Source of the DNA: Brasilonema angustatum HA4187-MV1
GTDB lineage: Bacteria > Cyanobacteriota > Cyanobacteriia > Cyanobacteriales > Nostocaceae
Reading direction: 5' to 3'
NCBI GenBank assembly: GCA_019359695.1
Contig: JAHHGV010000009.1
Coordinates: forward strand, 62,001-126,000
DNA length: 64,000 nucleotides
The notes under the pieces were generated by a model, which was not told where the DNA came from, did not search any database, and saw nothing but the letters and a program-made list of their open reading frames with translations. The position numbers were made by a program, and so were the translations under genes. Position 1 is the stretch's first letter, and each line of letters starts with the position of its first letter. This document shows, one piece after another, positions 1 through 64,000 of the stretch.

Positions 1-116
1 TAGCACTCATATTTGATTTTTGAAAAAACTCAGTACATTTTATATTAAGCAAGAGTTAAGCGTTAAGCGTTCCCTATCTCAACTAGTAAGTTCATAAATC
101 AAACCGGATTCCTATA
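1..116. repeat. MITE-like element, copy A (left edge cut by window)
   Basis: The right end (96-116) reads AAATCAAACCGGATTCCTAT plus A, and the left end begins TAGCACTCATATTTGATTTT. The same two ends in the same orientation bracket a second element at 23472-23711, where they form imperfect terminal inverted repeats. Both copies also share an internal direct repeat of TTAAGCG. No ORF is inside, so this looks like a non-autonomous transposable element. About two bases of the left end lie outside the window. Confidence 0.6.
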
Positions 117-129
117 TAACCATGTTGAA

Positions 130-2280
130 TTACACAATCCCTTCTGACATAGCAGCTGTGGTAGTACTGGTAACTTCAGTGGGTACAAGCAGAGCTTCAG
201 TACGTTGAGGTTCTCCTAGCATAACAATTGAACAGGTGAGTTGCTTAGCTAATTGAGTTGTGACATCGCTAATAGCTAATCCTCCGGGAACAGTGCGATT
301 ACGTACAAAAGGTAATACGACTAAGTCATATAGTCGCGCTGCTTGCAAAATCGCTTGAGCAGTATTTTCATGAGGTATGATTTGGATTTCTGGTGGATTT
401 TGCAGTGCTAATCTAGAAATCAGTAAAGATAGTTGCGATCGCCTCCAAGCAATCTTGCTTGAACTAGTACGTCGCTCGCAGACATTTAGTACGGTAACTT
501 GAGCTTGATTTGCATCTGCTAAAATCTGGGCAAATTTTATAGGCTGCAATGAAGGTGTCATCAAATTTTCCAGTGGTACCAAGATGCGCTGAAATTTTTT
601 TGGTGATTCTACCAGACGTGTGACTGCTACTGGACAATGGGATGCCCACAAAACGTTATCAATAACATTACCAAATAAACGTGCTTTGAATCCAGTACGT
701 TTACCCCAACCCATAATAATCAAACTAGCTTTTTGTTCTCGGGAAGCCCTACTAATTCCTTGGGCAAAAGCATCGTCAATTCTTAGCAATGGTTGTGCTT
801 CGACTCCCAAGACTTCACTTAGTGCGGTGGCTTTTGCCAGTAACCGGTGACTTCTTTGCACAGAAGCGTCTAATTGGGGTGCATCCATATGAGCAAAAGC
901 GGTTGCGATCGCTAGTGGTATAATTTTGCCATGAGACTGTCGTGCCAATAGCGCGGCCATTTCAATCAGGTACTGTTGTGTTTGAGGATTATGGACAGGA
1001 ACGACTATAGTGTATGAGCTATCGTTTTCTTCTTGCTTCTGGTAAGCTGGGTTGACACTCCGTGGCTCCTTAATTCCTGAGGAGATTAAACCTGCGGCGA
1101 CTCGACTGGTTATAAATGGTCCCAAGGTTGAAGTAATCAGCATAAGGACAATAATGCTACTTAATATCCTAGAATCAAGCATTGCAGCTCGATATGCCAC
1201 AAAGGTTGCTCCTAACGTTGCACCCACTTGAGGTACAGACAGCGACCACATTGTTAGCGTTTCTTGCCAGTTGTAGCGATAAATGAGTTTTGCCAAAAAA
1301 GCAGCTATAAATTTACTTGCTACTAAAGCGATGATAAGAAAAAATGTTAGCTGTAAGGTATCAATGCTTTGTAAAAAGGCAGGCACATTAATCAATAACC
1401 CAAGGTTCACAAAGAAGATGGGAATAAACAATACACTCCCAACAAACGTGACCTTTTCTTTAACTGGACCTTCTCCCACTGTTTCATTAACAGCCAACCC
1501 TGCGAAAAAAACTCCAACAATTTTTTCTACTCCAATCAATTGTGCTCCCACAGTAGCAAGAAAAACACACAGCAGCACAAACAGAAACTGATTGCCCTCT
1601 TCATCACCAGAATTCCGAAAAAATTGTTTACCTGCCCAATCAAAACCTACTAAAACGACAATTGAGTAGAGTGTTAATAAAGTTACCAATGTCATCAGCC
1701 GCTCAAAGCTGAATGATCCACCTTTCATTGCTATACAGATAGCTAATACTAACAAAGCAGCAATATCAGTAAAAATAGTGGATCCAATAGTAACAGTTAT
1801 CGCTTTGTTATTGACCACACCCAAACGACTAAGAATGGGATATGCCAAAAGGGTATGAGATGCGAACAAAGAACCAATTAATATTGACGAATTCCAGTCA
1901 AGGTCAAAAAACCGCCCAAGAAAAGTTCCCACGACTAAAGGAACCAAAAAGCTCAAGCTGCCAAATCCCAACGATTGATTTTTTGTGCGACGAAACTGCT
2001 GTATATCTATTTCTAAGCCTGCGACAAACATTAAGTAAACTAACCCAATATTTGATAGCACAGGCATTATCGCCGATTCTGTGTTTAATAAATTCCAGCC
2101 GTGAGGACCAAGCACGACTCCCGAAAGTAGCAAACCCACTAATCCTGGTAGTTGCAACCGCTCAAACAGGATAGGCAGGACTAAAATAACTACCAGTAAT
2201 ATCACAAACGGAACGATTGGTTCCTTCGCGAAAATTTGGGAAGTTGGTTCCAACGCAAGAACTTGTGAGATGAGTTCCAT
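130..2280 (-). CDS. Cation:proton antiporter (CPA2 family) with universal-stress-like C-terminal region
   Basis: 716 aa integral membrane protein. The N-terminal half (about residues 25-400) is a Na+/H+ exchanger domain with 11-13 hydrophobic segments, including the family-typical stretch LQLPGLVGLLLSGVVLGPHG and the later segment FVAGLEIDIQQFRRT. Residues from about 430 hold two soluble alpha/beta segments resembling tandem universal stress protein domains (for example SLIIMGWGK and HCPVAVTRL), a layout common in cyanobacterial antiporters. It would exchange monovalent cations for protons across the plasma or thylakoid membrane, with the tail as a likely regulatory nucleotide-binding part. 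Whether Na+ or K+ is the ion cannot be read from the sequence. The gene stands alone, and the ATG at 2280 gives the usual short lead before the first membrane segment. Confidence 0.9.
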   Translation of the reverse strand: MELISQVLALEPTSQIFAKEPIVPFVILLVVILVLPILFERLQLPGLVGLLLSGVVLGPHGWNLLNTESAIMPVLSNIGLVYLMFVAGLEIDIQQFRRTKNQSLGFGSLSFLVPLVVGTFLGRFFDLDWNSSILIGSLFASHTLLAYPILSRLGVVNNKAITVTIGSTIFTDIAALLVLAICIAMKGGSFSFERLMTLVTLLTLYSIVVLVGFDWAGKQFFRNSGDEEGNQFLFVLLCVFLATVGAQLIGVEKIVGVFFAGLAVNETVGEGPVKEKVTFVGSVLFIPIFFVNLGLLINVPAFLQSIDTLQLTFFLIIALVASKFIAAFLAKLIYRYNWQETLTMWSLSVPQVGATLGATFVAYRAAMLDSRILSSIIVLMLITSTLGPFITSRVAAGLISSGIKEPRSVNPAYQKQEENDSSYTIVVPVHNPQTQQYLIEMAALLARQSHGKIIPLAIATAFAHMDAPQLDASVQRSHRLLAKATALSEVLGVEAQPLLRIDDAFAQGISRASREQKASLIIMGWGKRTGFKARLFGNVIDNVLWASHCPVAVTRLVESPKKFQRILVPLENLMTPSLQPIKFAQILADANQAQVTVLNVCERRTSSSKIAWRRSQLSLLISRLALQNPPEIQIIPHENTAQAILQAARLYDLVVLPFVRNRTVPGGLAISDVTTQLAKQLTCSIVMLGEPQRTEALLVPTEVTSTTTAAMSEGIV

Positions 2281-2427
2281 AGGTAGGACGCAGAAGTGGG
2301 GATAGTGAGGCTTTGATTACTTAAGCCTAATCGGTGAATCTATTCAACTGCAAAAGTCACCCCAACGAAAAAATCAAAAAACCAAAGCTTGGCTACCAAA
2401 ACGATGATTGATTACTTAACAAACTAC

Positions 2428-3111
2428 TTATGGATGGATCTGGCTCAATATGAACCGTAAGCGATCGTAATCATCTTTAAGCAATACGCTCAAGGTACGT
2501 CCGGCTTTGATTATCCATTGTCGATCAGCTTTGCGTAACTGATAAACCTCTCGAATGGCAGCTGCAGTTAAAGATTCTACAGGAGCACCATTGACAGAAA
2601 GTAGTGTTTGCAAAAAATTTAGTTCTTCGGAAAACTTAATAATTGCTTCGCTTTCACATCGGAAAACCGCTTGATGAACTTGTGGGGGACGAGGAGGCAG
2701 ATACTGAAACACCCGAGCATTTGAAAAATGAGCATTTGGTGGTTGCTCAAATCCTACAATTGCAGCACGAAACTCTGTTTTTAGCATAGCAAATATCTGG
2801 GGTTGTTCCTCTCGCAAGTCTTGTAGTGACAATCCTAATGCGACTGCCCGATGTACGGAATCCACGGGCATAGTTGTTGCAGAATAGACCACAGCATAAA
2901 TTTGATTGCCTGACTCCTCATCAACTGAACGTACCCAGCTGCCAAACGGAGGCATTGAGGGAAAGCTCAAATCATCAGGTTCCAAACACTGAGCTAAAAA
3001 TTCGCAACTAGAAGTCTCGATAACCTCCGCAATATGATTTGGATGGCGATCGCTTCTATCAAACTGTGGTAGAGGAAGGCGCATAAGCAATTCAAAAACA
3101 GAATTTAGCAA
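2428..3111 (-). CDS. HAS-barrel-like cyanobacterial conserved protein
   Basis: 227 aa soluble protein without signal peptide or membrane segment. Residues about 25-120 contain a beta-rich segment with FGSWVRSVDEESGNQIYAVV, which resembles the HAS-barrel fold (HerA/ATP-synthase-type barrel) found in a cyanobacterial family of this length. The C-terminal half is helical, with LRKADRQWIIKAGRTLSVLL. The biochemical role is unknown. The gene lies upstream of ndhS on the same strand, but a gap of about 250 bp (3567 is the far side of ndhS; 3112-3365 lies between) argues against tight coupling. The family match is from memory of the motif, so the fold is an inference, while the reality of the gene is well supported by length and codon usage. 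Confidence 0.7.
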   Translation of the reverse strand: MLNSVFELLMRLPLPQFDRSDRHPNHIAEVIETSSCEFLAQCLEPDDLSFPSMPPFGSWVRSVDEESGNQIYAVVYSATTMPVDSVHRAVALGLSLQDLREEQPQIFAMLKTEFRAAIVGFEQPPNAHFSNARVFQYLPPRPPQVHQAVFRCESEAIIKFSEELNFLQTLLSVNGAPVESLTAAAIREVYQLRKADRQWIIKAGRTLSVLLKDDYDRLRFILSQIHP

Positions 3112-3365
3112 TTCCTGAGTCAGAAGTCACAAGTCAGAACGCAATGAATCAGAGGAAGAAAACGCCACTGTCTTGTTGACTACTCAATCAAAAATTCAGC
3201 TAGCTTAATAAAGCTGTACTGTACTAGAGAGCATCTACAAGTAGCGAAACCCGATACCAGTCGCCTCAACGAAGGGAACCTGCGCACAGCACTGGCTCCC
3301 CATAGGGCTACCTCCTCCTGACTAACAGGTGCAAGCTTGTTTAACTAATGACTAATGACTAATGA

Positions 3366-3566
3366 CTATTTAGCTTTCTTGCGTCCTGCTGTGGTTTCTA
3401 CAACTTCTAATTCCGAGAGGCGAAAGGTAACGAGTTTATCCCAGTTTCCACCTTCAAACAGGACAGCAACTTTGCCATCACTCAGGCGTTGCACAAGTCC
3501 TTCAAAACGATAGTAGGTGTCTTGTGGATTTTTGACGCGAACAGTTGCTCCTGGTAAGATCATCAT
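3366..3566 (-). CDS. ndhS: NAD(P)H-quinone oxidoreductase subunit S (NdhS)
   Basis: 66 aa basic protein with an SH3-like beta core: [20 protein letters not shown] followed by [20 protein letters not shown]. This pattern is that of NdhS (formerly DUF3252), the small peripheral subunit of the photosynthetic NDH-1 complex that helps dock reduced ferredoxin on the cytoplasmic arm. The length matches the cyanobacterial family (about 65-70 aa), while plant CRR31 has an added transit peptide. The start is one of two adjacent ATG codons. No other ndh gene is next to it; the CO2-uptake ndhF/ndhD/cup genes in this window lie 41 kb away. The alternative NdhO is unlikely because its usual N-terminal pattern is absent. 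Confidence 0.8.
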
Positions 3567-3737
3567 CTTTTCCCTTGGTTGTTTCCTGTTAATAGCTTAA
3601 TCTTTCTCAAGCTAGGTTTGTATTGTATTAGTACTATTTACTCATGCTATTGATGAATCATGATAATTTGGGCGAGTATAGCCCACTCCTACAAGGAGTG
3701 GGACAGACAGTCGCTGCTTTCGGCTGAGTTTCAACAA

Positions 3738-5051
3738 CTAATACTTCTGCCGTTGTCGAAAATTTGCGACCGATTCTACCAGCCCCAAGGCAATGAAGTT
3801 TGTTAGCATTGCCGAACGACCATAACTCATCCAAGGAAGGGGAATTCCTGCCACTGGTGCTAAACCAACGGTCATACCAATGTTAACAATCATCTGAAAC
3901 ACAATCATAGACAAAACACCTGCAGCAAGCAAAGAGCCAAAGTTATCTTTGGCAGTTTGAGCAATATGTAATAGCCGGTGACAAATGAAGCAGAAGATAA
4001 CCAATACGACTAGACAGCCAATAAAACCAAATTCTTCGCCTACAGCGGAGAAGATAAAGTCTGTGTGCTGTTCAGGGACAAAATTTAATTGAGTCATAGG
4101 ACCTTTGAAAAGACCCCATCCCGACAATTCACCAGCACCAATAGCAATGCGCGATTGAATCAGGTGATATCCTGCGCCTAGAGGATCGTGTTCAGGATTC
4201 ATAAATACAGTCAGTCGGTCTTTTTGATACTCCTTCAAAATATGGTTCCACGCAAATATACCTAATTCTCCACCCAAAATGTTAAGAGCGATCGCGCCTA
4301 TACCGCCAATGACGTTTTGTTTCCTAGGCAGAGTTAAAAAGCCAACCAGTCCCATAGTAGCTGACCAGATTAACCCTAAGGCTGTTAGGGATATTTGATT
4401 AAACAAAACTATCGGTTGTTCAGATAACGGCCAAGATATGCTGAACAAAATAGCTGCAATAATCGGAGAAACGAGTAGTATTAACCAGCCGGGATGGGCA
4501 TTTGCCCAATACAACATTCCTAAGACAATCGCACCAAAGACCAATGATGTTGCTAAATCTGGCTGTAAGAAGACCAATCCCCAAGGTACAGCGGTGATTG
4601 CCAATGCCCGAAAAACATTATCAAGATTAGAAGCAGTGCGCTTGTGTAACAGTACCGCTAGGGTGATAATTAATCCTAATTTGGCAAATTCTGAAGGTTG
4701 TACGGCAATACCAGCGATGTTAATCCACCGTTGTGCTCCTTTAGCACTATGACCAACTACCATCACGGCGATCAGGCTCAAGTTGGTGATGGCGTAAGTT
4801 ACCCAGTGCAATTGAATCAGGTGTTCGTAACGGCTTCTAGCAATAAATACAGCAATAATTAAGCCAATGGCTCCCATGAGCCAGTGCCACCACCAATCAG
4901 TGAGTCCCTGATTCAACTCCGTACTGCGGATCATGATACCGCCAAAGATGGTGAGAGCAATTGGTAAACAAAATAACAGTAAATCTACTTGCTGCCAAGG
5001 TTTGACCCAGAACTTCCAACGAAGTCTAGGAAGCGAACGTTTTACCAACAT
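3738..5051 (-). CDS. rodA: Rod shape-determining protein RodA (SEDS glycosyltransferase)
   Basis: 437 aa polytopic membrane protein of the FtsW/RodA/SpoVE family, which polymerises lipid II into peptidoglycan glycan strands during cell elongation with a class B PBP partner. Visible family marks are QPSEFAKLGLI in the first half, the loop HTDFIFSAVGEEFGFIG, and the C-terminal GMTVGLAPVAGIPLPWMSYG. About ten hydrophobic segments are present after a basic N-terminal tail (residues 1-20). RodA rather than FtsW is preferred because of the QPDLATSLVF and GMTVGLAPVAGIPLP patterns. The neighbour upstream on the same strand is mrp, with a gap of about 100 bp. A cyanobacterial rodA-mrp adjacency is plausible, but an operon is not proven. 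Confidence 0.92.
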   Translation of the reverse strand: MLVKRSLPRLRWKFWVKPWQQVDLLLFCLPIALTIFGGIMIRSTELNQGLTDWWWHWLMGAIGLIIAVFIARSRYEHLIQLHWVTYAITNLSLIAVMVVGHSAKGAQRWINIAGIAVQPSEFAKLGLIITLAVLLHKRTASNLDNVFRALAITAVPWGLVFLQPDLATSLVFGAIVLGMLYWANAHPGWLILLVSPIIAAILFSISWPLSEQPIVLFNQISLTALGLIWSATMGLVGFLTLPRKQNVIGGIGAIALNILGGELGIFAWNHILKEYQKDRLTVFMNPEHDPLGAGYHLIQSRIAIGAGELSGWGLFKGPMTQLNFVPEQHTDFIFSAVGEEFGFIGCLVVLVIFCFICHRLLHIAQTAKDNFGSLLAAGVLSMIVFQMIVNIGMTVGLAPVAGIPLPWMSYGRSAMLTNFIALGLVESVANFRQRQKY

Positions 5052-5159
5052 TGTATGCGTTTACACTTTAAGTATGAGATTTTAAATTAAAATAACCTAA
5101 AATCTGTATTCCAGCCTGAGCAACTCCAACCAGGCAAAAATTTGAATTTTTTTGTCAGG

Positions 5160-6230
5160 TTATGTCAAAGCAGCAACTGATACTTTGCCAGCAATTGTCA
5201 GGGCGATCGCCTTTAATGCCTGGGCACTAGGGGATTCTGGTTCGGCAATAACCACTGGTACACCTTTGTCACCACCAATTCTAGTAGAAATCTCCAGTGG
5301 TACGCACCCCAGCAACGGCACTCCTAACTCAGCGGCTGTCTTGGAGCCACCGCCGGAACCAAAAATGTCATACTGCTTATCTGGCATATCTGGTGGAATA
5401 AAATAGCTCATATTTTCTACTATTCCTATGATGGGCACATTCATCTGCTGGAACATTCGCAAGCCCTTTCGAGAATCCAGCAGTGCTACATTTTGGGGTG
5501 TGGTGACAATGACTGCTCCCACCATTGGCACTGCTTGGGCTAGTGTCAGTTGAGCATCGCCTGTTCCAGGTGGCATATCTACAATCAGATAGTCTATTTC
5601 TCCCCATTCCACTTGGTAGAGAAACTGGCGAATGACTCCATTGAGCATTGGTCCACGCCAAATGACTGGCTGATCCCGGTCGATTAAAAAGCCCATTGAG
5701 ACTAATTTGACGCCGTAATTGAAAGCAGGTTCCAGAATTTCGCCTTTGTCTGTTGAACGCACTATCATCTCGGCTTCACCCAGTCCTAGCATAGTGGGAT
5801 CGTTAGGACCATAGATATCAGCATCTAGCAAACCAACCTTCGCCCCAGTTTGAGCCAACGCAACTGCGACATTCACAGCAACCGTACTTTTGCCAACGCC
5901 TCCTTTGCCACTGGAAATTGCAATTATATTCTTAACTCCAGCAATACCAGTGCGATCGCTTAAAGGTTTCTGTTGCGGTGTTTCGGCTGTCACCTCTACA
6001 AAGACTTCTTTGACTCCTGGAAGTTGTTTCACAGCTTTTTGGCAATCTTCTACGATAAATTCACGCAAAGGACAGGCTGGAGTTGTTAACACCAAGGTAA
6101 AGCTAACCTTGCTTCCCTCAATTTTGACGTTGCGAATCATGTTCAGATCTACCAGACTTTTACGCAGTTCTGGATCTTGCACTGGTTGCAACACTTTTAG
6201 GACTGAACGAGTATCAAGGACATCGTACAT
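5160..6230 (-). CDS. mrp: Mrp/NBP35 (ApbC)-family P-loop ATPase, iron-sulfur carrier
   Basis: 356 aa cytosolic protein with two parts: an N-terminal MIP18/DUF59 domain (about residues 5-85, with the conserved TTPACPLREFIVEDC) and a deviant Walker A P-loop NTPase domain (about residues 100-340, ISSGKGGVGKSTVAVNVAVA). It is expected to bind and transfer Fe-S clusters, important for photosystem I and other Fe-S proteins. The region after ENMSYF reads IPPDMPDKQYDIFGSGGG, so the CxxC pair that bridges a cluster between subunits in enteric ApbC is not at its usual place. The DUF59 Cys residues may substitute. The ATG at 6230 gives full family length. Confidence 0.92.
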   Translation of the reverse strand: MYDVLDTRSVLKVLQPVQDPELRKSLVDLNMIRNVKIEGSKVSFTLVLTTPACPLREFIVEDCQKAVKQLPGVKEVFVEVTAETPQQKPLSDRTGIAGVKNIIAISSGKGGVGKSTVAVNVAVALAQTGAKVGLLDADIYGPNDPTMLGLGEAEMIVRSTDKGEILEPAFNYGVKLVSMGFLIDRDQPVIWRGPMLNGVIRQFLYQVEWGEIDYLIVDMPPGTGDAQLTLAQAVPMVGAVIVTTPQNVALLDSRKGLRMFQQMNVPIIGIVENMSYFIPPDMPDKQYDIFGSGGGSKTAAELGVPLLGCVPLEISTRIGGDKGVPVVIAEPESPSAQALKAIALTIAGKVSVAALT

Positions 6231-6401
6231 AATGTTTTTAGTCTTTTGATTGCAATAATTTTTAACAAAACGTCTTGTTATCTACTAAAATCTTAACTTT
6301 TAGCGACTCTTCATCGTTCGTAATCTCAAGTTAATAGGCAGTTATCTGTAGTCGGTGAGTCAAAAGTCAGTCACTTTTTGTTCATGACTTATGACTCATG
6401 A

Positions 6402-6926
6402 CTAACAATCAAAACAACCATCTTTGAGAGATTTTCGCTTTCTGGATACCGCTTGTAATGTTGCTTCCTCAACTGCTTGGACTAGGGCTCGTGCTACGCG
6501 ATCCGCGTAGGGACGAGAAAAAGACCAAATTAAAGGCGACAACCAACCACGTAGCGTTACAGAATATGACAAACAAGTGCCACAGACAGTAGATTCTACT
6601 TTATAAGTCACCCGTTCTTCTACACCAGGAATTGCTAGTACTCTGACACTGAGTAACTCCCTAGGATTGACGCGTTCTACAAAAATGCGAATGGGAATTG
6701 GCGACAAGCGTGTAACCGCTTGATAGATGAGTCCAGGTTTGGGTACTAATCCATATGGAACGTTAGTGCTTTTGAATAATGGATGCCAAGAAACATCTGC
6801 TATATCAACCACTTTTTGCCAAAGTTCATCCACAGAAGCAGAACTGATTTCTCGGTAAGTCCGCACCAGAGAAAGGCAAAACCGACGACGTTTGCGCTGG
6901 ACGAATTTGGATAACCAAGCTCGCAT
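6402..6926 (-). CDS. SRPBCC (START-like) family protein
   Basis: 174 aa from the start chosen here. An in-frame extension to 6998 exists, but the ATG at 6926 is preceded by GGGAGGAGG about eight bases upstream, a near-perfect Shine-Dalgarno site, so the 24 extra residues are probably not translated. The core has the pattern of a polyketide-cyclase/START-like fold: SSASVDELWQKVVDIADVSW near the start, a central beta region (PGLIYQAVTRLSPIPIRIFV, LSVRVLAIPGVEERVTYKV) and a C-terminal helix with ALVQAVEEATLQAV. Such proteins bind hydrophobic ligands; none is known for this one. The protein ends in Cys-Phe-Asp-Cys after a Lys/Arg-rich stretch. Role unknown. Confidence 0.7.
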   Translation of the reverse strand: MRAWLSKFVQRKRRRFCLSLVRTYREISSASVDELWQKVVDIADVSWHPLFKSTNVPYGLVPKPGLIYQAVTRLSPIPIRIFVERVNPRELLSVRVLAIPGVEERVTYKVESTVCGTCLSYSVTLRGWLSPLIWSFSRPYADRVARALVQAVEEATLQAVSRKRKSLKDGCFDC

Positions 6927-7677
6927 TTTCCTATTCCTCCTCCCTACACCTTTTGTGGTAACTCTGGCACGGTCAACATTTGCGTTCAGTCCTTGCATTA
7001 AACTTTTTCAAAATTATCCTCGGCATAGTAAGTCGCCATTTCATATATACGCTAATTTGATCAGTGAAGTGTAACTGAGACTTTTTCATTAACTTTCATT
7101 AATAAATATGCTCTTTGAGTCCGGGAATATCAATGTACATTCGCCTTTGGGGGTTGTCTGAGGCTAGGAAACATCGCGCATTATTTTCAAATCCTGGCTC
7201 ATAACTCGATTATCACTCTAGCGTGTTGATTTCGGCAGCGAAAAGAAGATTCGACATAGGGCGGTCTTGTTGAACTGCTTGGTTAGTGACGCTGTGAGCA
7301 AAAATGCTCTCAGCAAAAAACAACTTTATTCATATATATCAATCAGCGCCCCCTGCGGATATGGTCAGAAATTTTTCTTTGGATAGAAGTTGAAATTTTT
7401 CAGGTGGAAAGTGCTTATAGACTTATTTGCCAGAGTGTTGTATTCATCCTAGAACTTTACATAAACATAAACAACTTGAAAAAAATCAATAAAAGCACAA
7501 GCACACACCCATTTGAGGGAAAATAGCTATCTGTAGTCATGTGCGTCAGTCGTCATTAATGCTTGACTATATTTTCATTGAGCAATTTTAGCCTGCTTTC
7601 TGGTGTCAGTTGCTCAGAAATTTTCAGTTGAAAAATTCTTGCTTTTACCAAAATTGTAATAAACGGTTCTTGAGTCT
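6927..7677. other. Intergenic region upstream of hemF
   Basis: About 750 bases between divergent genes without a credible ORF. One imperfect hairpin is visible at 7291-7314: GCTGTGAGCA, four A, TGCTCTCAGC, with one T-T mismatch. The rest is A+T-rich and should carry the promoters of hemF and of the SRPBCC gene, but I cannot place -35/-10 boxes with confidence. Confidence 0.5.
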
Positions 7678-8727
7678 ATGATGACCAACTCCCAAACCCC
7701 AACAATGCGGGCAGAATCTACTCAAACTCTACCAACTGACGCCAAAGCCAGAGTCAGTCGGTTCATGAAACAGTTACAAGACAAAATTACTCAAACGTTG
7801 GCAGAACTGGATGGTGTGGGGAAATTTCAAGAAGATGCGTGGGAACGCCCAGAAGGAGGCGGAGGGCGATCGCGCATTCTGCGTGAGGGTGCAATATTTG
7901 AGCAAGCTGGGGTCGGTTTTTCGGAAGTTTGGGGTTCCCATCTACCACCTTCAATCTTAGCGCAGCGCCCAGAGGCAGCAGGGCACGGTTTTTATGCCAC
8001 AGGCACCTCAATGGTATTACATCCACGTAGTCCTTATGTACCAACCGTTCACCTCAATTATCGCTATTTTGAGGCAGGTCCAGTGTGGTGGTTCGGTGGC
8101 GGTGTAGATTTAACCCCTTATTACCCCTTTGCCGAAGATGCAATCCATTTCCATAAAACACTCAAGCAAGCGTGTGATGCTCATCACCCAGAATATTACC
8201 CGGTGTTTAAACGCTGGTGTGATGAATATTTCTACCTAAAACACCGTGGAGAAACGCGGGGTATTGGCGGACTGTTTTTTGATTACCAAGAAGGTCGGGG
8301 TTCTTTGTATCGGGGTCCTGAGAATGATAGTCCAGCAGCTAGTTACAGTAACCAAATCGGTACACTAGAACCACGGAGTTGGGAAGAACTGTTTGCTTTT
8401 GCACAAGAATGTGGTGATGCCTTTTTACCGGCTTACGTACCAATTGTCGAAAGGCGACACAAAATGGAATATGGCGATCGCGAACGAAATTTTCAACTGT
8501 ATCGCCGGGGAAGGTATGTAGAATTCAACTTAGTGTATGATCGAGGCACGATTTTTGGATTGCAAACCAACGGACGCACTGAGTCAATTCTGATGTCTCT
8601 ACCACCCTTAGTCCGCTGGGAATATGGTTATCAACCTGAACCAAACTCTCCTGAAGCCGAGTTGTACGAAATCTTCCTCAAACCTCAAGACTGGGTAAAC
8701 TGGATACCAAGTAGTCCGAAATCATGA
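7678..8727 (+). CDS. hemF: Oxygen-dependent coproporphyrinogen III oxidase
   Basis: 349 aa cytosolic enzyme of heme and chlorophyll synthesis. It oxidatively decarboxylates coproporphyrinogen III to protoporphyrinogen IX using O2. Family marks seen in order are [52 protein letters not shown] followed by [39 protein letters not shown], and [20 protein letters not shown], covering the whole conserved protein at the normal length. Two ATG codons in a row open the frame; the first is used here. The gene stands alone, with tandem hairpins after it. Many cyanobacteria also carry the anaerobic hemN, which is not in this window. Confidence 0.97.
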
Positions 8728-8884
8728 GTTCCAAGAAGTGAAGTATTAATCATCTGCAACTCTAAATTCCCTTGAGAGGCTAAATACGAAAATTCTACAC
8801 TCAGTATTCACCACTCACCACTCACCACTTCTTTAGTGAGTTAGACTACTAAAGAGAAGCACTTAGCAATAAATATGACAGTTA

Positions 8885-8939
8885 ATGCTGTAGCTTTTTA
8901 ATCATAAGCTACAGCATCAGATAAACCTGTTGCAGGTTT
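8885..8939 (+). terminator. Tandem hairpins after hemF
   Basis: A perfect 12-bp stem, ATGCTGTAGCTT (8885-8896) with AAGCTACAGCAT (8906-8917) and a 9-nt loop, is followed six bases later by a 7-bp stem AAACCTG-TTG-CAGGTTT. There is no long T tract, so either transcript stabilisation or termination is possible. Position 160 bases after the hemF stop fits a 3' end. Confidence 0.45.
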
Positions 8940-9080
8940 GCGTTCCTCACTCAGTCTGGAACTTATTCCAGTAGTGAAAAGGAGGAAAAGAGTCGCAAAA
9001 ACAAGGGTTTGGCTTTGACCATGTGTTTTGGCGAAACTATACCGTAGTCTCTTTATAGAGGAGTGTCAAGGGAAGGTTCA

Positions 9081-9452
9081 GTGATATATTACATAGATCA
9101 AAAAACTTATACTACCCAAGAGGGCAACAGTGTTACCGTTTTAACACCGACTGGTCGCTTGGATATAACTACTGCTTGGCAATTTCGTCTGAAGTTGCAA
9201 GAGTGTATTTCCAAACTCAGTCGTCATCTTGTAGTGAATCTCAGTCAAATCAATTTCATAGATAGTTCTGGTCTGACCTCTTTAGTGGCTGGAATGCGCG
9301 ATGCTGATAAAGTTAAAGGCAGTTTTCGCATTTGTAATGTGCATCCAGAAGCAAAACTAGTGTTTGAAGTCACCATGATGGATACAGTTTTTGAAATCTT
9401 TGAAACCGAGGAGGAGGCTTTAGAAAGTGAATCTGGTAGTATTGCTAGCTAA
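9081..9452 (+). CDS. STAS-domain protein (anti-sigma factor antagonist family)
   Basis: 123 aa from GTG at 9081, which follows GGGAAGG by four bases. The frame could open six codons earlier at a GTG at 9063, but there the purine-rich site overlaps the start codon. The protein is a single STAS domain: VTVLTPTGRLDITTAWQFR, LVVNLSQINFIDSSGLTSLV with the phosphorylatable-type Ser in the DSSG motif, then GSFRICNVHPEAKLVFEVTM, and an acidic tail. In the SpoIIAA/RsbV family the DSSG serine is phosphorylated by an anti-sigma kinase, and the free form binds that kinase. No kinase or phosphatase partner is adjacent, so the circuit is unknown. Confidence 0.9.
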   Translation: MIYYIDQKTYTTQEGNSVTVLTPTGRLDITTAWQFRLKLQECISKLSRHLVVNLSQINFIDSSGLTSLVAGMRDADKVKGSFRICNVHPEAKLVFEVTMMDTVFEIFETEEEALESESGSIAS

Positions 9453-9470
9453 TATTGGTAGTTAGTACTC

Positions 9471-9596
9471 AGTTGCATTCAAAGATAGTAGGTGGGATGA
9501 GGATCAAAGGAGGGACACAAGAAACAACGGAGGGAAGAATATTTTCCCACACTCCCACACTTCCCCATTTCTAAATACTATTTGGTGAATGCAACT
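9471..9596. repeat. Short MITE-like element with 11-bp inverted ends
   Basis: AGTTGCATTCA at 9471-9481 is exactly inverted as TGAATGCAACT at 9586-9596. The 126-base segment between has no ORF and includes the low-complexity stretch CCCACACTCCCACACTTCCC. It sits between the STAS gene and the convergent cpcT-like gene. Size, ends and placement are those of a miniature inverted-repeat element. Confidence 0.45.
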
Positions 9597-9631
9597 TGGT
9601 ATCAGCAACAGAAGAATCTCCACGTCACAAC

Positions 9632-10243
9632 TCAGTACTGTTCTCTCTTTGTATAGCAGTAAGGACCTAAAAGTGCTCCCCAGGTGGCTTTTCCAGTCGT
9701 GGGGTCAATTCCTTTGTCGTAGCTGAGAAATTTATCATCACTGACCTCAAAGCCCAAGGAAACTTGGATGATATTACCACCGACACTAAAGCAGCAACAA
9801 GTGTCTGGAGGTGGGGTAGCGTTGAACTTATAACTATTGGGGGCTAATAACTCCTGGGTAAGGTTAAGCACACAGCCCGGTAGTAACTCTAAATGATTGG
9901 GTGTCAATGTGTTGAGTAAAGCAGGATTTTGACCAGCACCAATCAGAGTACTTGGGTCTTTGATCATATAGTACTGGATTTTTAAAGCTACATCAGGGTC
10001 ACTTCCTTGCAAAATCCGCATAATCCGCTGGCGGTAGGGTCGCTCTAGGTTGACAATATTGGCTTGTTCAGCAAATATGGTAACGCTGTCTTCTGAAAAA
10101 AGAGGGACAAGTCTGTGCCACAAACGAAGGTGAACGTACCAAACAGGCTCTGCAACAGCTTGTTCTCGATTATCAAATTCACCAGATAGATAATTAGCAA
10201 GGGAAAGTAGTTGTGCTGGAAAAGTCATAGGTGTCATGTTCAC
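9632..10243 (-). CDS. cpcT: Chromophore lyase CpcT/CpeT family
   Basis: 203 aa. Family marks are AEPVWYVHLRLWHRLVPLFS, the FAEQAN stretch, PYRQRIMRIL, LELLPGCVLN and the C-terminal WGALLGPYCYTKRE. CpcT attaches phycocyanobilin to Cys-153 of the phycocyanin beta subunit, and CpeT relatives handle phycoerythrobilin on phycoerythrin; sequence alone does not decide between them, although CpcT is the general form. The frame opens at GTG 10243 with ATG alternatives at 10237 and 10228. None has a clear ribosome-binding site. No phycobiliprotein gene is nearby, which is usual for cpcT. Function as a lyase is well supported; the exact substrate is inferred. Confidence 0.85.
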   Translation of the reverse strand: MNMTPMTFPAQLLSLANYLSGEFDNREQAVAEPVWYVHLRLWHRLVPLFSEDSVTIFAEQANIVNLERPYRQRIMRILQGSDPDVALKIQYYMIKDPSTLIGAGQNPALLNTLTPNHLELLPGCVLNLTQELLAPNSYKFNATPPPDTCCCFSVGGNIIQVSLGFEVSDDKFLSYDKGIDPTTGKATWGALLGPYCYTKREQY

Positions 10244-10384
10244 GATTCCATGCCAGCAATTTAGTTGTGAAATGTTGTGAATTGTTGCTATGATTACAGC
10301 TTACACCTTGTGTGATCAAAGAATTGCACACCATAAAAGTAATTTTGGCACTGTAGTTTTCGCTGAGACAGGCTTCTTTGGAGG

Positions 10385-10520
10385 ACCTGCCGACCTAAGT
10401 GAGTCCTGAGCACTTTTGCGCTAGCCCCCTAAGGGGGCTAGCGTGACCGTTAGGCACGGGATCTGAGTCCTATGGCGCAGCCGCCGTGGCGTTAGCCATA
10501 GGGCTCAGGTCATCCCCGAA
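10385..10520. repeat. GC-rich palindromic repeat island
   Basis: A GC-rich block in an otherwise AT-rich gap (10244-10595). It contains a perfect 11-bp hairpin CGCTAGCCCCC (10419-10429) and GGGGGCTAGCG (10433-10443). The words GTGGCGTTAGCCATAGGG and CTCAGGT near 10484-10512 recur at 42597-42623. No coding capacity. It belongs to the dispersed GC-rich repeat family also seen at 23.6, 38.5 and 42.5 kb. Confidence 0.6.
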
Positions 10521-10595
10521 GAGTAGAAAACTCAAACTTGGCAAAGTGGCATTAAAGCGAGACAATAAGAGTACGTCGCCCTTGAAATTTGCTTT

Positions 10596-11303
10596 GTGAA
10601 TAACCTCCGTACCGTATCTGATACTAAGCGAACTTTCTACAACCTTCATACCCGTCCGATAAACACTATTTATCGTCGGGTAGTGGAAGAATTAATGGTG
10701 GAAATGCACCTACTGTCAGTAAATGTTGATTATAGCTACGATCCTATTTATGCCTTGGGCGTCGTCACTGCTTTTGACCGCTTCATGGAAGGCTATCTGC
10801 CAGAACGGGATAAGGAGTCTATTTTTAATGCGCTCCTTCAAGCTGTAGAAGAAGATCCACAACGCTACAAACATGATGCTCAACGTTTGCAAGCATTAGC
10901 GACAAACATAAGCGCTTCAGAACTGACTGCGTGGTTAAGCCAACAAACTCCTCTCAATCGAGATGCTGACTTTCAAGGCTCTTTACAAGCAATAGCGAAC
11001 AATCCGAAATTTAAATACAGCCGCTTGTTTGGGATCGGTTTATTCTCGTTATTAGAATACTCAGATCCAGAGTTAGTGAAGGATGAAAAAAAACGCAATG
11101 AGGCACTAAAAACAATAGCCAATGGCTTGAATATCTCTGATGACAAACTCAATAAAGATTTAGAGATTTATTATTCTAATATAGATAAGATGTCACAAGC
11201 TTTGACAGTAATGTCAGATATGCTTTTAGCTGATCGAAAAAAGCGGGAACAGCGCGCTCAGCAATCAAATACCAAAGTTGCTCCGCCAAAGGCTAACGAA
11301 TAG
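10596..11303 (+). CDS. thf1: Thylakoid formation protein Thf1 (Psb29)
   Basis: 235 aa, initiating at GTG 10596. Family marks are TVSDTKRTFYNLHTRPINTI at the N-terminus, YRRVVEELMVEMHLLSVNVD, and PIYALGVVTAFDRFMEGYLP, with a helical C-terminal part rich in Lys/Glu that is probably coiled coil (KKREQRAQQ). Thf1/Psb29 supports thylakoid biogenesis and photosystem II repair, and acts with FtsH proteases at the thylakoid. No ribosome-binding site is obvious before the GTG, but the N-terminal match to the family starts within a few residues of it. The gene is preceded by a GC-rich repeat island, so its promoter must lie very close or inside that island. Confidence 0.93.
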   Translation: MNNLRTVSDTKRTFYNLHTRPINTIYRRVVEELMVEMHLLSVNVDYSYDPIYALGVVTAFDRFMEGYLPERDKESIFNALLQAVEEDPQRYKHDAQRLQALATNISASELTAWLSQQTPLNRDADFQGSLQAIANNPKFKYSRLFGIGLFSLLEYSDPELVKDEKKRNEALKTIANGLNISDDKLNKDLEIYYSNIDKMSQALTVMSDMLLADRKKREQRAQQSNTKVAPPKANE

Positions 11304-11476
11304 TTATAAGTTGTAACTATTTAATACAGAATGATGAATTATGAAGCTAGACATCTGATTTACAATTCATCATTAATGGTCGTTTATCCCTTACCAGGCT
11401 GCAAGCGGGAGGATGAAAGCCCTTATCTTTTTGTGCAGGGGAAGCAGAAAGAGAAAATACTTCCCCTCGCTCCTCA

Positions 11477-12160
11477 TTACCTCTTAGGAGTAGGATTGGT
11501 TTGTCCGGAAGGCGCTGTTGGTACTTTAGGTAATACAGGAGAAGTTCCTGGATTAACTGGGCTTACACCTTGGTTAATTTGAGATGGATTGGGTATTGTG
11601 GGAAGATTGAAGTTGGGATTAGTTTGTGGATTGATGGGTGAAGTGTTGGGTAGAGATGGTATTCCTGGTGCAGAACCAGACGAGGGTAGAGGCGAAGTTG
11701 TGGGTTGATTAGAGAAAGATGATGTTGTAACAAAAGATATGCGATCGCCTCCCACTTGTCGCCACAAGTCTATCATTGATATAACATCATTGTATGTTGC
11801 TGTTTGACTGACTCTCAAAGCCAAAATAGCGTTGGGAGTTTGTTGAAGGTATCTGTTAAAAGTTTCTTTGATCTGTTCCCGTTTGACTAACTCATTCTCT
11901 ACGTAAGTCTGACCAATAGCGTCGATCGTCAAAGTTAATATTTGCCGTTGAGCATTTGCTAATGGTCTATTTACGTTAGGTTTATTAGTAATAGATGGCG
12001 TGCTGGTAGCTGATTTAGGTAAATTTATACTAATTTCTTGTTGGCGAGTGAATTGCAAAGCTGCCAAAAGAAAAAATGTCAGTATACAAAAAACGACATC
12101 TATTAAGGGAATAATTTGAATTTGGACTTCTTCTACTGGAGTCTGTAGGTTAATTTTCAT
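11477..12160 (-). CDS. exbD: ExbD/TolR-family biopolymer transport protein
   Basis: 227 aa. A short cytoplasmic N-terminus leads into one membrane segment PLIDVVFCILTFFLLAALQF, which holds the conserved Asp used in proton-driven transport. A periplasmic domain (about residues 45-150) contains QILTLTIDAIGQTYVENELV and ends with WRQVGGDRISFVT. From about residue 155 to the end the protein is a Pro/Asn/Ser-rich tail with repeated NP, PNP and PGT words, much longer than in enteric ExbD. It follows exbB with 37 bases between. Together they should form a proton-motive-force motor that energises an outer-membrane process. No tonB gene is visible next door. Confidence 0.88.
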   Translation of the reverse strand: MKINLQTPVEEVQIQIIPLIDVVFCILTFFLLAALQFTRQQEISINLPKSATSTPSITNKPNVNRPLANAQRQILTLTIDAIGQTYVENELVKREQIKETFNRYLQQTPNAILALRVSQTATYNDVISMIDLWRQVGGDRISFVTTSSFSNQPTTSPLPSSGSAPGIPSLPNTSPINPQTNPNFNLPTIPNPSQINQGVSPVNPGTSPVLPKVPTAPSGQTNPTPKR

Positions 12161-12197
12161 TTTCTTGCTCTTCTACCTGAGTTTGGGGCTTTTTTTG

Positions 12198-12980
12198 TTA
12201 ATTATCTTTCGGTTCCGACAAATCAGACTCTGAGGAGGGTTCAGGTGTTTCAGAAAACTTGGATTTGCCTCTTTTTCGAGGAGAATTGAGCTTATCTGGT
12301 ATGGAATCCCCTATGATTGTTACAGGTGGTATTATATTTTCAGATCTCATCTTTGTGTAGTCAGGTGGAGACTGGAGATACAGCAACTCCATATCATTGC
12401 CTGCCCTGCGGAAAATTTTCACTTGGTTAACGACTATGCCTTGAAATAAGCGGTAGAATGCTAAAGTAACGATCGCAACAATAAGTCCTGTTGCCGTACT
12501 AATCAAAGATTCCCCAATACCATTGGTAACTCCGGCTGTAGATTCGGTTCCTAAATCACCAATGCGAATAGAGCGTAAAGATTGAATTAACCCTAAAACC
12601 GTACCTAACAATCCTAACAAGGGCGCAAGAGCAATCACAACCTCCAGGAGTTTTTCGCCCCGTCGCATTCCAGCCAATTCGTCTTCTGCTGTTGCTTCTA
12701 ACGCCAGTCGGAAACTTTCTAGATCACTTTTGGGAAGACTTAGAGGTGCATAGAGAAACCGTCCGATGGGCTGCTTTGTTGCAACTCTTGCAATATCAGC
12801 AGCCGACATCCAATCTACACGGGCAGCATCCAAAACGCGATTAACTATCTCCTTTTCCTGGTTTAAAATTCGTAACCAGAACCACAAACGCTCAAAAATC
12901 ACACTTAAAGATAAAATCGACAGAGCAAGCAATGGCCACATTGCAGGTCCGCCCTTTTTAAACAAATCTAGGATATCCAC
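12198..12980 (-). CDS. exbB: MotA/TolQ/ExbB proton channel family protein
   Basis: 260 aa. The start [20 protein letters not shown] is typical of the family, with a first membrane segment to about residue 32. The signature region is [20 protein letters not shown] followed by [11 protein letters not shown], then [20 protein letters not shown] as the third membrane segment. The C-terminal 50 residues are charged and disordered ([20 protein letters not shown]). It forms the pentameric part of the motor with the downstream exbD product. The pair is a two-gene operon, and in cyanobacteria such pairs often serve TonB-dependent iron uptake, but nothing here fixes the substrate. Confidence 0.92.
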
Positions 12981-13198
12981 TGTTGTAGGTTTCCTCCTTT
13001 CATTTGTAGTACAATTGTCCTGAAGCAGCGATTATTTTAGAGATTAAAGCACAACTATCATAATCGTTTCCCATTCAAGAGTTGAGATGAGTGCAATAAC
13101 TTACGAGTAGCATCTTCCAGACCAAGTAGGGCGGTTATTCCCACAGGAAGTGTAAGTGATAATTTGCCAAAATTAAAGGTAACTGAAGGTAAAAATCT

Positions 13199-13516
13199 AT
13201 GAATCCAATCCAATCACTTTATACTTGGTATCGCAATGTACTTCGGAACCCTAAATACCGCTGGTGGGTAATTTTAGGAACACTGCTTTATTTTGTCAGT
13301 CCAATTGATGTTGTTCCAGACTTCTTACCGATTGTAGGAGAAATTGATGATGTCTTTCTATTGACACTGCTAGTTACTGAGGTGTCTGGGCTAATGATTG
13401 AAGGCTTTAAACAGCGTAAAGGTCAGGTTGACGCTGAAGTCGCTAGTAATACTCAGGATTCTACCTCTAGCGCGAATGCGAATACAATCGATGTGGACGC
13501 TGTTTCTATCAAGTAA
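13199..13516 (+). CDS. YkvA family (DUF1232) protein
   Basis: 105 aa. The DUF1232 core is clear: YRNVLRNPKYRWWVILGTLL then YFVSPIDVVPDFLPIVGEID and DVFLLTLLV, giving one or two hydrophobic helices. The last 35 residues are polar and probably disordered. YkvA proteins are small membrane-associated proteins of unknown function. The gene is divergent from exbB with about 220 bases between, and is followed by a strong hairpin. The Met at 13199 leads directly into the conserved part. Confidence 0.88.
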   Translation: MNPIQSLYTWYRNVLRNPKYRWWVILGTLLYFVSPIDVVPDFLPIVGEIDDVFLLTLLVTEVSGLMIEGFKQRKGQVDAEVASNTQDSTSSANANTIDVDAVSIK

Positions 13517-13543
13517 AATTTTTCACATTAGAAAACCTGACAA

Positions 13544-13606
13544 CCCCCTCCTTTTTATTTGTCGCAGCTGACAAATGCACTTTTTAGGAAGGGGGATATT
13601 TTTTTA
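13544..13606 (+). terminator. Bipartite hairpin with T tract after the YkvA gene
   Basis: CCCCCTCCTTTTT at 13544-13556 pairs imperfectly with AGGAAGGGGG ending at 13595. Inside it TTTGTC (13558-13563) pairs with GACAAA (13570-13575). A run of T (13599-13605) follows directly. Layout and distance from the stop at 13516 fit an intrinsic terminator. Confidence 0.65.
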
Positions 13607-13716
13607 GTTATTAATTATTTAATTTATAGGTTGCGTGCTATTGTGTGTTGCTATGTAGTTAAAATATCTACCAAATAGAGGATAGACAATTTTTAACAAT
13701 TTATTTTTCATAACCT

Positions 13717-14526
13717 ATGACTCAACGCCAAATCATCGGACTGCTACCTGCTGGTGGACAAGCAACCCGGATTTCTCCTTTACCACTTAGCAAAGAGTTA
13801 TATCCGATTGGTTTTCAAGATTTTGGTGTTAAATCTAACTGGCGTCCCAAGGTTGTTTCTCAATATCTGCTAGAAAAAATGCAACTAGCAGGCATTGATA
13901 AAGCATATTTTATACTGCGTTCTGGCAAGTGGGATATACCAGGATATTTTGGAGATGGCACGATGCTTTCCATGAGTTTGGGCTATCTCATTATGGGCTT
14001 GTCTTATGGTGTACCTTTCACCTTAGATCAGGCTTATCCTTTTGTTCAAGATGCGATCATAGCCTTGGGTTTTCCTGATATTTTATTTCAGCCTAAAGAT
14101 GCCTACGTACGAATATTGACACGCCTTGAAGTTAGTAACGCCGATGTCGTCTTAGGATTATTCCCAACTGATAAACCTCACAAAGCAGGTATGGTTGACT
14201 TTGACGATCAAGGTAAAGTACGGCTGATAACTGAAAAACCTCCCCAGTCAGATTTGCGATACATGTGGGGTATTGCAGTTTGGACACCTGCTTTCACACT
14301 GTTTTTGCACGAGTATCTTATGACTCTTCAGGTAAATAGTAACCTATCGCTGCGACCAGAAATACCGATTGGCGATGTGATTCAAGCTGCCATTAATAAA
14401 GGTTTTCATGTAGAAGCAGAAGTATTTGCCGATGGTACTTACCTTGATATTGGTACACCGGATGATTTAGTACGAGCTGTGCGGCAATTTGCGGCTTTGG
14501 CTGGTGAGGAAGATAAGCTTAGATGA
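13717..14526 (+). CDS. Sugar nucleotidyltransferase (GT-A fold NTP transferase)
   Basis: 269 aa. The N-terminal nucleotide-binding motif is LLPAGGQATRISPLPLSKEL then YPIGF, a variant of the GGxGTRxxPxTxxxxKxxxP signature of glucose-1-phosphate thymidylyl/uridylyl transferases. DVVLGLFPTDKPHKAGMVDF and the C-terminal EVFADGTYLDIGTPDDLVRA match the same superfamily. It probably activates a sugar phosphate with an NTP for cell-surface polysaccharide or glycosylation, but the substrate is unknown. The gene has no sugar-pathway neighbours. Its end overlaps by eight bases the 3' end of the convergent Rpn relic. Confidence 0.85.
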   Translation: MTQRQIIGLLPAGGQATRISPLPLSKELYPIGFQDFGVKSNWRPKVVSQYLLEKMQLAGIDKAYFILRSGKWDIPGYFGDGTMLSMSLGYLIMGLSYGVPFTLDQAYPFVQDAIIALGFPDILFQPKDAYVRILTRLEVSNADVVLGLFPTDKPHKAGMVDFDDQGKVRLITEKPPQSDLRYMWGIAVWTPAFTLFLHEYLMTLQVNSNLSLRPEIPIGDVIQAAINKGFHVEAEVFADGTYLDIGTPDDLVRAVRQFAALAGEEDKLR

Positions 14527-15406
14527 TTTGCTTTAATTCATCCACACTATTCACAGTTTTAATTGCTTGCTGAATTGCCTTTAATCTCTCTAAATTAGAT
14601 ATTTGAGAGATTTCTGGCATTAATTGCAGTCCCTCGCTACCGAATTTTAGCTCTAATCCTAGTTCAATACCAGACAGCATCTCCTGTCGCCGTCCTCGTG
14701 CTTCTCCTTCTCTCAAAATTTGCTGATACCAGGGAGATTCGCTTAACACTGCCATATCCCACCTCATGATTTGCTGAACTAATGCACTGTCTAATACGAA
14801 GCTAGCAAAAAATGCTAGAACAGTTTCTAACTGATTCAATTGCTCGTCTGCGCGGAGAATTTGCAAAGCTTGCTGTATGGTGTTTTCTTCTGCGCCACCC
14901 TTAAGGATTGGTACAAAGGGAAGCAAAGATAGCACGGGTTGTTGAAAAGCTATTTCCACATCGACTTCCCAAAGATTTATTACGCGGTAGTCTTGACGGA
15001 CTAGTAAACCTGCAAATTCTGATTCATAGCGCGTGGGAATTTCGGCGTCACCTTCTTTGTCTTTAAGGATATTGATAAGTACCGGGTAGGTAGGCAAATC
15101 AAATTTCTCTTCTGCTAGTGCAGCGTATGCCCGCATCCGTTTAGGCATTTCCGGCTTGTAGCGTAATTGTAACTCGTTGAGTACGAGAAATTGCCCATAT
15201 TGGGGACTTTCGGCGCAGATTAATACGTCACTTTCACGGCTAATCCATTGGAATTCTGAGTTGAGAACTTCTTGGGCTGTAATGTCGGGAAGTTGTGTTA
15301 CCCATTTTACCCAGTTATCAGGTGCGAGGCTGATTAATTTTTTGGTGCTGATGTCAGCGGATTTTGGTATGAGGGAGTTGATGCACTGTTGTGGCGATGA
15401 CTCATT
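14519..15406 (-). pseudogene. Rpn-family (PD-(D/E)XK nuclease/transposase-like) protein, 5' end lost
   Basis: The frame is open from 15406 down to the stop at 14519 and reads as one family protein: SADISTKKLISLAPDNWVKW, SEFQWISRESDVLI, YGQFLVLNELQLRYKPEMPK, PFVPILKGGAEE, then RGRRQEMLSGIELGLELKFG near the end. However, no ATG, GTG or TTG occurs in the first 85 codons; the first ATG is at 15148, inside the conserved core. An in-frame TAA lies at 15407-15409. The break coincides with one arm of a 19-bp inverted repeat at 15380-15450. The simplest reading is an Rpn gene whose start was removed by a rearrangement. If initiation at 15148 does occur, the 209-aa product would lack the N-terminal part of the nuclease fold. 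Confidence 0.75.
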
Positions 15407-15450
15407 TTAGTAGGTTATGGGTAAAAAGGCGATCGCCACAACAGTGCATC
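15380..15450. repeat. 19-bp perfect inverted repeat
   Basis: GATGCACTGTTGTGGCGAT at 15380-15398 is exactly inverted as ATCGCCACAACAGTGCATC at 15432-15450, with 33 bases between. The first arm lies inside the reading frame of the Rpn relic. Confidence 0.85.
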
Positions 15451-15513
15451 CGATTACCCCCCGATTTATGCTAATTTTTAAGCAATATTGCTTATTGACA
15501 AATGCGCGTCACT

Positions 15514-17274
15514 TTAAGCCCTAAAATTTAGAGCGTTAACTTTTTGGCGGTAGTCTCTATAAGCCCGGTTAATTGCTTGCATTGCAGCTTTTGCACTAGT
15601 AGAGCTATTGACATCAGGATGATACAGCCTTGCTAATCTCAGGTAAGCACGTTTTACATCCTTTGGATTGTCAGTCTTTTCTACACCCAAAACTTCCCAC
15701 CATTCTCCAGATGGTACAAACTCAAGTATCGATTCATTACTGGCAGAGGTTTGACGCCAAATCTTGATGGTGCCGCTTTTTTCACCACTTACCAGCGTCT
15801 TGCCATCATAACTGAACGCAACGGGACTGCATCCAGAAAGAGTTTGTAGTAGTTGCCCAGTTCGTAAATTCCAAATATTAATGATACCGTCTGTGCTGCA
15901 ACTCGCAAGAGTTTGTTCATCTGGGTTTATGGCAAGAGATACAACTGAAGCTGAGTGTCCGCTAAGAGTTTGGAGCAATTCTCCAGTGTGGAGATTCCAC
16001 AGTTTAATTGTAGTGTCTGTGCTACCACTAATTAGAGTTTGACTGTCAGGACTGATGGCAACTGTGTTCACTGCTCCTGAATGTCCTCTGATAATATAAG
16101 GCTGCCCCCAATTTTTTAAATCCCAAATTCTGATAGTTTTATCAGCACTTCCACTGGCAAGAATTTTGCAATTAGGACTAAAAGCAACAGACAAAACAGC
16201 GTAGTCGTGTCCATTCAAGGTACGTTTTACCTCTTTTGTGTATCGTCCCCAAATTTTGATAGTCTTATCAGCACTACCACTTGCCAGGATTTTTCCGTCA
16301 GGGCTGAAGGCTACTGAGTAAACAAAGCCAGTATGACTGTAGGGAGAGTTCAAACAAAAGAATGTACCGAGAAATTTTTTTGTGTCTAAATACCAACTGC
16401 TGATTTTGCAAGCAACACTCCCACTGACAAGTGTCTTACTATCGGAACTGATAGCAACAGATAAAACCGCCTCTTCAAGCCCCGCGAAAGTGTAAAGCCA
16501 TTTTCCTGTTTTTAAGTTCCATAGACGAACTGTTGTGTCATTGCTTCCACTAGCTAGGGTTTGGCTGTCGGGACTGATGGCGATCGCATTCACTGCAGCT
16601 GTATGTCCCCTAAGAGTGTGTACACATCTCCAAGTTTCAGGTGATACTCCTTTGAGGGATACAACTTCTGTTTCAATCTTAGGAGGAGAAGTTTGAGCTT
16701 TTTTGTGCAATTCTTTCTTGAGCATCTGTAACTCATCCTCAACTTCCAGAGCGGCAAATTTTTGATTGAGATCCTCACCAGTCAAAAATGCCTCTAACTC
16801 GAACACTGCTGTAGAATAAGCTTCCATCTGCAAAATTTTCTCTTCCATCCTGTCGAAAACCTGTGCTGGTGTTTCTCTTGTTCCGGTTTCGTCTAGCAAC
16901 TTGGCAATACCGTAGGCGGCGAGTCCAACCACAGCACCAATTCCTGCCATAGAGACTGTGCCAATACCAAAAGCTAAACCTATTTTGGGTGCGACTAATC
17001 CCATACCACCAACAACCCCAGAAACACTAGCACCGCCTACTGCCCCAATTCCCATTGCACCATAAGCAGCAGCATCTCCCTCTCCTATTGCCTTAAAAAC
17101 ACCATAAGCAGCTGCACCTACGACAGCGCCAGCACCAACAACAGGAACTGCGCCAATTCCAACTGCTCCAAATCCTCCGGCTAATCCCATCCCGCCTACA
17201 GTTGTGGAAACACCAGCACCTGCTATGGTTCCTCCTGCAATAAATGCTGCACCAGTTGTGGAGTTGTGTGTCAC
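15514..17274 (-). CDS. Glycine-rich hydrophobic module - WD40 - J-domain fusion protein
   Basis: 586 aa with three parts. Residues 1-130 are two tandem copies of a Gly/Ala/Val-rich unit (TVGGMGLAGGFGAVGIGAVP, AGAVVGAAAYGVFKAIGEGD) with glycine-zipper spacing that could insert in a membrane. A charged helical linker follows to about 215. Residues about 218-510 hold seven WD40 repeats (for example LRGHTAAVNAIAISPDSQTL, SGSADKTIKIW). The end (about 527-580) is a J-domain, WWEVLGVEKTDNPKDVKRAY with an intact HPD in ARLYHPDVN. The J-domain should recruit an Hsp70 (DnaK). The N-terminal module is shared with the small protein two genes upstream (17670-18074), which ties the three genes together. 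The partner and process are unknown. Confidence 0.85.
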   Translation of the reverse strand: MTHNSTTGAAFIAGGTIAGAGVSTTVGGMGLAGGFGAVGIGAVPVVGAGAVVGAAAYGVFKAIGEGDAAAYGAMGIGAVGGASVSGVVGGMGLVAPKIGLAFGIGTVSMAGIGAVVGLAAYGIAKLLDETGTRETPAQVFDRMEEKILQMEAYSTAVFELEAFLTGEDLNQKFAALEVEDELQMLKKELHKKAQTSPPKIETEVVSLKGVSPETWRCVHTLRGHTAAVNAIAISPDSQTLASGSNDTTVRLWNLKTGKWLYTFAGLEEAVLSVAISSDSKTLVSGSVACKISSWYLDTKKFLGTFFCLNSPYSHTGFVYSVAFSPDGKILASGSADKTIKIWGRYTKEVKRTLNGHDYAVLSVAFSPNCKILASGSADKTIRIWDLKNWGQPYIIRGHSGAVNTVAISPDSQTLISGSTDTTIKLWNLHTGELLQTLSGHSASVVSLAINPDEQTLASCSTDGIINIWNLRTGQLLQTLSGCSPVAFSYDGKTLVSGEKSGTIKIWRQTSASNESILEFVPSGEWWEVLGVEKTDNPKDVKRAYLRLARLYHPDVNSSTSAKAAMQAINRAYRDYRQKVNALNFRA

Positions 17275-17292
17275 TTGTTTTTGTCCTTAGCT

Positions 17293-17670
17293 TTACTTTT
17301 TCAACAAACGCGCTTCTTTACCACGGTTGCAATCTGTACACAGCGTTTGCAAGTTGCTGAGGTTATTACTGCCACCTTTGGAAAAAGGTACAATATGGTC
17401 AACTTCTAATTGCACTTGCTGACTACTGCGACCACAAAAAACGCACTTATAATCGTCTTTGTCTAAAACCGACACACGAACTGATGCGGGAATGTGGCGG
17501 GAGCGTTTACTACTATCTTGCTTTGCTTGAGCTAGGGATTTGGTAGCAGCAGACTTTTTCACCTTTGGCTTTTTAGATTTATCAGCCTTTTCACTGTTAG
17601 CCTGATGAATCAAATCCCGAATAACACCACGCACTAATTTTTGGACAGGATTGAGGGACTGTCTTGTCAT
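17293..17670 (-). CDS. HNH endonuclease
   Basis: 125 aa. A Lys-rich basic N-terminal half (residues 1-60) precedes a compact HNH domain: RVSVLDKDDYKCVFCGRSSQ, VQLEVDHIVPFSKGGSNNLS, NLQTLCTDCNRGKEAR. The CxxC...CxxC zinc pair, the catalytic DHI and the Asn of NLQTLC are all present, so it should be an active metal-dependent nuclease. Its ATG overlaps the stop of the upstream glycine-rich gene (TAATG), suggesting translational coupling. The WD40/J-domain gene begins 18 bases after its stop. The family is used in restriction, mobile elements and toxins, and the setting does not show which applies here. Confidence 0.9.
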   Translation of the reverse strand: MTRQSLNPVQKLVRGVIRDLIHQANSEKADKSKKPKVKKSAATKSLAQAKQDSSKRSRHIPASVRVSVLDKDDYKCVFCGRSSQQVQLEVDHIVPFSKGGSNNLSNLQTLCTDCNRGKEARLLKK

Positions 17671-18074
17671 TACTTATCAAACAGCTTTTTCAAACCATAA
17701 GCAGCTAGTCCAACTACTGCACCAGCTGCTACAACCGGCGCAGCACCAATAGCGACAGCAGTTCCTCCAACTGCTAAACCCATACCTCCAACGACAGCAG
17801 AAACTCCGACTCCAACTGCTGCTCCTCCTGCGACTGCACCTATAGCTGTGGCGTCTCCCTCTTCTATTGCCTTCTTAGCTCCATAAGCAGCGGTGCCAAC
17901 AACTGCACCAGCAGCAGTCACAGGAGCCATGCCAATTGCTACGCCTCCGAAACCTCCAACTAATCCCATACCGCCAACGACTGCGGATACACCAACACCG
18001 GCTATAGTTCCTCCAGCTACTAATGCTGTACCTTCTGCTTTATTTTTTAGTTCTTCGTTCTGATTATCTGTCAT
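17670..18074 (-). CDS. Glycine-rich hydrophobic repeat protein
   Basis: 134 aa. After a polar start (TDNQNEELKNKAEGTALVAG) the whole protein consists of two tandem units of about 55 residues, each rich in Gly, Ala and Val: GVSAVVGGMGLVGGFGGVAI then AAYGAKKAIEEGDATAIG, and GVSAVVGGMGLAVGGTAVAI then AAYGLKKLFDK. Regular GxxxG spacing suggests glycine-zipper helices that could oligomerise in a membrane. The same unit forms the N-terminus of the 586-aa WD40/J-domain protein downstream. The gene overlaps the HNH gene by one base. Function is unknown; a pore, an adaptor or a membrane anchor are all possible. Confidence 0.8.
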   Translation of the reverse strand: MTDNQNEELKNKAEGTALVAGGTIAGVGVSAVVGGMGLVGGFGGVAIGMAPVTAAGAVVGTAAYGAKKAIEEGDATAIGAVAGGAAVGVGVSAVVGGMGLAVGGTAVAIGAAPVVAAGAVVGLAAYGLKKLFDK

Positions 18075-18323
18075 TATTTGACTTACGTATGCTTAAGTAT
18101 ATTACATCTAACCTAAACAACCAAATTGTTACTGTCCAGGAATAATCAATAAAATATTGTCTAATCTTCTTAAAGTTTGTTTAAAGCGCTCCACTGCTCA
18201 GGATAGCAACCCGTTATGGATGAAACCAACACTTTCCTCACTCCCTCACCCAAGAGTGTTTATTCAGAATTTGAAAGTACTATTTTTTACACTTCTACCA
18301 AGCTTGGCATAGATGAATTTGAA

Positions 18324-18358
18324 AATTCCAGACATACCTTGCAGTATAGTCTGGAATT
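18324..18358 (-). terminator. Hairpin downstream of the psiE-like gene
   Basis: AATTCCAGAC (18324-18333) pairs with GTCTGGAATT (18349-18358), and the stem extends inward by ATAC/GTAT with one bulged A, giving 14 pairs and a 6-nt loop. It lies about 90 bases past the psiE-like stop in the direction of transcription. The T tract that follows on the minus strand is weak. The rest of the 18075-18445 gap shows nothing recognisable. Confidence 0.45.
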
Positions 18359-18445
18359 ATGTCAACTTATTTACAAGAAACTCTAACAACAATCACCGTG
18401 AGCATCCATTCCTAGGTAGACAAGAAAATTAAATAAAAATAGCTT

Positions 18446-19015
18446 CTAGCTCTGAACAATCTCCTCATATTGAGTTGAATGTGACATTTTATTTCCATTA
18501 TCCTGTTCCTCATCATCACTGTGGTTAAGAGCGCTATGGTTAGTCTTACTAATCATGTAATCCATGTGTGGTGTCTTAGCACAAACTAGCAGTAGCGCAC
18601 CCAGAATCAACAGTAAACCACAAATTGATGCAGCCTGAACCCAAGAAATTTCCAGTGCTCCGTGAACAATGACTTCTCGTAGTACAGATACTATTGATAC
18701 CTCCACTGCTACTCCTACAGCAATACTATGCTCCTGCAAGTAAACCATTAGGAGTCGGAATAATTCGACCAAAATCAACAAAAATAGTATTTTTGCAGTC
18801 ACTTGTTGATGATTTAATGGCACTGCAAGCTGGGTAAATATCTCCCACAGTTGCATAACCATGTAGGCAAACAAGCCCAAACACAGGACAATCACAATTA
18901 AGTCTTGGAAAGCCTCCATGTTGCGAACAATTCGTTGTCTGTCAATCCAGCGATTGTGAAATAAATATTGGCTTTTCTGGCGCTTATGTATTGGTATTTT
19001 CATTTTCACCGGCAC
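18446..19015 (-). CDS. PsiE-like (phosphate-starvation-inducible) membrane protein
   Basis: 189 aa from GTG 19015, with an ATG four codons later at 19003 as alternative. There are four hydrophobic segments: DLIVIVLCLGLFAYMVMQLW, AKILFLLILVELFRLLMVYL, VAVEVSIVSVLREVIVHGAL and ICGLLLILGALLLVCAKTP. The segment LVELFRLLMVYLQEHSIAVG is characteristic of the PsiE family. The C-terminus is polar. Despite the family name, its biochemical role is unknown. No Pho box was recognised upstream, and the neighbours give no hint about function. Confidence 0.8.
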   Translation of the reverse strand: MPVKMKIPIHKRQKSQYLFHNRWIDRQRIVRNMEAFQDLIVIVLCLGLFAYMVMQLWEIFTQLAVPLNHQQVTAKILFLLILVELFRLLMVYLQEHSIAVGVAVEVSIVSVLREVIVHGALEISWVQAASICGLLLILGALLLVCAKTPHMDYMISKTNHSALNHSDDEEQDNGNKMSHSTQYEEIVQS

Positions 19016-19744
19016 AACTACAGAGTAAATTAGTCAGTCCACCTAATGTTATTAACAAGAATTAGAGTTTTTTTGAGAATTATGTGAGTGGCAAACCTTG
19101 GACAAAAATTATTTGCCATTGCTTGCAAAATATTCCCAAACGATCTTTTTCGTAATTTTCTTTAGGTAAGAAAATCATGAAAAGCTTTTAAAATGTAGCT
19201 GGCACAATCTCACAACAGGATGTTTGAGAAGTATTGTTGTCAACAAATACACCATTTAGATTTCCCTTTACCTCCCAACCGCATCCGGGAACATCCTAAA
19301 TGCAGTGCGAGCCGGAAAGCTCGTGTACTAAGCGCGAGTTTTCCGGCTCGCATTAGGTTCACAAGATTGGAATGCTCCCAAAGCATCGAGGATTTAGGGA
19401 ACTCGCCGATAAATCTTGGTACAAGACGACACTTTCCAAACATCCTCACAGAGGTGTGGTGGAATAAACATTTTTTATATTTTTTGATAAATTATTTTAT
19501 ACCAAAACTTGGGTTTAATCCCCTTAATGTTATGGCTTGCGCAGGTGCATTTGGTCAGTGTAGCTGAGGTAATATGTTTCACAATTGCCCTGCAAGGCGT
19601 AAAGCATTCTGGAGTAAATCCAATTGTTCTATTGTTAGTTGACTCATATTTTTGTTTATTTCAAGGGAGAGTCTTTAATTCACAGCTTTTGCTTTTAGAA
19701 GGTGCGTTACCGCAGCGGTAACGCACCCTATACCCACTTCAAAC
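19016..19744. other. Intergenic region with two hairpins
   Basis: No credible ORF. An 18-bp stem with one G-U pair joins TGCGAGCCGGAAAGCTCG (19306-19323) and CGAGTTTTCCGGCTCGCA (19335-19352) around an 11-nt loop. A second perfect 12-bp stem, GGTGCGTTACCG-CAG-CGGTAACGCACC at 19701-19727, lies just past the stop of the large gene at 19745 and could be its terminator, although no T run follows on the minus strand. Both are GC-rich against an AT-rich background. Confidence 0.6.
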
Positions 19745-22700
19745 TTAAGCTGCTATATATTGCCCAAACTCTATCAAGAACCTGAACGCCTTGACAATAT
19801 AACTGGCGCAGTCTCTGGGAGAGGTGTTGTAAAACGATCGCCATGCACTGGCTTTATCTTCATCATAGCGATCGCCCCTTTTCGGATGACTTTCTAACCA
19901 TGCTAATCGCACGGCGTGACCGATTAACACATCCAAGACGATGTATTCTTCAATTTGTAAGTTGGGGTTGTTGGATGCAACTGCTGCTAATTCCGTCAAC
20001 GCCTCAATATTAACTTGTCGGTACTCGGGAGATCCAATTTTATTTAGCAAATGTTCTACTTGCAAGGCAAAATTCTTTTCTCCTGCTGTCATTTCTGACA
20101 AAATAACTTCGCTATCCAAACGGTTACGGCGTTCTAGTTTATCGCCAATCACCAAGCCTTTGCAATGTTCCATCACCAGCCAAACCTGCTTAAAAAAGTC
20201 TTTTGGAACACGTCCTGTTGCTCCCTCAGCTTGGCGGAACCGTCGCCAACCACCTGATGGTACATCTATTTCATCTCCTGAAGCTGGTACCACAGCCCAA
20301 TCTATGTCACTTTCTTTTTGTTTGAGGTGCAGAGATTCTTGCTGACGTAATAGCTGACTTAAGTTGACGTATTCAAATAATACCTGACGGACTCGTGTTT
20401 GAACTTCCGAAGGTGACAGTTGCATTAGATGTTCATAAGCCTCATCTTGAGTAAGATTTAACTCTTGCACCAATTCGCTGGTAATCAACAGAATCATAAA
20501 ACCAATTCTGAGGGTGAGTAGTCCTTTAAACAGTTCTGGTTCTGTCTTGATCAAAGCACTCAGATAAATCAGAATTTCTTGAGTCAGAACGCGATCGCTT
20601 ATATCTTCCCGACAATAGTCATTTATTTTCTCAACAATTTCCCTGTGCGACAGAGGAATAGTGATGAGTGAATCTTCGCTGTAAGACTTACCCACAGCAA
20701 TTTGCTTACCCCGCACCACAATACTTGTCACTACGTCCGACAAGCCGATATCGCTCATTTGTCGCAACCCTGCTGCACGACGCACAACTGCCCAAATGCC
20801 GGAATCGCCTGCTTTAGTGTAAACTTCATCCAGCAAATCTGCCACAGTTACGGGATTTTCTGGTCCGCCAAAGCCTGTATCAAATTCTAACCCTTCCAAA
20901 CGAACCAAAGTCTGCAATAATTCTATTTGCTCGTAGAGATTTTCCGATGAACGCAAAGAGGAGAGCAACAATTCTAAGTTTGTTTCACACTCCATTTGAA
21001 ATTCTTGAGTATGTTTTAAGGGCCAATTTCTTTCTGGATTGTAAATCAGATACGAGCAGCGAGGCGCAGTATCTTTGATGGAAGATAGAGAATATTCAAA
21101 ATCGTCTTGAAGAAAATCAATCCGTTGTGTTCCAGCAGTCAACATCAACTGATTAAGACGCCCCAATTTTACCCGTACACCGTTACAAACGCCTTCTTTC
21201 AGTTCTTGCATCAGAGCAAGTAATGCCTCACTACCTGTTTCTAACATGGTATGAGTCAACATTAAAGTCAGGATAGGACGCCCTAAATCAATCCAATATT
21301 TTTGGATGTAAGCAAGTTCACTTCTGATTTGATAAACCAGAAAATGATAATCAAGAGTTAGGTAAAACACTTGAGAGTCCAAAACCGAGGGTAGAAAAAC
21401 AACTGTCTCCCCACGAATACGAAAAATCTTAGATGTTGTCAGACTTCTCAAACGTCGCACTGGACGTCCTGTTAAACCAAGTTTATCGTTGCGTCCAACT
21501 TGGGTATAAATAGCTGAAAGATCCTCTGCAAGTCGAACCTGAATTGGTTCGACTTGTTTGGGTGTTTGTGTCTCAATTCCATGAACTGCCAGTTTTGCTT
21601 GTAAATCTTCATCTTGTGCAAGTAAAGCTATTTGTACGACAGCTTGCTGGTTTTTTCCTACGCATAAATATCTTCCCAAAGGGTCAATATCTCCAACTGC
21701 TATCAATCCTTCACTTAACATTTGACCAAGAAAATACAAACTCTGTGCCCATACCAGCGGAACATTTTCGTTAGGTAAACGCGGCTGAGTTTGAGGTGCT
21801 AACTTCTCTGCCTCTATAGATTCTTCTGGGAGATAATAAAGTTCTGGAACTAGATGCAAACCATCACGCTCAATCAATAAAGATTCTAAACGCTCTTGGT
21901 AATATTTGACTTGTTCTTGTTCACCGCGAAACAAACCATCTAGAAATAAATAGGTGAAAAATAAAGGCCATTCACACTCAATTTGCTCAAATTGTTTGAG
22001 TTCTAATGGTTCGTAGTGTAAGCGGTTTTTGTCTTCTAAAACTGTTTGGTGTCCATCACGCAGGAAGCGCTTGCAGCCGTATTTTCCTTCGAGTTTATTG
22101 ATAATATCGTTGTGGGTACGTTCCCGCAGATCTACATCTTCTACAGCAAATGCTGGAAAACCAATAACGCTCAACAACGCGGCATCGATTTCTTTTGAAG
22201 ACGATTCTCTAGGTAATAGAGATTCTAGCGTAATCCTGGCACGAGCAATTTCATCTGGCAGCGCATGAATCACCGATGCTTGACAACCATATACACCAAA
22301 TAAATCCAAACCATTAATCGCTTCCAATGCAGCTTTTGCCATACCTATAGAACTGGCATTCAATTCCGCATTGCCATGATTAATTTTATTACCTCGTTCC
22401 CAAATACCGAAATCTGGAGTACGGTACGCTCGTCCAATATAGTAAACCAAATTTTGGACAAAATTCACTTCGTCAAATGTGTAAATGATCTGCAATCCTG
22501 AAGCAGTCATTTGCGCCAATATTAGTAGATATATTGATGTGGCATCTAATTGCAAATGTCCCCATTCGTCATCACCAACAACAATATCACCTGTAGAAGT
22601 GTTGTACTTGGCATGTAAAGCATCCAACGAAGATTGAGTGTGCTTGAATTGCTCTAATTTAGCGCTTTGGCGCATCATAGCAAATAACAAACCCCGCATC

Positions 22701-22960
22701 AACTTAACGACGCTGTGTTCTAGCTCATATCTGCGTCCCTTGTCATCATCAACTTTGCGGTAGGCGATCGCCAACCCCCAAACTGCCAGAATGCTGTAAA
22801 CGTTATCACGTACCCAAGCATCAGTGTAATCTCCGTGGGCAGTTATCGCTGTGCTTGCTGGTAGCAAACCTGTAATTGGGTTTTGACGGGCAAGGATAAT
22901 TGTCTTGATTTGCTGATAATAACATTCAAGACGAGCTAGTAGTTGAGTGACTGTTTTCAT
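19745..22960 (-). CDS. Glycoside hydrolase family 15-related / phosphorylase-kinase-alpha-like protein
   Basis: 1071 aa soluble protein. The N-terminal half (about residues 1-450) is an (alpha/alpha)6 barrel with ILARQNPITGLLPASTAITA, DYTDAWVRDNVYSILAVWGL, DEWGHLQLDATSIYLLILAQ, and ERGNKINHGNAELNASSIGM. This is the pattern shared by family 15 glucoamylase-like proteins and the regulatory alpha/beta subunits of eukaryotic phosphorylase b kinase. The C-terminal 500 residues are helical and also resemble the kinase subunits (LLDEVYTKAGDSGIWAVVRR AAGL pattern). It probably acts on or senses alpha-glucans. Activity as a hydrolase is uncertain, since the family is known mainly by homology. It is a long stand-alone gene, starting at ATG 22960. 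Confidence 0.8.
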   Translation of the reverse strand: MKTVTQLLARLECYYQQIKTIILARQNPITGLLPASTAITAHGDYTDAWVRDNVYSILAVWGLAIAYRKVDDDKGRRYELEHSVVKLMRGLLFAMMRQSAKLEQFKHTQSSLDALHAKYNTSTGDIVVGDDEWGHLQLDATSIYLLILAQMTASGLQIIYTFDEVNFVQNLVYYIGRAYRTPDFGIWERGNKINHGNAELNASSIGMAKAALEAINGLDLFGVYGCQASVIHALPDEIARARITLESLLPRESSSKEIDAALLSVIGFPAFAVEDVDLRERTHNDIINKLEGKYGCKRFLRDGHQTVLEDKNRLHYEPLELKQFEQIECEWPLFFTYLFLDGLFRGEQEQVKYYQERLESLLIERDGLHLVPELYYLPEESIEAEKLAPQTQPRLPNENVPLVWAQSLYFLGQMLSEGLIAVGDIDPLGRYLCVGKNQQAVVQIALLAQDEDLQAKLAVHGIETQTPKQVEPIQVRLAEDLSAIYTQVGRNDKLGLTGRPVRRLRSLTTSKIFRIRGETVVFLPSVLDSQVFYLTLDYHFLVYQIRSELAYIQKYWIDLGRPILTLMLTHTMLETGSEALLALMQELKEGVCNGVRVKLGRLNQLMLTAGTQRIDFLQDDFEYSLSSIKDTAPRCSYLIYNPERNWPLKHTQEFQMECETNLELLLSSLRSSENLYEQIELLQTLVRLEGLEFDTGFGGPENPVTVADLLDEVYTKAGDSGIWAVVRRAAGLRQMSDIGLSDVVTSIVVRGKQIAVGKSYSEDSLITIPLSHREIVEKINDYCREDISDRVLTQEILIYLSALIKTEPELFKGLLTLRIGFMILLITSELVQELNLTQDEAYEHLMQLSPSEVQTRVRQVLFEYVNLSQLLRQQESLHLKQKESDIDWAVVPASGDEIDVPSGGWRRFRQAEGATGRVPKDFFKQVWLVMEHCKGLVIGDKLERRNRLDSEVILSEMTAGEKNFALQVEHLLNKIGSPEYRQVNIEALTELAAVASNNPNLQIEEYIVLDVLIGHAVRLAWLESHPKRGDRYDEDKASAWRSFYNTSPRDCASYIVKAFRFLIEFGQYIAA

Positions 22961-24282
22961 AGTTAATTTGTTACGTTGTTTCCGGAATGCAACCCTGAGA
23001 CGGTGAAGTAAATTATGTCAGCAAAGCCAAAACTACCTTTGTAGTAGGCACTTGTTTTGTGGCTCGAAATGATAAATTAGTTTTTGTCTCCTATCAAGAT
23101 ACAAACTAGCTTTTCCATTCTTAAAGAAAGATACTCTAAATCTCATTTTTTTTCAAATCTTTATCAGCAACTAGGTAACTTTTTCTTGAGATTGAAATTG
23201 GTTTTGTTAATACTCTATAAGAAGAAACTTCTACAGGAAAGTCATTCTACGCAGGAATTCGCTAAGAAATTGTAGTTTGTCAAAACAGAAAAAACATCTT
23301 TAATTATTCTTTTTTCAGAATGAGTGCGTTTCTGCTTATACCTAATAACCAAAAGAATTCTCCAATAGTAAAATTTGTTTACTTCCAAGTTAAAAGTCAA
23401 CGGCAAGACTGAATTGATACCAACGGAGTTATATGCCGATGGCTCACTTGGAAGGATAGTTGTATAAGAACTATAGGACTCGTATTTGATTTTTGACGAA
23501 GCTAGGTACACTTTTATTGCTTCTTAAGCGTTAAGCGTCTCTACTTTGTGATTCACCCTAGTGGGAACGGCCACGCCTTACGGTGAGTCCAGCGCTGCGG
23601 GAGGGTCTCCCTCGTGCCGGCTCTGGCGTATGCGCAAAGCGCACGCCAGATACCTAGGTCGGGAAAGCCGTCATTCGCACTGGTCTCACCAAATCAAACC
23701 GGATTCCTATAAAATTTAGTATTGCTCCTAAAAGCATGCTTCCACTATCTTTGGCTGTGAGAGGTTACTTATAAATGTCTATTACACAGGCTTTTATGGA
23801 TAATGCCCAACGCCAGATGCTAGCCAACTAGTGCGTCATCCTCCGTGCGTATGCAAGTGAGGAAACTCTAGTCGATCATTGGCTTTCCTTGTATTTGTGG
23901 TCTAATAACAAGAAGCGCTATATGTAATAAAAAGTACAGAAATAAAGCCAACTCCAGAAAAAGTACGCGAACGCCGCCTTTGCGATCACAGCCAAAAGTG
24001 AGAATTTTTCCAAAAACAATGATATTTAAAACTAGTCTCCAGTAAATCTTTTTACTTGAAAAACTTTCTACTTAAATAAACTTGTACGCTTGACACAGAC
24101 ACTCAAAGTAGTAAAATCTACAGAAATCAATAGGCATCAGGGTGAGAAAAAATTCAACTCAAGTGGAATAGAACTTTCTTTTTCTGACTTTTGATATCTA
24201 CCAGATTACACTGTTCCAGGCTAGGATTATAAATTAGCGATGCCATTGTATTGGTAATCGATGTTGAATTTCTGAGATTTTA
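22961..24282. other. Long intergenic region with a nested repeat
   Basis: About 1.3 kb without a convincing gene; the short open frames here lack ribosome-binding sites and family-like sequence. The only clear structure is the MITE-like element at 23472-23711. The remainder is AT-rich and includes the approach to the mgtE leader. Confidence 0.55.
23472..23711. repeat. MITE-like element, copy B, with GC-rich insert
   Basis: Left end TATAGGACTCGTATTTGATT (from 23472) and the right end at 23691-23711 are inverted copies matching at 17 of 21 positions. Same family as positions 1-116. Between about 23560 and 23690 it carries a GC-rich block containing CACGCCTTACGGTGAGTCCA, the word also found at 42421-42440, and a palindrome around TGGCGTATGCGC. 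Copy A lacks this block, so the GC-rich repeat probably inserted into the element. Confidence 0.6.
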
Positions 24283-24365
24283 TGGACAAAAGTCCACAAG
24301 ACGACAGTACTAACCTCCTCTGATCTGGCGAGTTTGTCTCCCAGCGCGGGGGAGGCATTTGGAGG
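24283..24365 (+). promoter_or_regulatory. Structured 5' leader of mgtE
   Basis: Three elements precede the start at 24373: a small hairpin TGGAC-AAAA-GTCCA (24283-24296), a pyrimidine block CCTCCTC (24314-24320), and two copies of GGAGG (24351-24355 and 24361-24365). The second GGAGG is the ribosome-binding site, seven bases before the ATG. The single CCTCC can pair with either, so the leader could switch between open and closed translation. A link to Mg2+ is inferred from the gene it precedes. It does not resemble the M-box consensus as I know it. Confidence 0.45.
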
Positions 24366-24372
24366 TTTTATC

Positions 24373-25728
24373 ATGCTCTTACAAGATGTTCGCAATTCGG
24401 CTTTTGACATTGGCGACTTAAATCAACTCAAGTTGGATTTGAATAGTACACAACCCGTAGATGTGGGAGAGTACATTACACAATTGCCCAAACAAGATCG
24501 GGCGATCGCATTCCGTTTACTGAATAAACATCAAGCAATTGATGTATTTGAATATCTGCCTCCAGAAGTACAGGAAGAAATCATAAATTCCCTGCATGAT
24601 GTTCAAGTTGCACAAATCATTGAGGCGATGAGTCCGGATGAACGCGCAGAATTGTTTGATGAATTACCGGCTGGGGTTGTCAAACGTCTATTGCAAGAAC
24701 TGAGTCCAGAAGAACGGCAAGCAACAGCAACGATTCTCGGCTATGCTGAAGGCACCGCTGGACGCGTGATGACAACAGAATACGTGCGATTGCGAGATGG
24801 GTTAACAGTTGGAGGAGCTTTGAGTAAGATCCGCCTCCAGGACGAAGACAAGGAGACAATTTACTACGCCTACGTTACGGACGATAACCGCAAGCTGGTG
24901 AGTGTTGTCTCCCTACGACAGCTCCTGTTCACCTTTCCTGATGTTCTCATCACAGATATCGCTAGCACTCGCGTCATCAAAGTCAGAACAGAAACGCCTC
25001 AAGAAGAAGTTGCCCAAGTCATGAAGCGATATGACTTAATCGCCGTCCCTGTGGTTGACCGAGAAGAGAGACTGGTGGGTATTGTCACGATTGATGATGT
25101 GGTCGATATTTTGGAAGAAGAAGCCACAGAAGACATTCAAAAACTGGCAGGTGTGAGTGGTGGTGATGAACAGGCTTTTTCATCTCCTCTGATAACTCTT
25201 CGCAAGCGCTTACCGTGGCTGTTTGGAGTTATGTTGCTTTATATTGGCGCATCTAGTGCGATCGCCCCCTTTCAGTCAACAATTTCAATGGTGCCAGTGC
25301 TGGCTGTCATCATGCCGCTTTTCTCCAACACAGGCGGTACTGTAGGTATTCAAGCCTTAACAGTGACAATTCGTGGACTTGGTGTGGGAGAGATCACACC
25401 CCAAGATACCTTCAAAATTCTTCGTAAGGAACTTCAAGCAGGACTGGGTACAGCGGTAGCACTAGGACTGACTATGGTTATGCTTTCCTTGATTTGGGCA
25501 CCACCTCAAGAGCGTTGGGTGTCGTTAGTTGCTGGAACAGTCATGGCAACAAATACTCTTGTGGCTGTCACTTTAGGAACTACATTACCAATGGGCTTGA
25601 AGCGACTAAAACTTGATCCCGCCTTGGTTAGTGGACCTTTGGTGACAACGATGCTAGATGCCATTGGTTTTATAATTTTCTTAACCCTGATTTCTACAGC
25701 TTTGCATATTTTTCATTTCAAACCATAA
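24373..25728 (+). CDS. mgtE: Magnesium transporter MgtE
   Basis: 451 aa from ATG 24373, which sits seven bases after GGAGG. The frame can open 13 codons earlier at a TTG, but that start has no site. Domain order is MgtE N domain with superhelical repeats (EYLPPEVQEEIINSLHDVQV, MSPDERAELFDELPAGVVKR), tandem CBS domains (about 140-260; GRVMTTEYVRLRDGLTVGGA, DLIAVPVVDREERLVGIVTI), then five membrane helices with PLFSNTGGTVGIQALTVTIR and VSGPLVTTMLDAIGFIIFL. MgtE is a Mg2+-selective channel of the plasma membrane that closes when its cytosolic domains bind Mg2+. The gene is monocistronic and follows the structured leader described separately. Confidence 0.94.
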   Translation: MLLQDVRNSAFDIGDLNQLKLDLNSTQPVDVGEYITQLPKQDRAIAFRLLNKHQAIDVFEYLPPEVQEEIINSLHDVQVAQIIEAMSPDERAELFDELPAGVVKRLLQELSPEERQATATILGYAEGTAGRVMTTEYVRLRDGLTVGGALSKIRLQDEDKETIYYAYVTDDNRKLVSVVSLRQLLFTFPDVLITDIASTRVIKVRTETPQEEVAQVMKRYDLIAVPVVDREERLVGIVTIDDVVDILEEEATEDIQKLAGVSGGDEQAFSSPLITLRKRLPWLFGVMLLYIGASSAIAPFQSTISMVPVLAVIMPLFSNTGGTVGIQALTVTIRGLGVGEITPQDTFKILRKELQAGLGTAVALGLTMVMLSLIWAPPQERWVSLVAGTVMATNTLVAVTLGTTLPMGLKRLKLDPALVSGPLVTTMLDAIGFIIFLTLISTALHIFHFKP

Positions 25729-25956
25729 GTTAGACAAATCAACAAAACAGGACGCAAAACATTTTCTTGTCTTTGTGATGCGTCTTCTGTGAACTCACTG
25801 GAGTTGGTCAAATCTTCTGTGGCTGCTTTTTTGGCCAACGTGATTGTTTTTTCGCTATAACCAACTCAAGTAGCACAACAGTCTAAGATTGAGTCCAGCG
25901 GTTTGCTCAACAGTCAATCTTCTCACTGCTAGTGGTGTCTGGAGCAAGCGAAAATC

Positions 25957-28314
25957 ATGCAAATCGACCAACTCAAACCCAATGTCATCGTTACAGGTTC
26001 AATCTTCAGCGAACCCGTACAGGTATTGATAATCATCCCGATGGGTGCATCAGTCAAACTCATCGGTCAAGGACTCAACACAAATCAAGTTCATCAACTC
26101 ATTCTCAATCCTTCTCAAGTAGCACAACTTCAAGCAACTCCAGACAAAGAACCTTTTGATGGTGACTCGCTGCATTTTCGCTTGGGTGTCGAAGCTTTGC
26201 GCCTGGGTTTAGCCTACGAATACGATCCCTTTTTTGCCCTCGCCATTGCTCGTGTTGATCCCCTACCTCACCAACTTGAAGCAGTATACAACTATTTTCT
26301 TAAACAACCGCGCATCCGTTTTTTACTCGCTGATGACCCCGGTGCTGGTAAAACTATCATGGCAGGGTTGCTACTGAAAGAACTTAAAGTTAGGGGGTTA
26401 GTTAAGCGTACTCTAATTATCACCCCTGCTAACCTGACATTTCAATGGCAGCGGGAACTTAAAGAGAAATTTCGCGAAGAGTTTGAGGTGGTTCGTGGTG
26501 ATGTGCTGCGGGCTAATTATGGTTCTAACCCTTGGAAAGAAAAACATCAGGTTGTCACCTCAGTGTCTTGGGTTTCCCGTATTGAAGATGCTAAAGATAG
26601 TTTATTAAGAAGTAACTGGGATTTAGTTATTGTGGACGAAGCGCACAAGATGAGCGCTCATAGTTCAGATAGGAAAACTTTGGCTTACAAGCTGGGTGAA
26701 GAACTTTCAAAACACACCGACCACTACTTATTAATGACAGCAACGCCCCATAAAGGTGACCCGAAAAATTTCTGTTTATTCCTCGAACTTTTAGACCGCG
26801 ATGTATACGGGGATGTCAAAAGTTTAGAAGAAGCAATGCTGCGCAACAGCGCCCCATTTTATCTGCGTCGCACTAAAGAAGCACTGGTTACTTTCCCGGA
26901 ACCAGAAACAGGTATTGTTAAGAAACTGTTCACTAACCGCAAAGTCGAAACAATTGATTTTCAGATTGATGCGGATGAGTTTGACTTTTACGACGACTTA
27001 ACAACTTATGTTGATGACCAGTCCATCAAAGCCTCTACTGATGATTCAGCGCGTGGTCGAGCTTTGGGTTTTACAATGGCAATGTTGCAACGTCGTTTCG
27101 CCTCCAGCGTTTATGCAGTGCGACGTAGTTTGGAGCGAATGCGAGACAAACGTCAAAGAATATTGGAAGATCCAAAGGCTTATCGCCAAGAGCAGATTAA
27201 TAAGAAAATACCAGAGGATTTTGATGAACTGACTGAAGAAGAACAGCAAAAAATTCTGGGAGATTTAGAAGGAGTTGTCGCTTCAATTGACCCCATAGCG
27301 CTCAAACAAGAAATACTGCAATTAAATAAATTAATCATCCAGGCTAAGAATTTAGAAGAGCGAGAAATTGAATCTAAGTTGGTGAGACTTAAGGAAGTTA
27401 TTACCCAAAAAGGAATCTTCCAAGACAAGAATATGAGACTGCTCATTTTCACTGAGCACAAAGATACCCTGGATTACTTGGTGGGTAAGTTACGAGACTG
27501 GAAATTGTCTGTTACACAGATTCATGGGGGAATGAAAATTGGCGACAGGGACACCCCCAATACTCGCATTTATTCTGAGCGGGAGTTTCGGGAAGATTGT
27601 CAGGTGTTAGTCGCCACGGAAGCTGCGGGGGAAGGTATAAATCTGCAATTTTGCTGGTTTCTGATTAACTATGACATTCCCTGGAATCCCGTGCGTTTGG
27701 AACAGCGGATGGGACGCATCCATCGTTACGGACAGGATAAGGATTGTTTGATTTTTAACTTTGTTTCTACAAATACCCGTGAAGGGCGGGTACTGTGGAA
27801 GTTATTTGAGCGCATCCGCGCCATTGAGGTAGACCTTGACCCGGAGAGAACGGGTAAAGTTTTTAACGTTTTGGGTGATATCTTTCCTGCCAATCAACTA
27901 GAGCGGATGATTCGCGATATGTACGCCCACAACTTGACTGAAGATGTGATTAAGAACCGCATCGTCGAGCAGGTGGACACCGATCGCTTTCGGCGGATTA
28001 GCGATTCGGCGTTGGAAGGTTTGGCGAAGCGCGAATTAAATCTAGCACCAATTGTGGGTAAGGCTGCGGAGGCAAAAGAACGACGTTTGGTGCCAGAAGT
28101 TATTGAGGACTTTTTTATTCAAGCGGCTCCTATTGCGGGAATTCATCCCAAGGAAAATGCGAAAGGTCAAAAAGTTTACCGGATTGGGCGAGTTCCACGG
28201 ACTTTGTGGGCGATAGGCGATCGCCTCGAATCCCGTTTTGGCAAGTTGGGACATGAGTACAAAAAGATTACGTTTGATAAAAATATATTGACAAATGACG
28301 CAACACTGGAATAG
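25957..28314 (+). CDS. SNF2-like helicase, N-terminal part (frame cut by in-frame TAG)
   Basis: 785 aa before a TAG at 28312-28314. The SF2 helicase core is complete: the Walker A variant LLADDPGAGKTIMAGLL, motif II IVDEAHKMSA, motif III LLMTATPHKGD, and the C-terminal RecA half with VLVATEAAGEGINLQFCWFL and EQRMGRIHRYGQ. The reading frame continues unchanged after the stop (ATLE, stop, VTPGHPLFECV) into the DUF3883 part ending at 29391. Related helicases have a Trp-Val-Thr-Pro-Gly-His stretch here, so TGG to TAG is likely. As written, the two parts would be separate proteins or the C-terminal part lost. It heads an operon with Uma2, methyltransferase and DUF499 genes, and probably translocates along DNA for restriction. 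Confidence 0.88.
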   Translation: MQIDQLKPNVIVTGSIFSEPVQVLIIIPMGASVKLIGQGLNTNQVHQLILNPSQVAQLQATPDKEPFDGDSLHFRLGVEALRLGLAYEYDPFFALAIARVDPLPHQLEAVYNYFLKQPRIRFLLADDPGAGKTIMAGLLLKELKVRGLVKRTLIITPANLTFQWQRELKEKFREEFEVVRGDVLRANYGSNPWKEKHQVVTSVSWVSRIEDAKDSLLRSNWDLVIVDEAHKMSAHSSDRKTLAYKLGEELSKHTDHYLLMTATPHKGDPKNFCLFLELLDRDVYGDVKSLEEAMLRNSAPFYLRRTKEALVTFPEPETGIVKKLFTNRKVETIDFQIDADEFDFYDDLTTYVDDQSIKASTDDSARGRALGFTMAMLQRRFASSVYAVRRSLERMRDKRQRILEDPKAYRQEQINKKIPEDFDELTEEEQQKILGDLEGVVASIDPIALKQEILQLNKLIIQAKNLEEREIESKLVRLKEVITQKGIFQDKNMRLLIFTEHKDTLDYLVGKLRDWKLSVTQIHGGMKIGDRDTPNTRIYSEREFREDCQVLVATEAAGEGINLQFCWFLINYDIPWNPVRLEQRMGRIHRYGQDKDCLIFNFVSTNTREGRVLWKLFERIRAIEVDLDPERTGKVFNVLGDIFPANQLERMIRDMYAHNLTEDVIKNRIVEQVDTDRFRRISDSALEGLAKRELNLAPIVGKAAEAKERRLVPEVIEDFFIQAAPIAGIHPKENAKGQKVYRIGRVPRTLWAIGDRLESRFGKLGHEYKKITFDKNILTNDATLE

Positions 28315-28344
28315 GTAACGCCAGGACATCCGTTATTTGAGTGC

Positions 28345-29391
28345 GTGAGGGATGATGTCTTGGTGCGGGTGCAGGAAGACTTGCGGCGAGGTGCTGTATT
28401 TTACGATTTGTATCGTCATCAGCCAGGGAGATTGGATGTGTTCAGTGCGGGAATTTCTGATGGACGCGGGAATAAGCTGCACGAGCGTTTGTATGTGATT
28501 CAAACTGAACTGGACGGTACAATGACGGTGCGCCAGCCAACGCTGTTTTTAGATTTGGTTCTTGCGTCGGGGAGTGCGGAGTACAGGGTAAGCGGTGCCG
28601 AGTTACCAGATGATAGTGCGCTACCCAGCCGCGATCGCGCAGAACAAGCTTTGATTGAACAGGAGTTAAATCGCTTTTTAACAGAGATTCGGACTCAGCG
28701 CCAAAAGGAAGTAGAGACGATTTCTCAGCACATGGAAATTAGCCTCAACACGATTATTGATAAAGTGCAGTGTCAGTTTGCTGAGTTGATTGAGCAAAAA
28801 GAATCCGGTTCTAAGGAAGCGGGGTTAGATGGACGCATCAAGCAGTCAGAAGACCGTTTGTTTGAATTAAACGCACGCCTAGAACAGCGTCGGGAGGAAT
28901 TGCAGCAGGAGGGTAGCTGTACCATCACGGATATTCGCCATCACGGACGTGCTTGGGTTTTACCGCACCCAGAACGCACAACGCCTGAAATTGCGCGGAT
29001 GGTTAGCAATGATGAGATTGAGCGCATTGCAGTTGAGGCGGTGATTGCATATGAAGAAGCTAGGGGATGGAAGGTGGTGAGTGTGGAGAAAGAAAATCGC
29101 GGTTTTGACTTGATTTCGCGTCAACCTCATCCCGAAGATCCACAGACAGCGATCGCCGTGCGGTTTATTGAAGTTAAGGGAAGATCTACAGTCGGTGAGG
29201 TGGCGCTGACGACTAATGAGTATAAAACAGCCGAAAGATTAAAACAGGATTATTGGTTGTACGTTGTGTTTAATTGCGCTTCTACCCCAGAAGTTCATCC
29301 TATAGAAGACCCAGTACGATTAGGATGGGAGCCGTTGGTGAAGATTGAGCATTATCACGTTTCTGCCCAGAAAATTTTAACAGCACAATAG
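28345..29391 (+). CDS. SNF2-like helicase, C-terminal part with DUF3883 domain
   Basis: 348 aa when started at GTG 28345; the same frame as the upstream helicase, separated only by one TAG. It has a beta-rich segment (RRGAVFYDLYRHQPGRLDVF), a long charged coiled coil (about residues 95-200), and a C-terminal DUF3883 domain: RIAVEAVIAYEEARGWKVVS, GFDLISRQ, VRFIEVKGRSTVGEVALTTN. The D...EVK spacing is that of a PD-(D/E)XK-like fold, so nuclease activity is possible. No ribosome-binding site precedes the GTG. It is best seen as the tail of a single 1145-codon gene (25957-29391), expressed only by readthrough, suppression or reinitiation if the stop is real. Confidence 0.8.
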   Translation: MRDDVLVRVQEDLRRGAVFYDLYRHQPGRLDVFSAGISDGRGNKLHERLYVIQTELDGTMTVRQPTLFLDLVLASGSAEYRVSGAELPDDSALPSRDRAEQALIEQELNRFLTEIRTQRQKEVETISQHMEISLNTIIDKVQCQFAELIEQKESGSKEAGLDGRIKQSEDRLFELNARLEQRREELQQEGSCTITDIRHHGRAWVLPHPERTTPEIARMVSNDEIERIAVEAVIAYEEARGWKVVSVEKENRGFDLISRQPHPEDPQTAIAVRFIEVKGRSTVGEVALTTNEYKTAERLKQDYWLYVVFNCASTPEVHPIEDPVRLGWEPLVKIEHYHVSAQKILTAQ

Positions 29392-29402
29392 GTTGTATAT
29401 TT

Positions 29403-29996
29403 ATGCAAGTACAAACACAAAAACGCTACTACACACCTGAAGAATATTTAGAACTTGAGGAAAAAGCAGAATATAAAAGCGAATACCGCGATGGAGAAAT
29501 CGTTTCACTGACTGGAGGAACTACAAATCATAATGAAATTGCACTGAATTTAGCAGCTTCCTTAAAATTTGCAGTGAAAGGGCAAAATTATCGAGTTTAT
29601 ATTGGTGATGTACGTTTATGGATACCGCGTTATCGTCAACATACCTATCCGGATGTGATGATAATTCAAGGACAACCTGTTTATACGGGAACAAATACAA
29701 CTACCGTCATGAATCCTTTGCTGATTGCAGAAGTTTTATCTAAATCGACTAAGAATTACGACCAAGGTGATAAGTTTCTCTATTATCGGTCTATCCCTGA
29801 ATTTCAAGAATATATTTTAATCGACCAATATCACTATCATGTTATGCAGTATGTAAAAACTGCAGAAGGTCAATGGTTATTTACTGAACTTGAAGGGGAA
29901 TCTGCAACTTTATCACTTCAAACGATTGATTTTGAAATTCAACTGAGCGACCTTTACGAGCAAGTAGACTTTACTGTCAGCAGTGAAGAAGATTAA
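29403..29996 (+). CDS. Uma2 family endonuclease (PD-(D/E)XK, formerly DUF820)
   Basis: 197 aa. Family marks are RYYTPEEYLELEEKAEYKSE, YRDGEIVSLTGGTTNHNEIA, VYIGDVRLWIPRYRQHTYPD with the catalytic-type Asp, and LLIAEVLSKSTKNYDQGDKF with the E-x-K-like part, so the nuclease core is intact. Uma2 proteins are very abundant in cyanobacteria and their biological role is unsettled. This copy begins 11 bases after the helicase stop and ends 36 bases before the methyltransferase, so it is transcribed with them. It could be part of the system or a passenger that inserted neatly between the genes. Confidence 0.9.
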   Translation: MQVQTQKRYYTPEEYLELEEKAEYKSEYRDGEIVSLTGGTTNHNEIALNLAASLKFAVKGQNYRVYIGDVRLWIPRYRQHTYPDVMIIQGQPVYTGTNTTTVMNPLLIAEVLSKSTKNYDQGDKFLYYRSIPEFQEYILIDQYHYHVMQYVKTAEGQWLFTELEGESATLSLQTIDFEIQLSDLYEQVDFTVSSEED

Positions 29997-30032
29997 TTGT
30001 TTTAATATTATTAACACATAATTATTAATGTA

Positions 30033-31478
30033 ATGCCGACGACACAATACCCCAAACGCCTCATTGAAGTTGACTTACCCATCAAGCGAATATCCGCCCA
30101 CGCACGGCGAGAAAAATCAATTCGCCACGGGCATATTTCAACGCTACATATTTGGTGGGCACGACGACCTTTGGCGGCGTGTCGGGCAGTCATTTGTGCT
30201 GCATTATGGCCAGATCCTGCTGACCCATTGTGTCCGGAGGCGTTTGTCAGTACGGCAAAAAAGCTGATGTTAAATTGGGCAAAAAATCATCCAGAAAAAG
30301 CTAGTGCTGATTCTTTCAATCGCTTAACAGCTATTAATAAAAATCCTCAGTTATTACACGACCCAGTAGAACTTCGCAAGACTCTGCTGGATTTTATAGC
30401 TGACTTTGCCAACTGGGACAATTCTACTGATGCAGATTATTTAGAAACCAGTCGTACTTTAACACAAACGGCACATGAAGCATTAGGCGGAATTCCCGGA
30501 ACAAAACCGTTAGTGGTTGACCCATTTGCTGGTGGTGGGGCAATACCTTTAGAGGCGTTGCGAGTGGGTGCGGATGCGTTTGCTTCTGACATTAATCCTG
30601 TGGCGGTTTTGTTGAATAAAGTGGTGTTGGAATATATTCCCAAATATGGGCAGCAGTTGGCTGATGAGGTGCGAAAGTGGGGACAATGGATTAAGGAAGA
30701 AGCAGAGAAGGAATTAGCTGAGTTTTATCCTAAAGACCCAGATGGGGCGACACCTATTGCTTATCTTTGGGCGAGGACTATTACTTGTGAAGGTCCTGGT
30801 TGTGGAGCGGAAGTGCCGTTAATGCGGTCTTTGTGGTTGTGTAAAAAGAGTAATCGAAATATTGGTTTAAGGATGATTCCTAAACCGGAAGATAGGCGGG
30901 TAGATTTTGAAATTATTGAAAAGCAGAAGAGTAAATGGGTAGTTGCTGATAACCCGGAAGTTGAAATAAAAAATCCTAGCTTGGATGGAACTGTAAAAAG
31001 AGGTTCGGCTACTTGTCCCTGTTGTGCTTATACTACTCCTGTAGCTTCGGTGAGAACACAATTAAAAGCCCGTCAAGGTGGGACGAATGATGCAAGATTA
31101 TTTTGTGTGGTGATAACTAAACCCAAAACTCAAGGAAGATTTTATCGCTTACCAAGTGAGGATGATTTAGAAGCAGTAAGAAAAGTAATTGATAAGTTAG
31201 AAAAACGTAAACAGGAACATAAAGGAGTATTAAATTTAGTACCGGATGAAATTTTACCAGTAATGAGTGGTGTATTTAATGCGCCCATTTATGGACTTAA
31301 TACATGGGGTAGTCTATTTAATTTTCGGCAATCTTTAGCGTTAATAATATTAGTAGAACTAGTACAAGATGTAGGAAAACATTTAACAAGTGAGCATGAG
31401 CAAGAATTAGTTTCCTCTGTTCAAACTTGTTTAGGGTTAGCTATTGATAGACAAGCTGATAAACTTTCTAGAATTTGA
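30033..31478 (+). pseudogene. DUF1156-type Zn-ribbon adenine DNA methyltransferase, N-terminal part
   Basis: 481 codons. The N-terminus is DUF1156 (KRLIEVDLPIKRISAHARRE, HIWWARRPLAACRAVICAAL). Then come AdoMet motif I in LVVDPFAGGGAIPLEALRVG and a zinc ribbon (CEGPGCGAEVPL and ATCPCCAY). The frame stops at 31478 just after LGLAIDRQAD. In this family several hundred further residues follow, including the DPPY catalytic motif. Here the sequence jumps instead to the family's C-terminal tail in another frame (31444-31944). So an internal deletion with frameshift removed the catalytic centre, and the enzyme should be unable to methylate DNA. It belongs to the operon with the helicase and the DUF499 ATPase. 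Confidence 0.85.
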
Positions 31479-31944
31479 TGCTGCCCGGAAAATCGCCCAA
31501 GGACTCGGCGCACATTTAGAAAATCTCAACCGCCTAGTAGAAGTTAAAGGCAACAAAGCGCGACTTCTACCTGTATCAGAGCGCACACACTACCTTTTTG
31601 GGAAAGACGAAGCCAAAGCACCTACCAAACGTAAAAAGAAAGATGTCAAGCAACTAAGCTTATTTGATATTGCTGGTAGCATAGAAGACGAGAACAATTC
31701 TTGGGGTGAAAAAACTGTACCCCCACTAGGAAACACTATATTAGACCGCATTCACCAAAGCATGATTTTATTTGCAGCCGGGCGCAGCGAAGCCCTCAAA
31801 CGTTTCTTAGTAGAAGAAGGTGCTGGTACTGACCAACGCTTTTGGCGATTAGCTCAAGCACTTTCAGCATTGTACCCCAACGGCACAGACGAGAAACGCT
31901 GGGTTGATGGTGTGTTAGCAAGAAAGAAGGGATTGGGATTTTAA
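31444..31944 (+). pseudogene. DUF1156-type methyltransferase, C-terminal fragment
   Basis: The family-like sequence starts at about 31467 with FLEFDAARKIAQGLGAHLEN and continues through LPVSERTHYLFGKDEAKAP, a Lys-rich linker, NTILDRIHQSMILFAAGRSE and the C-terminal DEKRWVDGVLARKKGLGF. This is the normal end of the large methyltransferases of this class. Codons before 31467 belong to the shifted frame of the upstream fragment. No separate start signal is seen, so this is a remnant rather than a gene of its own. The deletion junction lies within about 31450-31470, where the two frames overlap. Confidence 0.82.
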
Positions 31945-31963
31945 TTAAGTGGAGCATAACTCT

Positions 31964-32221
31964 ATGACCAGAGTGAGTCTAGATTTACCCGAAGAAGTAT
32001 TCTCAGCCCGTCGTCTTCCCCCAGATGATTTTGTGCGTGATATGCGCCTTGCTGCCGCTATATACTGGTATCAAAAGGCTGAAGTCTCTCAGGAAAAAGC
32101 TGCCCAAATTGCAGGTTTAAACCGCCGCGATTTTCTTTGTGCACTTGCGCGGGAACAAGTAGATGTGTTTTCTGTAGACTTTGATGACTTGCAACAAGAG
32201 TTAAAGCGCGTCCAATTTTAG
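31964..32221 (+). CDS. UPF0175 family protein (antitoxin-like)
   Basis: 85 aa from ATG 31964, nine bases after GGAG; an upstream GTG at 31949 overlaps the methyltransferase spacer and is less likely. Sequence features are SLDLPEEVFSARRLPPDDFV, MRLAAAIYWYQKAEVSQEKA and AQIAGLNRRDFLCALAREQV, a ribbon-helix-helix/HTH-like layout typical of UPF0175. In cyanobacteria this family is commonly paired with a DUF3368 PIN-like toxin gene just downstream. Here only the last 24 codons of such a partner follow, so the antitoxin-like protein is orphaned. It sits between the methyltransferase tail and the DUF499 gene. Confidence 0.82.
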   Translation: MTRVSLDLPEEVFSARRLPPDDFVRDMRLAAAIYWYQKAEVSQEKAAQIAGLNRRDFLCALAREQVDVFSVDFDDLQQELKRVQF

Positions 32222-32295
32222 AACAATTGCGTCTATGTGGAATGTATCTTTCTGACCGAGTGATGAATCAAGCACTAGCATTAGTAGGGGAATAA
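32221..32295 (+). pseudogene. C-terminal remnant of a DUF3368 (PIN-like toxin) gene
   Basis: Reading from 32221, overlapping the last base of the UPF0175 gene, gives EQLRLCGMYLSDRVMNQALA then LVGE and a stop. This resembles the C-terminal end of DUF3368 proteins, which finish with a pattern like G-x-x-[IL]-S-D-x-[VL]-x-x-x-x-L-x-x-[VA]-G-E. No start codon or upstream part remains. The piece is only 24 codons, so identification rests on pattern and on the usual UPF0175-DUF3368 gene order. Confidence 0.55.
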
Positions 32296-32298
32296 ACG

Positions 32299-35160
32299 AT
32301 GGCAGCAATCAAACCTTGGTATAAAATCGACGGTTTAATACCTCGTGAAGACTTGCGGGAAGGGAAACCCCTTGATGCTTCTGAGTTTGCTGTCCACCTC
32401 GACAAGGTACGAGACGAAACCGCCCCTTCTGATTATAAAGAGCCAGAACGTTTTTTTGACCGTACTTATCTCACTAAATATTTAACCGACCTTGCAGCCC
32501 AAGTGGTGCGCCGTCTTTCAGGCGAGAAAACGGAAACTTCGCCAGTGTTCAATCTCGCTACCCAGTTCGGCGGCGGTAAAACTCACGCCCTGACTTTGCT
32601 TTATCACTTAGCCAAACACGGTGCAGCGGCTAACAATTGGACAGGAGTCCAGAAAATACTGCAAAAAGCGGGAATTTCATCAATACCAGAAGCTGCGATC
32701 GCTGTGTTTGTCGGTACAGAATTTGATTCTATTAAAGGACGCGGTGGTGACGACGGTACACCTCTACGCAAAACACCGTGGGGAGAAATCGCTTACCAGC
32801 TAGGCGGTGCAGAAGCTTTAGCTGTGCTTGCTGAACATGAAGCTCAATTTATTGAACCCAAAGGCGATGTCATCCGAAAATTTCTCCCCAAGGATAAACC
32901 CTGCCTGATATTAATGGATGAAATTATTAATTATGCTAGTACTTATCGCCGTAAGGGTTTTAATAACTACCTATACAACTTTATTCAAGCACTATCTGAA
33001 ACAGCGAGAAGTTTAGATAATGTTGTTTTAGTGGTTTCGATTCCTGCCTCAGAGATGGAATACACCACGGAGGATGAAGCGGATGAGCAACGTTTCAAGA
33101 AAATGCTCGATCGCGTGGGCAAAGCGATAATTATGTCCGCCGAGTCAGAAACATCCGAAATTATTCGTCGCCGTTTGTTTGAATGGGAACCTGGTGCTGT
33201 CACCGCCGATGGCAGAATTCTCTTACCCAAAGATGCAATTAACACCTGCAATGAATACGCTGAGTGGGTAGTTGAACACCGACAGCAACTTCCGAGTTGG
33301 TTTCCCCTAGACAATGCTCGTGAAGCTTTTTACACCACATATCCTTTTCACCCAACAGTACTATCTGTCTTTGAGCGCAAATGGCAAGCCTTACCACGCT
33401 TCCAACGCACTAGGGGAGTGCTGCGACTTCTGGCACTTTGGGTATCAAATGCTTATCAGCAGGGTACCATTCGCGCACACCGTGATGCTTTAATTAGTTT
33501 AGGCACAGCACCACTGGATGACCCCCAATTTCGAGCAGCGGTGTTTGAACAATTAGGCGAAACCCGTTTAGAAGGTGCGGTGACAACAGATATCTGCGGC
33601 AAAAGAGATTCCCATGCAGTGCGTCTGGATGCTGAAGCTGTGGACGTAATAAAAAAACCCAGGCTGCACCGCAAAGTCACAACAACGATATTTTTTGAAT
33701 CTAACGGTGGCTGTACGCGCACGGAAGCCACTGTTCCTGAAATTCGGCTAGCAGTAGCGGAACCGTCTTTGGATATTGGGAATGTGGAAACCGTTTTGGA
33801 AACACTTTCAACTGACTGCTATTATCTCTCGATTGAAAAAAACAAATACCGCTTTAGCTTGTCGCCCAATCTAAATAAAATTCTGGCAGATCGCCGTGCT
33901 AACGTCCAAGCAGCCAGAATGACCGAACGAGTCAAAGCCGAAATTCAGAAAGTTTTTGTCGCAAGTCTTGGAATTCAACTCGTTTATTTTCCCGAAAATT
34001 CCAGTGCTGTTCCCAATCGAGCAGTGCTAACAATAGCTATACTAGCGCCTGAGCATTCCATGCAAGACAGTGAAACTGTAAAATTTGTGGAAACGATGAC
34101 GCGGGAGTATGGCACATCAGACCGTACTTTTAAGAGTGCCATAATTTGGGCAGTTGCTGACTCTGATGCCCAGCTACGAGAGGAAGCACGTAAGCTGCTT
34201 GCATGGGAAGACATCCGCGACGAAGAACGCGAACGACTCGACGACTCCCAGAAGCGCCAGTTGGATGAGAACCTGAAAAAAGCGGAACGTGACTTAAAAG
34301 AATGTGTTTGGCGTTCTTACAAAAATATTGCACTGCTAGGTAAAGATAACAAAATCCGCACTATAGACTTGGGCATGGTCACATCCAGCATGGCACGTAC
34401 TATGGTTGAGTTGATTGTCAACCGTTTGCGTCAGGATGGGGATGTTGAAGATAGTATCAGCCCTCGCTTTATTGTACGCAACTGGTCGCCTGCATTTACA
34501 GAATGGAGTACTAAGGCTGTCCGCGATGCCTTTTTCGCTTCACCGCTGTTTCCTCGCTTGTTGAATGGGGATGGGGTAAAGGAGGCGATCGCCCGTGGTG
34601 TAAGAGATGGTATCCTCGCCTATGTTGGTAAAACTAGCACTACACACTACGAACCGTTCCAATATCAGTGTACCATCAGTTCCGCCGATATAGAAATCTC
34701 TGACGATGTATTCATCATCACCCAAGAGACTGCGGAAGCTTACAAAAAAGCCGAATTGGCTCAAGATGCTGACACACCAATCCCATCATCCCAGACTCAA
34801 ACGGGGGAAACAAACACTAGCACCCCTGCTACCACAGTCAGCGTGACGACTTCTACAACTCATGTTGTCAGAGATGTTACCACTCCCTATGTCACAAACA
34901 CTGCTACTCAACCAACAGAAATAACTCCCCCACCTGCTGAAGCGCAAGTGCTGAAGTGGAGTGGCGCAATTACACCTCAGAAGTGGATGAACTTCTACAC
35001 AAAGGTTCTTTCTAAATTTACTACCAATAAAGATTTGAAATTGACTATAAAAGTATCCGTTTCCGTTGAGGGGAATATTTCTACTCAGAAGATTGAAGAA
35101 ACTAAAGTGGCACTGCAAGAATTGGGATTGGAGGGTGATATTGAGACGGATATAAATTAA
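32299..35160 (+). CDS. DUF499 (COG1483-type) P-loop ATPase
   Basis: 953 aa. The N-terminal ATPase has a Walker A variant in NLATQFGGGKTHALTLLYHL and Walker B in KPCLILMDEIINYAS, followed by the conserved VLVVSIPASEMEY region. The middle has helical and beta parts (TTIFFESNGGCTR, YYLSIEKNKYRFSLSPNLNK), and the end carries a Thr/Pro-rich linker (about 830-890) before a small alpha/beta tail. DUF499 ATPases accompany Zn-ribbon adenine methyltransferases and helicases in predicted defence modules, where they are thought to drive remodelling or target recognition. The frame is intact and begins four bases after the toxin remnant, with GGGGA eight bases before ATG. It is the last gene of the operon. 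Confidence 0.9.
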   Translation: MAAIKPWYKIDGLIPREDLREGKPLDASEFAVHLDKVRDETAPSDYKEPERFFDRTYLTKYLTDLAAQVVRRLSGEKTETSPVFNLATQFGGGKTHALTLLYHLAKHGAAANNWTGVQKILQKAGISSIPEAAIAVFVGTEFDSIKGRGGDDGTPLRKTPWGEIAYQLGGAEALAVLAEHEAQFIEPKGDVIRKFLPKDKPCLILMDEIINYASTYRRKGFNNYLYNFIQALSETARSLDNVVLVVSIPASEMEYTTEDEADEQRFKKMLDRVGKAIIMSAESETSEIIRRRLFEWEPGAVTADGRILLPKDAINTCNEYAEWVVEHRQQLPSWFPLDNAREAFYTTYPFHPTVLSVFERKWQALPRFQRTRGVLRLLALWVSNAYQQGTIRAHRDALISLGTAPLDDPQFRAAVFEQLGETRLEGAVTTDICGKRDSHAVRLDAEAVDVIKKPRLHRKVTTTIFFESNGGCTRTEATVPEIRLAVAEPSLDIGNVETVLETLSTDCYYLSIEKNKYRFSLSPNLNKILADRRANVQAARMTERVKAEIQKVFVASLGIQLVYFPENSSAVPNRAVLTIAILAPEHSMQDSETVKFVETMTREYGTSDRTFKSAIIWAVADSDAQLREEARKLLAWEDIRDEERERLDDSQKRQLDENLKKAERDLKECVWRSYKNIALLGKDNKIRTIDLGMVTSSMARTMVELIVNRLRQDGDVEDSISPRFIVRNWSPAFTEWSTKAVRDAFFASPLFPRLLNGDGVKEAIARGVRDGILAYVGKTSTTHYEPFQYQCTISSADIEISDDVFIITQETAEAYKKAELAQDADTPIPSSQTQTGETNTSTPATTVSVTTSTTHVVRDVTTPYVTNTATQPTEITPPPAEAQVLKWSGAITPQKWMNFYTKVLSKFTTNKDLKLTIKVSVSVEGNISTQKIEETKVALQELGLEGDIETDIN

Positions 35161-35220
35161 GATTCAATTAAGGGTAAGGTAAGGGTTTGTGTCAGGGGTA
35201 ATTGATCATACACAAGTTTG

Positions 35221-36828
35221 CTAAACATCCAAACCAACGACTGTTAACTCAGGTGGATGTTCAACAACAAACTGATAATATACCTCACATTGTGCCTGCG
35301 GTGAAAGAGCTAAAGACCATTCCAATATTCCCATCTCGCCAAGTTGAATTTGTGGATTACTACGGTTGAGACGGACTTTAATTTGTTCGTTGCGGCTGAT
35401 TGGTAATTGTTCAATGACTTTTAAATTTGCTTCTTGATTTTGTAAGTTAGTTATAACTATCCGATAACCATAAGTAATCCTGCGATTGTTGCCAATCAAT
35501 TTTTTCTCTACCTGACGTTCTACTAAATCACGTTCAATTTTTAAACCTTCATCAATTCCTAAGTTGAGCTTAAACTCTTGCCCTGGCGCAACATTTTCTA
35601 ATTGAGTTGTTCCAACAAAAGTATTATCTCGAAAAATATTCGCTTTTCCTGGTAATAGAGTGACACAATTAACAGTATTTTTCACATTTGCTTGTAGATA
35701 AGCAAAGCTAAGCAAGCGTGGTATTGCTACATACTCAAAACTACAAGGGAAATCGTCGTTAAAAATTGTCGTTTTATGAGGTGTGCCGTCACTGGGAATC
35801 TTTCCACTGCTGTTCACCTCAAAAGTGACTGTATTTCCTTGTCTAGAAACTTCTGCAACAACAGTTTCTGCAGTGACCAAATTTTCCTGTAATTGTTCGG
35901 TTTCTGATGTTGGATTATCTCCACTAGGAGGAGTAGGCATAGCTGCTAGTCTTTGCATACGCAAAAACTCTGGGGGACGCAGTACGTCAATGTACCAAGG
36001 TTCCAGTAATGGTGGTAAAGTTCCCAACCCAGGTTTTGCGGTAGACAAAGTCAGAGATACGTTCGTCCAATCTTCACCGGTACTTTGGGTGACTTCAGCG
36101 AGATAGGTAAGATTGATGGAATTGCTGCTTGTATTGACTCGCAAGTCATACAGCGGAGTCCAACTAGCGTAATTGACTACATAACAGACTTCTAGCTCAA
36201 ACTCTCCAGCACCCGCAGGCTCAATCGCCACACTCAAGGTAAAACTTTGCTTGGGTGATGGTGTTTGTAGTTGTTGCCACTGTTGACGCAGAACCTGTAG
36301 CTGCTTGTCTAATTCTTGCTGTTGGACTTTGCACTCCGTTGTCGCAATAGCATACTCGCTGTACTGGCTTCCTAGAAAGTTGAGAAAATCCAAAGTTTCG
36401 CTCAAGCTAAGATTTTTCCGCGACAGACTTTGTGCAAAAGGTTCCTCTGTTTTCTCACGTAAACCTTCAATAAACTTTGACTGCAAAGCTAAAGCATCGA
36501 TTTGTGCTTGCAGAAGGTTCCATTCTGCTTCTAATTGCTGGATTTGCCTTGTCAAATGGCTCAACCGTTCGGCGAAGGGTTCGCAAGAGAAGACTCGCTC
36601 TGTGCTGACTCCCAGTAGTTGTACTGCAACTTCACCTCTACCACTAACCCTGACTGACTCAGTTTCTACCGTAACTGGCAGTTGGACAATTTCTAATTCT
36701 CGTTCTTGTCCGGTTAGTGCGATAAGCTGGAGGCTTGACGCTTCCTTGATCGCACTTCGTCGTGTCACCAGGGCTTGTTCAGTATACACTATCACAGATA
36801 CAATCTTGGTTTCTACTGTTTTTCGCAC
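35221..36828 (-). CDS. MuiA-family (DUF4139/DUF4140) protein
   Basis: 535 aa without signal peptide. The N-terminal DUF4140 part begins KIVSVIVYTEQALVTRRSAI and continues LQLIALTGQERELEIVQLPV. A coiled coil (about residues 80-190) follows. The DUF4139 part shows VCYVVNYASWTPLYDLRVNT, YLAEVTQSTGEDWTNVSLTL STAKP, and RRITYGYRIVITNLQNQEAN. The name comes from an enterobacterial mucoidy inhibitor; the biochemical role is unknown. It is convergent with the DUF499 operon and downstream of the LysR gene across a 334-base gap. Confidence 0.88.
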   Translation of the reverse strand: MRKTVETKIVSVIVYTEQALVTRRSAIKEASSLQLIALTGQERELEIVQLPVTVETESVRVSGRGEVAVQLLGVSTERVFSCEPFAERLSHLTRQIQQLEAEWNLLQAQIDALALQSKFIEGLREKTEEPFAQSLSRKNLSLSETLDFLNFLGSQYSEYAIATTECKVQQQELDKQLQVLRQQWQQLQTPSPKQSFTLSVAIEPAGAGEFELEVCYVVNYASWTPLYDLRVNTSSNSINLTYLAEVTQSTGEDWTNVSLTLSTAKPGLGTLPPLLEPWYIDVLRPPEFLRMQRLAAMPTPPSGDNPTSETEQLQENLVTAETVVAEVSRQGNTVTFEVNSSGKIPSDGTPHKTTIFNDDFPCSFEYVAIPRLLSFAYLQANVKNTVNCVTLLPGKANIFRDNTFVGTTQLENVAPGQEFKLNLGIDEGLKIERDLVERQVEKKLIGNNRRITYGYRIVITNLQNQEANLKVIEQLPISRNEQIKVRLNRSNPQIQLGEMGILEWSLALSPQAQCEVYYQFVVEHPPELTVVGLDV

Positions 36829-37162
36829 AGCCGATGCTTCCTTAGTTAGTCACTGTCAGTTTTCTCTGATTGTGAATGCTTTTGCTGCTTATTTAATGGT
36901 ATTGGTGAACTGTCCCTTAACTAAGCGCAGTCTTAAGCCAGATATATCCTCGATGTTTGCTGAAATGGGGAATTGGTAAATATAGCAAGGAACGCTTAAC
37001 GCTTAACAGGGTTGAAAATCCCGTGATGTACGTATTTTCTCATTAGTTCATGTCTTAATCTACCTGGCAACGGTTATAGTTGATGATCTCAATCCAAAGG
37101 CAGATGTTTTAGTGCTTAGAAAATGTTTTTAGCTAAGTCATTAAAAAGAAATTTATACCTCT
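36829..37162. other. Intergenic region
   Basis: No gene seen. GGAACGCTTAACGCTTAAC at 36989-37007 is the inverted form of a word inside the MITE-like element at 1-116, so a fragment of that repeat may be here. Confidence 0.4.
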
Positions 37163-38101
37163 CTAACTATTTTTGTCTGCGTGAAAAAGACTAGAATTTA
37201 GCGTTTGATCTGCAAATTGCTTTGCAGCATCTAATAGATACTCAAAATAGGTACGAGCAACGATAGAGAGTTGCTTACCAGCTAAGTAAACCATGTACCA
37301 ATTCCGTTGGATGGGAAAGTATTCTACATCCAGAATGGCTAAATCTTTACTTTCTGTCACTAAAGTATGTCGAGACAAAACCGAGATTCCCAAGCCACCA
37401 GCAATTGCTTGCTTAATCGCTTCGTTGCTGCCCAGTTCCAGCTTAACCTTCACCATCACTTTCTGATCATCGAATAATTGTTGCACTGATCGCCTTGTTC
37501 CTGAACCTGGTTCGCGCATAATAAAAGGTTCATCCGCAAGACGTTCAATCGAAATATTTTTTTCCATTGCCAGAGGATGATTAGCTGGTGCTATAACGAC
37601 CAAAGGGTTTTCTAAAAATGGCTGGCAATTGACATCTAAATGTTCTGGAACTTGGCTCATGATATACAAATCATCCATATTACTGCTCATACGTTCCAGA
37701 ATGCCTTGATGATTTGTCACTTGCAGGGCGATATCAATTCCTGGGTAAAGTTGGCAAAATGGACCCAATAAACGTGGTATGAAGTACTTAGCTGTTGTAA
37801 TGACTGCCAAGCGTAACTGTCCTTGCTTTAACCCTTTTAAATCTGCCACTTTCATTTCAAGTTGGGCAATTGTGTCGAAAATCTGCCGACAAGTGGCAAA
37901 CAGTTCCCGTCCCGCTTCTGTAAGATAAAGGCGCTTTCCTACCTGCTCAAACAACGGCAACCCAACTGATTTTGTGAGTTGCTTAATTTGCATGGAAACA
38001 GTGGGTTGAGTGAGAAAGAGTTCTTCAGCGGCACGAGTAAAGCTACTGTGACGCGCCGCAGCCTCGAACACCTTCAACTGGTGCAGCGTCGCTTGGTTCA
38101 A
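37163..38101 (-). CDS. cmpR: LysR-type regulator, CmpR/CbbR group
   Basis: 312 aa. It starts at TTG 38101, with AAAGGAG eight bases upstream and the family N-terminus ATLHQLKVFEAAARHSSFTR directly after; no ATG fits. The winged HTH covers residues 1-65 (FLTQPTVSMQIKQLTKSVGL) and the effector domain 95-300 (TTAKYFIPRLLGPFCQLYPG, DEPFIMREPGSGTRRSVQQL, GSNEAIKQAIAGGLGISVLS). This is the CmpR/RbcR group that senses photorespiratory metabolites and controls inorganic-carbon genes. Its place next to the ccm and ndhF4-ndhD4-cupB genes matches the gene order I recall in Nostoc relatives. CmpR is the best guess; RbcR cannot be excluded. Confidence 0.85.
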   Translation of the reverse strand: MNQATLHQLKVFEAAARHSSFTRAAEELFLTQPTVSMQIKQLTKSVGLPLFEQVGKRLYLTEAGRELFATCRQIFDTIAQLEMKVADLKGLKQGQLRLAVITTAKYFIPRLLGPFCQLYPGIDIALQVTNHQGILERMSSNMDDLYIMSQVPEHLDVNCQPFLENPLVVIAPANHPLAMEKNISIERLADEPFIMREPGSGTRRSVQQLFDDQKVMVKVKLELGSNEAIKQAIAGGLGISVLSRHTLVTESKDLAILDVEYFPIQRNWYMVYLAGKQLSIVARTYFEYLLDAAKQFADQTLNSSLFHADKNS

Positions 38102-38836
38102 GGGCTATTCTCCTTTAATAGTGATTTTATAGATATAAATCTAGTATCACTGAACACTTGAAATTGATATAGCTTTGCTCATCTAAAAGTTACAAGTGTT
38201 GACGCTCTGACTTTATCTAACGGCTCTTGCTGGAGATAGTTGCTTCGGAAATATAAGGCTGATGCTCTAAACATAGATAAATATCTATTAAAACTATTAT
38301 CATAATGATATTTTCTTTATCATCAGGAAAAGTTATGCTTCAAAGAAGCACTCAACAGCGTAAGACACCTTCCAGCCAAGGTTACAGACCTTGATGCTAA
38401 GTAGCTCAAGTTACGAGTTATGAGTGATGAGTGATTCGTCATTTGTGAGCCCGTGGGGTAAGTCCAGCACTGCTTTGGTGGGTAACCCGAAAGAGGGTGA
38501 CTGGTGAGACCAGCGCTGCACAGAGAAGTACCTTGCGCGGGTTCCCCGCGTTGTGGCAACTTCGGAGAGGGTCTCCCGACCTAGGCGACTGGCGGAGCGC
38601 GTTAGCTCCGGCCCCCTTAGGGGCTAGCGGAACCGCTCTTCGCAGTGTGCCCGCAGGGCATAAGTTCTCCCCGATAGCCATAGGGCGTGCCCCCAGGGCG
38701 AACGGACAGACCCGGAGGGTCATTTGTAAACCCAAAAGACAAAGGACTCATTATTCAAAGCCAATTTGCTTAATCAGGGAAATGTCTACACAACTGGCTA
38801 CTCTTAGCTCTTAACTCTTAACTTTTTCACTGGCAG
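38102..38836. other. Intergenic region between cmpR and ccmO with GC-rich repeats
   Basis: No gene. From 38440 to 38730 lies a GC-rich repeat block. Near 38583-38635 it contains GGCGGAGCGCGTTAGCTCCG followed by GCCCCCTTAGGGGCTAGCGG, which recurs with one change at 42511-42563. Self-complementary words (GCGCGTTAGC, CCCCTTAGGGG) make it likely to fold. The first 300 bases (38102-38400) are AT-rich and should include the cmpR promoter. Confidence 0.6.
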
Positions 38837-39607
38837 TCATTCTTCGGTCATTTTTAGAGGTAACCTGGTTAAATCTGGCAATTCTACTAACTCTGTTTCT
38901 GCGACTTGCTCCTTGATGTTGATAGGTAACTTTAACGGTTGACGTTCTTCTATCCAGCAACTTGCAACTGGCAAGGTTTGCTCTAATTCCTCCAATGGTC
39001 TTGGAATGACCATGACTGCGTTCAACTCTCCAATGCGTTCTGCTTCGTACATACCAGCTTCTACTGCCACCGCGACATTTGCCACGGATCCACGAATAAT
39101 GGCTGTACACAAACCCGCACCAATTTTTTCGTAAGCTGCCAATTGGACATCGGCAGCTTTCAACATGGCATCAGCTGCTCCCACCAACGCTGGAAATCCC
39201 CTCGTTTCTACTAAACCAATAGCTTGGTTGCTCAGGCGGTTGTAGCTGTCTTGAGAAAGTGCACTCAGGCGGCTGTTGATAGGCAGTATCACTTCTAGGT
39301 TGGGATAAGGACGGGCAATTACCAAGCTAGAAACCAACTGACCAAACTGTTCAGCAGTTTGCACACCAGACTCTACCGCCAGACGTACATCAGCTATCCC
39401 ACCCCTGACGATCGCAGTACAGTGACCACTGCCAATTTTCTCATATCCAATCAGGTGAACTCCAGCGGTTTTGAGCATCATATCCGCTGTGCCAACCATT
39501 GCTGGAAAACTGCGGGTAGACACTAATCCCAACGCACTTTCACTGAGTGTGTCTCGACGGCGCGATGCCTGGATATTGCTTATAGACCTTTGACTGTATG
39601 CCTCCAT
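38837..39607 (-). CDS. ccmO: Carboxysome shell protein CcmO (tandem BMC domains)
   Basis: 256 aa with two bacterial-microcompartment (Pfam BMC) domains, about residues 22-105 (ALGLVSTRSFPAMVGTADMM, SGHCTAIVRGGIADVRLAVE) and 125-210 (AIGLVETRGFPALVGAADAM, GAGLCTAIIRGSVANVAVAV), plus a 45-residue tail. Tandem domains distinguish CcmO from the single-domain CcmK. It forms pseudohexameric trimers in the shell facets, possibly at edges. ATG 39607 follows CTGGAG by seven bases. It is the last gene of the minus-strand ccm run, separated from ccmN by 65 bases. Confidence 0.93.
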   Translation of the reverse strand: MEAYSQRSISNIQASRRRDTLSESALGLVSTRSFPAMVGTADMMLKTAGVHLIGYEKIGSGHCTAIVRGGIADVRLAVESGVQTAEQFGQLVSSLVIARPYPNLEVILPINSRLSALSQDSYNRLSNQAIGLVETRGFPALVGAADAMLKAADVQLAAYEKIGAGLCTAIIRGSVANVAVAVEAGMYEAERIGELNAVMVIPRPLEELEQTLPVASCWIEERQPLKLPINIKEQVAETELVELPDLTRLPLKMTEE

Positions 39608-39672
39608 TTCAATTCTCCAGGGTACTCAATTGTTAGTTGCTCTTTGATTGCTGACAACTTAACAATTAACAC

Positions 39673-40323
39673 TTATTCAGCTTCACCGTCAGATATAGGT
39701 TTGTTTAAGGATTGCTTATGGGGAAACAACGTAACTAGCAACTTTTGTATGCTTTGTTGCCCATAAATGTAACTACCGATTTGAGAGTCTTGAGTGGAAG
39801 CTGGTGGGGATAAGGAAGATGAGGAGGGAGATATGGCAGATGATTCCTCCTTGCCTGCCTGTCCTTTTTGTCTACCTGTCCCATTTTCTGACTCTGTAGT
39901 ACTGGAAGTAGGGTTAGTTATGGATGATTCCTGAGTTGTTTGTTCCGTTTGTGTAGGAGATTCAGAAATACGGCGACTTGTATCTCCCAGAACAGAACCT
40001 GCGGGTAGAACTTGTCCCGGATCAACAGAACAATTAAAAATTGTTGTTGCTGCCCCAATACAAGCATTTGCCCCTATTTTACCTTTACCAACCATCAAAA
40101 AACCGGCTCCCAGGTTTGCTCCTGCTTCTACCTCTAGGGTTCCTTCATGGACTTGGAGAATTGACCCCATACCAATACAAACACCCGAACCAATAATTAT
40201 TTTGCTGTTTGGAGCTGCTTGGAGTATCACACCTGGTGCAAGTACTGCACTTGGATGAATTATCACCTCGCCACTTATGTAAGAATCAAAGTCATAACTT
40301 GGGCGCAGTGGCGGCACAGACAT
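39673..40323 (-). CDS. ccmN: Carboxysome assembly protein CcmN
   Basis: 216 aa from ATG 40323. The frame can open 22 codons earlier at TTG 40389, but that lead is low complexity and has no site, while the ATG follows CGAGG. The N-terminal half is a left-handed beta-helix of hexapeptide repeats (IHPSAVLAPGVILQ, IGSGVCIGMGSILQVHEGTL, GANLGAGFLMVGKGKIGANA). A Ser/Thr/Gln-rich linker follows, then a C-terminal amphipathic peptide GSYIYGQQSIQKLLVTLFPH, the encapsulation peptide that binds CcmK in the shell, while the beta-helix binds CcmM. It thereby ties the Rubisco-CcmM core to the shell. Confidence 0.92.
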   Translation of the reverse strand: MSVPPLRPSYDFDSYISGEVIIHPSAVLAPGVILQAAPNSKIIIGSGVCIGMGSILQVHEGTLEVEAGANLGAGFLMVGKGKIGANACIGAATTIFNCSVDPGQVLPAGSVLGDTSRRISESPTQTEQTTQESSITNPTSSTTESENGTGRQKGQAGKEESSAISPSSSSLSPPASTQDSQIGSYIYGQQSIQKLLVTLFPHKQSLNKPISDGEAE

Positions 40324-40530
40324 GATATGTAACCTCGGAAGCCTTTGAATAGGAGGGAGTGAGGGAACCAGAGAGTAAGGGAGTGACAAGGCAGTGCGCC
40401 CTTGGGGGTTCCCCGCGTTGAGTGCACCTGCCGTGGAGTGAGGGAGTAAGTGAGTGGGGGAAGTTTTTCAAATATCTTCGCTCCTGTTCTCCCTTGTCCC
40501 CAGCTCTTTTTGTTTGTTTGTCCCTTTGTC

Positions 40531-42207
40531 TTATGGGCGTTGAATAATTGTTTCCACTATGCGGCGTTTAGCTTTTGGCTCAATACCAATAAGTCGCACG
40601 TACTCCCCTTGGTATTGATCTAAATAGTTTTCTAATGCTGCGGCGGCTTGTTGTGCAGAACGAGTCTGAATTTGCCCAGCGCTTGACCACGAATTTATGC
40701 GAAAACGTCGCTGGTCTACGTGTTCTACACTAATGTTATACCCACCATTGATGAGTTGCTGTAGCTGTTCTACTACATCGGAACTGAGGCGGTTACTGGT
40801 TGCTGTTCCTGTTGCTCTGGCAGAATAATTTACCGGCACCCCCGCTGAAGCACTGCCTGTAGACTTATAACTGTCGGATGAGCCAACTGGACCGTTAGGA
40901 CGTTGGATAATGCTTTCTAATACGCGCCGTTTTGCCTTGGGGTCAATACCAATCAAGCGTACGTACTCACCTGGATGATTTTCCATACATTGTTCCAATG
41001 CGCTAACAGCTTCTCTTGTGGAAGTGACGTCAATGGACTGGCAGCTTTGCCATGAACCTGTACGGAAGCGACGCTCATCTACGTGTTCTGTACCAATTTT
41101 ATAACCAGAGCCAAGGAGTTGTTGTACTTGGTCTACAGTTTCGCCACTGAGTTTACCACTACCACTGCCGTTGCTGTAGCTATTGCTGTAAGTATTATCG
41201 TTATAGCTTCTGTTTGTTTGATTGGTATGACCTTTGAAGTTAGTAGACGGATTATTTACGACTCCATCTGGGCGTTGGATAATGGTTTCTAACACGCGCC
41301 GTTTACCCTTGGGGTCAATGCCAAAAAGACGAACATACTCGCCGCTGTGACTGGTCAGACAATCTTCCAAAGCTGCGATCGCCTCACCAACTGACCTTGC
41401 TTCTATTGGTGTACAACTTTGCCAAGAGCCAGTACGGAACCGCCGCTGATCTACGTGCTCTGTACCAATTTTATACCCTTGATTTAACAGATAACGTACT
41501 TGATCGACTGTTTCAACACCCAAGCTACTTCTTGCCACGTCATTACTCCTTTCAAACCCATTATTGCTTGTATAAGATTTAGTCAATTCCTTCCGAACAG
41601 TATTTATACACATACTATCCTCAGCACAGATGTAACCAGAGCGTAATGCCTGATTAATCCCAACGACATGATGAGCAAATTGTTTATCGTTTGCTTGCAC
41701 ATCTGGTAAGCGATCAGCTTGCTGCTGGGTCGTTATTATTGCTCCTGAAGGTACGTATTTACCTGGTGGAATTTCCACATCTTGAATCAGAGCATGCATC
41801 ATCACGATGCAACCTGCTCCTACTCTGGCGTTGAACACTGTGGAGCGAAAGCCAATGAAGCAATTATCCCCAACATAAGCTGGTCCATGAATGAGCGCCA
41901 TGTGAGTAATTGATGCACTAGTGCCAATCCATACCGAGTACTCATTTTGGTCATCACCAATGACTCGACCTTGGTCCAACCCATGAACCACGACACCATC
42001 TTGAATGTTAGTGTTTTCACCTATGTGAAAGGGTGTACCTTCATCAGCTCTAATGGAAGTTCCCGGAGCAACCATTACATTTGCGCCTACAAATACATCC
42101 CCAATAATGTTGGAAAAGGGATGCACAAACGCTGTTTCATGGATGTTTGGCTCAGCTAAACTTTTTGACCACGGGGTTGGGGGTGCCGCCGTGCTGCGGA
42201 CTACCAT
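40531..42207 (-). CDS. ccmM: Carboxysome organiser CcmM
   Basis: 558 aa from ATG 42207, which follows AGAGGAGG; the 13-codon extension to 42246 contains that site and is not expected to be translated. Residues 1-205 are a gamma-carbonic-anhydrase-like beta-helix ([57 protein letters not shown]) with the zinc-binding His pattern. Three Rubisco-small-subunit-like (SSUL) repeats follow at about 240-315, 355-430 and 475-555. Each contains EHVD(Q/E)RRFR. Repeats 1 and 2 carry a Cys pair (WQSC ... EDC or EQC), and repeat 3 has none. CcmM condenses Rubisco through the SSUL modules. An internal GTG start (41538) should give the short form. Confidence 0.95.
41536..41550 (-). promoter_or_regulatory. 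Internal ribosome-binding site and GTG start for short CcmM
   Basis: On the minus strand AAAGGAG lies seven bases before GTG at 41538, codon 224 of ccmM, reading [15 protein letters not shown] straight into the first SSUL repeat. The predicted product (40531-41538) is 335 aa with three SSUL repeats, matching the known short CcmM isoform (M35) of beta-carboxysomes, which starts at an internal GTG in Synechococcus elongatus. Confidence 0.75.
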
Positions 42208-42269
42208 CGTTAGATTCCTCCTCTGTTCTCCTTTGTAAAAACTCATTTGTTTACAGCTAATGACCCAAC

Positions 42270-42800
42270 GGGAAAGTCCAACGGGAGAGCCAGTTGCGCC
42301 CGCAGGAGGAGCCAGTACAGCAAGCGCGTAGTGTGGTACGAAGTGCCATAGGAGGGGAGCGTCGATTGCGAAGATCGAAGTTCCTCTGAAAGAGACACCC
42401 CCGCTCTATGGCGTTCCGCCACGCCTTACGGTGAGTCCAGCGCTGCTTTGCGGGTCTCCCTCCGGAGCCACTTCTGTGCGGGGGTTTCCCCCGTTGAAGA
42501 ATGTGGCGTCAGGCGACTGGCGGAGCGCGTTAGCTCCGGCCCCCTTAGGGACTAGCGGAACCGTTCGGCACGGAGCCGTGCCCGTTAGGCGCAGCCGTGG
42601 CGTTAGCCATAGGGCTCAGGTTCTCCCCGGAGGGCTATCGCAGCGTGACGGTTAGCGCACCGGGCAAGGCAGTGCATAGGTCATCTCCGGAGGGCTTCCC
42701 GCAATCTGTCGCAGGTGGCATTTTTCCTCACTTGTATCTAGCGTTGGAAACCCTTAAAGCAGCGTGCGCTGCCCTTACCAGTCCCCAAAGCGGGGGAAAC
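42270..42800. repeat. GC-rich repeat block between ccmL and ccmM
   Basis: About 530 bases of GC-rich mosaic repeat without coding content. Shared words: CACGCCTTACGGTGAGTCCA with 23.58 kb, GGCGGAGCGCGTTAGCTCCG with 38.59 kb, and GTGGCGTTAGCCATAGGG with 10.48 kb. Open frames here are artefacts of the repeat. The ccmL-ccmM spacing in this window is therefore about 640 bases. Confidence 0.7.
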
Positions 42801-42849
42801 GTTGGTGCATAGCCCTGGCTCACTAATGACTCATAACTATCATGATTAT

Positions 42850-43149
42850 CTAATACTGGTCTTTTTTGCTGTAAATCACGCGGTCTTTAACATGGACTGT
42901 ATCAATTATTGCCACCACTGCTGCGTCTACTGGACGTTGTTCGTTGCCCAGAACTTGACGGGCGGCACTACCGCGACTAATAAGTACCCACTCATCTACT
43001 CCCGCACCCACACTATCAGCAGCTACCTCGTATTCAGGCAAAACTTGTCCTTCTTCATCTACTAATTGCAACAGCAGTAGCTTGACACCTCTTAGACTTG
43101 GGTCTTTTTGAGTGCTCACTACTGTGCCGCGAACTTTCGCAATTTGCAT
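42850..43149 (-). CDS. ccmL: Carboxysome vertex protein CcmL
   Basis: 99 aa, single EutN/CcmL (BMV) domain: QIAKVRGTVVSTQKDPSLRG, VKLLLLQLVDEEGQVLPEYE, AADSVGAGVDEWVLISRGSA, and VDAAVVAIIDTVHVKDRVIY. CcmL forms pentamers that close the twelve vertices of the carboxysome shell. ATG 43149 follows the ccmK stop (43156) by six bases, so the two are translated from one message. Length and motifs are complete. Confidence 0.96.
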   Translation of the reverse strand: MQIAKVRGTVVSTQKDPSLRGVKLLLLQLVDEEGQVLPEYEVAADSVGAGVDEWVLISRGSAARQVLGNEQRPVDAAVVAIIDTVHVKDRVIYSKKDQY

Positions 43150-43155
43150 GACAGA

Positions 43156-43500
43156 TTATGGTCTTCTGCCGAAAGGACGAATTGCGTTCACATTCTCCCG
43201 GAACTGTTCTACATCTTCTGTATAACGAATTGGCAACACATATTCCAGGTTTTCGTGAGGACGAGCAATGATGTGGGTAGACAGCACTTGTCCACCATTG
43301 ACTCGCTTGACTGATTCAACCCCAGCAGCAACTGAAGCTTGTACTTCCGAAACATCTCCCCGTACAATCACGGTTACGCGACCGCTACCAATTTTTTCGT
43401 AGCCTACTAAAGTCACGCGGGCAGCTTTCACCATTGCATCTGCTGCTTCTACTACCGCAGGAAACCCCAAAGTTTCCACCATTCCTACTGCAATTGACAT
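43156..43500 (-). CDS. ccmK: Carboxysome shell protein CcmK (longer paralogue)
   Basis: 114 aa from ATG 43500, preceded by AAAGGA; a 12-codon upstream extension exists but lies before that site. One BMC domain, [60 protein letters not shown], and a basic tail (AIRPFGRRP) that the second copy lacks. It forms hexamers with a central pore in the shell facet; the pore-lining loop contains GSGRV, as in CcmK1/K2. The extra tail is like CcmK1. Confidence 0.94.
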
Positions 43501-43681
43501 AAGTTTAAATCCTTTGTTTTTAAGATTTGAATACAACCAAAGCCCAATACGACAACCTCAACAATAATTTCAGATTTTTCAAGCCGTCAGCACTTGGGCT
43601 GTTGGCTGAAAGCTTGATTCCATGCAGTTGCTTTTTGCCGCTTAGTCCGACCGTTGCACTGCTGACGAAAATCCAAAATTG

Positions 43682-43990
43682 CTAAGTACGGAACTGCTCC
43701 ACGGCTTCGGTGTAACGAATTGGCAGGACATATTCCAGGTTTTCGTGAGGACGAGCAATAATGTGAGTGGACAGTACCTCACCGCCATTCACTCTTCTAG
43801 CTGCTTCCACTCCAGCCGCAACAGAAGCTTGCACTTCAGAAACGTCTCCTCGGACAATCACAGTCACCCGAGCGCTACCGATTTTTTCATACCCTACTAG
43901 AGTAACGCGAGCGGCTTTCACCATCGCATCAGCAGCTTCAACGACTGCCGGAAACCCTTTTGTTTCAATCATTCCAACCGCAATTGGCAT
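43682..43990 (-). CDS. ccmK2: Carboxysome shell protein CcmK (major type)
   Basis: 102 aa BMC protein almost identical to the downstream copy over the domain ([40 protein letters not shown]), ending at VEQFRT without the basic tail. It is probably the main facet hexamer, CcmK2. It differs in the pore loop (GSARV in place of GSGRV). ATG 43990 follows GGGAG by six bases. It is the first gene of the minus-strand ccm cluster; its promoter lies in the 628-base gap shared with ndhF4. Confidence 0.93.
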
Positions 43991-44618
43991 CGCATAACTC
44001 CCACAAATTTACTGCAATATGTACTCTCAGGTGGAAAATTTTCTACGGGGATGCTCATCTTGAGATCTAAAACCTTTCCCAAATTAAGCATAGAAAAGCT
44101 TGGCGTCCCTGACAATATAAATTACCATAATAGTTTATAATAAAATCAATTAATAAAAATTAATATTACTGGATAACGGCAATTCTGCTCAACCGAACTT
44201 CACAGATTCCTAGAGCAGACACTTCTGTTTTATAATTTTTTTATACTATCTGTAGCAAACAGGTTAATAAAGGTGCAAATTCTGCCTCAAGAGGAATGAC
44301 GCAAAACTTAAGGAGTGTTAGGACAGTTCTTCCTTGGCTGTTACTCTTTGTACAGACAATCAGAATAAAGTATATAATTTTTTATTATCTACCTGCTCAA
44401 ATAGATGATCAAAATCATCTATTTTTGCTGTAAAAATAAAAACAAGTAAGGATAATAAAAAAAATATTATGAATCTTATTAGATTTTTGTTTGTGTTTTA
44501 GATACAAACAATGAAATAATTAACTGTAAAAAAACAATGTTTAAAAGTAGAGAGTAGGAGAAATCATTTCCTAAAGTGAAAAAGTAATTCTTGCTCGCAG
44601 TTATAAAGGAATATTTGA
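43991..44618. promoter_or_regulatory. Divergent regulatory region ccmK2 / ndhF4 with palindrome
   Basis: 628 AT-rich bases between the divergent ccm and CO2-uptake operons. At 44399-44424 lies a perfect inverted repeat with 11-bp arms, AAATAGATGAT-type left arm and ATCATCTATTT-type right arm (core ATAGATGAT, CAAA, ATCATCTAT). Such symmetric AT-rich sites suit LysR-type binding, and CmpR is encoded next to the cluster, but the site could equally be a weak terminator because a short T run follows. No ORF is credible here. Confidence 0.45.
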
Positions 44619-46475
44619 ATGAATCAGATTCTGTTTTCAACAAGTTGGTGTATACCTTTTTATGGGTTAATAGGTGCCCTGTTGACTTTACCGTGGGCAA
44701 TAGGATTAATTCGGCGCACAGGACCAAGACCAGCCGCTTATATCAACTGGTTAATGACTTTTTTCGCTTTCCTCCACAGCTTATTCGTATTCGTTGATAT
44801 TTGGAATACAGAATCACAAACTTTTTTGATTAACTGGTTCAAAGCAGGGGATTTTGACATATCCTTCGCTTTAGAAGTTTCGCCAATTACTGTAGGGACA
44901 ACAGTTTTAATTACAGGGTTAAGTTTACTGGCTTTAACTTACGCCCTTGGTTACATGGAAAAAGACTGGGCGATCGCGCGTTTCTTTGGGCTGATGGGAT
45001 TTTTTGAAGCAGCGCTGTGTGGCTTAGCTATCAGTGACTCTTTATTTCTCAGCTATGCCCTTCTTGAAATGTTAACTCTTTCGACTTACTTGCTGGTGGG
45101 TTTCTGGTATGCTCAACCGTTAGTCGTCACAGCAGCACGAGATGCATTTTGGACCAAGCGAGTGGGAGACTTGTTGCTGCTGATGTCAGTTGTGACGCTC
45201 TCTACCATAGCAGGTAGCTTAAACTTTTCTGACTTGTATGAATGGGCGCAGACGGCAGATTTAAATTCAACAACATCAACTTTATTAGGTTTAGGGCTGA
45301 TTGCAGGACCTGCAGGTAAATGCGCTCAATTTCCGCTACATTTGTGGTTAGATGAGGCGATGGAAGGTCCCAACCCAGCTTCAGTGATGCGAAACTCCTT
45401 GGTGGTGGCTGGTGGGGCGTATGTGTTGTTTAAACTACAACCAATTTTAGCGCTGTCGCCAGTCGCATTAAATGCTTTAATCATCATGGGTACAGTCACC
45501 GCAATTGGTGCATCGTTAGTGGCGCTGGCTCAAATTGACATCAAACGAGCAATGTCTCACTCCACAAGTGCATACATGGGGTTAGCGTTTTTGGCAGTTG
45601 GGATGCAGCAAGGAGGAGTTGCTTTGATGCTGCTACTAACTCATGCCATTGCCAAAGCACTCTTATTTATGAGTTCTGGAGCAGTTATATTTACGACCAA
45701 TACTCAAGATTTAACCGAAATGGGGGGTCTGTGGTCAAGGATGCCAGCAACCACCACAGCTTTTGTTGTCGGTTCTGCTGGAATGGTGACACTGCTACCA
45801 CTAGGAAGCTTTTGGGCAATGTTAGGATGGGCTGATGGCTTGGCTTTGGTTAGCCCTTGGGTTGTTGGTGTGTTAGTGGTGGTCAATAGTTTGACGGCAT
45901 TAAATTTGACACGCCTATTTCGCTTAATATTTTGGGGTCAACCACAACCAAAGACCCGTCGCACTCCAGAAGTAGGTTGGCAGATGGCATTGCCAATGGT
46001 AACGCTGACGGTAATGACTTTGTTATTACCCCTGATGCTACAACAATGGTATCTCTTACCTGATTGGGAAAGTATAAATTGGATTGTCGTGACATTGTTA
46101 GTATCCTCTGGAGCGCTGGGGATAGGGGTAGGGTCTAACATCTATCTGCACAAAGCTTGGTCGAGATCTAGAGTTCTTACTTGGAGATTTTTGCAAGACT
46201 TGTTAGGTTATGACTTTTACATTGACCGACTTTATCATGTGACAGTCGTTAGTATAGTCGCGGTGCTTTCTAAAATTTCAGCATGGAGCGATCGCTATCT
46301 GGTAGATGGTTTCATTAACTTAATTGGGTTTGCAACAATTTTTGGTGGACAAACCTTAAAGTACAGCATTTCTGGTCGTTCTCAAGGATACCTGTTGACC
46401 ATTCTTGTAGGCGTTAGTCTCCTAGGTTTTCTCGTCAGCTGGTCATTAGGCTTACTGAATATCTTGCCATTCTAA
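44619..46475 (+). CDS. ndhF4: NDH-1 subunit NdhF (CO2-uptake type, NdhF4-like)
   Basis: 618 aa with about 15 membrane helices. Antiporter-like core: YALGYMEKDWAIARFFGLMG, LLEMLTLSTYLLVGFWYAQP, GPAGKCAQFPLHLWLDEAME followed by GPNPASVMRNSLVVAGGAYV, and DIKRAMSHSTSAYMGLAFLA. The MEGPNPAS reading (instead of MEGPTPVS) is a feature of the CO2-uptake subunits rather than respiratory NdhF1. With NdhD4 and CupB next door it forms the NDH-1MS' type complex that turns CO2 into bicarbonate on the thylakoid. Assignment to the NdhF4 rather than NdhF3 branch rests on the short Cup protein. Confidence 0.88.
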   Translation: MNQILFSTSWCIPFYGLIGALLTLPWAIGLIRRTGPRPAAYINWLMTFFAFLHSLFVFVDIWNTESQTFLINWFKAGDFDISFALEVSPITVGTTVLITGLSLLALTYALGYMEKDWAIARFFGLMGFFEAALCGLAISDSLFLSYALLEMLTLSTYLLVGFWYAQPLVVTAARDAFWTKRVGDLLLLMSVVTLSTIAGSLNFSDLYEWAQTADLNSTTSTLLGLGLIAGPAGKCAQFPLHLWLDEAMEGPNPASVMRNSLVVAGGAYVLFKLQPILALSPVALNALIIMGTVTAIGASLVALAQIDIKRAMSHSTSAYMGLAFLAVGMQQGGVALMLLLTHAIAKALLFMSSGAVIFTTNTQDLTEMGGLWSRMPATTTAFVVGSAGMVTLLPLGSFWAMLGWADGLALVSPWVVGVLVVVNSLTALNLTRLFRLIFWGQPQPKTRRTPEVGWQMALPMVTLTVMTLLLPLMLQQWYLLPDWESINWIVVTLLVSSGALGIGVGSNIYLHKAWSRSRVLTWRFLQDLLGYDFYIDRLYHVTVVSIVAVLSKISAWSDRYLVDGFINLIGFATIFGGQTLKYSISGRSQGYLLTILVGVSLLGFLVSWSLGLLNILPF

Positions 46476-46512
46476 TCCCTTGTTCTGTGTTCACCTTACC
46501 TACTTGTTGCCT

Positions 46513-48015
46513 ATGCTCAGTATTTTGCTTTTGGTATCGTTGCTAGGTGCGGCTTTACTCGGTTTCTTGCCTTTTGGCATGACAGCAAAACTTTCTCGTA
46601 GAGTCGCTTTGGTTGTTGCGAGTATCGCTTTCTTGTGGACTATAGTCATTTCAAGCCAGTTTAATCCTGGAGAAATGAATAAACAGTTCACCGAATTCCT
46701 ACCTTGGATAGATGCGTTAGGATTAAATTATTCTCTTGGAATAGATGGTCTGTCATTACCGTTGCTGCTATTAAATGGCTTGTTGACTTGGATCGCCATT
46801 GACAGCACTGACGAAAATATTGCGCGTCCTCGATTTTATTACAGTTTGCTCCTGCTGTTAAACGCTGGCGTGACTGGAGCCTTTATGGCACAGGATCTAC
46901 TGCTATTTTTCTTGTTTTACGAAATTGAACTGATTCCCCTGTATTTTCTGATTGCGATTTGGGGTGGTGAACGGCGCGGCTATGCAGCGACTAAATTTTT
47001 GATTTACACCGCTGTTTCCGGGATAATGATTTTAGCAAGTTTTCTGGGCATGGTTTGGCTGAGTGGATCTTCTAGCTTTGCTTTGGATGCCTTGAATACG
47101 AGCGTTTTGTCTGTAGAGACACAAGTCTTACTCTTGCTGGGAATATTAATTGGTTTTGGCATCAAAATTCCCTTAGTTCCTCTGCATACTTGGTTACCAG
47201 ATGCTCACGTTGAGGCTTCCACACCAATTTCTGTACTATTGGCTGGGGTACTGTTGAAGTTGGGAACTTACGGCTTACTCCGGTTTGGGATGAACTTGTT
47301 GCCGAATGGTTGGAGTTATGTCGCTCCCGTTTTAGCAACGTGGGCAGTTATCAGCGTGCTGTATGGTGCATCGTGTGCGATCGCCCAAAACGACATGAAA
47401 AAAATGGTAGCATACAGTTCCATTGGACACATGGGCTTTGTGCTTTTAGCCGCCGCAGCTGCAACACCTTTGAGTGTCTTGGGATGCATCATGCAAATGA
47501 TTAGTCACGGCTTGATTTCAGCCCTGCTGTTTTTATTGGTAGGGATTGTGTATAAAAAAACAGGTACCCGTGATTTAGGAGTTCTTCAGGGACTTCTCAA
47601 CCCAGAACGGGGTATGCCTGTGATTGGAAGCTTGATGGTTTTGGGAGTGATGGCTAGCGCGGGTATACCGGGAATGGTGGGATTTATTTCCGAATTTATC
47701 ATTTTTCGGGGCAGTTTCGCAGTTTTCCCAGTCCAAACTCTGTTAGCTATGATAGGTACTGGCCTAACTGCTGTTTACTTCTTAATTCTCATGAACCGTG
47801 GCTTTTTCGGGCGTTTGTCTGCACAAGTCGTCAATTTGCCACGTGTCTCTTGGGGCGAGCGTATTCCTGCTGTCGTTTTAGCTGTGCTGATTGTAATTTT
47901 TGGAATCCAACCCAATTGGCTTGTGCGTTGGACTGAACCGACAATGACGACGATGGTTAATATACCAACTCCAGTGGCAACAGTATCGTTTGTTAAGGAA
48001 AAAACCAAAACTTAA
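46513..48015 (+). CDS. ndhD4: NDH-1 subunit NdhD (CO2-uptake type, NdhD4-like)
   Basis: 500 aa from ATG 46513; an 11-codon TTG-led extension from 46480 is unlikely. The membrane antiporter-like core has LGLNYSLGIDGLSLPLLLLN, FFLFYEIELIPLYFLIAIWG with the conserved Glu, KIPLVPLHTWLPDAHVEAST, and MKKMVAYSSIGHMGFVLLAA. It is the partner of the upstream NdhF subunit, separated by 37 bases. Together they build the distal membrane arm of the CO2-uptake NDH-1 complex. The C-terminus is full length. Confidence 0.88.
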   Translation: MLSILLLVSLLGAALLGFLPFGMTAKLSRRVALVVASIAFLWTIVISSQFNPGEMNKQFTEFLPWIDALGLNYSLGIDGLSLPLLLLNGLLTWIAIDSTDENIARPRFYYSLLLLLNAGVTGAFMAQDLLLFFLFYEIELIPLYFLIAIWGGERRGYAATKFLIYTAVSGIMILASFLGMVWLSGSSSFALDALNTSVLSVETQVLLLLGILIGFGIKIPLVPLHTWLPDAHVEASTPISVLLAGVLLKLGTYGLLRFGMNLLPNGWSYVAPVLATWAVISVLYGASCAIAQNDMKKMVAYSSIGHMGFVLLAAAAATPLSVLGCIMQMISHGLISALLFLLVGIVYKKTGTRDLGVLQGLLNPERGMPVIGSLMVLGVMASAGIPGMVGFISEFIIFRGSFAVFPVQTLLAMIGTGLTAVYFLILMNRGFFGRLSAQVVNLPRVSWGERIPAVVLAVLIVIFGIQPNWLVRWTEPTMTTMVNIPTPVATVSFVKEKTKT

Positions 48016-48101
48016 AAGACTGTTCTTAGGTTTGTAAGATGTGCCCAAATACATACTACAAACCTAACTTTTAATATGTATTTTAAGTAGGAGATATAGC
48101 A

Positions 48102-49271
48102 ATGGTAAACATAAAAGATAAACCTGTTGACTATCCATTATTTGAATATATCGAGCGATTAGAGTCAGGAGGGGCATTACTTCCTGATACCGAAGAAAAT
48201 CTGATAGAAGTCGTCGGTATTCTGAAAAGTTACGGCATCGTTTTAGATGCTTACTCTAAAAATCTCATTTATGTTGCTGAACATCAATTTTTAGTATTTT
48301 TCCAATTTTGGAAATACTTTAATGGAGACTTTTCTTTTAAGAAACTATTTCGGCATTGGTGGCATGACAGAATAAATTTTGAATATGCCGAATATTGCAT
48401 GAAAGGCATGATATGGCATGGTGGCGGTGGATTGGATCAATACTTAGATTCAAAAGAATTTGAAGAAAGAGCACAAGCTGTTATTGCAGCAAAATTTAAA
48501 AATAATCCTATCATCAAGGGAGTTAACCAACTTTTCCCTGATTTCTTAACAGAACAATTGCGTCTCAGTTCTTACTCCACGGGTTTAGGTCAATTTTGGC
48601 GTGTGATGGCTGATATTTTCCTCACTTTATCAGACCGTTATGATCAAGGTGAAATCAAATGTATTCCTGATGTTGTAGAACACGTCAAAGCAGGTTTGGT
48701 AGCAGATGCCAATAAGCCTATTACCTACGCCGTTAAAATTCGGGATAAAGTTTACGATATCATTCCTAAATCTGCTGGTTTGACATTTCTTGCAGATACA
48801 GCAATCCCTTATGTAGAAGCAGTTTTCTTCCGGGGAACAGCTTTTCATGGCACAGTTTCATATAACGCCCAAGCTTATCAAATTCCCGCAGATCAATCTC
48901 GATTTCAATATGGTGCTTTGTATGCCGATCCTTTACCAATTGGCGGTGCGGGTATTCCTCCTACTTTGTTGATGCAAGATATGCGTCATTATCTTCCAGA
49001 TTATTTGCACGAAGTTTATCAGCGCAGTCGTCGGGGAGAAGATGATTTGCGAGTTCAAATTTGTATCAGTTTTCAAAAGTCGATGTTCTGTGTGACTACA
49101 GCGACGATTTTAGGACTTATGCCTCATCCAGTGGATACTCAAAATCCAGATGAGCAAAAAATGAATCGAGTCTTTCTGCAAAAGTGGCTTGATAGGTTAA
49201 AGACTTCGCGTTTGGAACAGGTGAACGATCAGTCTAATTTTTGTCTTATCTCTGTACCTAAGATGATGTAG
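48102..49271 (+). CDS. cupB: CO2 hydration protein CupB (ChpX-like)
   Basis: 389 aa soluble protein of the ChpXY/Cup family. Conserved parts: FFQFWKYFNGDFSFKKLFRH followed by WWHDRINFEYAEYCMKGMIW HGGGG, and LFPDFLTEQLRLSSYSTGLG QFWRVMADIFL, and the late segment LLMQDMRHYLPDYLHEVYQR. Cup proteins bind the NdhD3/4-NdhF3/4 arm and carry a zinc site that hydrates CO2 vectorially. A length near 390 aa fits CupB (constitutive) better than the longer CupA. The start follows GGAG by eight bases. Third gene of the operon; a gap of 86 bases separates it from ndhD4. Confidence 0.88.
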   Translation: MVNIKDKPVDYPLFEYIERLESGGALLPDTEENLIEVVGILKSYGIVLDAYSKNLIYVAEHQFLVFFQFWKYFNGDFSFKKLFRHWWHDRINFEYAEYCMKGMIWHGGGGLDQYLDSKEFEERAQAVIAAKFKNNPIIKGVNQLFPDFLTEQLRLSSYSTGLGQFWRVMADIFLTLSDRYDQGEIKCIPDVVEHVKAGLVADANKPITYAVKIRDKVYDIIPKSAGLTFLADTAIPYVEAVFFRGTAFHGTVSYNAQAYQIPADQSRFQYGALYADPLPIGGAGIPPTLLMQDMRHYLPDYLHEVYQRSRRGEDDLRVQICISFQKSMFCVTTATILGLMPHPVDTQNPDEQKMNRVFLQKWLDRLKTSRLEQVNDQSNFCLISVPKMM

Positions 49272-49659
49272 ATGGCAAGATTTGGGTTTAGAGTTTTGGA
49301 ACTGCAGATGAACGCAGATAATTTATCTGTGTTTGTCTGTGTTTCTTTTAGGAAAGGGCTATGCATTCTTTAATCTGTGTCTGATAGTTGGGTGCAAGTT
49401 ATAAAACAATACGGTTTAGTTAGAGCTAAAAACCTTAAATCGTAGCGGACATTTTTGGGATGCTTGGTGTCCAGAGTCTGAAATATTAAGAATATACAAT
49501 TAATTCAATCCAGTAAATAGAGTGATCCGCCAAAAGCGTGGGTTTTTTGTTGGAAAGGAACCGTGGTTCCTTGTAAAAACCAAGCATTCTTGCCGAGGTG
49601 CATAAGCCGATCGCACTTGCCGCTAATTAATGATATAAGGACTATTTCTGAGGTGGCTA
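49272..49659. other. Intergenic region with short palindromic repeat
   Basis: No gene. Around 49303-49350 the words GCAGATGAACGCAGATAA and TTATCTGTGTTTGTCTGTGT form an imperfect palindrome of a type also present at 58697-58741. The rest shows nothing recognisable. Confidence 0.45.
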
Positions 49660-49897
49660 ATGGATAGTTTGCATAAAAAGCTTGTCGATTGGGGTAAACC
49701 TTTGGCTGTTGGGCGAAAGCTGCTGATGCCAACTGCTATTTTACTTGCCCTAATAGGAATGCTCGCAGCTTTTGCAAACTTATATCCCTTTGAAGGGATT
49801 GGCGAGTGGACTGGCATTGGGAAAAACTCAAATAAATCAGAAACTATAGAAGCGGAATTTAATCCCAAAACAAAAGAAATTATTAAGTTGACGTATA

Positions 49898-50830
49898 GAA
49901 CCCATTTGACATCTTTACATTTCTGGATTAAAGTACTCACGCCCCTTTAATCCAATGCTGATGGCATATTCTAGCGACCTCACTGACTCTGAATGGACAA
50001 TTCTTGAACCCCTGTTGTTCCAGAGATTACCCAAAAAGAAACGGACAAGACCGTCTAATTGGACAAACAGAGAAATTCTCAATGGCATCCTCTATCAACT
50101 TAAGAATGGGTGCAACTGGTCTGATTTGCCCCTCGACTTTCCGCCTTATTCAACCGTCTATTGGCACTACAAGCAGTGGCGAGCAGCAGGTGTGTTTGAA
50201 ACACTGATGAACACACTACATGAGCAGGTGAGAGAACAGATAAAAAAAAACCGAGGTGGACAACCTTGATCATCATTGACTCTCAAGCAGTCAAGAACAC
50301 CTGCAATGCCAGTGTGGACTCGAAGGGCTTTTGTTTCTACAAATCAACCAACGGGATTAAAAGGCATCTAGCCGTTGATATCCTGGGGTTTCCCTTCTTT
50401 ACCCATTGCACTAAAGCAAACATTACAGATGATGCTGGATTGATTGAGATGTTAACACTAAACATCGACTACTTTAGGTCGAAACCAGTCAATATTCCCA
50501 AGATTACCATCCTTCTTGATCATGGTTATCACATCGACTACTTGATTGAGGAATAAGAGTTGGTGTATCCCCAAATCATGGCGAAGATCCAGTTTGAGCT
50601 TTCAAAAAAGCCCTCTAAACAGGAGAAGCGGGCACAAGGCAAATCTGGATTTGTGCCAGCAGTCGCTCGTTGGGTGATTGAACGATCAAATGCTTGGATG
50701 GAGCGGTGTAAGAGTCTAGTTAAGAATTTTGAGCGAACGTTGTCTCATGCGACGACCAAGATCAACCTCTGCTTTGTCAGACTGATGCTCAAGCGGCTTG
50801 CATCTTCTTCTTAAGATCTCAAATGGGCTC
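49898..50830 (+). mobile_element. IS5-family-like insertion sequence, 933 bp
   Basis: The ends GAACCCATTTGACATCTT (49898 onward) and the inverse of AAGATCTCAAATGGGCTC (ending 50830) match at 16 of 18 positions. TATA occurs on both flanks (49894-49897 and 50831-50834) as a 4-bp target duplication. Excision with one TATA restores the host reading frame exactly, which fixes the boundaries. The transposase inside is of the IS5 (IS427-like) type and is interrupted. Confidence 0.85.
49955..50814 (+). pseudogene. IS5-type transposase, two-ORF form with in-frame stop
   Basis: ORF A (49955-50269) reads LTDSEWTILEPLLFQRLPKK and SNWTNREILNGILYQLKNGC NW, PPYSTVYWHYKQWRAAGVFE. ORF B begins at 50266, overlapping A by 4 bases in the shifted frame, as expected for a programmed frameshift, with the DDE-type start IIIDSQAVKN and ILLDHGYH. 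ORF B is cut by TAA at 50554-50556 and resumes in the same frame at once with ELVYPQIMAKIQFELSKKPS and VARWVIERSNAWMERCKSLV KNFERTL. The stop most likely arose from TTA (Leu), so the element is inactive unless a related copy supplies transposase. Confidence 0.8.
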
Positions 50831-51009
50831 TATAAGGAAACCGAGAACTTTCAATCTGCCAAGACATTGTGGGATTGGTTGCTGTTTGGTGGTGCGATCG
50901 CTATTCCTTTTGCAATATTTTATTTTGAGCGAAGGGAACAGAGGCGATCTGAGAAGCGTACCGACGAGGAAAGAGAAATAAGTAGCTCAAGCTAATTAAA
51001 CGTGAAATG

Positions 51010-51052
51010 TCATTGCGAGTGGAACGCAGTGGAACGAAGCAATCGCAAGAAT
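51010..51052. repeat. REP-like repeat
   Basis: GTCATTGCGAGTGGAACGCA followed by GTGGAACGAAGCAATCGCAA is a repeat type frequent in cyanobacterial intergenic DNA, with TTGCGA and TCGCAA at its ends. It interrupts the broken membrane-protein gene between residues corresponding to the second helix and the AYMDRMSELL segment. Confidence 0.5.
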
Positions 51053-51257
51053 CGTATCTTATGTTTTTTTATGTTGACCTACTTAGCAGACAACAATTTA
51101 CGTGAGCAGGCACTAGAAGCATATATGGACCGAATGTCAGAGCTATTGATTGATAAGCAGTGAAAAGAGCTAATTAGTAAAAAACTAGAACAAGAAAACC
51201 TTGAAAGCCTGTTGATATCAGTGTAGGCGATCGCTCCAGTCAAGAAAAGCTAATTCT

Positions 51258-52739
51258 TCATACTTTCACAACCTTTAGAGTTCTCAAACTTGTATCAGCA
51301 CAACCGCTGATAAATCCACCCAACTCCTGAATATGTTGTAAATACTCTAAAGCATATGGGGAAATAACTTCTCCAGGCATCAAGATGGGAATTCCTGGTG
51401 GATATGGACAAATAATTTCCGCACAAATGCGTTCTGAGGTTTCTTTGAATGGTAAGGTTTCTGTAGGAGCAAAAAAAGCTTCACGAGGTGAAAGATGTAT
51501 GGAATTTCCTGTGATACTAAACAAATCCTTGCTTTCCCTCATTAATAAAGAGTAGGCAGGAGATGAAGTTTTTCGATACTCTTTACTGAGGGTAGTAAAA
51601 GCTTGCACAAGTTGTTCAATATCTTTTTGGGTGTTACCTAAACTGATGATGAAAGTCAGATGTTGTAGTGATGAAAATTCAGCCGTAACACTCAGCTTGT
51701 CATTAAGAATTTCCTCCGCTTCAAAGCCAGTCAAACCTAAGCCAGAAACAGTGACGGTTAATCGGGTTTTATCTAAAGCAACAAAACCAGGTGATGTCTC
51801 ATTAACAGGGATTTCCAAAACCGATAAACCGCGAATTTGGTTGATACGAGTTCTCGCTTCTTGGGCTAGTTCCAATGTGCGAGACATCAACTCTTCACCA
51901 TAAAGCGCCATCTGTTGACGCGCTGCATCCAGAGAAGCTAAGAGTAAATAACTAGGACTCGTGGATTGTACGAGTTGTAAAGCTTTATTAATACGGTCAA
52001 TATCTATCCTGTTGCCTTGAACATGCAACATTGATGCTTGAGTCAATGCGCCTAGTACTTTATGTATGGATTGTACGCTGATGTCAGCACCTGCGGCTAA
52101 AGCTGGAGTGGGTAGTTGGAGATGAAAGGCGAAATGTACACCATGTGCTTCATCCACAATTAAGGGGATGTTATGTTGGTGGGTGAGAGAAGCTATCGCC
52201 CTCACATCTCCACACACACCGTAGTATGTGGGGTAAACCATAAATACTGCTTTCGCATCAGGATGCTGTTCTAAGGCAGCTTGTACAGCCGTGGGAGTGA
52301 TACTGTGAGCAATATCTAAAATTGGATCATATTCTGGATGGATAAAAATTGGGATAGCGCCGGAGAGAATTAAACTTGCGATCGCACAAGAATGAACATT
52401 CCGAGGCAAAATGATTTTATCTCCTGTATTGCAAGTTGCAAGAATTGCCGCTTCAATTCCACAGGTAGAACCATTGACAAGAAACCAAGTTTGTGAAGCG
52501 CCAAAAGCTTCAGCCGCTAGCTGCTGCGCTTGCTGAATAACGCCATTTGGTGCAAAAAGGTTGTCTAATTCTGCTAATTCTGGCAAGTCAGCACGAAACA
52601 CTGCTTTGCCAAAAACATCAGTTAAGGATTTGGAAATCCCTTGTCCTCGTTTGTGTCCTGGGGTGTAAAAAGGAGCATGAGGACGTTCTGCAGTGGCTTT
52701 TAAGGAGTCTAATAAAGGTATTTGGTTTTGATTGAGCAT
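51258..52739 (-). CDS. PLP-dependent Orn/Lys/Arg decarboxylase-family enzyme
   Basis: 493 aa from ATG 52739; the frame extends 12 codons upstream only with a weak start. It is a fold-type I PLP enzyme of the short (wing-less) Orn/Lys/Arg decarboxylase group: LKATAERPHAPFYTPGHKRG, FLVNGSTCGIEAAILATCNT, PLIVDEAHGVHFAFHLQLPT (the PLP Asp and the stacking Ala-His) and SVQSIHKVLGALTQASMLHV with the Schiff-base Lys. The C-terminal domain ends with ICPYPPGIPILMPGEVISPY. It should decarboxylate a basic amino acid to a polyamine precursor such as agmatine or cadaverine; substrate unknown. It is monocistronic. Confidence 0.9.
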   Translation of the reverse strand: MLNQNQIPLLDSLKATAERPHAPFYTPGHKRGQGISKSLTDVFGKAVFRADLPELAELDNLFAPNGVIQQAQQLAAEAFGASQTWFLVNGSTCGIEAAILATCNTGDKIILPRNVHSCAIASLILSGAIPIFIHPEYDPILDIAHSITPTAVQAALEQHPDAKAVFMVYPTYYGVCGDVRAIASLTHQHNIPLIVDEAHGVHFAFHLQLPTPALAAGADISVQSIHKVLGALTQASMLHVQGNRIDIDRINKALQLVQSTSPSYLLLASLDAARQQMALYGEELMSRTLELAQEARTRINQIRGLSVLEIPVNETSPGFVALDKTRLTVTVSGLGLTGFEAEEILNDKLSVTAEFSSLQHLTFIISLGNTQKDIEQLVQAFTTLSKEYRKTSSPAYSLLMRESKDLFSITGNSIHLSPREAFFAPTETLPFKETSERICAEIICPYPPGIPILMPGEVISPYALEYLQHIQELGGFISGCADTSLRTLKVVKV

Positions 52740-52881
52740 TTTGACATTTTTTATAGATGTAACCAAATGTGGCAATCATGATAGAACCAAAGCATAGTTA
52801 GGAATAGCCATATCGGAAGATGTCGCCAGCATCTGTTGTCATCTAGGTTAGTAAAAGTCGAACGATTTCAGTGAACATACC

Positions 52882-53103
52882 ATGATTTATCCCAATCCTG
52901 GATCCTTACCCGAACCACAAACTCCAAATCCATTACCAAATCCACTACCAAATCCTGAACCGTCACCAGAACCAAGAATTCCCCAGCCCATACCATCACC
53001 AGTTCCAGAACCAGTTCCAGCACCAGTTCCAGAACCAGTTCCTACTCCCATTCCGCAACCAGTTCCAGCACCTATTCCCCAACCAGTTCCAGCACCTGTT
53101 TGA
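52882..53103 (+). CDS. Small proline-rich repeat protein
   Basis: 73 aa, over 40 percent Pro, built from repeats such as PEPVPAPVPEPVPTPIPQPV, encoded by tandem CCAGTTCCAGCA-type repeats. There is no signal peptide or other domain. It would be an extended polyproline-II-like rod. The start ATG has no strong ribosome-binding site. The gene lies 66 bases before ychF on the same strand. Absence of stop codons over a tandem repeat is weaker evidence for coding than in normal sequence, so reality is uncertain. Confidence 0.5.
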   Translation: MIYPNPGSLPEPQTPNPLPNPLPNPEPSPEPRIPQPIPSPVPEPVPAPVPEPVPTPIPQPVPAPIPQPVPAPV

Positions 53104-53169
53104 AACTCCTTGCCAGTAGTTTTGTTTTAAGATAGCGTTTGGTACCAAATCCAGAATTTTAAATCTAAG

Positions 53170-54261
53170 ATGCTACGAGCCGGAATTGTCGGACTCCCCA
53201 ACGTTGGAAAATCGACTTTGTTTAATGCCGTGGTTGCCAATGCCAAGGCAGAAGCAGCCAACTTCCCTTTCTGTACTATAGAACCGAACGTCGGTGTTGT
53301 CTCTGTGCCGGATGAACGGTTAAATGTTTTATCGAAGATTTCTTCCTCAAAACAAATTGTTCCGGCGCGTGTTGAGTTTGTAGATATTGCCGGTTTGGTT
53401 AAAGGTGCAAGTCAAGGTGAGGGACTAGGTAACCAATTTCTCTCCCACATCCGGGAAGTTGATGCAATTGTTCATGTCGTGCGATGTTTCGAGAATGATG
53501 ATATCATTCACGTTGCTGGTTCAGTTGAGCCAGCACGAGATATTGAAATCATCAATTTAGAGCTTGGTTTAGCCGATTTAGCACAAATTGAACGGCGGAT
53601 TGAACGCACCCGCAAACAAGCTCGTACTAGTAAAGAAGGACAGATTGAATTAGCTTTGCTGGAAAAATTAGCTGCTGCATTAAATGAAGGGAAATCAGTA
53701 CGGCAAGTTAGTTTGACTGAAGAAGAAGCCGAGATTATTAAACCACTAGAACTGCTTACCAATAAACCAATCATTTATGGTGCCAATGTGTCTGAAGATG
53801 AATTGGCAACGGGTAATGAATACGTAGAAAAAGTGCGAAAAATTGCATCAACTGAAAATGCACAAGTTGTCGTCGTTTCTGCCCAAGTTGAATCGGAATT
53901 AGTTGAATTACCAGAGGAAGAACGATCTGAATTCTTGGCCTCTTTGGGTGTAGAAGAAGGCGGTTTAAAATCTTTAATTCGCGCTACTTACACTCTGTTA
54001 GGTTTGCGTACTTACTTCACCACAGGAGAAAAGGAAACTCGTGCTTGGACGATCACAGCAGGAATGTCAGCACCACAAGCAGCCGGTGTGATTCACAGCG
54101 ATTTTGAACGAGGATTTATTCGGGCAGAGACTGTTGCTTATAAGGATTTAGCCACAGCAGGTTCAATGAATGCTGCCAAGGAAAAAGGGCAAGTACGCAG
54201 TGAAGGAAAAGATTATGTCGTCCAAGAAGGCGATGTGATGTTATTCCGATTTAATGTGTGA
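53170..54261 (+). CDS. ychF: Redox-regulated ATPase/GTPase YchF
   Basis: 363 aa, full length. G1 motif GLPNVGKSTLFNAV, then NFPFCTIEPNVGVVSVPD, G3 VDIAGLVKGASQGEGLGNQF, the position of G4 replaced by NKPIIYGANVSEDEL as usual in this Obg-related family, coiled coil around residues 125-195, and the TGS domain with RAWTITAGMSAPQAAGVIHS and the C-terminal KDYVVQEGDVMLFRFNV. YchF binds ATP rather than GTP and associates with ribosomes under stress. Followed by a stem-loop at 54286-54314. Confidence 0.97.
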   Translation: MLRAGIVGLPNVGKSTLFNAVVANAKAEAANFPFCTIEPNVGVVSVPDERLNVLSKISSSKQIVPARVEFVDIAGLVKGASQGEGLGNQFLSHIREVDAIVHVVRCFENDDIIHVAGSVEPARDIEIINLELGLADLAQIERRIERTRKQARTSKEGQIELALLEKLAAALNEGKSVRQVSLTEEEAEIIKPLELLTNKPIIYGANVSEDELATGNEYVEKVRKIASTENAQVVVVSAQVESELVELPEEERSEFLASLGVEEGGLKSLIRATYTLLGLRTYFTTGEKETRAWTITAGMSAPQAAGVIHSDFERGFIRAETVAYKDLATAGSMNAAKEKGQVRSEGKDYVVQEGDVMLFRFNV

Positions 54262-54285
54262 TTTTGTTGAAATTAAAGTAAATAT

Positions 54286-54314
54286 AAACCCGGTTTCTTC
54301 AAGAAACTGGGTTT
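54286..54314 (+). terminator. Stem-loop after ychF
   Basis: AAACCCGGTTTC (54286-54297) pairs with GAAACTGGGTTT (54303-54314), 12 pairs including one G-U, with a 5-nt loop. A short AT-rich tail follows. It stands 24 bases past the ychF stop. The same AAACCCGGTTTCTT type stem occurs as a repeat in many cyanobacteria, so both readings are possible. Confidence 0.55.
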
Positions 54315-54387
54315 ATTAATTAGGCTTGAGAACTAACTCCATATATATCCTAGACGTCAGTCATTATCAAATAAATAACAAAATAAC

Positions 54388-55305
54388 ATGCTTGAAATTC
54401 CAGTTATTGACTTTTCTCCCTTCACCACTGGTAAAGCAACAGGGAAACAAACTGTCGTTCAACAAATCTATCAAGCGTGCCATGAAATAGGATTCATGTA
54501 CTTAAAAAATACAAACATATCACATAACTTAATTAACCAAGTACTTAAACAAAGCAAAGACTTCTTTGATTTACCTTTAACAGTAAAGCAACAGTTAGCT
54601 TGGACTAATGAATTTAGCAATCAAGGTTACGTTGGTTTTGAAAGAGAACGGCTTAACCCCAACAACCCAGGAGACTTGAAAGAGGCGTTTAATATTGGTA
54701 AACAAAAGCTAACAGATATAGATGTAACACATAGATTATCTTCTCCTGCAAAAAACCCTCATATTCTCAACTTTTACCAAGCTTGTACAGAACTTGCTAA
54801 CAAGGTGTTGCAAGCGATCGCTTTGGCTTTAGAATTACCAGAAGATTTTTTTGCCACAAACCATAACCAGCAAAATCATACTTTGCGACTGCTGCACTAT
54901 CCATCTTTATCCCAGACACCCAAACTACGACAAGTTCGCGCTGGTGAACACTCCGACTATGGCAGCATTACCTTGTTATTTCAAGATGAAGTTGGGGGCT
55001 TGGAAGTACGAACAGTATCAGGAAAGTGGATTGCAGCTTCACCAATTCCTCATACTATCATTGTCAACACTGGCGATTTAATGGAACGCTGGACAAATCA
55101 CGTGTTTTGCTCAACCAAGCATCGAGTGATGATTCCAAATGATGATACACTCAAGCAGTCAAGGTATTCTGTAGCATTTTTCTGTCATCCTAATGACAAT
55201 ACAGAAATTGTTTGTTTAGAAAGCTGTCAAAGGGATAAATCACCTATTTATCCCCCTATTCTTGCAGGAGAATATCTTTTGAGCCGTTTACAGGCAAGCT
55301 ATTAA
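54388..55305 (+). CDS. Isopenicillin-N-synthase-family 2-oxoglutarate/Fe(II) oxygenase
   Basis: 305 aa. N-terminal DIOX_N segment: EIPVIDFSPFTTGKATGKQT, FMYLKNTNISHNLINQVLKQ. The catalytic double-stranded beta-helix has AGEHSDYGSITLLFQDEVGG (His and Asp of the iron triad), then LMERWTNHVFCSTKHRV (third His) and the RYSVAFFCHP segment whose Arg binds 2-oxoglutarate. The substrate is unknown; relatives act in amino-acid, hormone and secondary metabolism. It is convergent with the tandem ATP-grasp genes, with 56 bases between stops, so co-regulation is not implied. Confidence 0.9.
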   Translation: MLEIPVIDFSPFTTGKATGKQTVVQQIYQACHEIGFMYLKNTNISHNLINQVLKQSKDFFDLPLTVKQQLAWTNEFSNQGYVGFERERLNPNNPGDLKEAFNIGKQKLTDIDVTHRLSSPAKNPHILNFYQACTELANKVLQAIALALELPEDFFATNHNQQNHTLRLLHYPSLSQTPKLRQVRAGEHSDYGSITLLFQDEVGGLEVRTVSGKWIAASPIPHTIIVNTGDLMERWTNHVFCSTKHRVMIPNDDTLKQSRYSVAFFCHPNDNTEIVCLESCQRDKSPIYPPILAGEYLLSRLQASY

Positions 55306-55361
55306 GCGGTTCTTGAATAACACCTACCACCTGACAAAACGTCCGCCTTATTTCCTCCTTC

Positions 55362-56693
55362 TCACTCTATCAGTTCGCCCATATTAAAATCTATTCTTAT
55401 CCAACCTTTGAGTCTTCGTAAATTGTCGAAAATGAGCAAGGGAATCTGCCAGTGATGTACCATCAGGAAGGGTAAGGGATCACTCACCTCAAAAATTGCT
55501 TCTTTCCCTCGCAAAATGTTTGCTACCCAAGTTTGCAGTTGCTTAAACGATCTAATCTCATTCAGCCGCCAAACTTCGTGGTACAGCCAATAGGTTGGCT
55601 TACTATCAGCAAGAGGCTGCAAAGATTCAGCCAGAGGTTCTTTACCAAGATAGGCATCCGCTACTCCTGGATGATTGTAAAACATAGTAATGGCGGAGTG
55701 AGTACGGGGGTTACACTCAATCGCGTAAACAATTCCGTCTTCTGCCTGGATGAAGTCAAACGAAAGTTGCCCGGTTTTTCCGAGTTCTTTGGTAAAATGA
55801 CTCGCCCATTCCATTATTTCTAGCTGATCAACGTTTTCGTAGTTGACTTGAAAGGCGGATGACTCACAGCAGCAGTACATTCTTGACTCTCCATCTCGTG
55901 CGGTAGTGTGAGTGCAGTATTCCTTTCCAGGGATGAATTCCTGCATAATCCAGGGGTTTTCCTCACTGATAGGCAGACTCTTGACAAATGCTGCTGTTTC
56001 TGATTGTGTATTGCAAGGTAGCTTGGTAAGATTCAAGCGACGTATTTGATCGTAGGGGATGCTTTTAAGAATGTATTTGCGCTTCTCCTGAGAAAAGTCA
56101 AAGTTGATGACTTGTTCGGGATCGGTAATTTTGAAAGATTTGGGGACTGATAAACCGAACGATCGCGCTGTTTCAGCAAAGGCAAACTTGTCATCCAGAA
56201 TCTTGGTGACATCAGCATCAAAGTGGAAAAACTCTACATCGTCTGGTAATGGTGGCTTGCCGTGAGAGTCATAGTGGATGACGGAAAAAATGGCTACGGG
56301 GATAAAAAAGTCGATCTTTTCTTTTTTGGCGATCGCGTGTAGGGTTTCAACGTAGCCTTCTAAGTCTTTGCTTGGATCGGGAACGGTATAAAAGCCTGCA
56401 ACAGAGTTAGAATATTTATTACCGCTTGGCCAGAATTTCTCGATGTCAATTATAATAACCCGATGCCCTGCAGCATGAAATGAACGCGCTAGCTGAAGAG
56501 TTTTCGTCATTCTCGCGCCAGCGATCAAGATATTTTTGGAATTGGGGTTGACAACAATTGACTTGCCAAATGGTTGCTTGAGAAAATTCCACAATAGTGA
56601 AGTCAAAACGACGATGCAGTTTAAGGGAAATGCGATCGCCAGTAATACAAGAGTGCCCAAGTTTTGGAACACTATAAAAATCTGCTCCTTCAT
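55362..56693 (-). CDS. MysC-like ATP-grasp ligase, copy 1
   Basis: 443 aa. An N-terminal hydrophobic helix (FQNLGTLVLLAIAFPLNCIV) precedes a nucleotide-binding pre-ATP-grasp part (ILIAGARMTKTLQLARSFHA AGHRVII) and the ATP-grasp fold: DKFAFAETARSFGLSVPKSF, KYILKSIPYDQIRRLNLTKL, WIMQEFIPGKEYCTH and FIQAEDGIVYAIECNPRTHS with the metal-binding Glu/Asn. This resembles MysC, which ligates glycine to 4-deoxygadusol in mycosporine synthesis. No mysA, mysB or mysD is present nearby, so the substrate may differ. It is a tandem paralogue of the upstream gene. Confidence 0.85.
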   Translation of the reverse strand: MKEQIFIVFQNLGTLVLLAIAFPLNCIVVLTSLLWNFLKQPFGKSIVVNPNSKNILIAGARMTKTLQLARSFHAAGHRVIIIDIEKFWPSGNKYSNSVAGFYTVPDPSKDLEGYVETLHAIAKKEKIDFFIPVAIFSVIHYDSHGKPPLPDDVEFFHFDADVTKILDDKFAFAETARSFGLSVPKSFKITDPEQVINFDFSQEKRKYILKSIPYDQIRRLNLTKLPCNTQSETAAFVKSLPISEENPWIMQEFIPGKEYCTHTTARDGESRMYCCCESSAFQVNYENVDQLEIMEWASHFTKELGKTGQLSFDFIQAEDGIVYAIECNPRTHSAITMFYNHPGVADAYLGKEPLAESLQPLADSKPTYWLYHEVWRLNEIRSFKQLQTWVANILRGKEAIFEVSDPLPFLMVHHWQIPLLIFDNLRRLKGWIRIDFNMGELIE

Positions 56694-56786
56694 AATTATA
56701 ATTGTGACATGATAGTGGAATCTGTGGCTGGTAGTTTATAAAAATGAAGTGGACAAACAGATGCGATCCTGCCAGTAAACTTACTA

Positions 56787-58166
56787 TCACTTAGGGGTTG
56801 CAGAGATAGAGGTTTTATATTTTACATCTTCTCCAAACTGTATGAGTTTCCCGATGTTAAAATCAATCCTCACCCAAGTTTTTAAGGAGCGCAAACTATC
56901 GAGTAATAGTAAAGGAATGTGCCAGTGATGTACCATTAAGAACGGTAGTGGATCGTTAACTTCAAAGATTGCATCCTTTCCTCGCCTAATATTTTTAAAC
57001 CACTTTTGCAACTGCTTTAATGATCTAATTTCATTAAGTCTCCAAAGTTCGTGATAAAGCCAATAAGTAGGCTTACTATCACTCAAAGGTTGCAGAGGTT
57101 CAGCTGAAGGCTCTTTACTAAGATAGGCATCGGCTAAACCAGGGTGGTTGTAATACATTGTAATCGCAGAGTGAGCCCGAGCGTTGCACTCGATCGCATA
57201 AATCGTCCCATCTTCCGCCTGAATGAAGTCAAAACAAAGTTGTCCAGTCAGTTGTAGTTCTTTAACAAAATGACTCACCCACTTTTGAATTTCTGGGTGT
57301 TCAAAGTTTTCGTAATTGACTTGAAAAGCAGATGATTCACAGCAACAGTGTACCGTTAATTCACCGTTTCTCACTGTATCGTGAGTACAGTATTCTGTTC
57401 CGGGAATAAACTCTTGCAATATCCAAGGGTTATCTTCACTAATTGGCTTACTTTTAACATAAAGCGCCATTTTGTCGGGACAATCCATTGGTAGCTTAGT
57501 TAAATCCAAGCGTAAAACAGAGTCATAAACAATACTTTTGAGAATGTACTTGTGCTTTTCGTTGGAAAAGTCGAATTTAAGAACTTGTTCGGGATCTGTA
57601 ATTAAGAAGGTTTTCGGGACAGATAGCGAGAGTGAGCGTGCTTTTTGGGCAAACGTAAACTTGTTATCCAGCATACTCATTGTATCAGCATCGAAGTGGA
57701 AATTCTCGCAATAGCCTGATAAAACGGGCTTACGCTCGGAGTCAAAGTAGCTGGCAGCAAAAATGCCTACCGGGACAAAAAAGTCTATGTTTTCTTTTTT
57801 GGCGATCGCACGCACGGCTTGAGTATAGCCCTCCTTGTCTTCGTGCGAGTCCGGAACTGTGTAAAATCTAGACACAGAGTTAGAAAATCGATAACCACTG
57901 AACCAGTATTTGTCCAGATCGAATAAAATGACTCGATGCCCCGCCGCATGAAATGATCGCGCCAGCTGAAGGGTTTTGGTCATTCTACCACCACCGATCA
58001 AGATATTTCTCGGATTCTCGTTTAAAACCACTTGTTTGCTAAACCGTCGGCTGAAAAAATTCCACAGCAGCGATGCGAGTACGACGGTGCAGTTAAAGGG
58101 AAATGCGATCGCCAGTAATGCAAGAGTGCCCAAGTTTTGGAACATTGCAAAAATCTGTTCTCTCAT
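56787..58166 (-). CDS. MysC-like ATP-grasp ligase, copy 2
   Basis: 459 aa with the same layout as its neighbour: N-terminal membrane helix (FQNLGTLALLAIAFPFNCTV), ILIGGGRMTKTLQLARSFHA, DKFTFAQKARSLSLSVPKTF, KYILKSIVYDSVLRLDLTKL, WILQEFIPGTEYCTHDTVRN and FIQAEDGTIYAIECNARAHS (ECNARAHS here where copy 1 has ECNPRTHS). The C-terminal tail is longer by about 16 residues. Both genes have nearly the same 60-base leader with TTGTGACATGATAG. Duplication is recent enough that leader and coding parts are easily aligned. The membrane helix and orphan context are unexplained. Confidence 0.85.
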   Translation of the reverse strand: MREQIFAMFQNLGTLALLAIAFPFNCTVVLASLLWNFFSRRFSKQVVLNENPRNILIGGGRMTKTLQLARSFHAAGHRVILFDLDKYWFSGYRFSNSVSRFYTVPDSHEDKEGYTQAVRAIAKKENIDFFVPVGIFAASYFDSERKPVLSGYCENFHFDADTMSMLDNKFTFAQKARSLSLSVPKTFLITDPEQVLKFDFSNEKHKYILKSIVYDSVLRLDLTKLPMDCPDKMALYVKSKPISEDNPWILQEFIPGTEYCTHDTVRNGELTVHCCCESSAFQVNYENFEHPEIQKWVSHFVKELQLTGQLCFDFIQAEDGTIYAIECNARAHSAITMYYNHPGLADAYLSKEPSAEPLQPLSDSKPTYWLYHELWRLNEIRSLKQLQKWFKNIRRGKDAIFEVNDPLPFLMVHHWHIPLLLLDSLRSLKTWVRIDFNIGKLIQFGEDVKYKTSISATPK

Positions 58167-58196
58167 AGTTGTAATTGTGACATGATAGCGGAACCA

Positions 58197-58290
58197 GTGG
58201 CTGGTGGCGAGTCAGAGGTTAAGCGGACAAACAGATGCGCTCCTTGCCTTGTTAAGACGACGATGCAGTTGAAGGGAAATGCGATCGCCT
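58197..58290 (-). repeat. Relic of a third MysC-like gene 5' region
   Basis: The leader word GCGGACAAACAGATGCG (58223-58239) matches GTGGACAAACAGATGCG near 56752. At about 58254-58290 the minus strand then reads AIAFPFNCIVV, the membrane-helix segment of both intact copies (DNA word CGATGCAGTT then GAAGGGAAATGCGATCGC). Only this scrap remains, so a third tandem copy has been almost wholly deleted. Confidence 0.65.
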
Positions 58291-58535
58291 CCCCATTTTT
58301 GGCTCGCTCCTCTGGCTGCTTCTAGCTTGTGGAGTTTTTCTAATGCTGGTCCCAATTCTACACGAATTTTGCAACTGGGGCGCTCGCAAAACGTCGAACA
58401 CTCAAGTAATACCATGTCCGCCTAATTAGTTATAATTCGGTGCATCTGTGCCAAAACCTGAAAACTCTTTCTCCGGTGCTCCCTACCCCCTGCTCCCCAA
58501 GAGCCTTAATGATAAGTCTTTAACCGGACACGATA

Positions 58536-58642
58536 TAATATCAAATCCGTTTGTATCGGAATTATTTTTCCTTCCTCTTTCTCTGTGTCCTCTGCGCCTC
58601 TGCGGTTTTTTTATCACTCAGATGCTACCGGATTTGATATAA
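58536..58642. repeat. MITE-like element with 12-bp inverted ends
   Basis: ATATCAAATCCG at 58538-58549 is exactly inverted as CGGATTTGATAT at 58629-58640, with partial extension outward and inward. The interior contains TCTGTGTCCTCTGCGCCTCT, a word very common in cyanobacterial dispersed repeats. No coding capacity. Confidence 0.5.
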
Positions 58643-58696
58643 CTCCCAAGCGGTTATTGAATAAACTTCTTGCAAAAGTCAAATTTCTGAAAATCA

Positions 58697-58741
58697 AACC
58701 ACAGATATGCACAGATAAATTATTTGCGTTCATCTGCGGTT
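58697..58741. repeat. Imperfect palindromic repeat
   Basis: AACCACAGATATGCACAGAT and the following TTGCGTTCATCTGCGGTT are imperfect inverse copies around an AT centre. The same kind of palindrome occurs near 49303-49350. It is a dispersed repeat rather than a gene-specific signal. Confidence 0.5.
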
Positions 58742-58857
58742 GTAAATTCATTGATCATATTTGCAAGAAATCTCATAGTTGAAGTATATCTAAAGGCATA
58801 CAGAACGCACAACTCAGAATCAATTCTCGCTTACCGAGTTCTGCGTTCTGAATTGCT

Positions 58858-60774
58858 TTAGAAGGTGAAAGTGGTGCGGAGTACGCCTACAGTTGTTGTA
58901 TCGTTTCTACTATTTCCTTCAGGATTGAACAAAACAAATGCTCCAGGAGTAATGCTGATATTGTCACTCACTTTAAAACGATAGTAAGCTTCTAAATGAT
59001 AAGGAACAGCCCGCCGCTCACCATCAGGAGTCAGTCTAGCATCACCATCTGCAGAAGTCCGATAAAGTGGCTGTCCAAAAATAAGCCCCGCATTGTTTCC
59101 TGGTTTAAATAAATCATTAAAGTGCAATCCAACCATCCAACTTGTGAAGGTGGTAGAAGCATTAACACGCCCAGAAGAATCATCAACAAACATTGCTGCA
59201 CCGTAGCCAGAGAAAGCAACTTTTGGAGACAAACGCCAAGTTACTGTACCGCCAACAGAGTTTAGTTCAACAGGTATTCCCAATGGAACACCAGCCAAAG
59301 CACCAATCTCACTACTGATTAATCCTGTACCCAGGAAGTTGATTTCGTGATAGCTGTGGGCATAGTTTAGAGCAAGATCTATGGAACTACTTGGTCTAAA
59401 GGTTACTTGTGTTGCGATAACACTACTACCCCCAAAGACGCCTGCTCCCAAGGGTGTGCCAGAAACTCCCGGCAGGATATCTGCGGCTGAAGTAGGAATA
59501 TTTGCATTTACACTGCCATACAAAGCTCTCACATCGAACTGCTTTGATATGTCAAAAATGAATCCCGCAGCCGATGCCAAACCAGTTCCCGAAGTACCAC
59601 CGGAGACACGTACCACGGGGTTCAAACCTGCAAAGCGAGAAATCGCTTCTTGTCCTTCACCAGAAAAAGGTATGATGCTAGGAAAGGCATCCGACACTTC
59701 CGCTGCAGTCCCAGCAAACAAAGTTAATTTTTTAGCGACGGGAAAGATATAAAGCAGCTTATAAAGCTCAATGTCATTGCTACCAGTGCTCGACAAAGTT
59801 TTAGGATCAATGCCAGGAAATTGTGGTTCAAAACCGACACGAGCGCTACTAGAACTCAGTATAGGCGAAGCTAAGCCCAAAGATTCTTGAATGCTACCAC
59901 TACCAGTTAAACCGCCTGAAAAGTTATAAGCTTGCAAACCAGTAATTAGTGAGTCTTTGCCTGTGAAGCTCGTGGTGAGATTCAACCGCACTCTATTTGT
60001 GAGGATGATATTTGGATCTTTCCTACCAGGAGCGCCTCCCGTGGCACCAATGCCTGCTATAATGATCTCACCACTCAGTTTAGTGGTTGTAGAAAACTGA
60101 TTAGCTTGCAATTCGGCTGTGCGAGCTTCTAAAACATCTACCCGACCTCGCAGTGTCGCCAGTTCTGCGGCGAATTCTTGTTGCAGTCTCTGCAAGGTGG
60201 CTAAATCCTCTCTTCTTACCAAATCAGCAGTCGCAGTGGCAACAAGTTCGTTGACTCGATTGAGACAGGCGTTTAAGCCAGCAGCAAATTCATAGCGAGT
60301 CATCGCGCGATTGCCTCGATAAGTGCCATTCGGATACCCAGCAATACAACCGTAACGCTCAACTAGAGATTGCAGTGCTTGAAACGCCCAGTCCGTAGGC
60401 TGTACATCAGATAATTGCGATACAGATGTGACTTGTGCTATCACATTTGATGCAGGGACTCGATTTGGAAATTTTGCAGTTAGCCCTAAATTGTTGCTTT
60501 CCTGCTTCTGATTCAAAGTAGGTGAACCTTGTTGTTTGCTATCCGTAGATACAACGAATTTTCTCTGACTCTGGCTGTCTTTTAGTGTGTCATTAACACT
60601 ACTTGTACTTTCAGTTACAGTACTGCTGTTTTGTGATAGTTGTTCTACCGTGTAATTGATTTTAGATGTGTTATTAGCAATATCTGGATTCGGTATTACT
60701 TGTGCAGATAATGGTCTGGCAATTAAACATAGAAAACTGGCTCCGCTGGCAGAAGCTAGTAAAAATCTTCTCAT
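58858..60774 (-). CDS. SLH-domain OprB-type porin (cyanobacterial iron-uptake porin family)
   Basis: 638 aa from ATG 60774 (a GTG four codons upstream is less likely). The signal peptide is MRRFLLASASGASFLCLIAR followed by PLSAQ. An SLH domain (about residues 120-175: VQPTDWAFQALQSLVERYGC, GNRAMTRYEFAAGLNACLNR) anchors it to the cell wall. A coiled coil with TATADLVRREDLATLQRLQQ follows, and then a beta-barrel of OprB type (from about 235) ending in TTFTF, with the terminal Phe usual for outer-membrane proteins. Such proteins are the main outer-membrane channels in cyanobacteria and some are needed for iron uptake. The substrate is not evident. Confidence 0.9.
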   Translation of the reverse strand: MRRFLLASASGASFLCLIARPLSAQVIPNPDIANNTSKINYTVEQLSQNSSTVTESTSSVNDTLKDSQSQRKFVVSTDSKQQGSPTLNQKQESNNLGLTAKFPNRVPASNVIAQVTSVSQLSDVQPTDWAFQALQSLVERYGCIAGYPNGTYRGNRAMTRYEFAAGLNACLNRVNELVATATADLVRREDLATLQRLQQEFAAELATLRGRVDVLEARTAELQANQFSTTTKLSGEIIIAGIGATGGAPGRKDPNIILTNRVRLNLTTSFTGKDSLITGLQAYNFSGGLTGSGSIQESLGLASPILSSSSARVGFEPQFPGIDPKTLSSTGSNDIELYKLLYIFPVAKKLTLFAGTAAEVSDAFPSIIPFSGEGQEAISRFAGLNPVVRVSGGTSGTGLASAAGFIFDISKQFDVRALYGSVNANIPTSAADILPGVSGTPLGAGVFGGSSVIATQVTFRPSSSIDLALNYAHSYHEINFLGTGLISSEIGALAGVPLGIPVELNSVGGTVTWRLSPKVAFSGYGAAMFVDDSSGRVNASTTFTSWMVGLHFNDLFKPGNNAGLIFGQPLYRTSADGDARLTPDGERRAVPYHLEAYYRFKVSDNISITPGAFVLFNPEGNSRNDTTTVGVLRTTFTF

Positions 60775-61425
60775 GGCAACCCCCACACACTGAAATAGAG
60801 AAATTTAGACTGCGATCTAAAAAAAACAATCGTTAAGTAAACTTAAGGCAAAAATTGCAACACGGTATTGCTTATTTTGCCTTTCTTGTCCCTCAAAAAA
60901 AGTTTTCTTTTAGTGAACTTACCAATCAATTTATGAGTAATTATCGCAAGTGTTTAATTATCATAAATCTATTTATGTCAAAAATAGATATAACCTGTTA
61001 TTTGTAATTTTTATAATTATCATTTGATCAAGTCTTGTCCCATTTATGATAATGGGAAAGTTTGTATTACAAATTACAAAATCTGACTATACCTACTTCA
61101 CACAAAAGTTTACTGTATGTTTGCGGTATTTTTTTGATATGAATTGTATATTATTTGTAAATTTTTATCAAATTTTGAGAAATCTTTAAATAATTCTAGA
61201 TTAAAAAACCTAGTGTTTTTACTATAACGAAAGTTTAAAAGATAACCTATGCTTCAGACAGAGGGATAGGGTGAAGATCTTTTTATCATTTTTTGATACA
61301 GAGGTAGATTTTATGTAGCTTTCGTAAAAGTAGCCTGAGAATTACGGAATCGCGATAGTTCCTTTTGTATCTCTGATCAAGAGTCTCGCAACACAGAGAA
61401 GCAAACTAAATATTAAGAGGATTTT
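60775..61425. other. AT-rich divergent intergenic region
   Basis: 650 bases between the porin gene and the PEP-CTERM gene. TTTGTAATTT (61001-61010) is exactly inverted as AAATTACAAA (61071-61080), with an inner stem TCCCATT (61038-61044)/AATGGGA (61051-61057). No ORF. It must hold both promoters. Confidence 0.45.
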
Positions 61426-62340
61426 ATGAAGCAATATCTGAGATTTGCCAAGCGGTTTGGGCTACTGTTTACTCCCTTGGTAGCGACTTCTGTGCTTTTC
61501 ACCTCACCCAGTCAAGCTGCTACTTTTGCTTTTTCTGATGGAGAATTAAATTTGACAGATTTCAATGGAATTCTTTCCACAGAATTTAACAGCCGCAATC
61601 ATGGTGAGACTGAAGGTATTGCTATGGGTAAGAATAGTTTTGTAAGCTTGGAAAATTATCTAACCGTAGAAACGTCAGATTCTCCACTAAGAGCATTTAC
61701 TGATGTTGCTAGTACAGTGAGTGGTGAAGGTAGAAACTACACAGGAGTTGTACAAAGCGATTCGGAAATTGTTGCTAATTTTGATATAGATGCTGGTAAA
61801 ACCTTTTCTTTCAATTTCTCCTCTTTTCTAAATTTAGGGACACAAATAGATGCATCTCCAGTAGAGAATGCTCAAGCAAAAGGCGATATTGCCTTTTATC
61901 TGTTCGATACTTCAGATATACCAGAAGAAACTCTTTCTGACATTCTTATTGATTTATTAGACAATCCAGACAGCATCAAGAAAAGTCCGCTTTCTTTCTT
62001 TTCTATTAGTGGAAATATCAATACTCTTGGGAATGATTCTTTGAGCTATCAGAATAGTTCAGATATTACCTTAACCGAGAATTATAAAGAAACTGATTTT
62101 GAAGGAAATGAAGAATACACTCTGGCTGAGTATCAGGGCTTTTTCCAACGCTATTTTGAAAAACAAACAAATCTTACTTTGATTGCGACTAGGAGAAGTC
62201 AGGCAAGAGTGACAGCACCTGAACCTTCAACGAGTTTAGCTTTAGTACTATTTTTGGGATTACTAGCTATAGCTAAAAAAGGTAGATTTAGAGCAAAGAT
62301 TTTAAAGGACTCTTCAGGAATGAAGATGGTTAAATTGTAG
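61426..62340 (+). CDS. Secreted protein with PEP-CTERM sorting signal
   Basis: 304 aa. Signal peptide: FAKRFGLLFTPLVATSVLFT then SPSQAATFA (cleavage after AQA-like site). The middle (30-260) is a beta-rich Ser/Asn/Asp-rich domain with SGEGRNYTGVVQSDSEIVAN and FYLFDTSDIPEETLSDILID. The C-terminus is a PEP-CTERM signal: TAPEPSTSLALVLFLGLLAI with AKKGR, i.e. the Pro-Glu-Pro motif, a membrane helix, and basic residues. PEP-CTERM proteins are processed by an exosortase and are often linked to exopolysaccharide. No exosortase gene is in the window. A paralogue follows 52 bases downstream. Confidence 0.85.
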   Translation: MKQYLRFAKRFGLLFTPLVATSVLFTSPSQAATFAFSDGELNLTDFNGILSTEFNSRNHGETEGIAMGKNSFVSLENYLTVETSDSPLRAFTDVASTVSGEGRNYTGVVQSDSEIVANFDIDAGKTFSFNFSSFLNLGTQIDASPVENAQAKGDIAFYLFDTSDIPEETLSDILIDLLDNPDSIKKSPLSFFSISGNINTLGNDSLSYQNSSDITLTENYKETDFEGNEEYTLAEYQGFFQRYFEKQTNLTLIATRRSQARVTAPEPSTSLALVLFLGLLAIAKKGRFRAKILKDSSGMKMVKL

Positions 62341-62392
62341 ATATAAATGACGTCAAGCTCTATACTAACAAATTTGCAAAGAGGTTTTTTTC

Positions 62393-63274
62393 ATGGCTAC
62401 TCCAAACACAGTTACTTCTGAACCCTCCGTGTCACCTACTCAGGCGGCGACTTCTGCTCTTTCCTATGGAGATTTCTTTTTAACAAACTTGAGTCAAAGC
62501 TTTTCCACTGTGAATAGTAACAATCAGGCTGATACTTCAGCTCATGCGGATGGTGGTACAGCGACTGTTTACAATAATGCAGTCGTGGAAACTGACGATA
62601 CAGTAGTATCGACTTTTGCAACTAGTTCAGCTTCGGGTGAAAATAGAGATTATTTTGGATTCGCAGAAACTAATGCAACTATTGTTGGTAATTTCTTGAT
62701 CAATGCAGGAAATACTTTATCTTTCAATTTTACATCTGCCTTAGATTTAGAAGCATTAATAAATGCGGGACAGAAAATAGAGAATGTTAGCGTAATTAGG
62801 GAAGTTTCCTTCTTTTTATACGATACTTCTGATATACCGAAACAAACTCTTCCAGACTATCTTGCTAATTTATTATCCAATCCAGATAGTATTGGAAAAA
62901 AACCTTTAGTGTTCTTTTCTCTATCTGCAAGTTTAAACACGTCCGGGAATGATAACTTTTTGACAAGCAAGAAAAACGAAAATGTGACAATCACCTCTGA
63001 ATTGAAAGATTCTAATTTTGCCGGAAGTCAAAAATTTGCTAGTACTTTTGTTCGTGGTTCTGTAAAACGCTCTTTTAATAATCAAGCAAATATCACTTTA
63101 ATAGTTTTGAGAAGGGGTCAAGCCAGAGTTGCCGTGCCAGAACCTTCACCTACCTTAACTTTAAGCTCAACAAAGCCTAAGTTACTGAGCGTTCCTACCC
63201 AAGCAAGAGGTCAAAATGCGACTTCAAATCGTTCTTCAGATAGAAAGACTATGAAGGTGACTGTTGGCAAATAA
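62393..63274 (+). CDS. Paralogue of the PEP-CTERM protein without sorting signals
   Basis: 293 aa. The core aligns with the upstream gene: SASGENRDYFGFAETNATIV, GNFLINAGNTLSFNFTSALD, FYLYDTSDIPKQTLPDYLAN-like segment (FFLYDTSDIPKQTLPDYLAN) and TLIVLRRGQARVAVPEPSPT. Two differences stand out. The N-terminus (MATPNTVTSEPSVSPTQAAT) keeps a TQAAT resembling the other gene's SQAAT, but has no hydrophobic core, and after the PEP motif the membrane helix is replaced by a polar tail (TLTLSSTKPKLLSVPTQARG). It would not be secreted or sorted as its sister is, unless the start lies further upstream. Function unknown. Confidence 0.75.
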   Translation: MATPNTVTSEPSVSPTQAATSALSYGDFFLTNLSQSFSTVNSNNQADTSAHADGGTATVYNNAVVETDDTVVSTFATSSASGENRDYFGFAETNATIVGNFLINAGNTLSFNFTSALDLEALINAGQKIENVSVIREVSFFLYDTSDIPKQTLPDYLANLLSNPDSIGKKPLVFFSLSASLNTSGNDNFLTSKKNENVTITSELKDSNFAGSQKFASTFVRGSVKRSFNNQANITLIVLRRGQARVAVPEPSPTLTLSSTKPKLLSVPTQARGQNATSNRSSDRKTMKVTVGK

Positions 63275-63370
63275 TTCCGGTAGCATGACAATCTCATGAT
63301 TAAATTGGTTAGAGTTGGAGTAGCACCAAGGAGGGAAAATATCTTTTAAGTCTGTTCATAAAGATATTCA

Positions 63371-64000
63371 ATGAAAACCTACGACTGGATTGTTATTGGT
63401 GCTGGTATTACGGGTGCTGCACTCGCCTACGAACTGGTAAAAAAAGACTGCAAAGTGCTTTTACTAGAGCAATATGCAACGCCACACAATGCAACTCGTT
63501 ATAGTTATGGTGGTTTAGCGTTTTGGTCTGGTACCACTCCACTCACTCGCCAATTGTGCGACGAAGGTATCGCACGTCACCGCATTCTGTCGCAAGAGTT
63601 GGACGCTGATACTGAGTTCTGGGAGCTAGATTTATTGTTGACCATTTGGGCCGATACAGATCCAGCAAGCGTGGCGGCGTCCTACACTCGTTTTGCTATC
63701 CCTCCCAAATTACTCAATCCAAAAGAAGCTTGTGAATTAGAACCTCTGTTGAATCTGGAGGCTATAGCGGCTGCTTTAACTGTCAAACACGGTCACATCC
63801 ATCCTGGAAAAACCACCCAAGCTTACATTAACGCCTTTTTGCGTGCAGGCGGTGAAATGGCGATTACCCAAGTTGTGAAAATACTGCCAAAAGCAGTGAC
63901 AACAACAAAAGAAACATACAACACTGCTAATACAGTAGTGTGTGCTGGTGGATTGAGCCGACAGCTGCTCAAATCATCAGGCGTTTCTACCAAGCTGTAT
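63371..64000 (+). CDS. FAD-dependent oxidoreductase (DAO/glycine-oxidase type), 3' end outside window
   Basis: 210 codons seen, open at the window edge. The N-terminus is a dinucleotide-binding motif, WIVIGAGITGAALAYELVKK, with the acidic residue of the second strand (LLLEQ) and a stretch ATRYSYGGLAFWSG typical of the D-amino-acid oxidase family. Later NTVVCAGGLSRQLL matches the conserved ATG-like motif. It probably oxidises an amine or an amino acid; the substrate needs the missing part. ATG 63371 begins the motif directly. A purine-rich AAGGAGGGAAA occurs 25-35 bases upstream. Confidence 0.85.
   Translation, partial: MKTYDWIVIGAGITGAALAYELVKKDCKVLLLEQYATPHNATRYSYGGLAFWSGTTPLTRQLCDEGIARHRILSQELDADTEFWELDLLLTIWADTDPASVAASYTRFAIPPKLLNPKEACELEPLLNLEAIAAALTVKHGHIHPGKTTQAYINAFLRAGGEMAITQVVKILPKAVTTTKETYNTANTVVCAGGLSRQLLKSSGVSTKLY

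Follow-up and report, generated by a model that had tools for sequence, protein, structure and literature searches.

A probable relic of an Hma restriction-like operon in Brasilonema angustatum, with gaps that appear to hold exchangeable genes

Organization and setting of the operon

Within the window, by which we mean the whole 64,000-nucleotide stretch of the Brasilonema angustatum HA4187-MV1 genome (8.5 Mb; assembly 99.7% complete) that was analysed, a series of plus-strand genes encodes a helicase, a Uma2 protein, a DUF1156 methyltransferase, a UPF0175 protein and a DUF499 ATPase. Open reading frames and Pfam profiles confirmed the gene content, order, strand and coordinates given by an initial annotation of this DNA. 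Profile searches, together with comparison with the related loci L032, L033 and L034, resolved the operon into the following parts.

25871..35170, plus strand: the whole unit, apparently transferable (blastn against L032, L033 and L034; limits of L032 homology)
25957..28314, plus strand: first 785 codons of hmaA, SNF2-type helicase core, terminating at an in-frame TAG (HmaA profile, 526 bits)
28315..29391, plus strand: hmaA frame after the stop, NOV_C/DUF3883 nuclease-like tail (PF13020, E 4.8e-21)
29403..29996, plus strand: uma2, intact, in the hmaA/hmaB gap (PF05685, 107.9 bits)
30033..31478, plus strand: N-terminal part of hmaB, DUF1156 (PF06634, 81.4 bits; HmaB profile, 213 bits; alignment)
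31463..31475, plus strand: hmaB deletion junction with change of frame (comparison with L032)
31463..31944, plus strand: C-terminal part of hmaB, in a different frame from the N-terminal part (97% identity to the L032 HmaB C-terminus)
31949..32221, plus strand: UPF0175 antitoxin-like gene (PF03683, 83.1 bits; 94% identical to L033 over residues 6-87)
32203..32295, plus strand: DUF3368 (PIN-type) toxin remnant, residues 132-161 only (93% identical to the end of the intact L033:7388-7873)
32299..35160, plus strand: hmaC, DUF499 AAA+ ATPase, intact (HmaC profile, 411.7 bits over 3-925)

Beyond its stop, hmaA is open from 28345 to 29391 and matches HmaA profile positions 818-1132 with 79 bits. The C-terminal piece of hmaB lies in an open reading frame (31444-31944) that is in a different frame from the DUF1156 one, and the N-terminal part covers DUF1156, what we take to be the SAM-binding region and, presumably, part of the target-recognition region. 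The uma2 gene is 96% identical both to the L032 copy and to a copy in an operon remnant of G387, a genome of the same genus, while the last few residues of the UPF0175 gene are altered by the neighbouring deletion.

PADLOC profiles identify the trio as Hma, the matches spanning the greater part of HmaA and HmaC and several separate stretches of HmaB; the three genes follow A-B-C order on one strand. An HmaA-type SNF2 helicase with a C-terminal nuclease-like domain is present, though split by a stop, as are an HmaB homologue with DUF1156 and a DUF499 AAA+ ATPase of the HmaC clade. The decayed, restriction-like module of helicase, methyltransferase and ATPase that the initial annotation had proposed is thus borne out and acquires a name. 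Hma was so named in PMC8565338 (PADLOC), where it consists of the helicase HmaA, the methylase HmaB and the ATPase HmaC; the window copy differs from that description in its broken hmaA and hmaB, and in the presence of uma2 and UPF0175 between the core genes. The main text of PMC12839542 treats the trio as a Type-1 BREX-related (BR) system centred on DUF499, comprising a DUF499 ATPase, a DUF1156 N6-methyltransferase and a helicase with a C-terminal REase-like domain. In the scheme given there for an intact system, HmaB probably places N6-methyl marks on the host's own DNA, and the HmaC ATPase together with HmaA and its helicase/nuclease tail probably find and cut unmarked phage DNA.

A link to DISARM class 1, suggested in the initial annotation by the pairing of an SNF2-type helicase with an adenine methyltransferase, was not supported. 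One DrmD model scores 347.8 bits where 610 are required, and the other 209.1 where 950 are; the PADLOC DrmD and DrmA models (DrmA 212.6 bits) score the helicase below HmaA, and none of the operon's remaining genes matches a DISARM protein or is a separate DrmA, DrmB or DrmC. On these scores and missing genes DISARM was rejected. Canonical BREX was likewise rejected, as the operon has no PglZ among the families listed (for the helicase, the best 25 of 53).

The operon occupies a chromosomal site between mgtE and a DUF4139 gene. By blastn, homology to L032 extends from 25871 to 35170, and the surroundings differ, which suggests transfer of the operon as a single unit; related Hma operons are also plasmid-borne. 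The nearest named relatives by HmaC are Scytonema drafts (96% and 92% identity). In G387 the same neighbours enclose 42 nt of hmaA, the last 80 hmaA residues and an intact uma2, with neither hmaB nor hmaC, and in G386 and G395 other genes lie between mgtE and DUF4139. Between the window and G387, dS is 0.05 for uma2, 0.15 for the hmaA end piece and 0.24 for mgtE; because uma2 lies below mgtE, the fragment seems to share a younger history than the chromosome around it. Downstream of the operon stand CO2-uptake-type genes and others that we take to be of carboxysome type, and the ten other window proteins scanned include no defence genes. Promoter-like sites were about as numerous as in shuffles (15 and 16.3), terminator-like sites barely more so (13 and 9.8, sd 3.7), and Rfam gave no match.

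Three lesions and the course of decay

Comparisons were made with the best 80 of 145 relatives possessing a related hmaC, of which 79 are distinct. Many are draft metagenome genomes, in which breaks may be errors. The core is intact in 30 of the 35 relatives in which it is fully assessable, among them L035 and L038 from Nostoc or Anabaena isolates; taken singly, HmaC is intact in 77/79, HmaA in 40/42 and HmaB in 46/65. Fourteen of the 19 HmaB scored as non-intact have no detectable N-terminus or lie at a contig edge, four are apparently broken, and the remaining one, in L082, consists of two copies scored as one break.

In the window, the decay recognised by the initial annotation stands, but the damage lies at three points and not two. 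The first lesion is an in-frame TAG at 28312-28314 in hmaA, which separates the nuclease-like tail from the helicase; 42 of the 42 relatives passing the filter have a sense codon here, and the residue that it specifies never varies (L054, represented there by a short end piece, fell below the filter). The second is an out-of-frame deletion of ~1.1 kb in hmaB with its junction at ~31463-31475. Of the 995 residues of the L032 protein, 1-473 and 837-995 have a counterpart in the window; ~363 residues between them are absent, and with them the DPPY motif, which is present in 9/9 aligned relatives. A catalytically complete HmaB is therefore lacking, and since the DPPY region is deleted we file the operon as a decayed Hma relic rather than as a working member. 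The third lesion removes ~395 bp at 32205-32208 relative to L033, and with it approximately residues 1-131 of DUF3368: 31463-32208 maps to L033 6646-7388 and the sequence from 32205 onwards to L033 7783 onwards, with a 4-base overlap at the junction. Hence the UPF0175/DUF3368 pair is incomplete, its antitoxin kept and its toxin reduced to residues 132-161. The ends of the deletions showed no pair of repeats, although one consumed by the deletion would leave no trace. Essentially whole genes are now limited to hmaC, uma2 and the antitoxin gene. A search of the assembly for a second hmaB returned only the two window pieces, and the idea of an intact copy elsewhere was rejected.

Could the operon be whole, and its damage an artefact of assembly or base calling? 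The hmaA lesion is one stop codon, for which a base-calling error could in principle account, and L032, the closest draft relative, has several frame breaks that may be errors. Base-calling errors could not, however, produce deletions as large as those in hmaB (~1.1 kb) and DUF3368 (~0.4 kb), and the assembly is 99.7% complete; we regard an artefact as highly improbable.

The explanation that we favour, with considerable confidence, is that of a dead Hma (Type-1 BREX-related) restriction-like operon, part-way through its loss and with exchangeable genes in its gaps. On this explanation the first gap holds uma2, and the second would once have contained a DUF3368 toxin of RNase type together with the UPF0175 antitoxin. 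The operon would restrict DNA no longer. Its nuclease was probably uncoupled before methylation was lost, or along with it, since losing methylation first should be harmful to the cell. The UPF0175 antitoxin would be a harmless leftover, and Uma2 may outlive the operon, as G387 suggests, where uma2 is intact and the core nearly all gone. The core pieces have dN/dS values of 0.04-0.12 against L032, 0.06-0.09 against L033 and 0.06-0.11 against L034, and hmaC gives 0.075-0.124 against three relatives. Such low core values suggest that the decay is probably recent and that selection presumably acted on the genes until a short time ago. From the sequence, a product initiated at an internal start codon after the hmaA stop is possible, and HmaC alone may retain some function.

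It is improbable that the shortened operon works in some other way, with HmaC and the 785-residue helicase, or Uma2 and the antitoxin, performing a role without methylation. The frames of hmaC, uma2 and UPF0175 are all open, yet with decay probably recent, open frames are no proof of selection. Elsewhere hmaC also occurs without detectable hmaA or hmaB in the retrieved stretch, for example in L044, though little weight attaches to neighbours missing from draft contigs; moreover, HmaB is deprived of its catalytic region and HmaA is severed from its nuclease-like tail. Viewed as a relic, the window operon shows which parts of a restriction-like system are lost early and which persist.

Uma2 and the other contents of the two gaps

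The window included, 43 hmaA/hmaB gaps and 66 hmaB/hmaC gaps were measurable, the remainder being lost partly because contigs end early. Content of at least 150 nt fills 35 of the 43 first gaps and 56 of the 66 second gaps. Among 57 ORFs scanned from the first gap we found seven AAA_15 ATPases, six HD proteins, four DarT, four macrodomain proteins, three PRTase-CE, three NADAR, three Uma2 (window included), two Fic and two Schlafen-type proteins. The 52 ORFs scanned from the second gap gave seven UPF0175, five DUF3368, four PIN, four AAA_16 and three 23S_rRNA_IVP proteins, with BrnT, PemK, HepT-like and Uma2 once each, plus others. These counts come from the best 25 of 34 families (first gap) and the best 25 of 45 (second gap), and from ORF sets that leave out most ORFs below ~80-90 residues, the hmaX group discussed below and the second hmaB of L082. 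Each gap also contains many ORFs without a match to any family of toxin-antitoxin or effector proteins. HmaC matches occur in 132 plasmid records and reach at least 60% identity in seven, six of which carry gap genes (VapC/PIN, nucleotidyltransferase, AAA ATPase, Uma2 and hypothetical proteins); the seventh, from Calothrix, is the same record as L042 and has no annotated hmaB beside hmaC.

Both gaps of Hma appear to accept exchangeable genes. Toxin-antitoxin pairs, nucleases and other likely effectors make up many of these, probably as a back-up. Standalone nucleases inside Type-1 BR loci are reported in the main text of PMC12839542, so the idea of auxiliary effectors is already published. That main text does not contain the words Uma2, UPF0175, DUF3368, NADAR, DarT, PRTase or ADP-ribos-.

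The UPF0175/DUF3368 pair resembles the PADLOC candidate PDC-S70 in having UPF0175 intact and an end piece of DUF3368 in the usual order, and differs from it in that the window toxin is mostly deleted and the pair sits inside an Hma operon. In a tree with 24 free copies drawn from the 42 matches listed (a free UPF0175 or Uma2 being one with no Hma genes within at most 1.5 kb on either side), Hma-linked UPF0175 copies are mixed with free ones, and the Hma label demands seven changes, at least three of them forced. Given this interleaving, UPF0175/DUF3368 was rejected as a fixed part of Hma.

Uma2 had appeared to be a possible component of the module, to be recognised by its recurrence in intact operons. 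This was a plausible reading, now corrected: the intact operons mostly lack Uma2, which occurs in only one of the 30, the Planktothrix locus L065, there in the hmaB/hmaC gap and as a distant branch of the tree. Both operons of relatives with Uma2 in the hmaA/hmaB gap, L032 and L046, have at least one core gene broken, and L033 retains a 3' remnant of uma2. In a Uma2 tree that included 27 free copies from the matches listed, one clade (100/99) unites the copies of the window, L032 and G387, the L046 copy falls among free copies in another part of the tree (99/99), and the L065 copy stands far away on a very long branch of unsure placement. The synonymous divergence of uma2 from L032 (dS 0.08) is far below that of the core pieces (0.17-0.45), which indicates that its history is partly separate; its dN/dS against two close copies, 0.26-0.35, lies above the core values. 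Furthermore, Uma2 gave 55 matches in the Brasilonema genome, 54 of them above the cut-off. The scatter in the tree, the free copies and the abundance of genomic matches together suggest that Uma2 belongs to a large family and has been captured repeatedly.

It is conceivable that Uma2 is nonetheless a true part of a cyanobacterial Hma sub-type, a DNA cutter replacing, for example, hmaX or the HmaA nuclease tail, and we consider this unlikely. It does lie in Hma gaps of several cyanobacteria: the window, L032 and L046 have it in the first gap, L065 and two plasmids in the second. The carriers L032, L046 and L065 all lack hmaX, which is present in 25 of the 79 loci, although these carriers are too few to weigh. 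Against a fixed role, Uma2 is rare in the gaps of relatives (2/42 hmaA/hmaB gaps and 1/65 hmaB/hmaC gaps), the genome holds many other matches and the uma2 dS falls so far below that of the core. The tree points the same way. Three gains or losses of the Hma label are needed, at least two forced by well-supported branches, a single origin of the Hma-linked copies failed in testing (0% of 200 bootstrap trees with one change), and free copies, up to 84% identical among the matches listed, are nearer to the window copy than is that of L046 (66%). Gene order and trees thus suggest that uma2 in this operon is exchangeable cargo rather than a fixed part, and the same kinds of evidence underlie the putative cargo role of UPF0175. 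The literature searched, which was largely open-access, yielded no report of Uma2 within Hma.

On two Planktothrix plasmids the second gap contains a gene annotated as Uma2; a third plasmid has one of equal size at this position. This recurrence counts in favour of some selection for Uma2.

HmaB fusions and the hmaX gene

The hmaX gene, of ~194 residues, was seen solely in Hma loci and was not found in the window operon. Of 386 cyanobacterial genomes, 11 encode an HmaC of at least 56% identity over most of its length; three have a strong hmaX match, always right beside that hmaC, and a fourth has a weak match of 29 residues. Neither Pfam nor PADLOC profiles match HmaX, and profile searching against PDB sequences was likewise without a hit. 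In its predicted structure (pLDDT 88.5) the order of helices and strands, judged by eye, resembles a PD-(D/E)XK fold, with D78 and E97/E99 invariant, and HmaX could conceivably be a nuclease of this type; but Foldseek returned nothing at E <=0.001, its best match being an acetyl-CoA carboxylase domain (3.6e-3, TM 0.32).

Among 47 HmaB starts tested, seven have an N-terminal extension of at least 60 residues, and in six of these an ADP-ribosyl-DNA-hydrolase-type domain is fused in one unbroken frame with DUF1156. Three (L066, L074 and L101) are DarG-like macrodomain-HmaB proteins, each with a DarT gene just upstream, the L066 fusion matching DarG with 203.7 bits; the other three (L089, L097 and L098) are NADAR-HmaB proteins, each with a PRTase-CE gene just upstream. 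The seventh extension, of 95 residues in L096, matches no family of its own. These arrangements recall the DarTG and DarT-NADAR systems of PMC11543638 and PMC11125620, in that the relatives' DarT lies beside a macrodomain protein and NADAR is a presumed hydrolase. They differ in that all six loci join the hydrolase-type domain to a DNA methyltransferase, and in that three of them have PRTase-CE, not DarT, as the partner. We recognised no paper describing an HmaB fusion in the largely open-access literature searched on DUF1156, DarTG/BREX, NADAR and PRTase-CE. In the parts consulted of papers on NADAR and on NAD/ADP-ribose systems we found no methyltransferase fusion, and the portions of PMC12839542 consulted describe neither HmaB fusions nor hmaX.

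It is tempting to speculate, and we offer this tentatively, as an idea that may well prove wrong, that Hma serves as a chassis, armed with exchangeable toxins whose release is tied to the state of its own methyltransferase, the window operon being a dying, cargo-bearing member. Two fixed gaps flanking hmaB would take up toxin-antitoxin pairs and, in the most integrated forms, the antitoxin would be welded to HmaB. A fused HmaB would then have two activities on host DNA, methylation and the removal of ADP-ribose or a related adduct. With both roles in one protein, loss of HmaB or its inhibition by a phage would free the toxin. The pairing of NADAR with PRTase-CE would, in turn, predict that PRTase-CE modifies nucleic acid bases. 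If Hma does hold swappable toxins whose antitoxin is sometimes fused, it would provide a testable guard mechanism in which an inhibited methyltransferase leads to toxin release, and a functional hint for both the PRTase-CE family and hmaX.

As a separate observation, bearing on the putative Zn-ribbon of the initial annotation, cysteine pairs were seen by eye in the HmaB alignment.

Partner domains and possible sequence exchange in HmaB

In relatives of the operon that carry a related hmaC (the DUF499 ATPase gene), the DUF1156 adenine methyltransferase HmaB may begin with either a NADAR domain or a DarG-like macrodomain.

HmaB fusions by relative locus and coordinates
L089, 5820-9560: NADAR domain as N-terminal part of HmaB
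L097, 5535-9359: NADAR domain as N-terminal part of HmaB
L098, 5160-8969: NADAR domain as N-terminal part of HmaB
L066, 4098-8339: DarG-like macrodomain as N-terminal part of HmaB
L074, 5123-9400: DarG-like macrodomain as N-terminal part of HmaB
L101, 5704-9942: DarG-like macrodomain as N-terminal part of HmaB

A PRTase-CE gene lies directly upstream of the fusion in L089, L097 and L098, which suggests that an adduct produced by PRTase-CE is taken off by NADAR. Directly upstream of all three macrodomain fusions is a DarT gene, accompanied in L074 and L101 by an HD domain; a further relative, L106, possesses the same macrodomain, DarT and HmaB set, but as separate genes.

The target-recognition part of HmaB (window 30800-31460) has a mosaic look when compared with L032, L034, L035, L038 and L070. 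The N-terminus is approximately 95% identical to that of L032; identity then falls sharply and likeness shifts to other relatives. This pattern suggests that HmaB swaps its sequence specificity. In a Dolichospermum relative (L037, 7833-8958), hmaB has an apparent large internal deletion distinct from that in the window.

A conserved gene preceding hmaC

We find a conserved gene of approximately 194 residues, hmaX, in 25 loci (including L038, 9409-9993), immediately 5' of hmaC wherever its place was seen. It was not found in the window, and a fold search gave no match. Strong matches among 386 cyanobacterial genomes numbered three, all adjoining hmaC.

Probable cargo genes and surroundings

All relatives in which Uma2 or what remains of it was found between hmaA and hmaB (L032, L046, L033, L133) have a broken Hma core, as does the window, a pattern drawn from a small number of cases, at least some of them draft genomes.

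Free UPF0175 antitoxin genes (L198, L201, L202) likewise have a DUF3368 toxin partner that is only a partial match, that of L202 retaining residues 1-41 and 133-161. Retention of the antitoxin with loss of the toxin may be frequent. In the same-genus genome G387 (L133, 12960-13681, minus strand), at the chromosomal site matching that of the window's operon, an apparent PIN toxin and antitoxin pair, judged by eye, lies in the space vacated by the Hma core. Elsewhere (L196, 219-1764), a UPF0175 gene that shares 80% identity with that of the window has a Uma2 gene nearby, with no Hma gene within the fetched stretch; this proximity may be coincidence.

Downstream of the operon (window 40531-49271) are genes of carboxysome type and for CO2 uptake, with RuBisCO small-chain repeats, proton-antiporter subunits and ChpXY.
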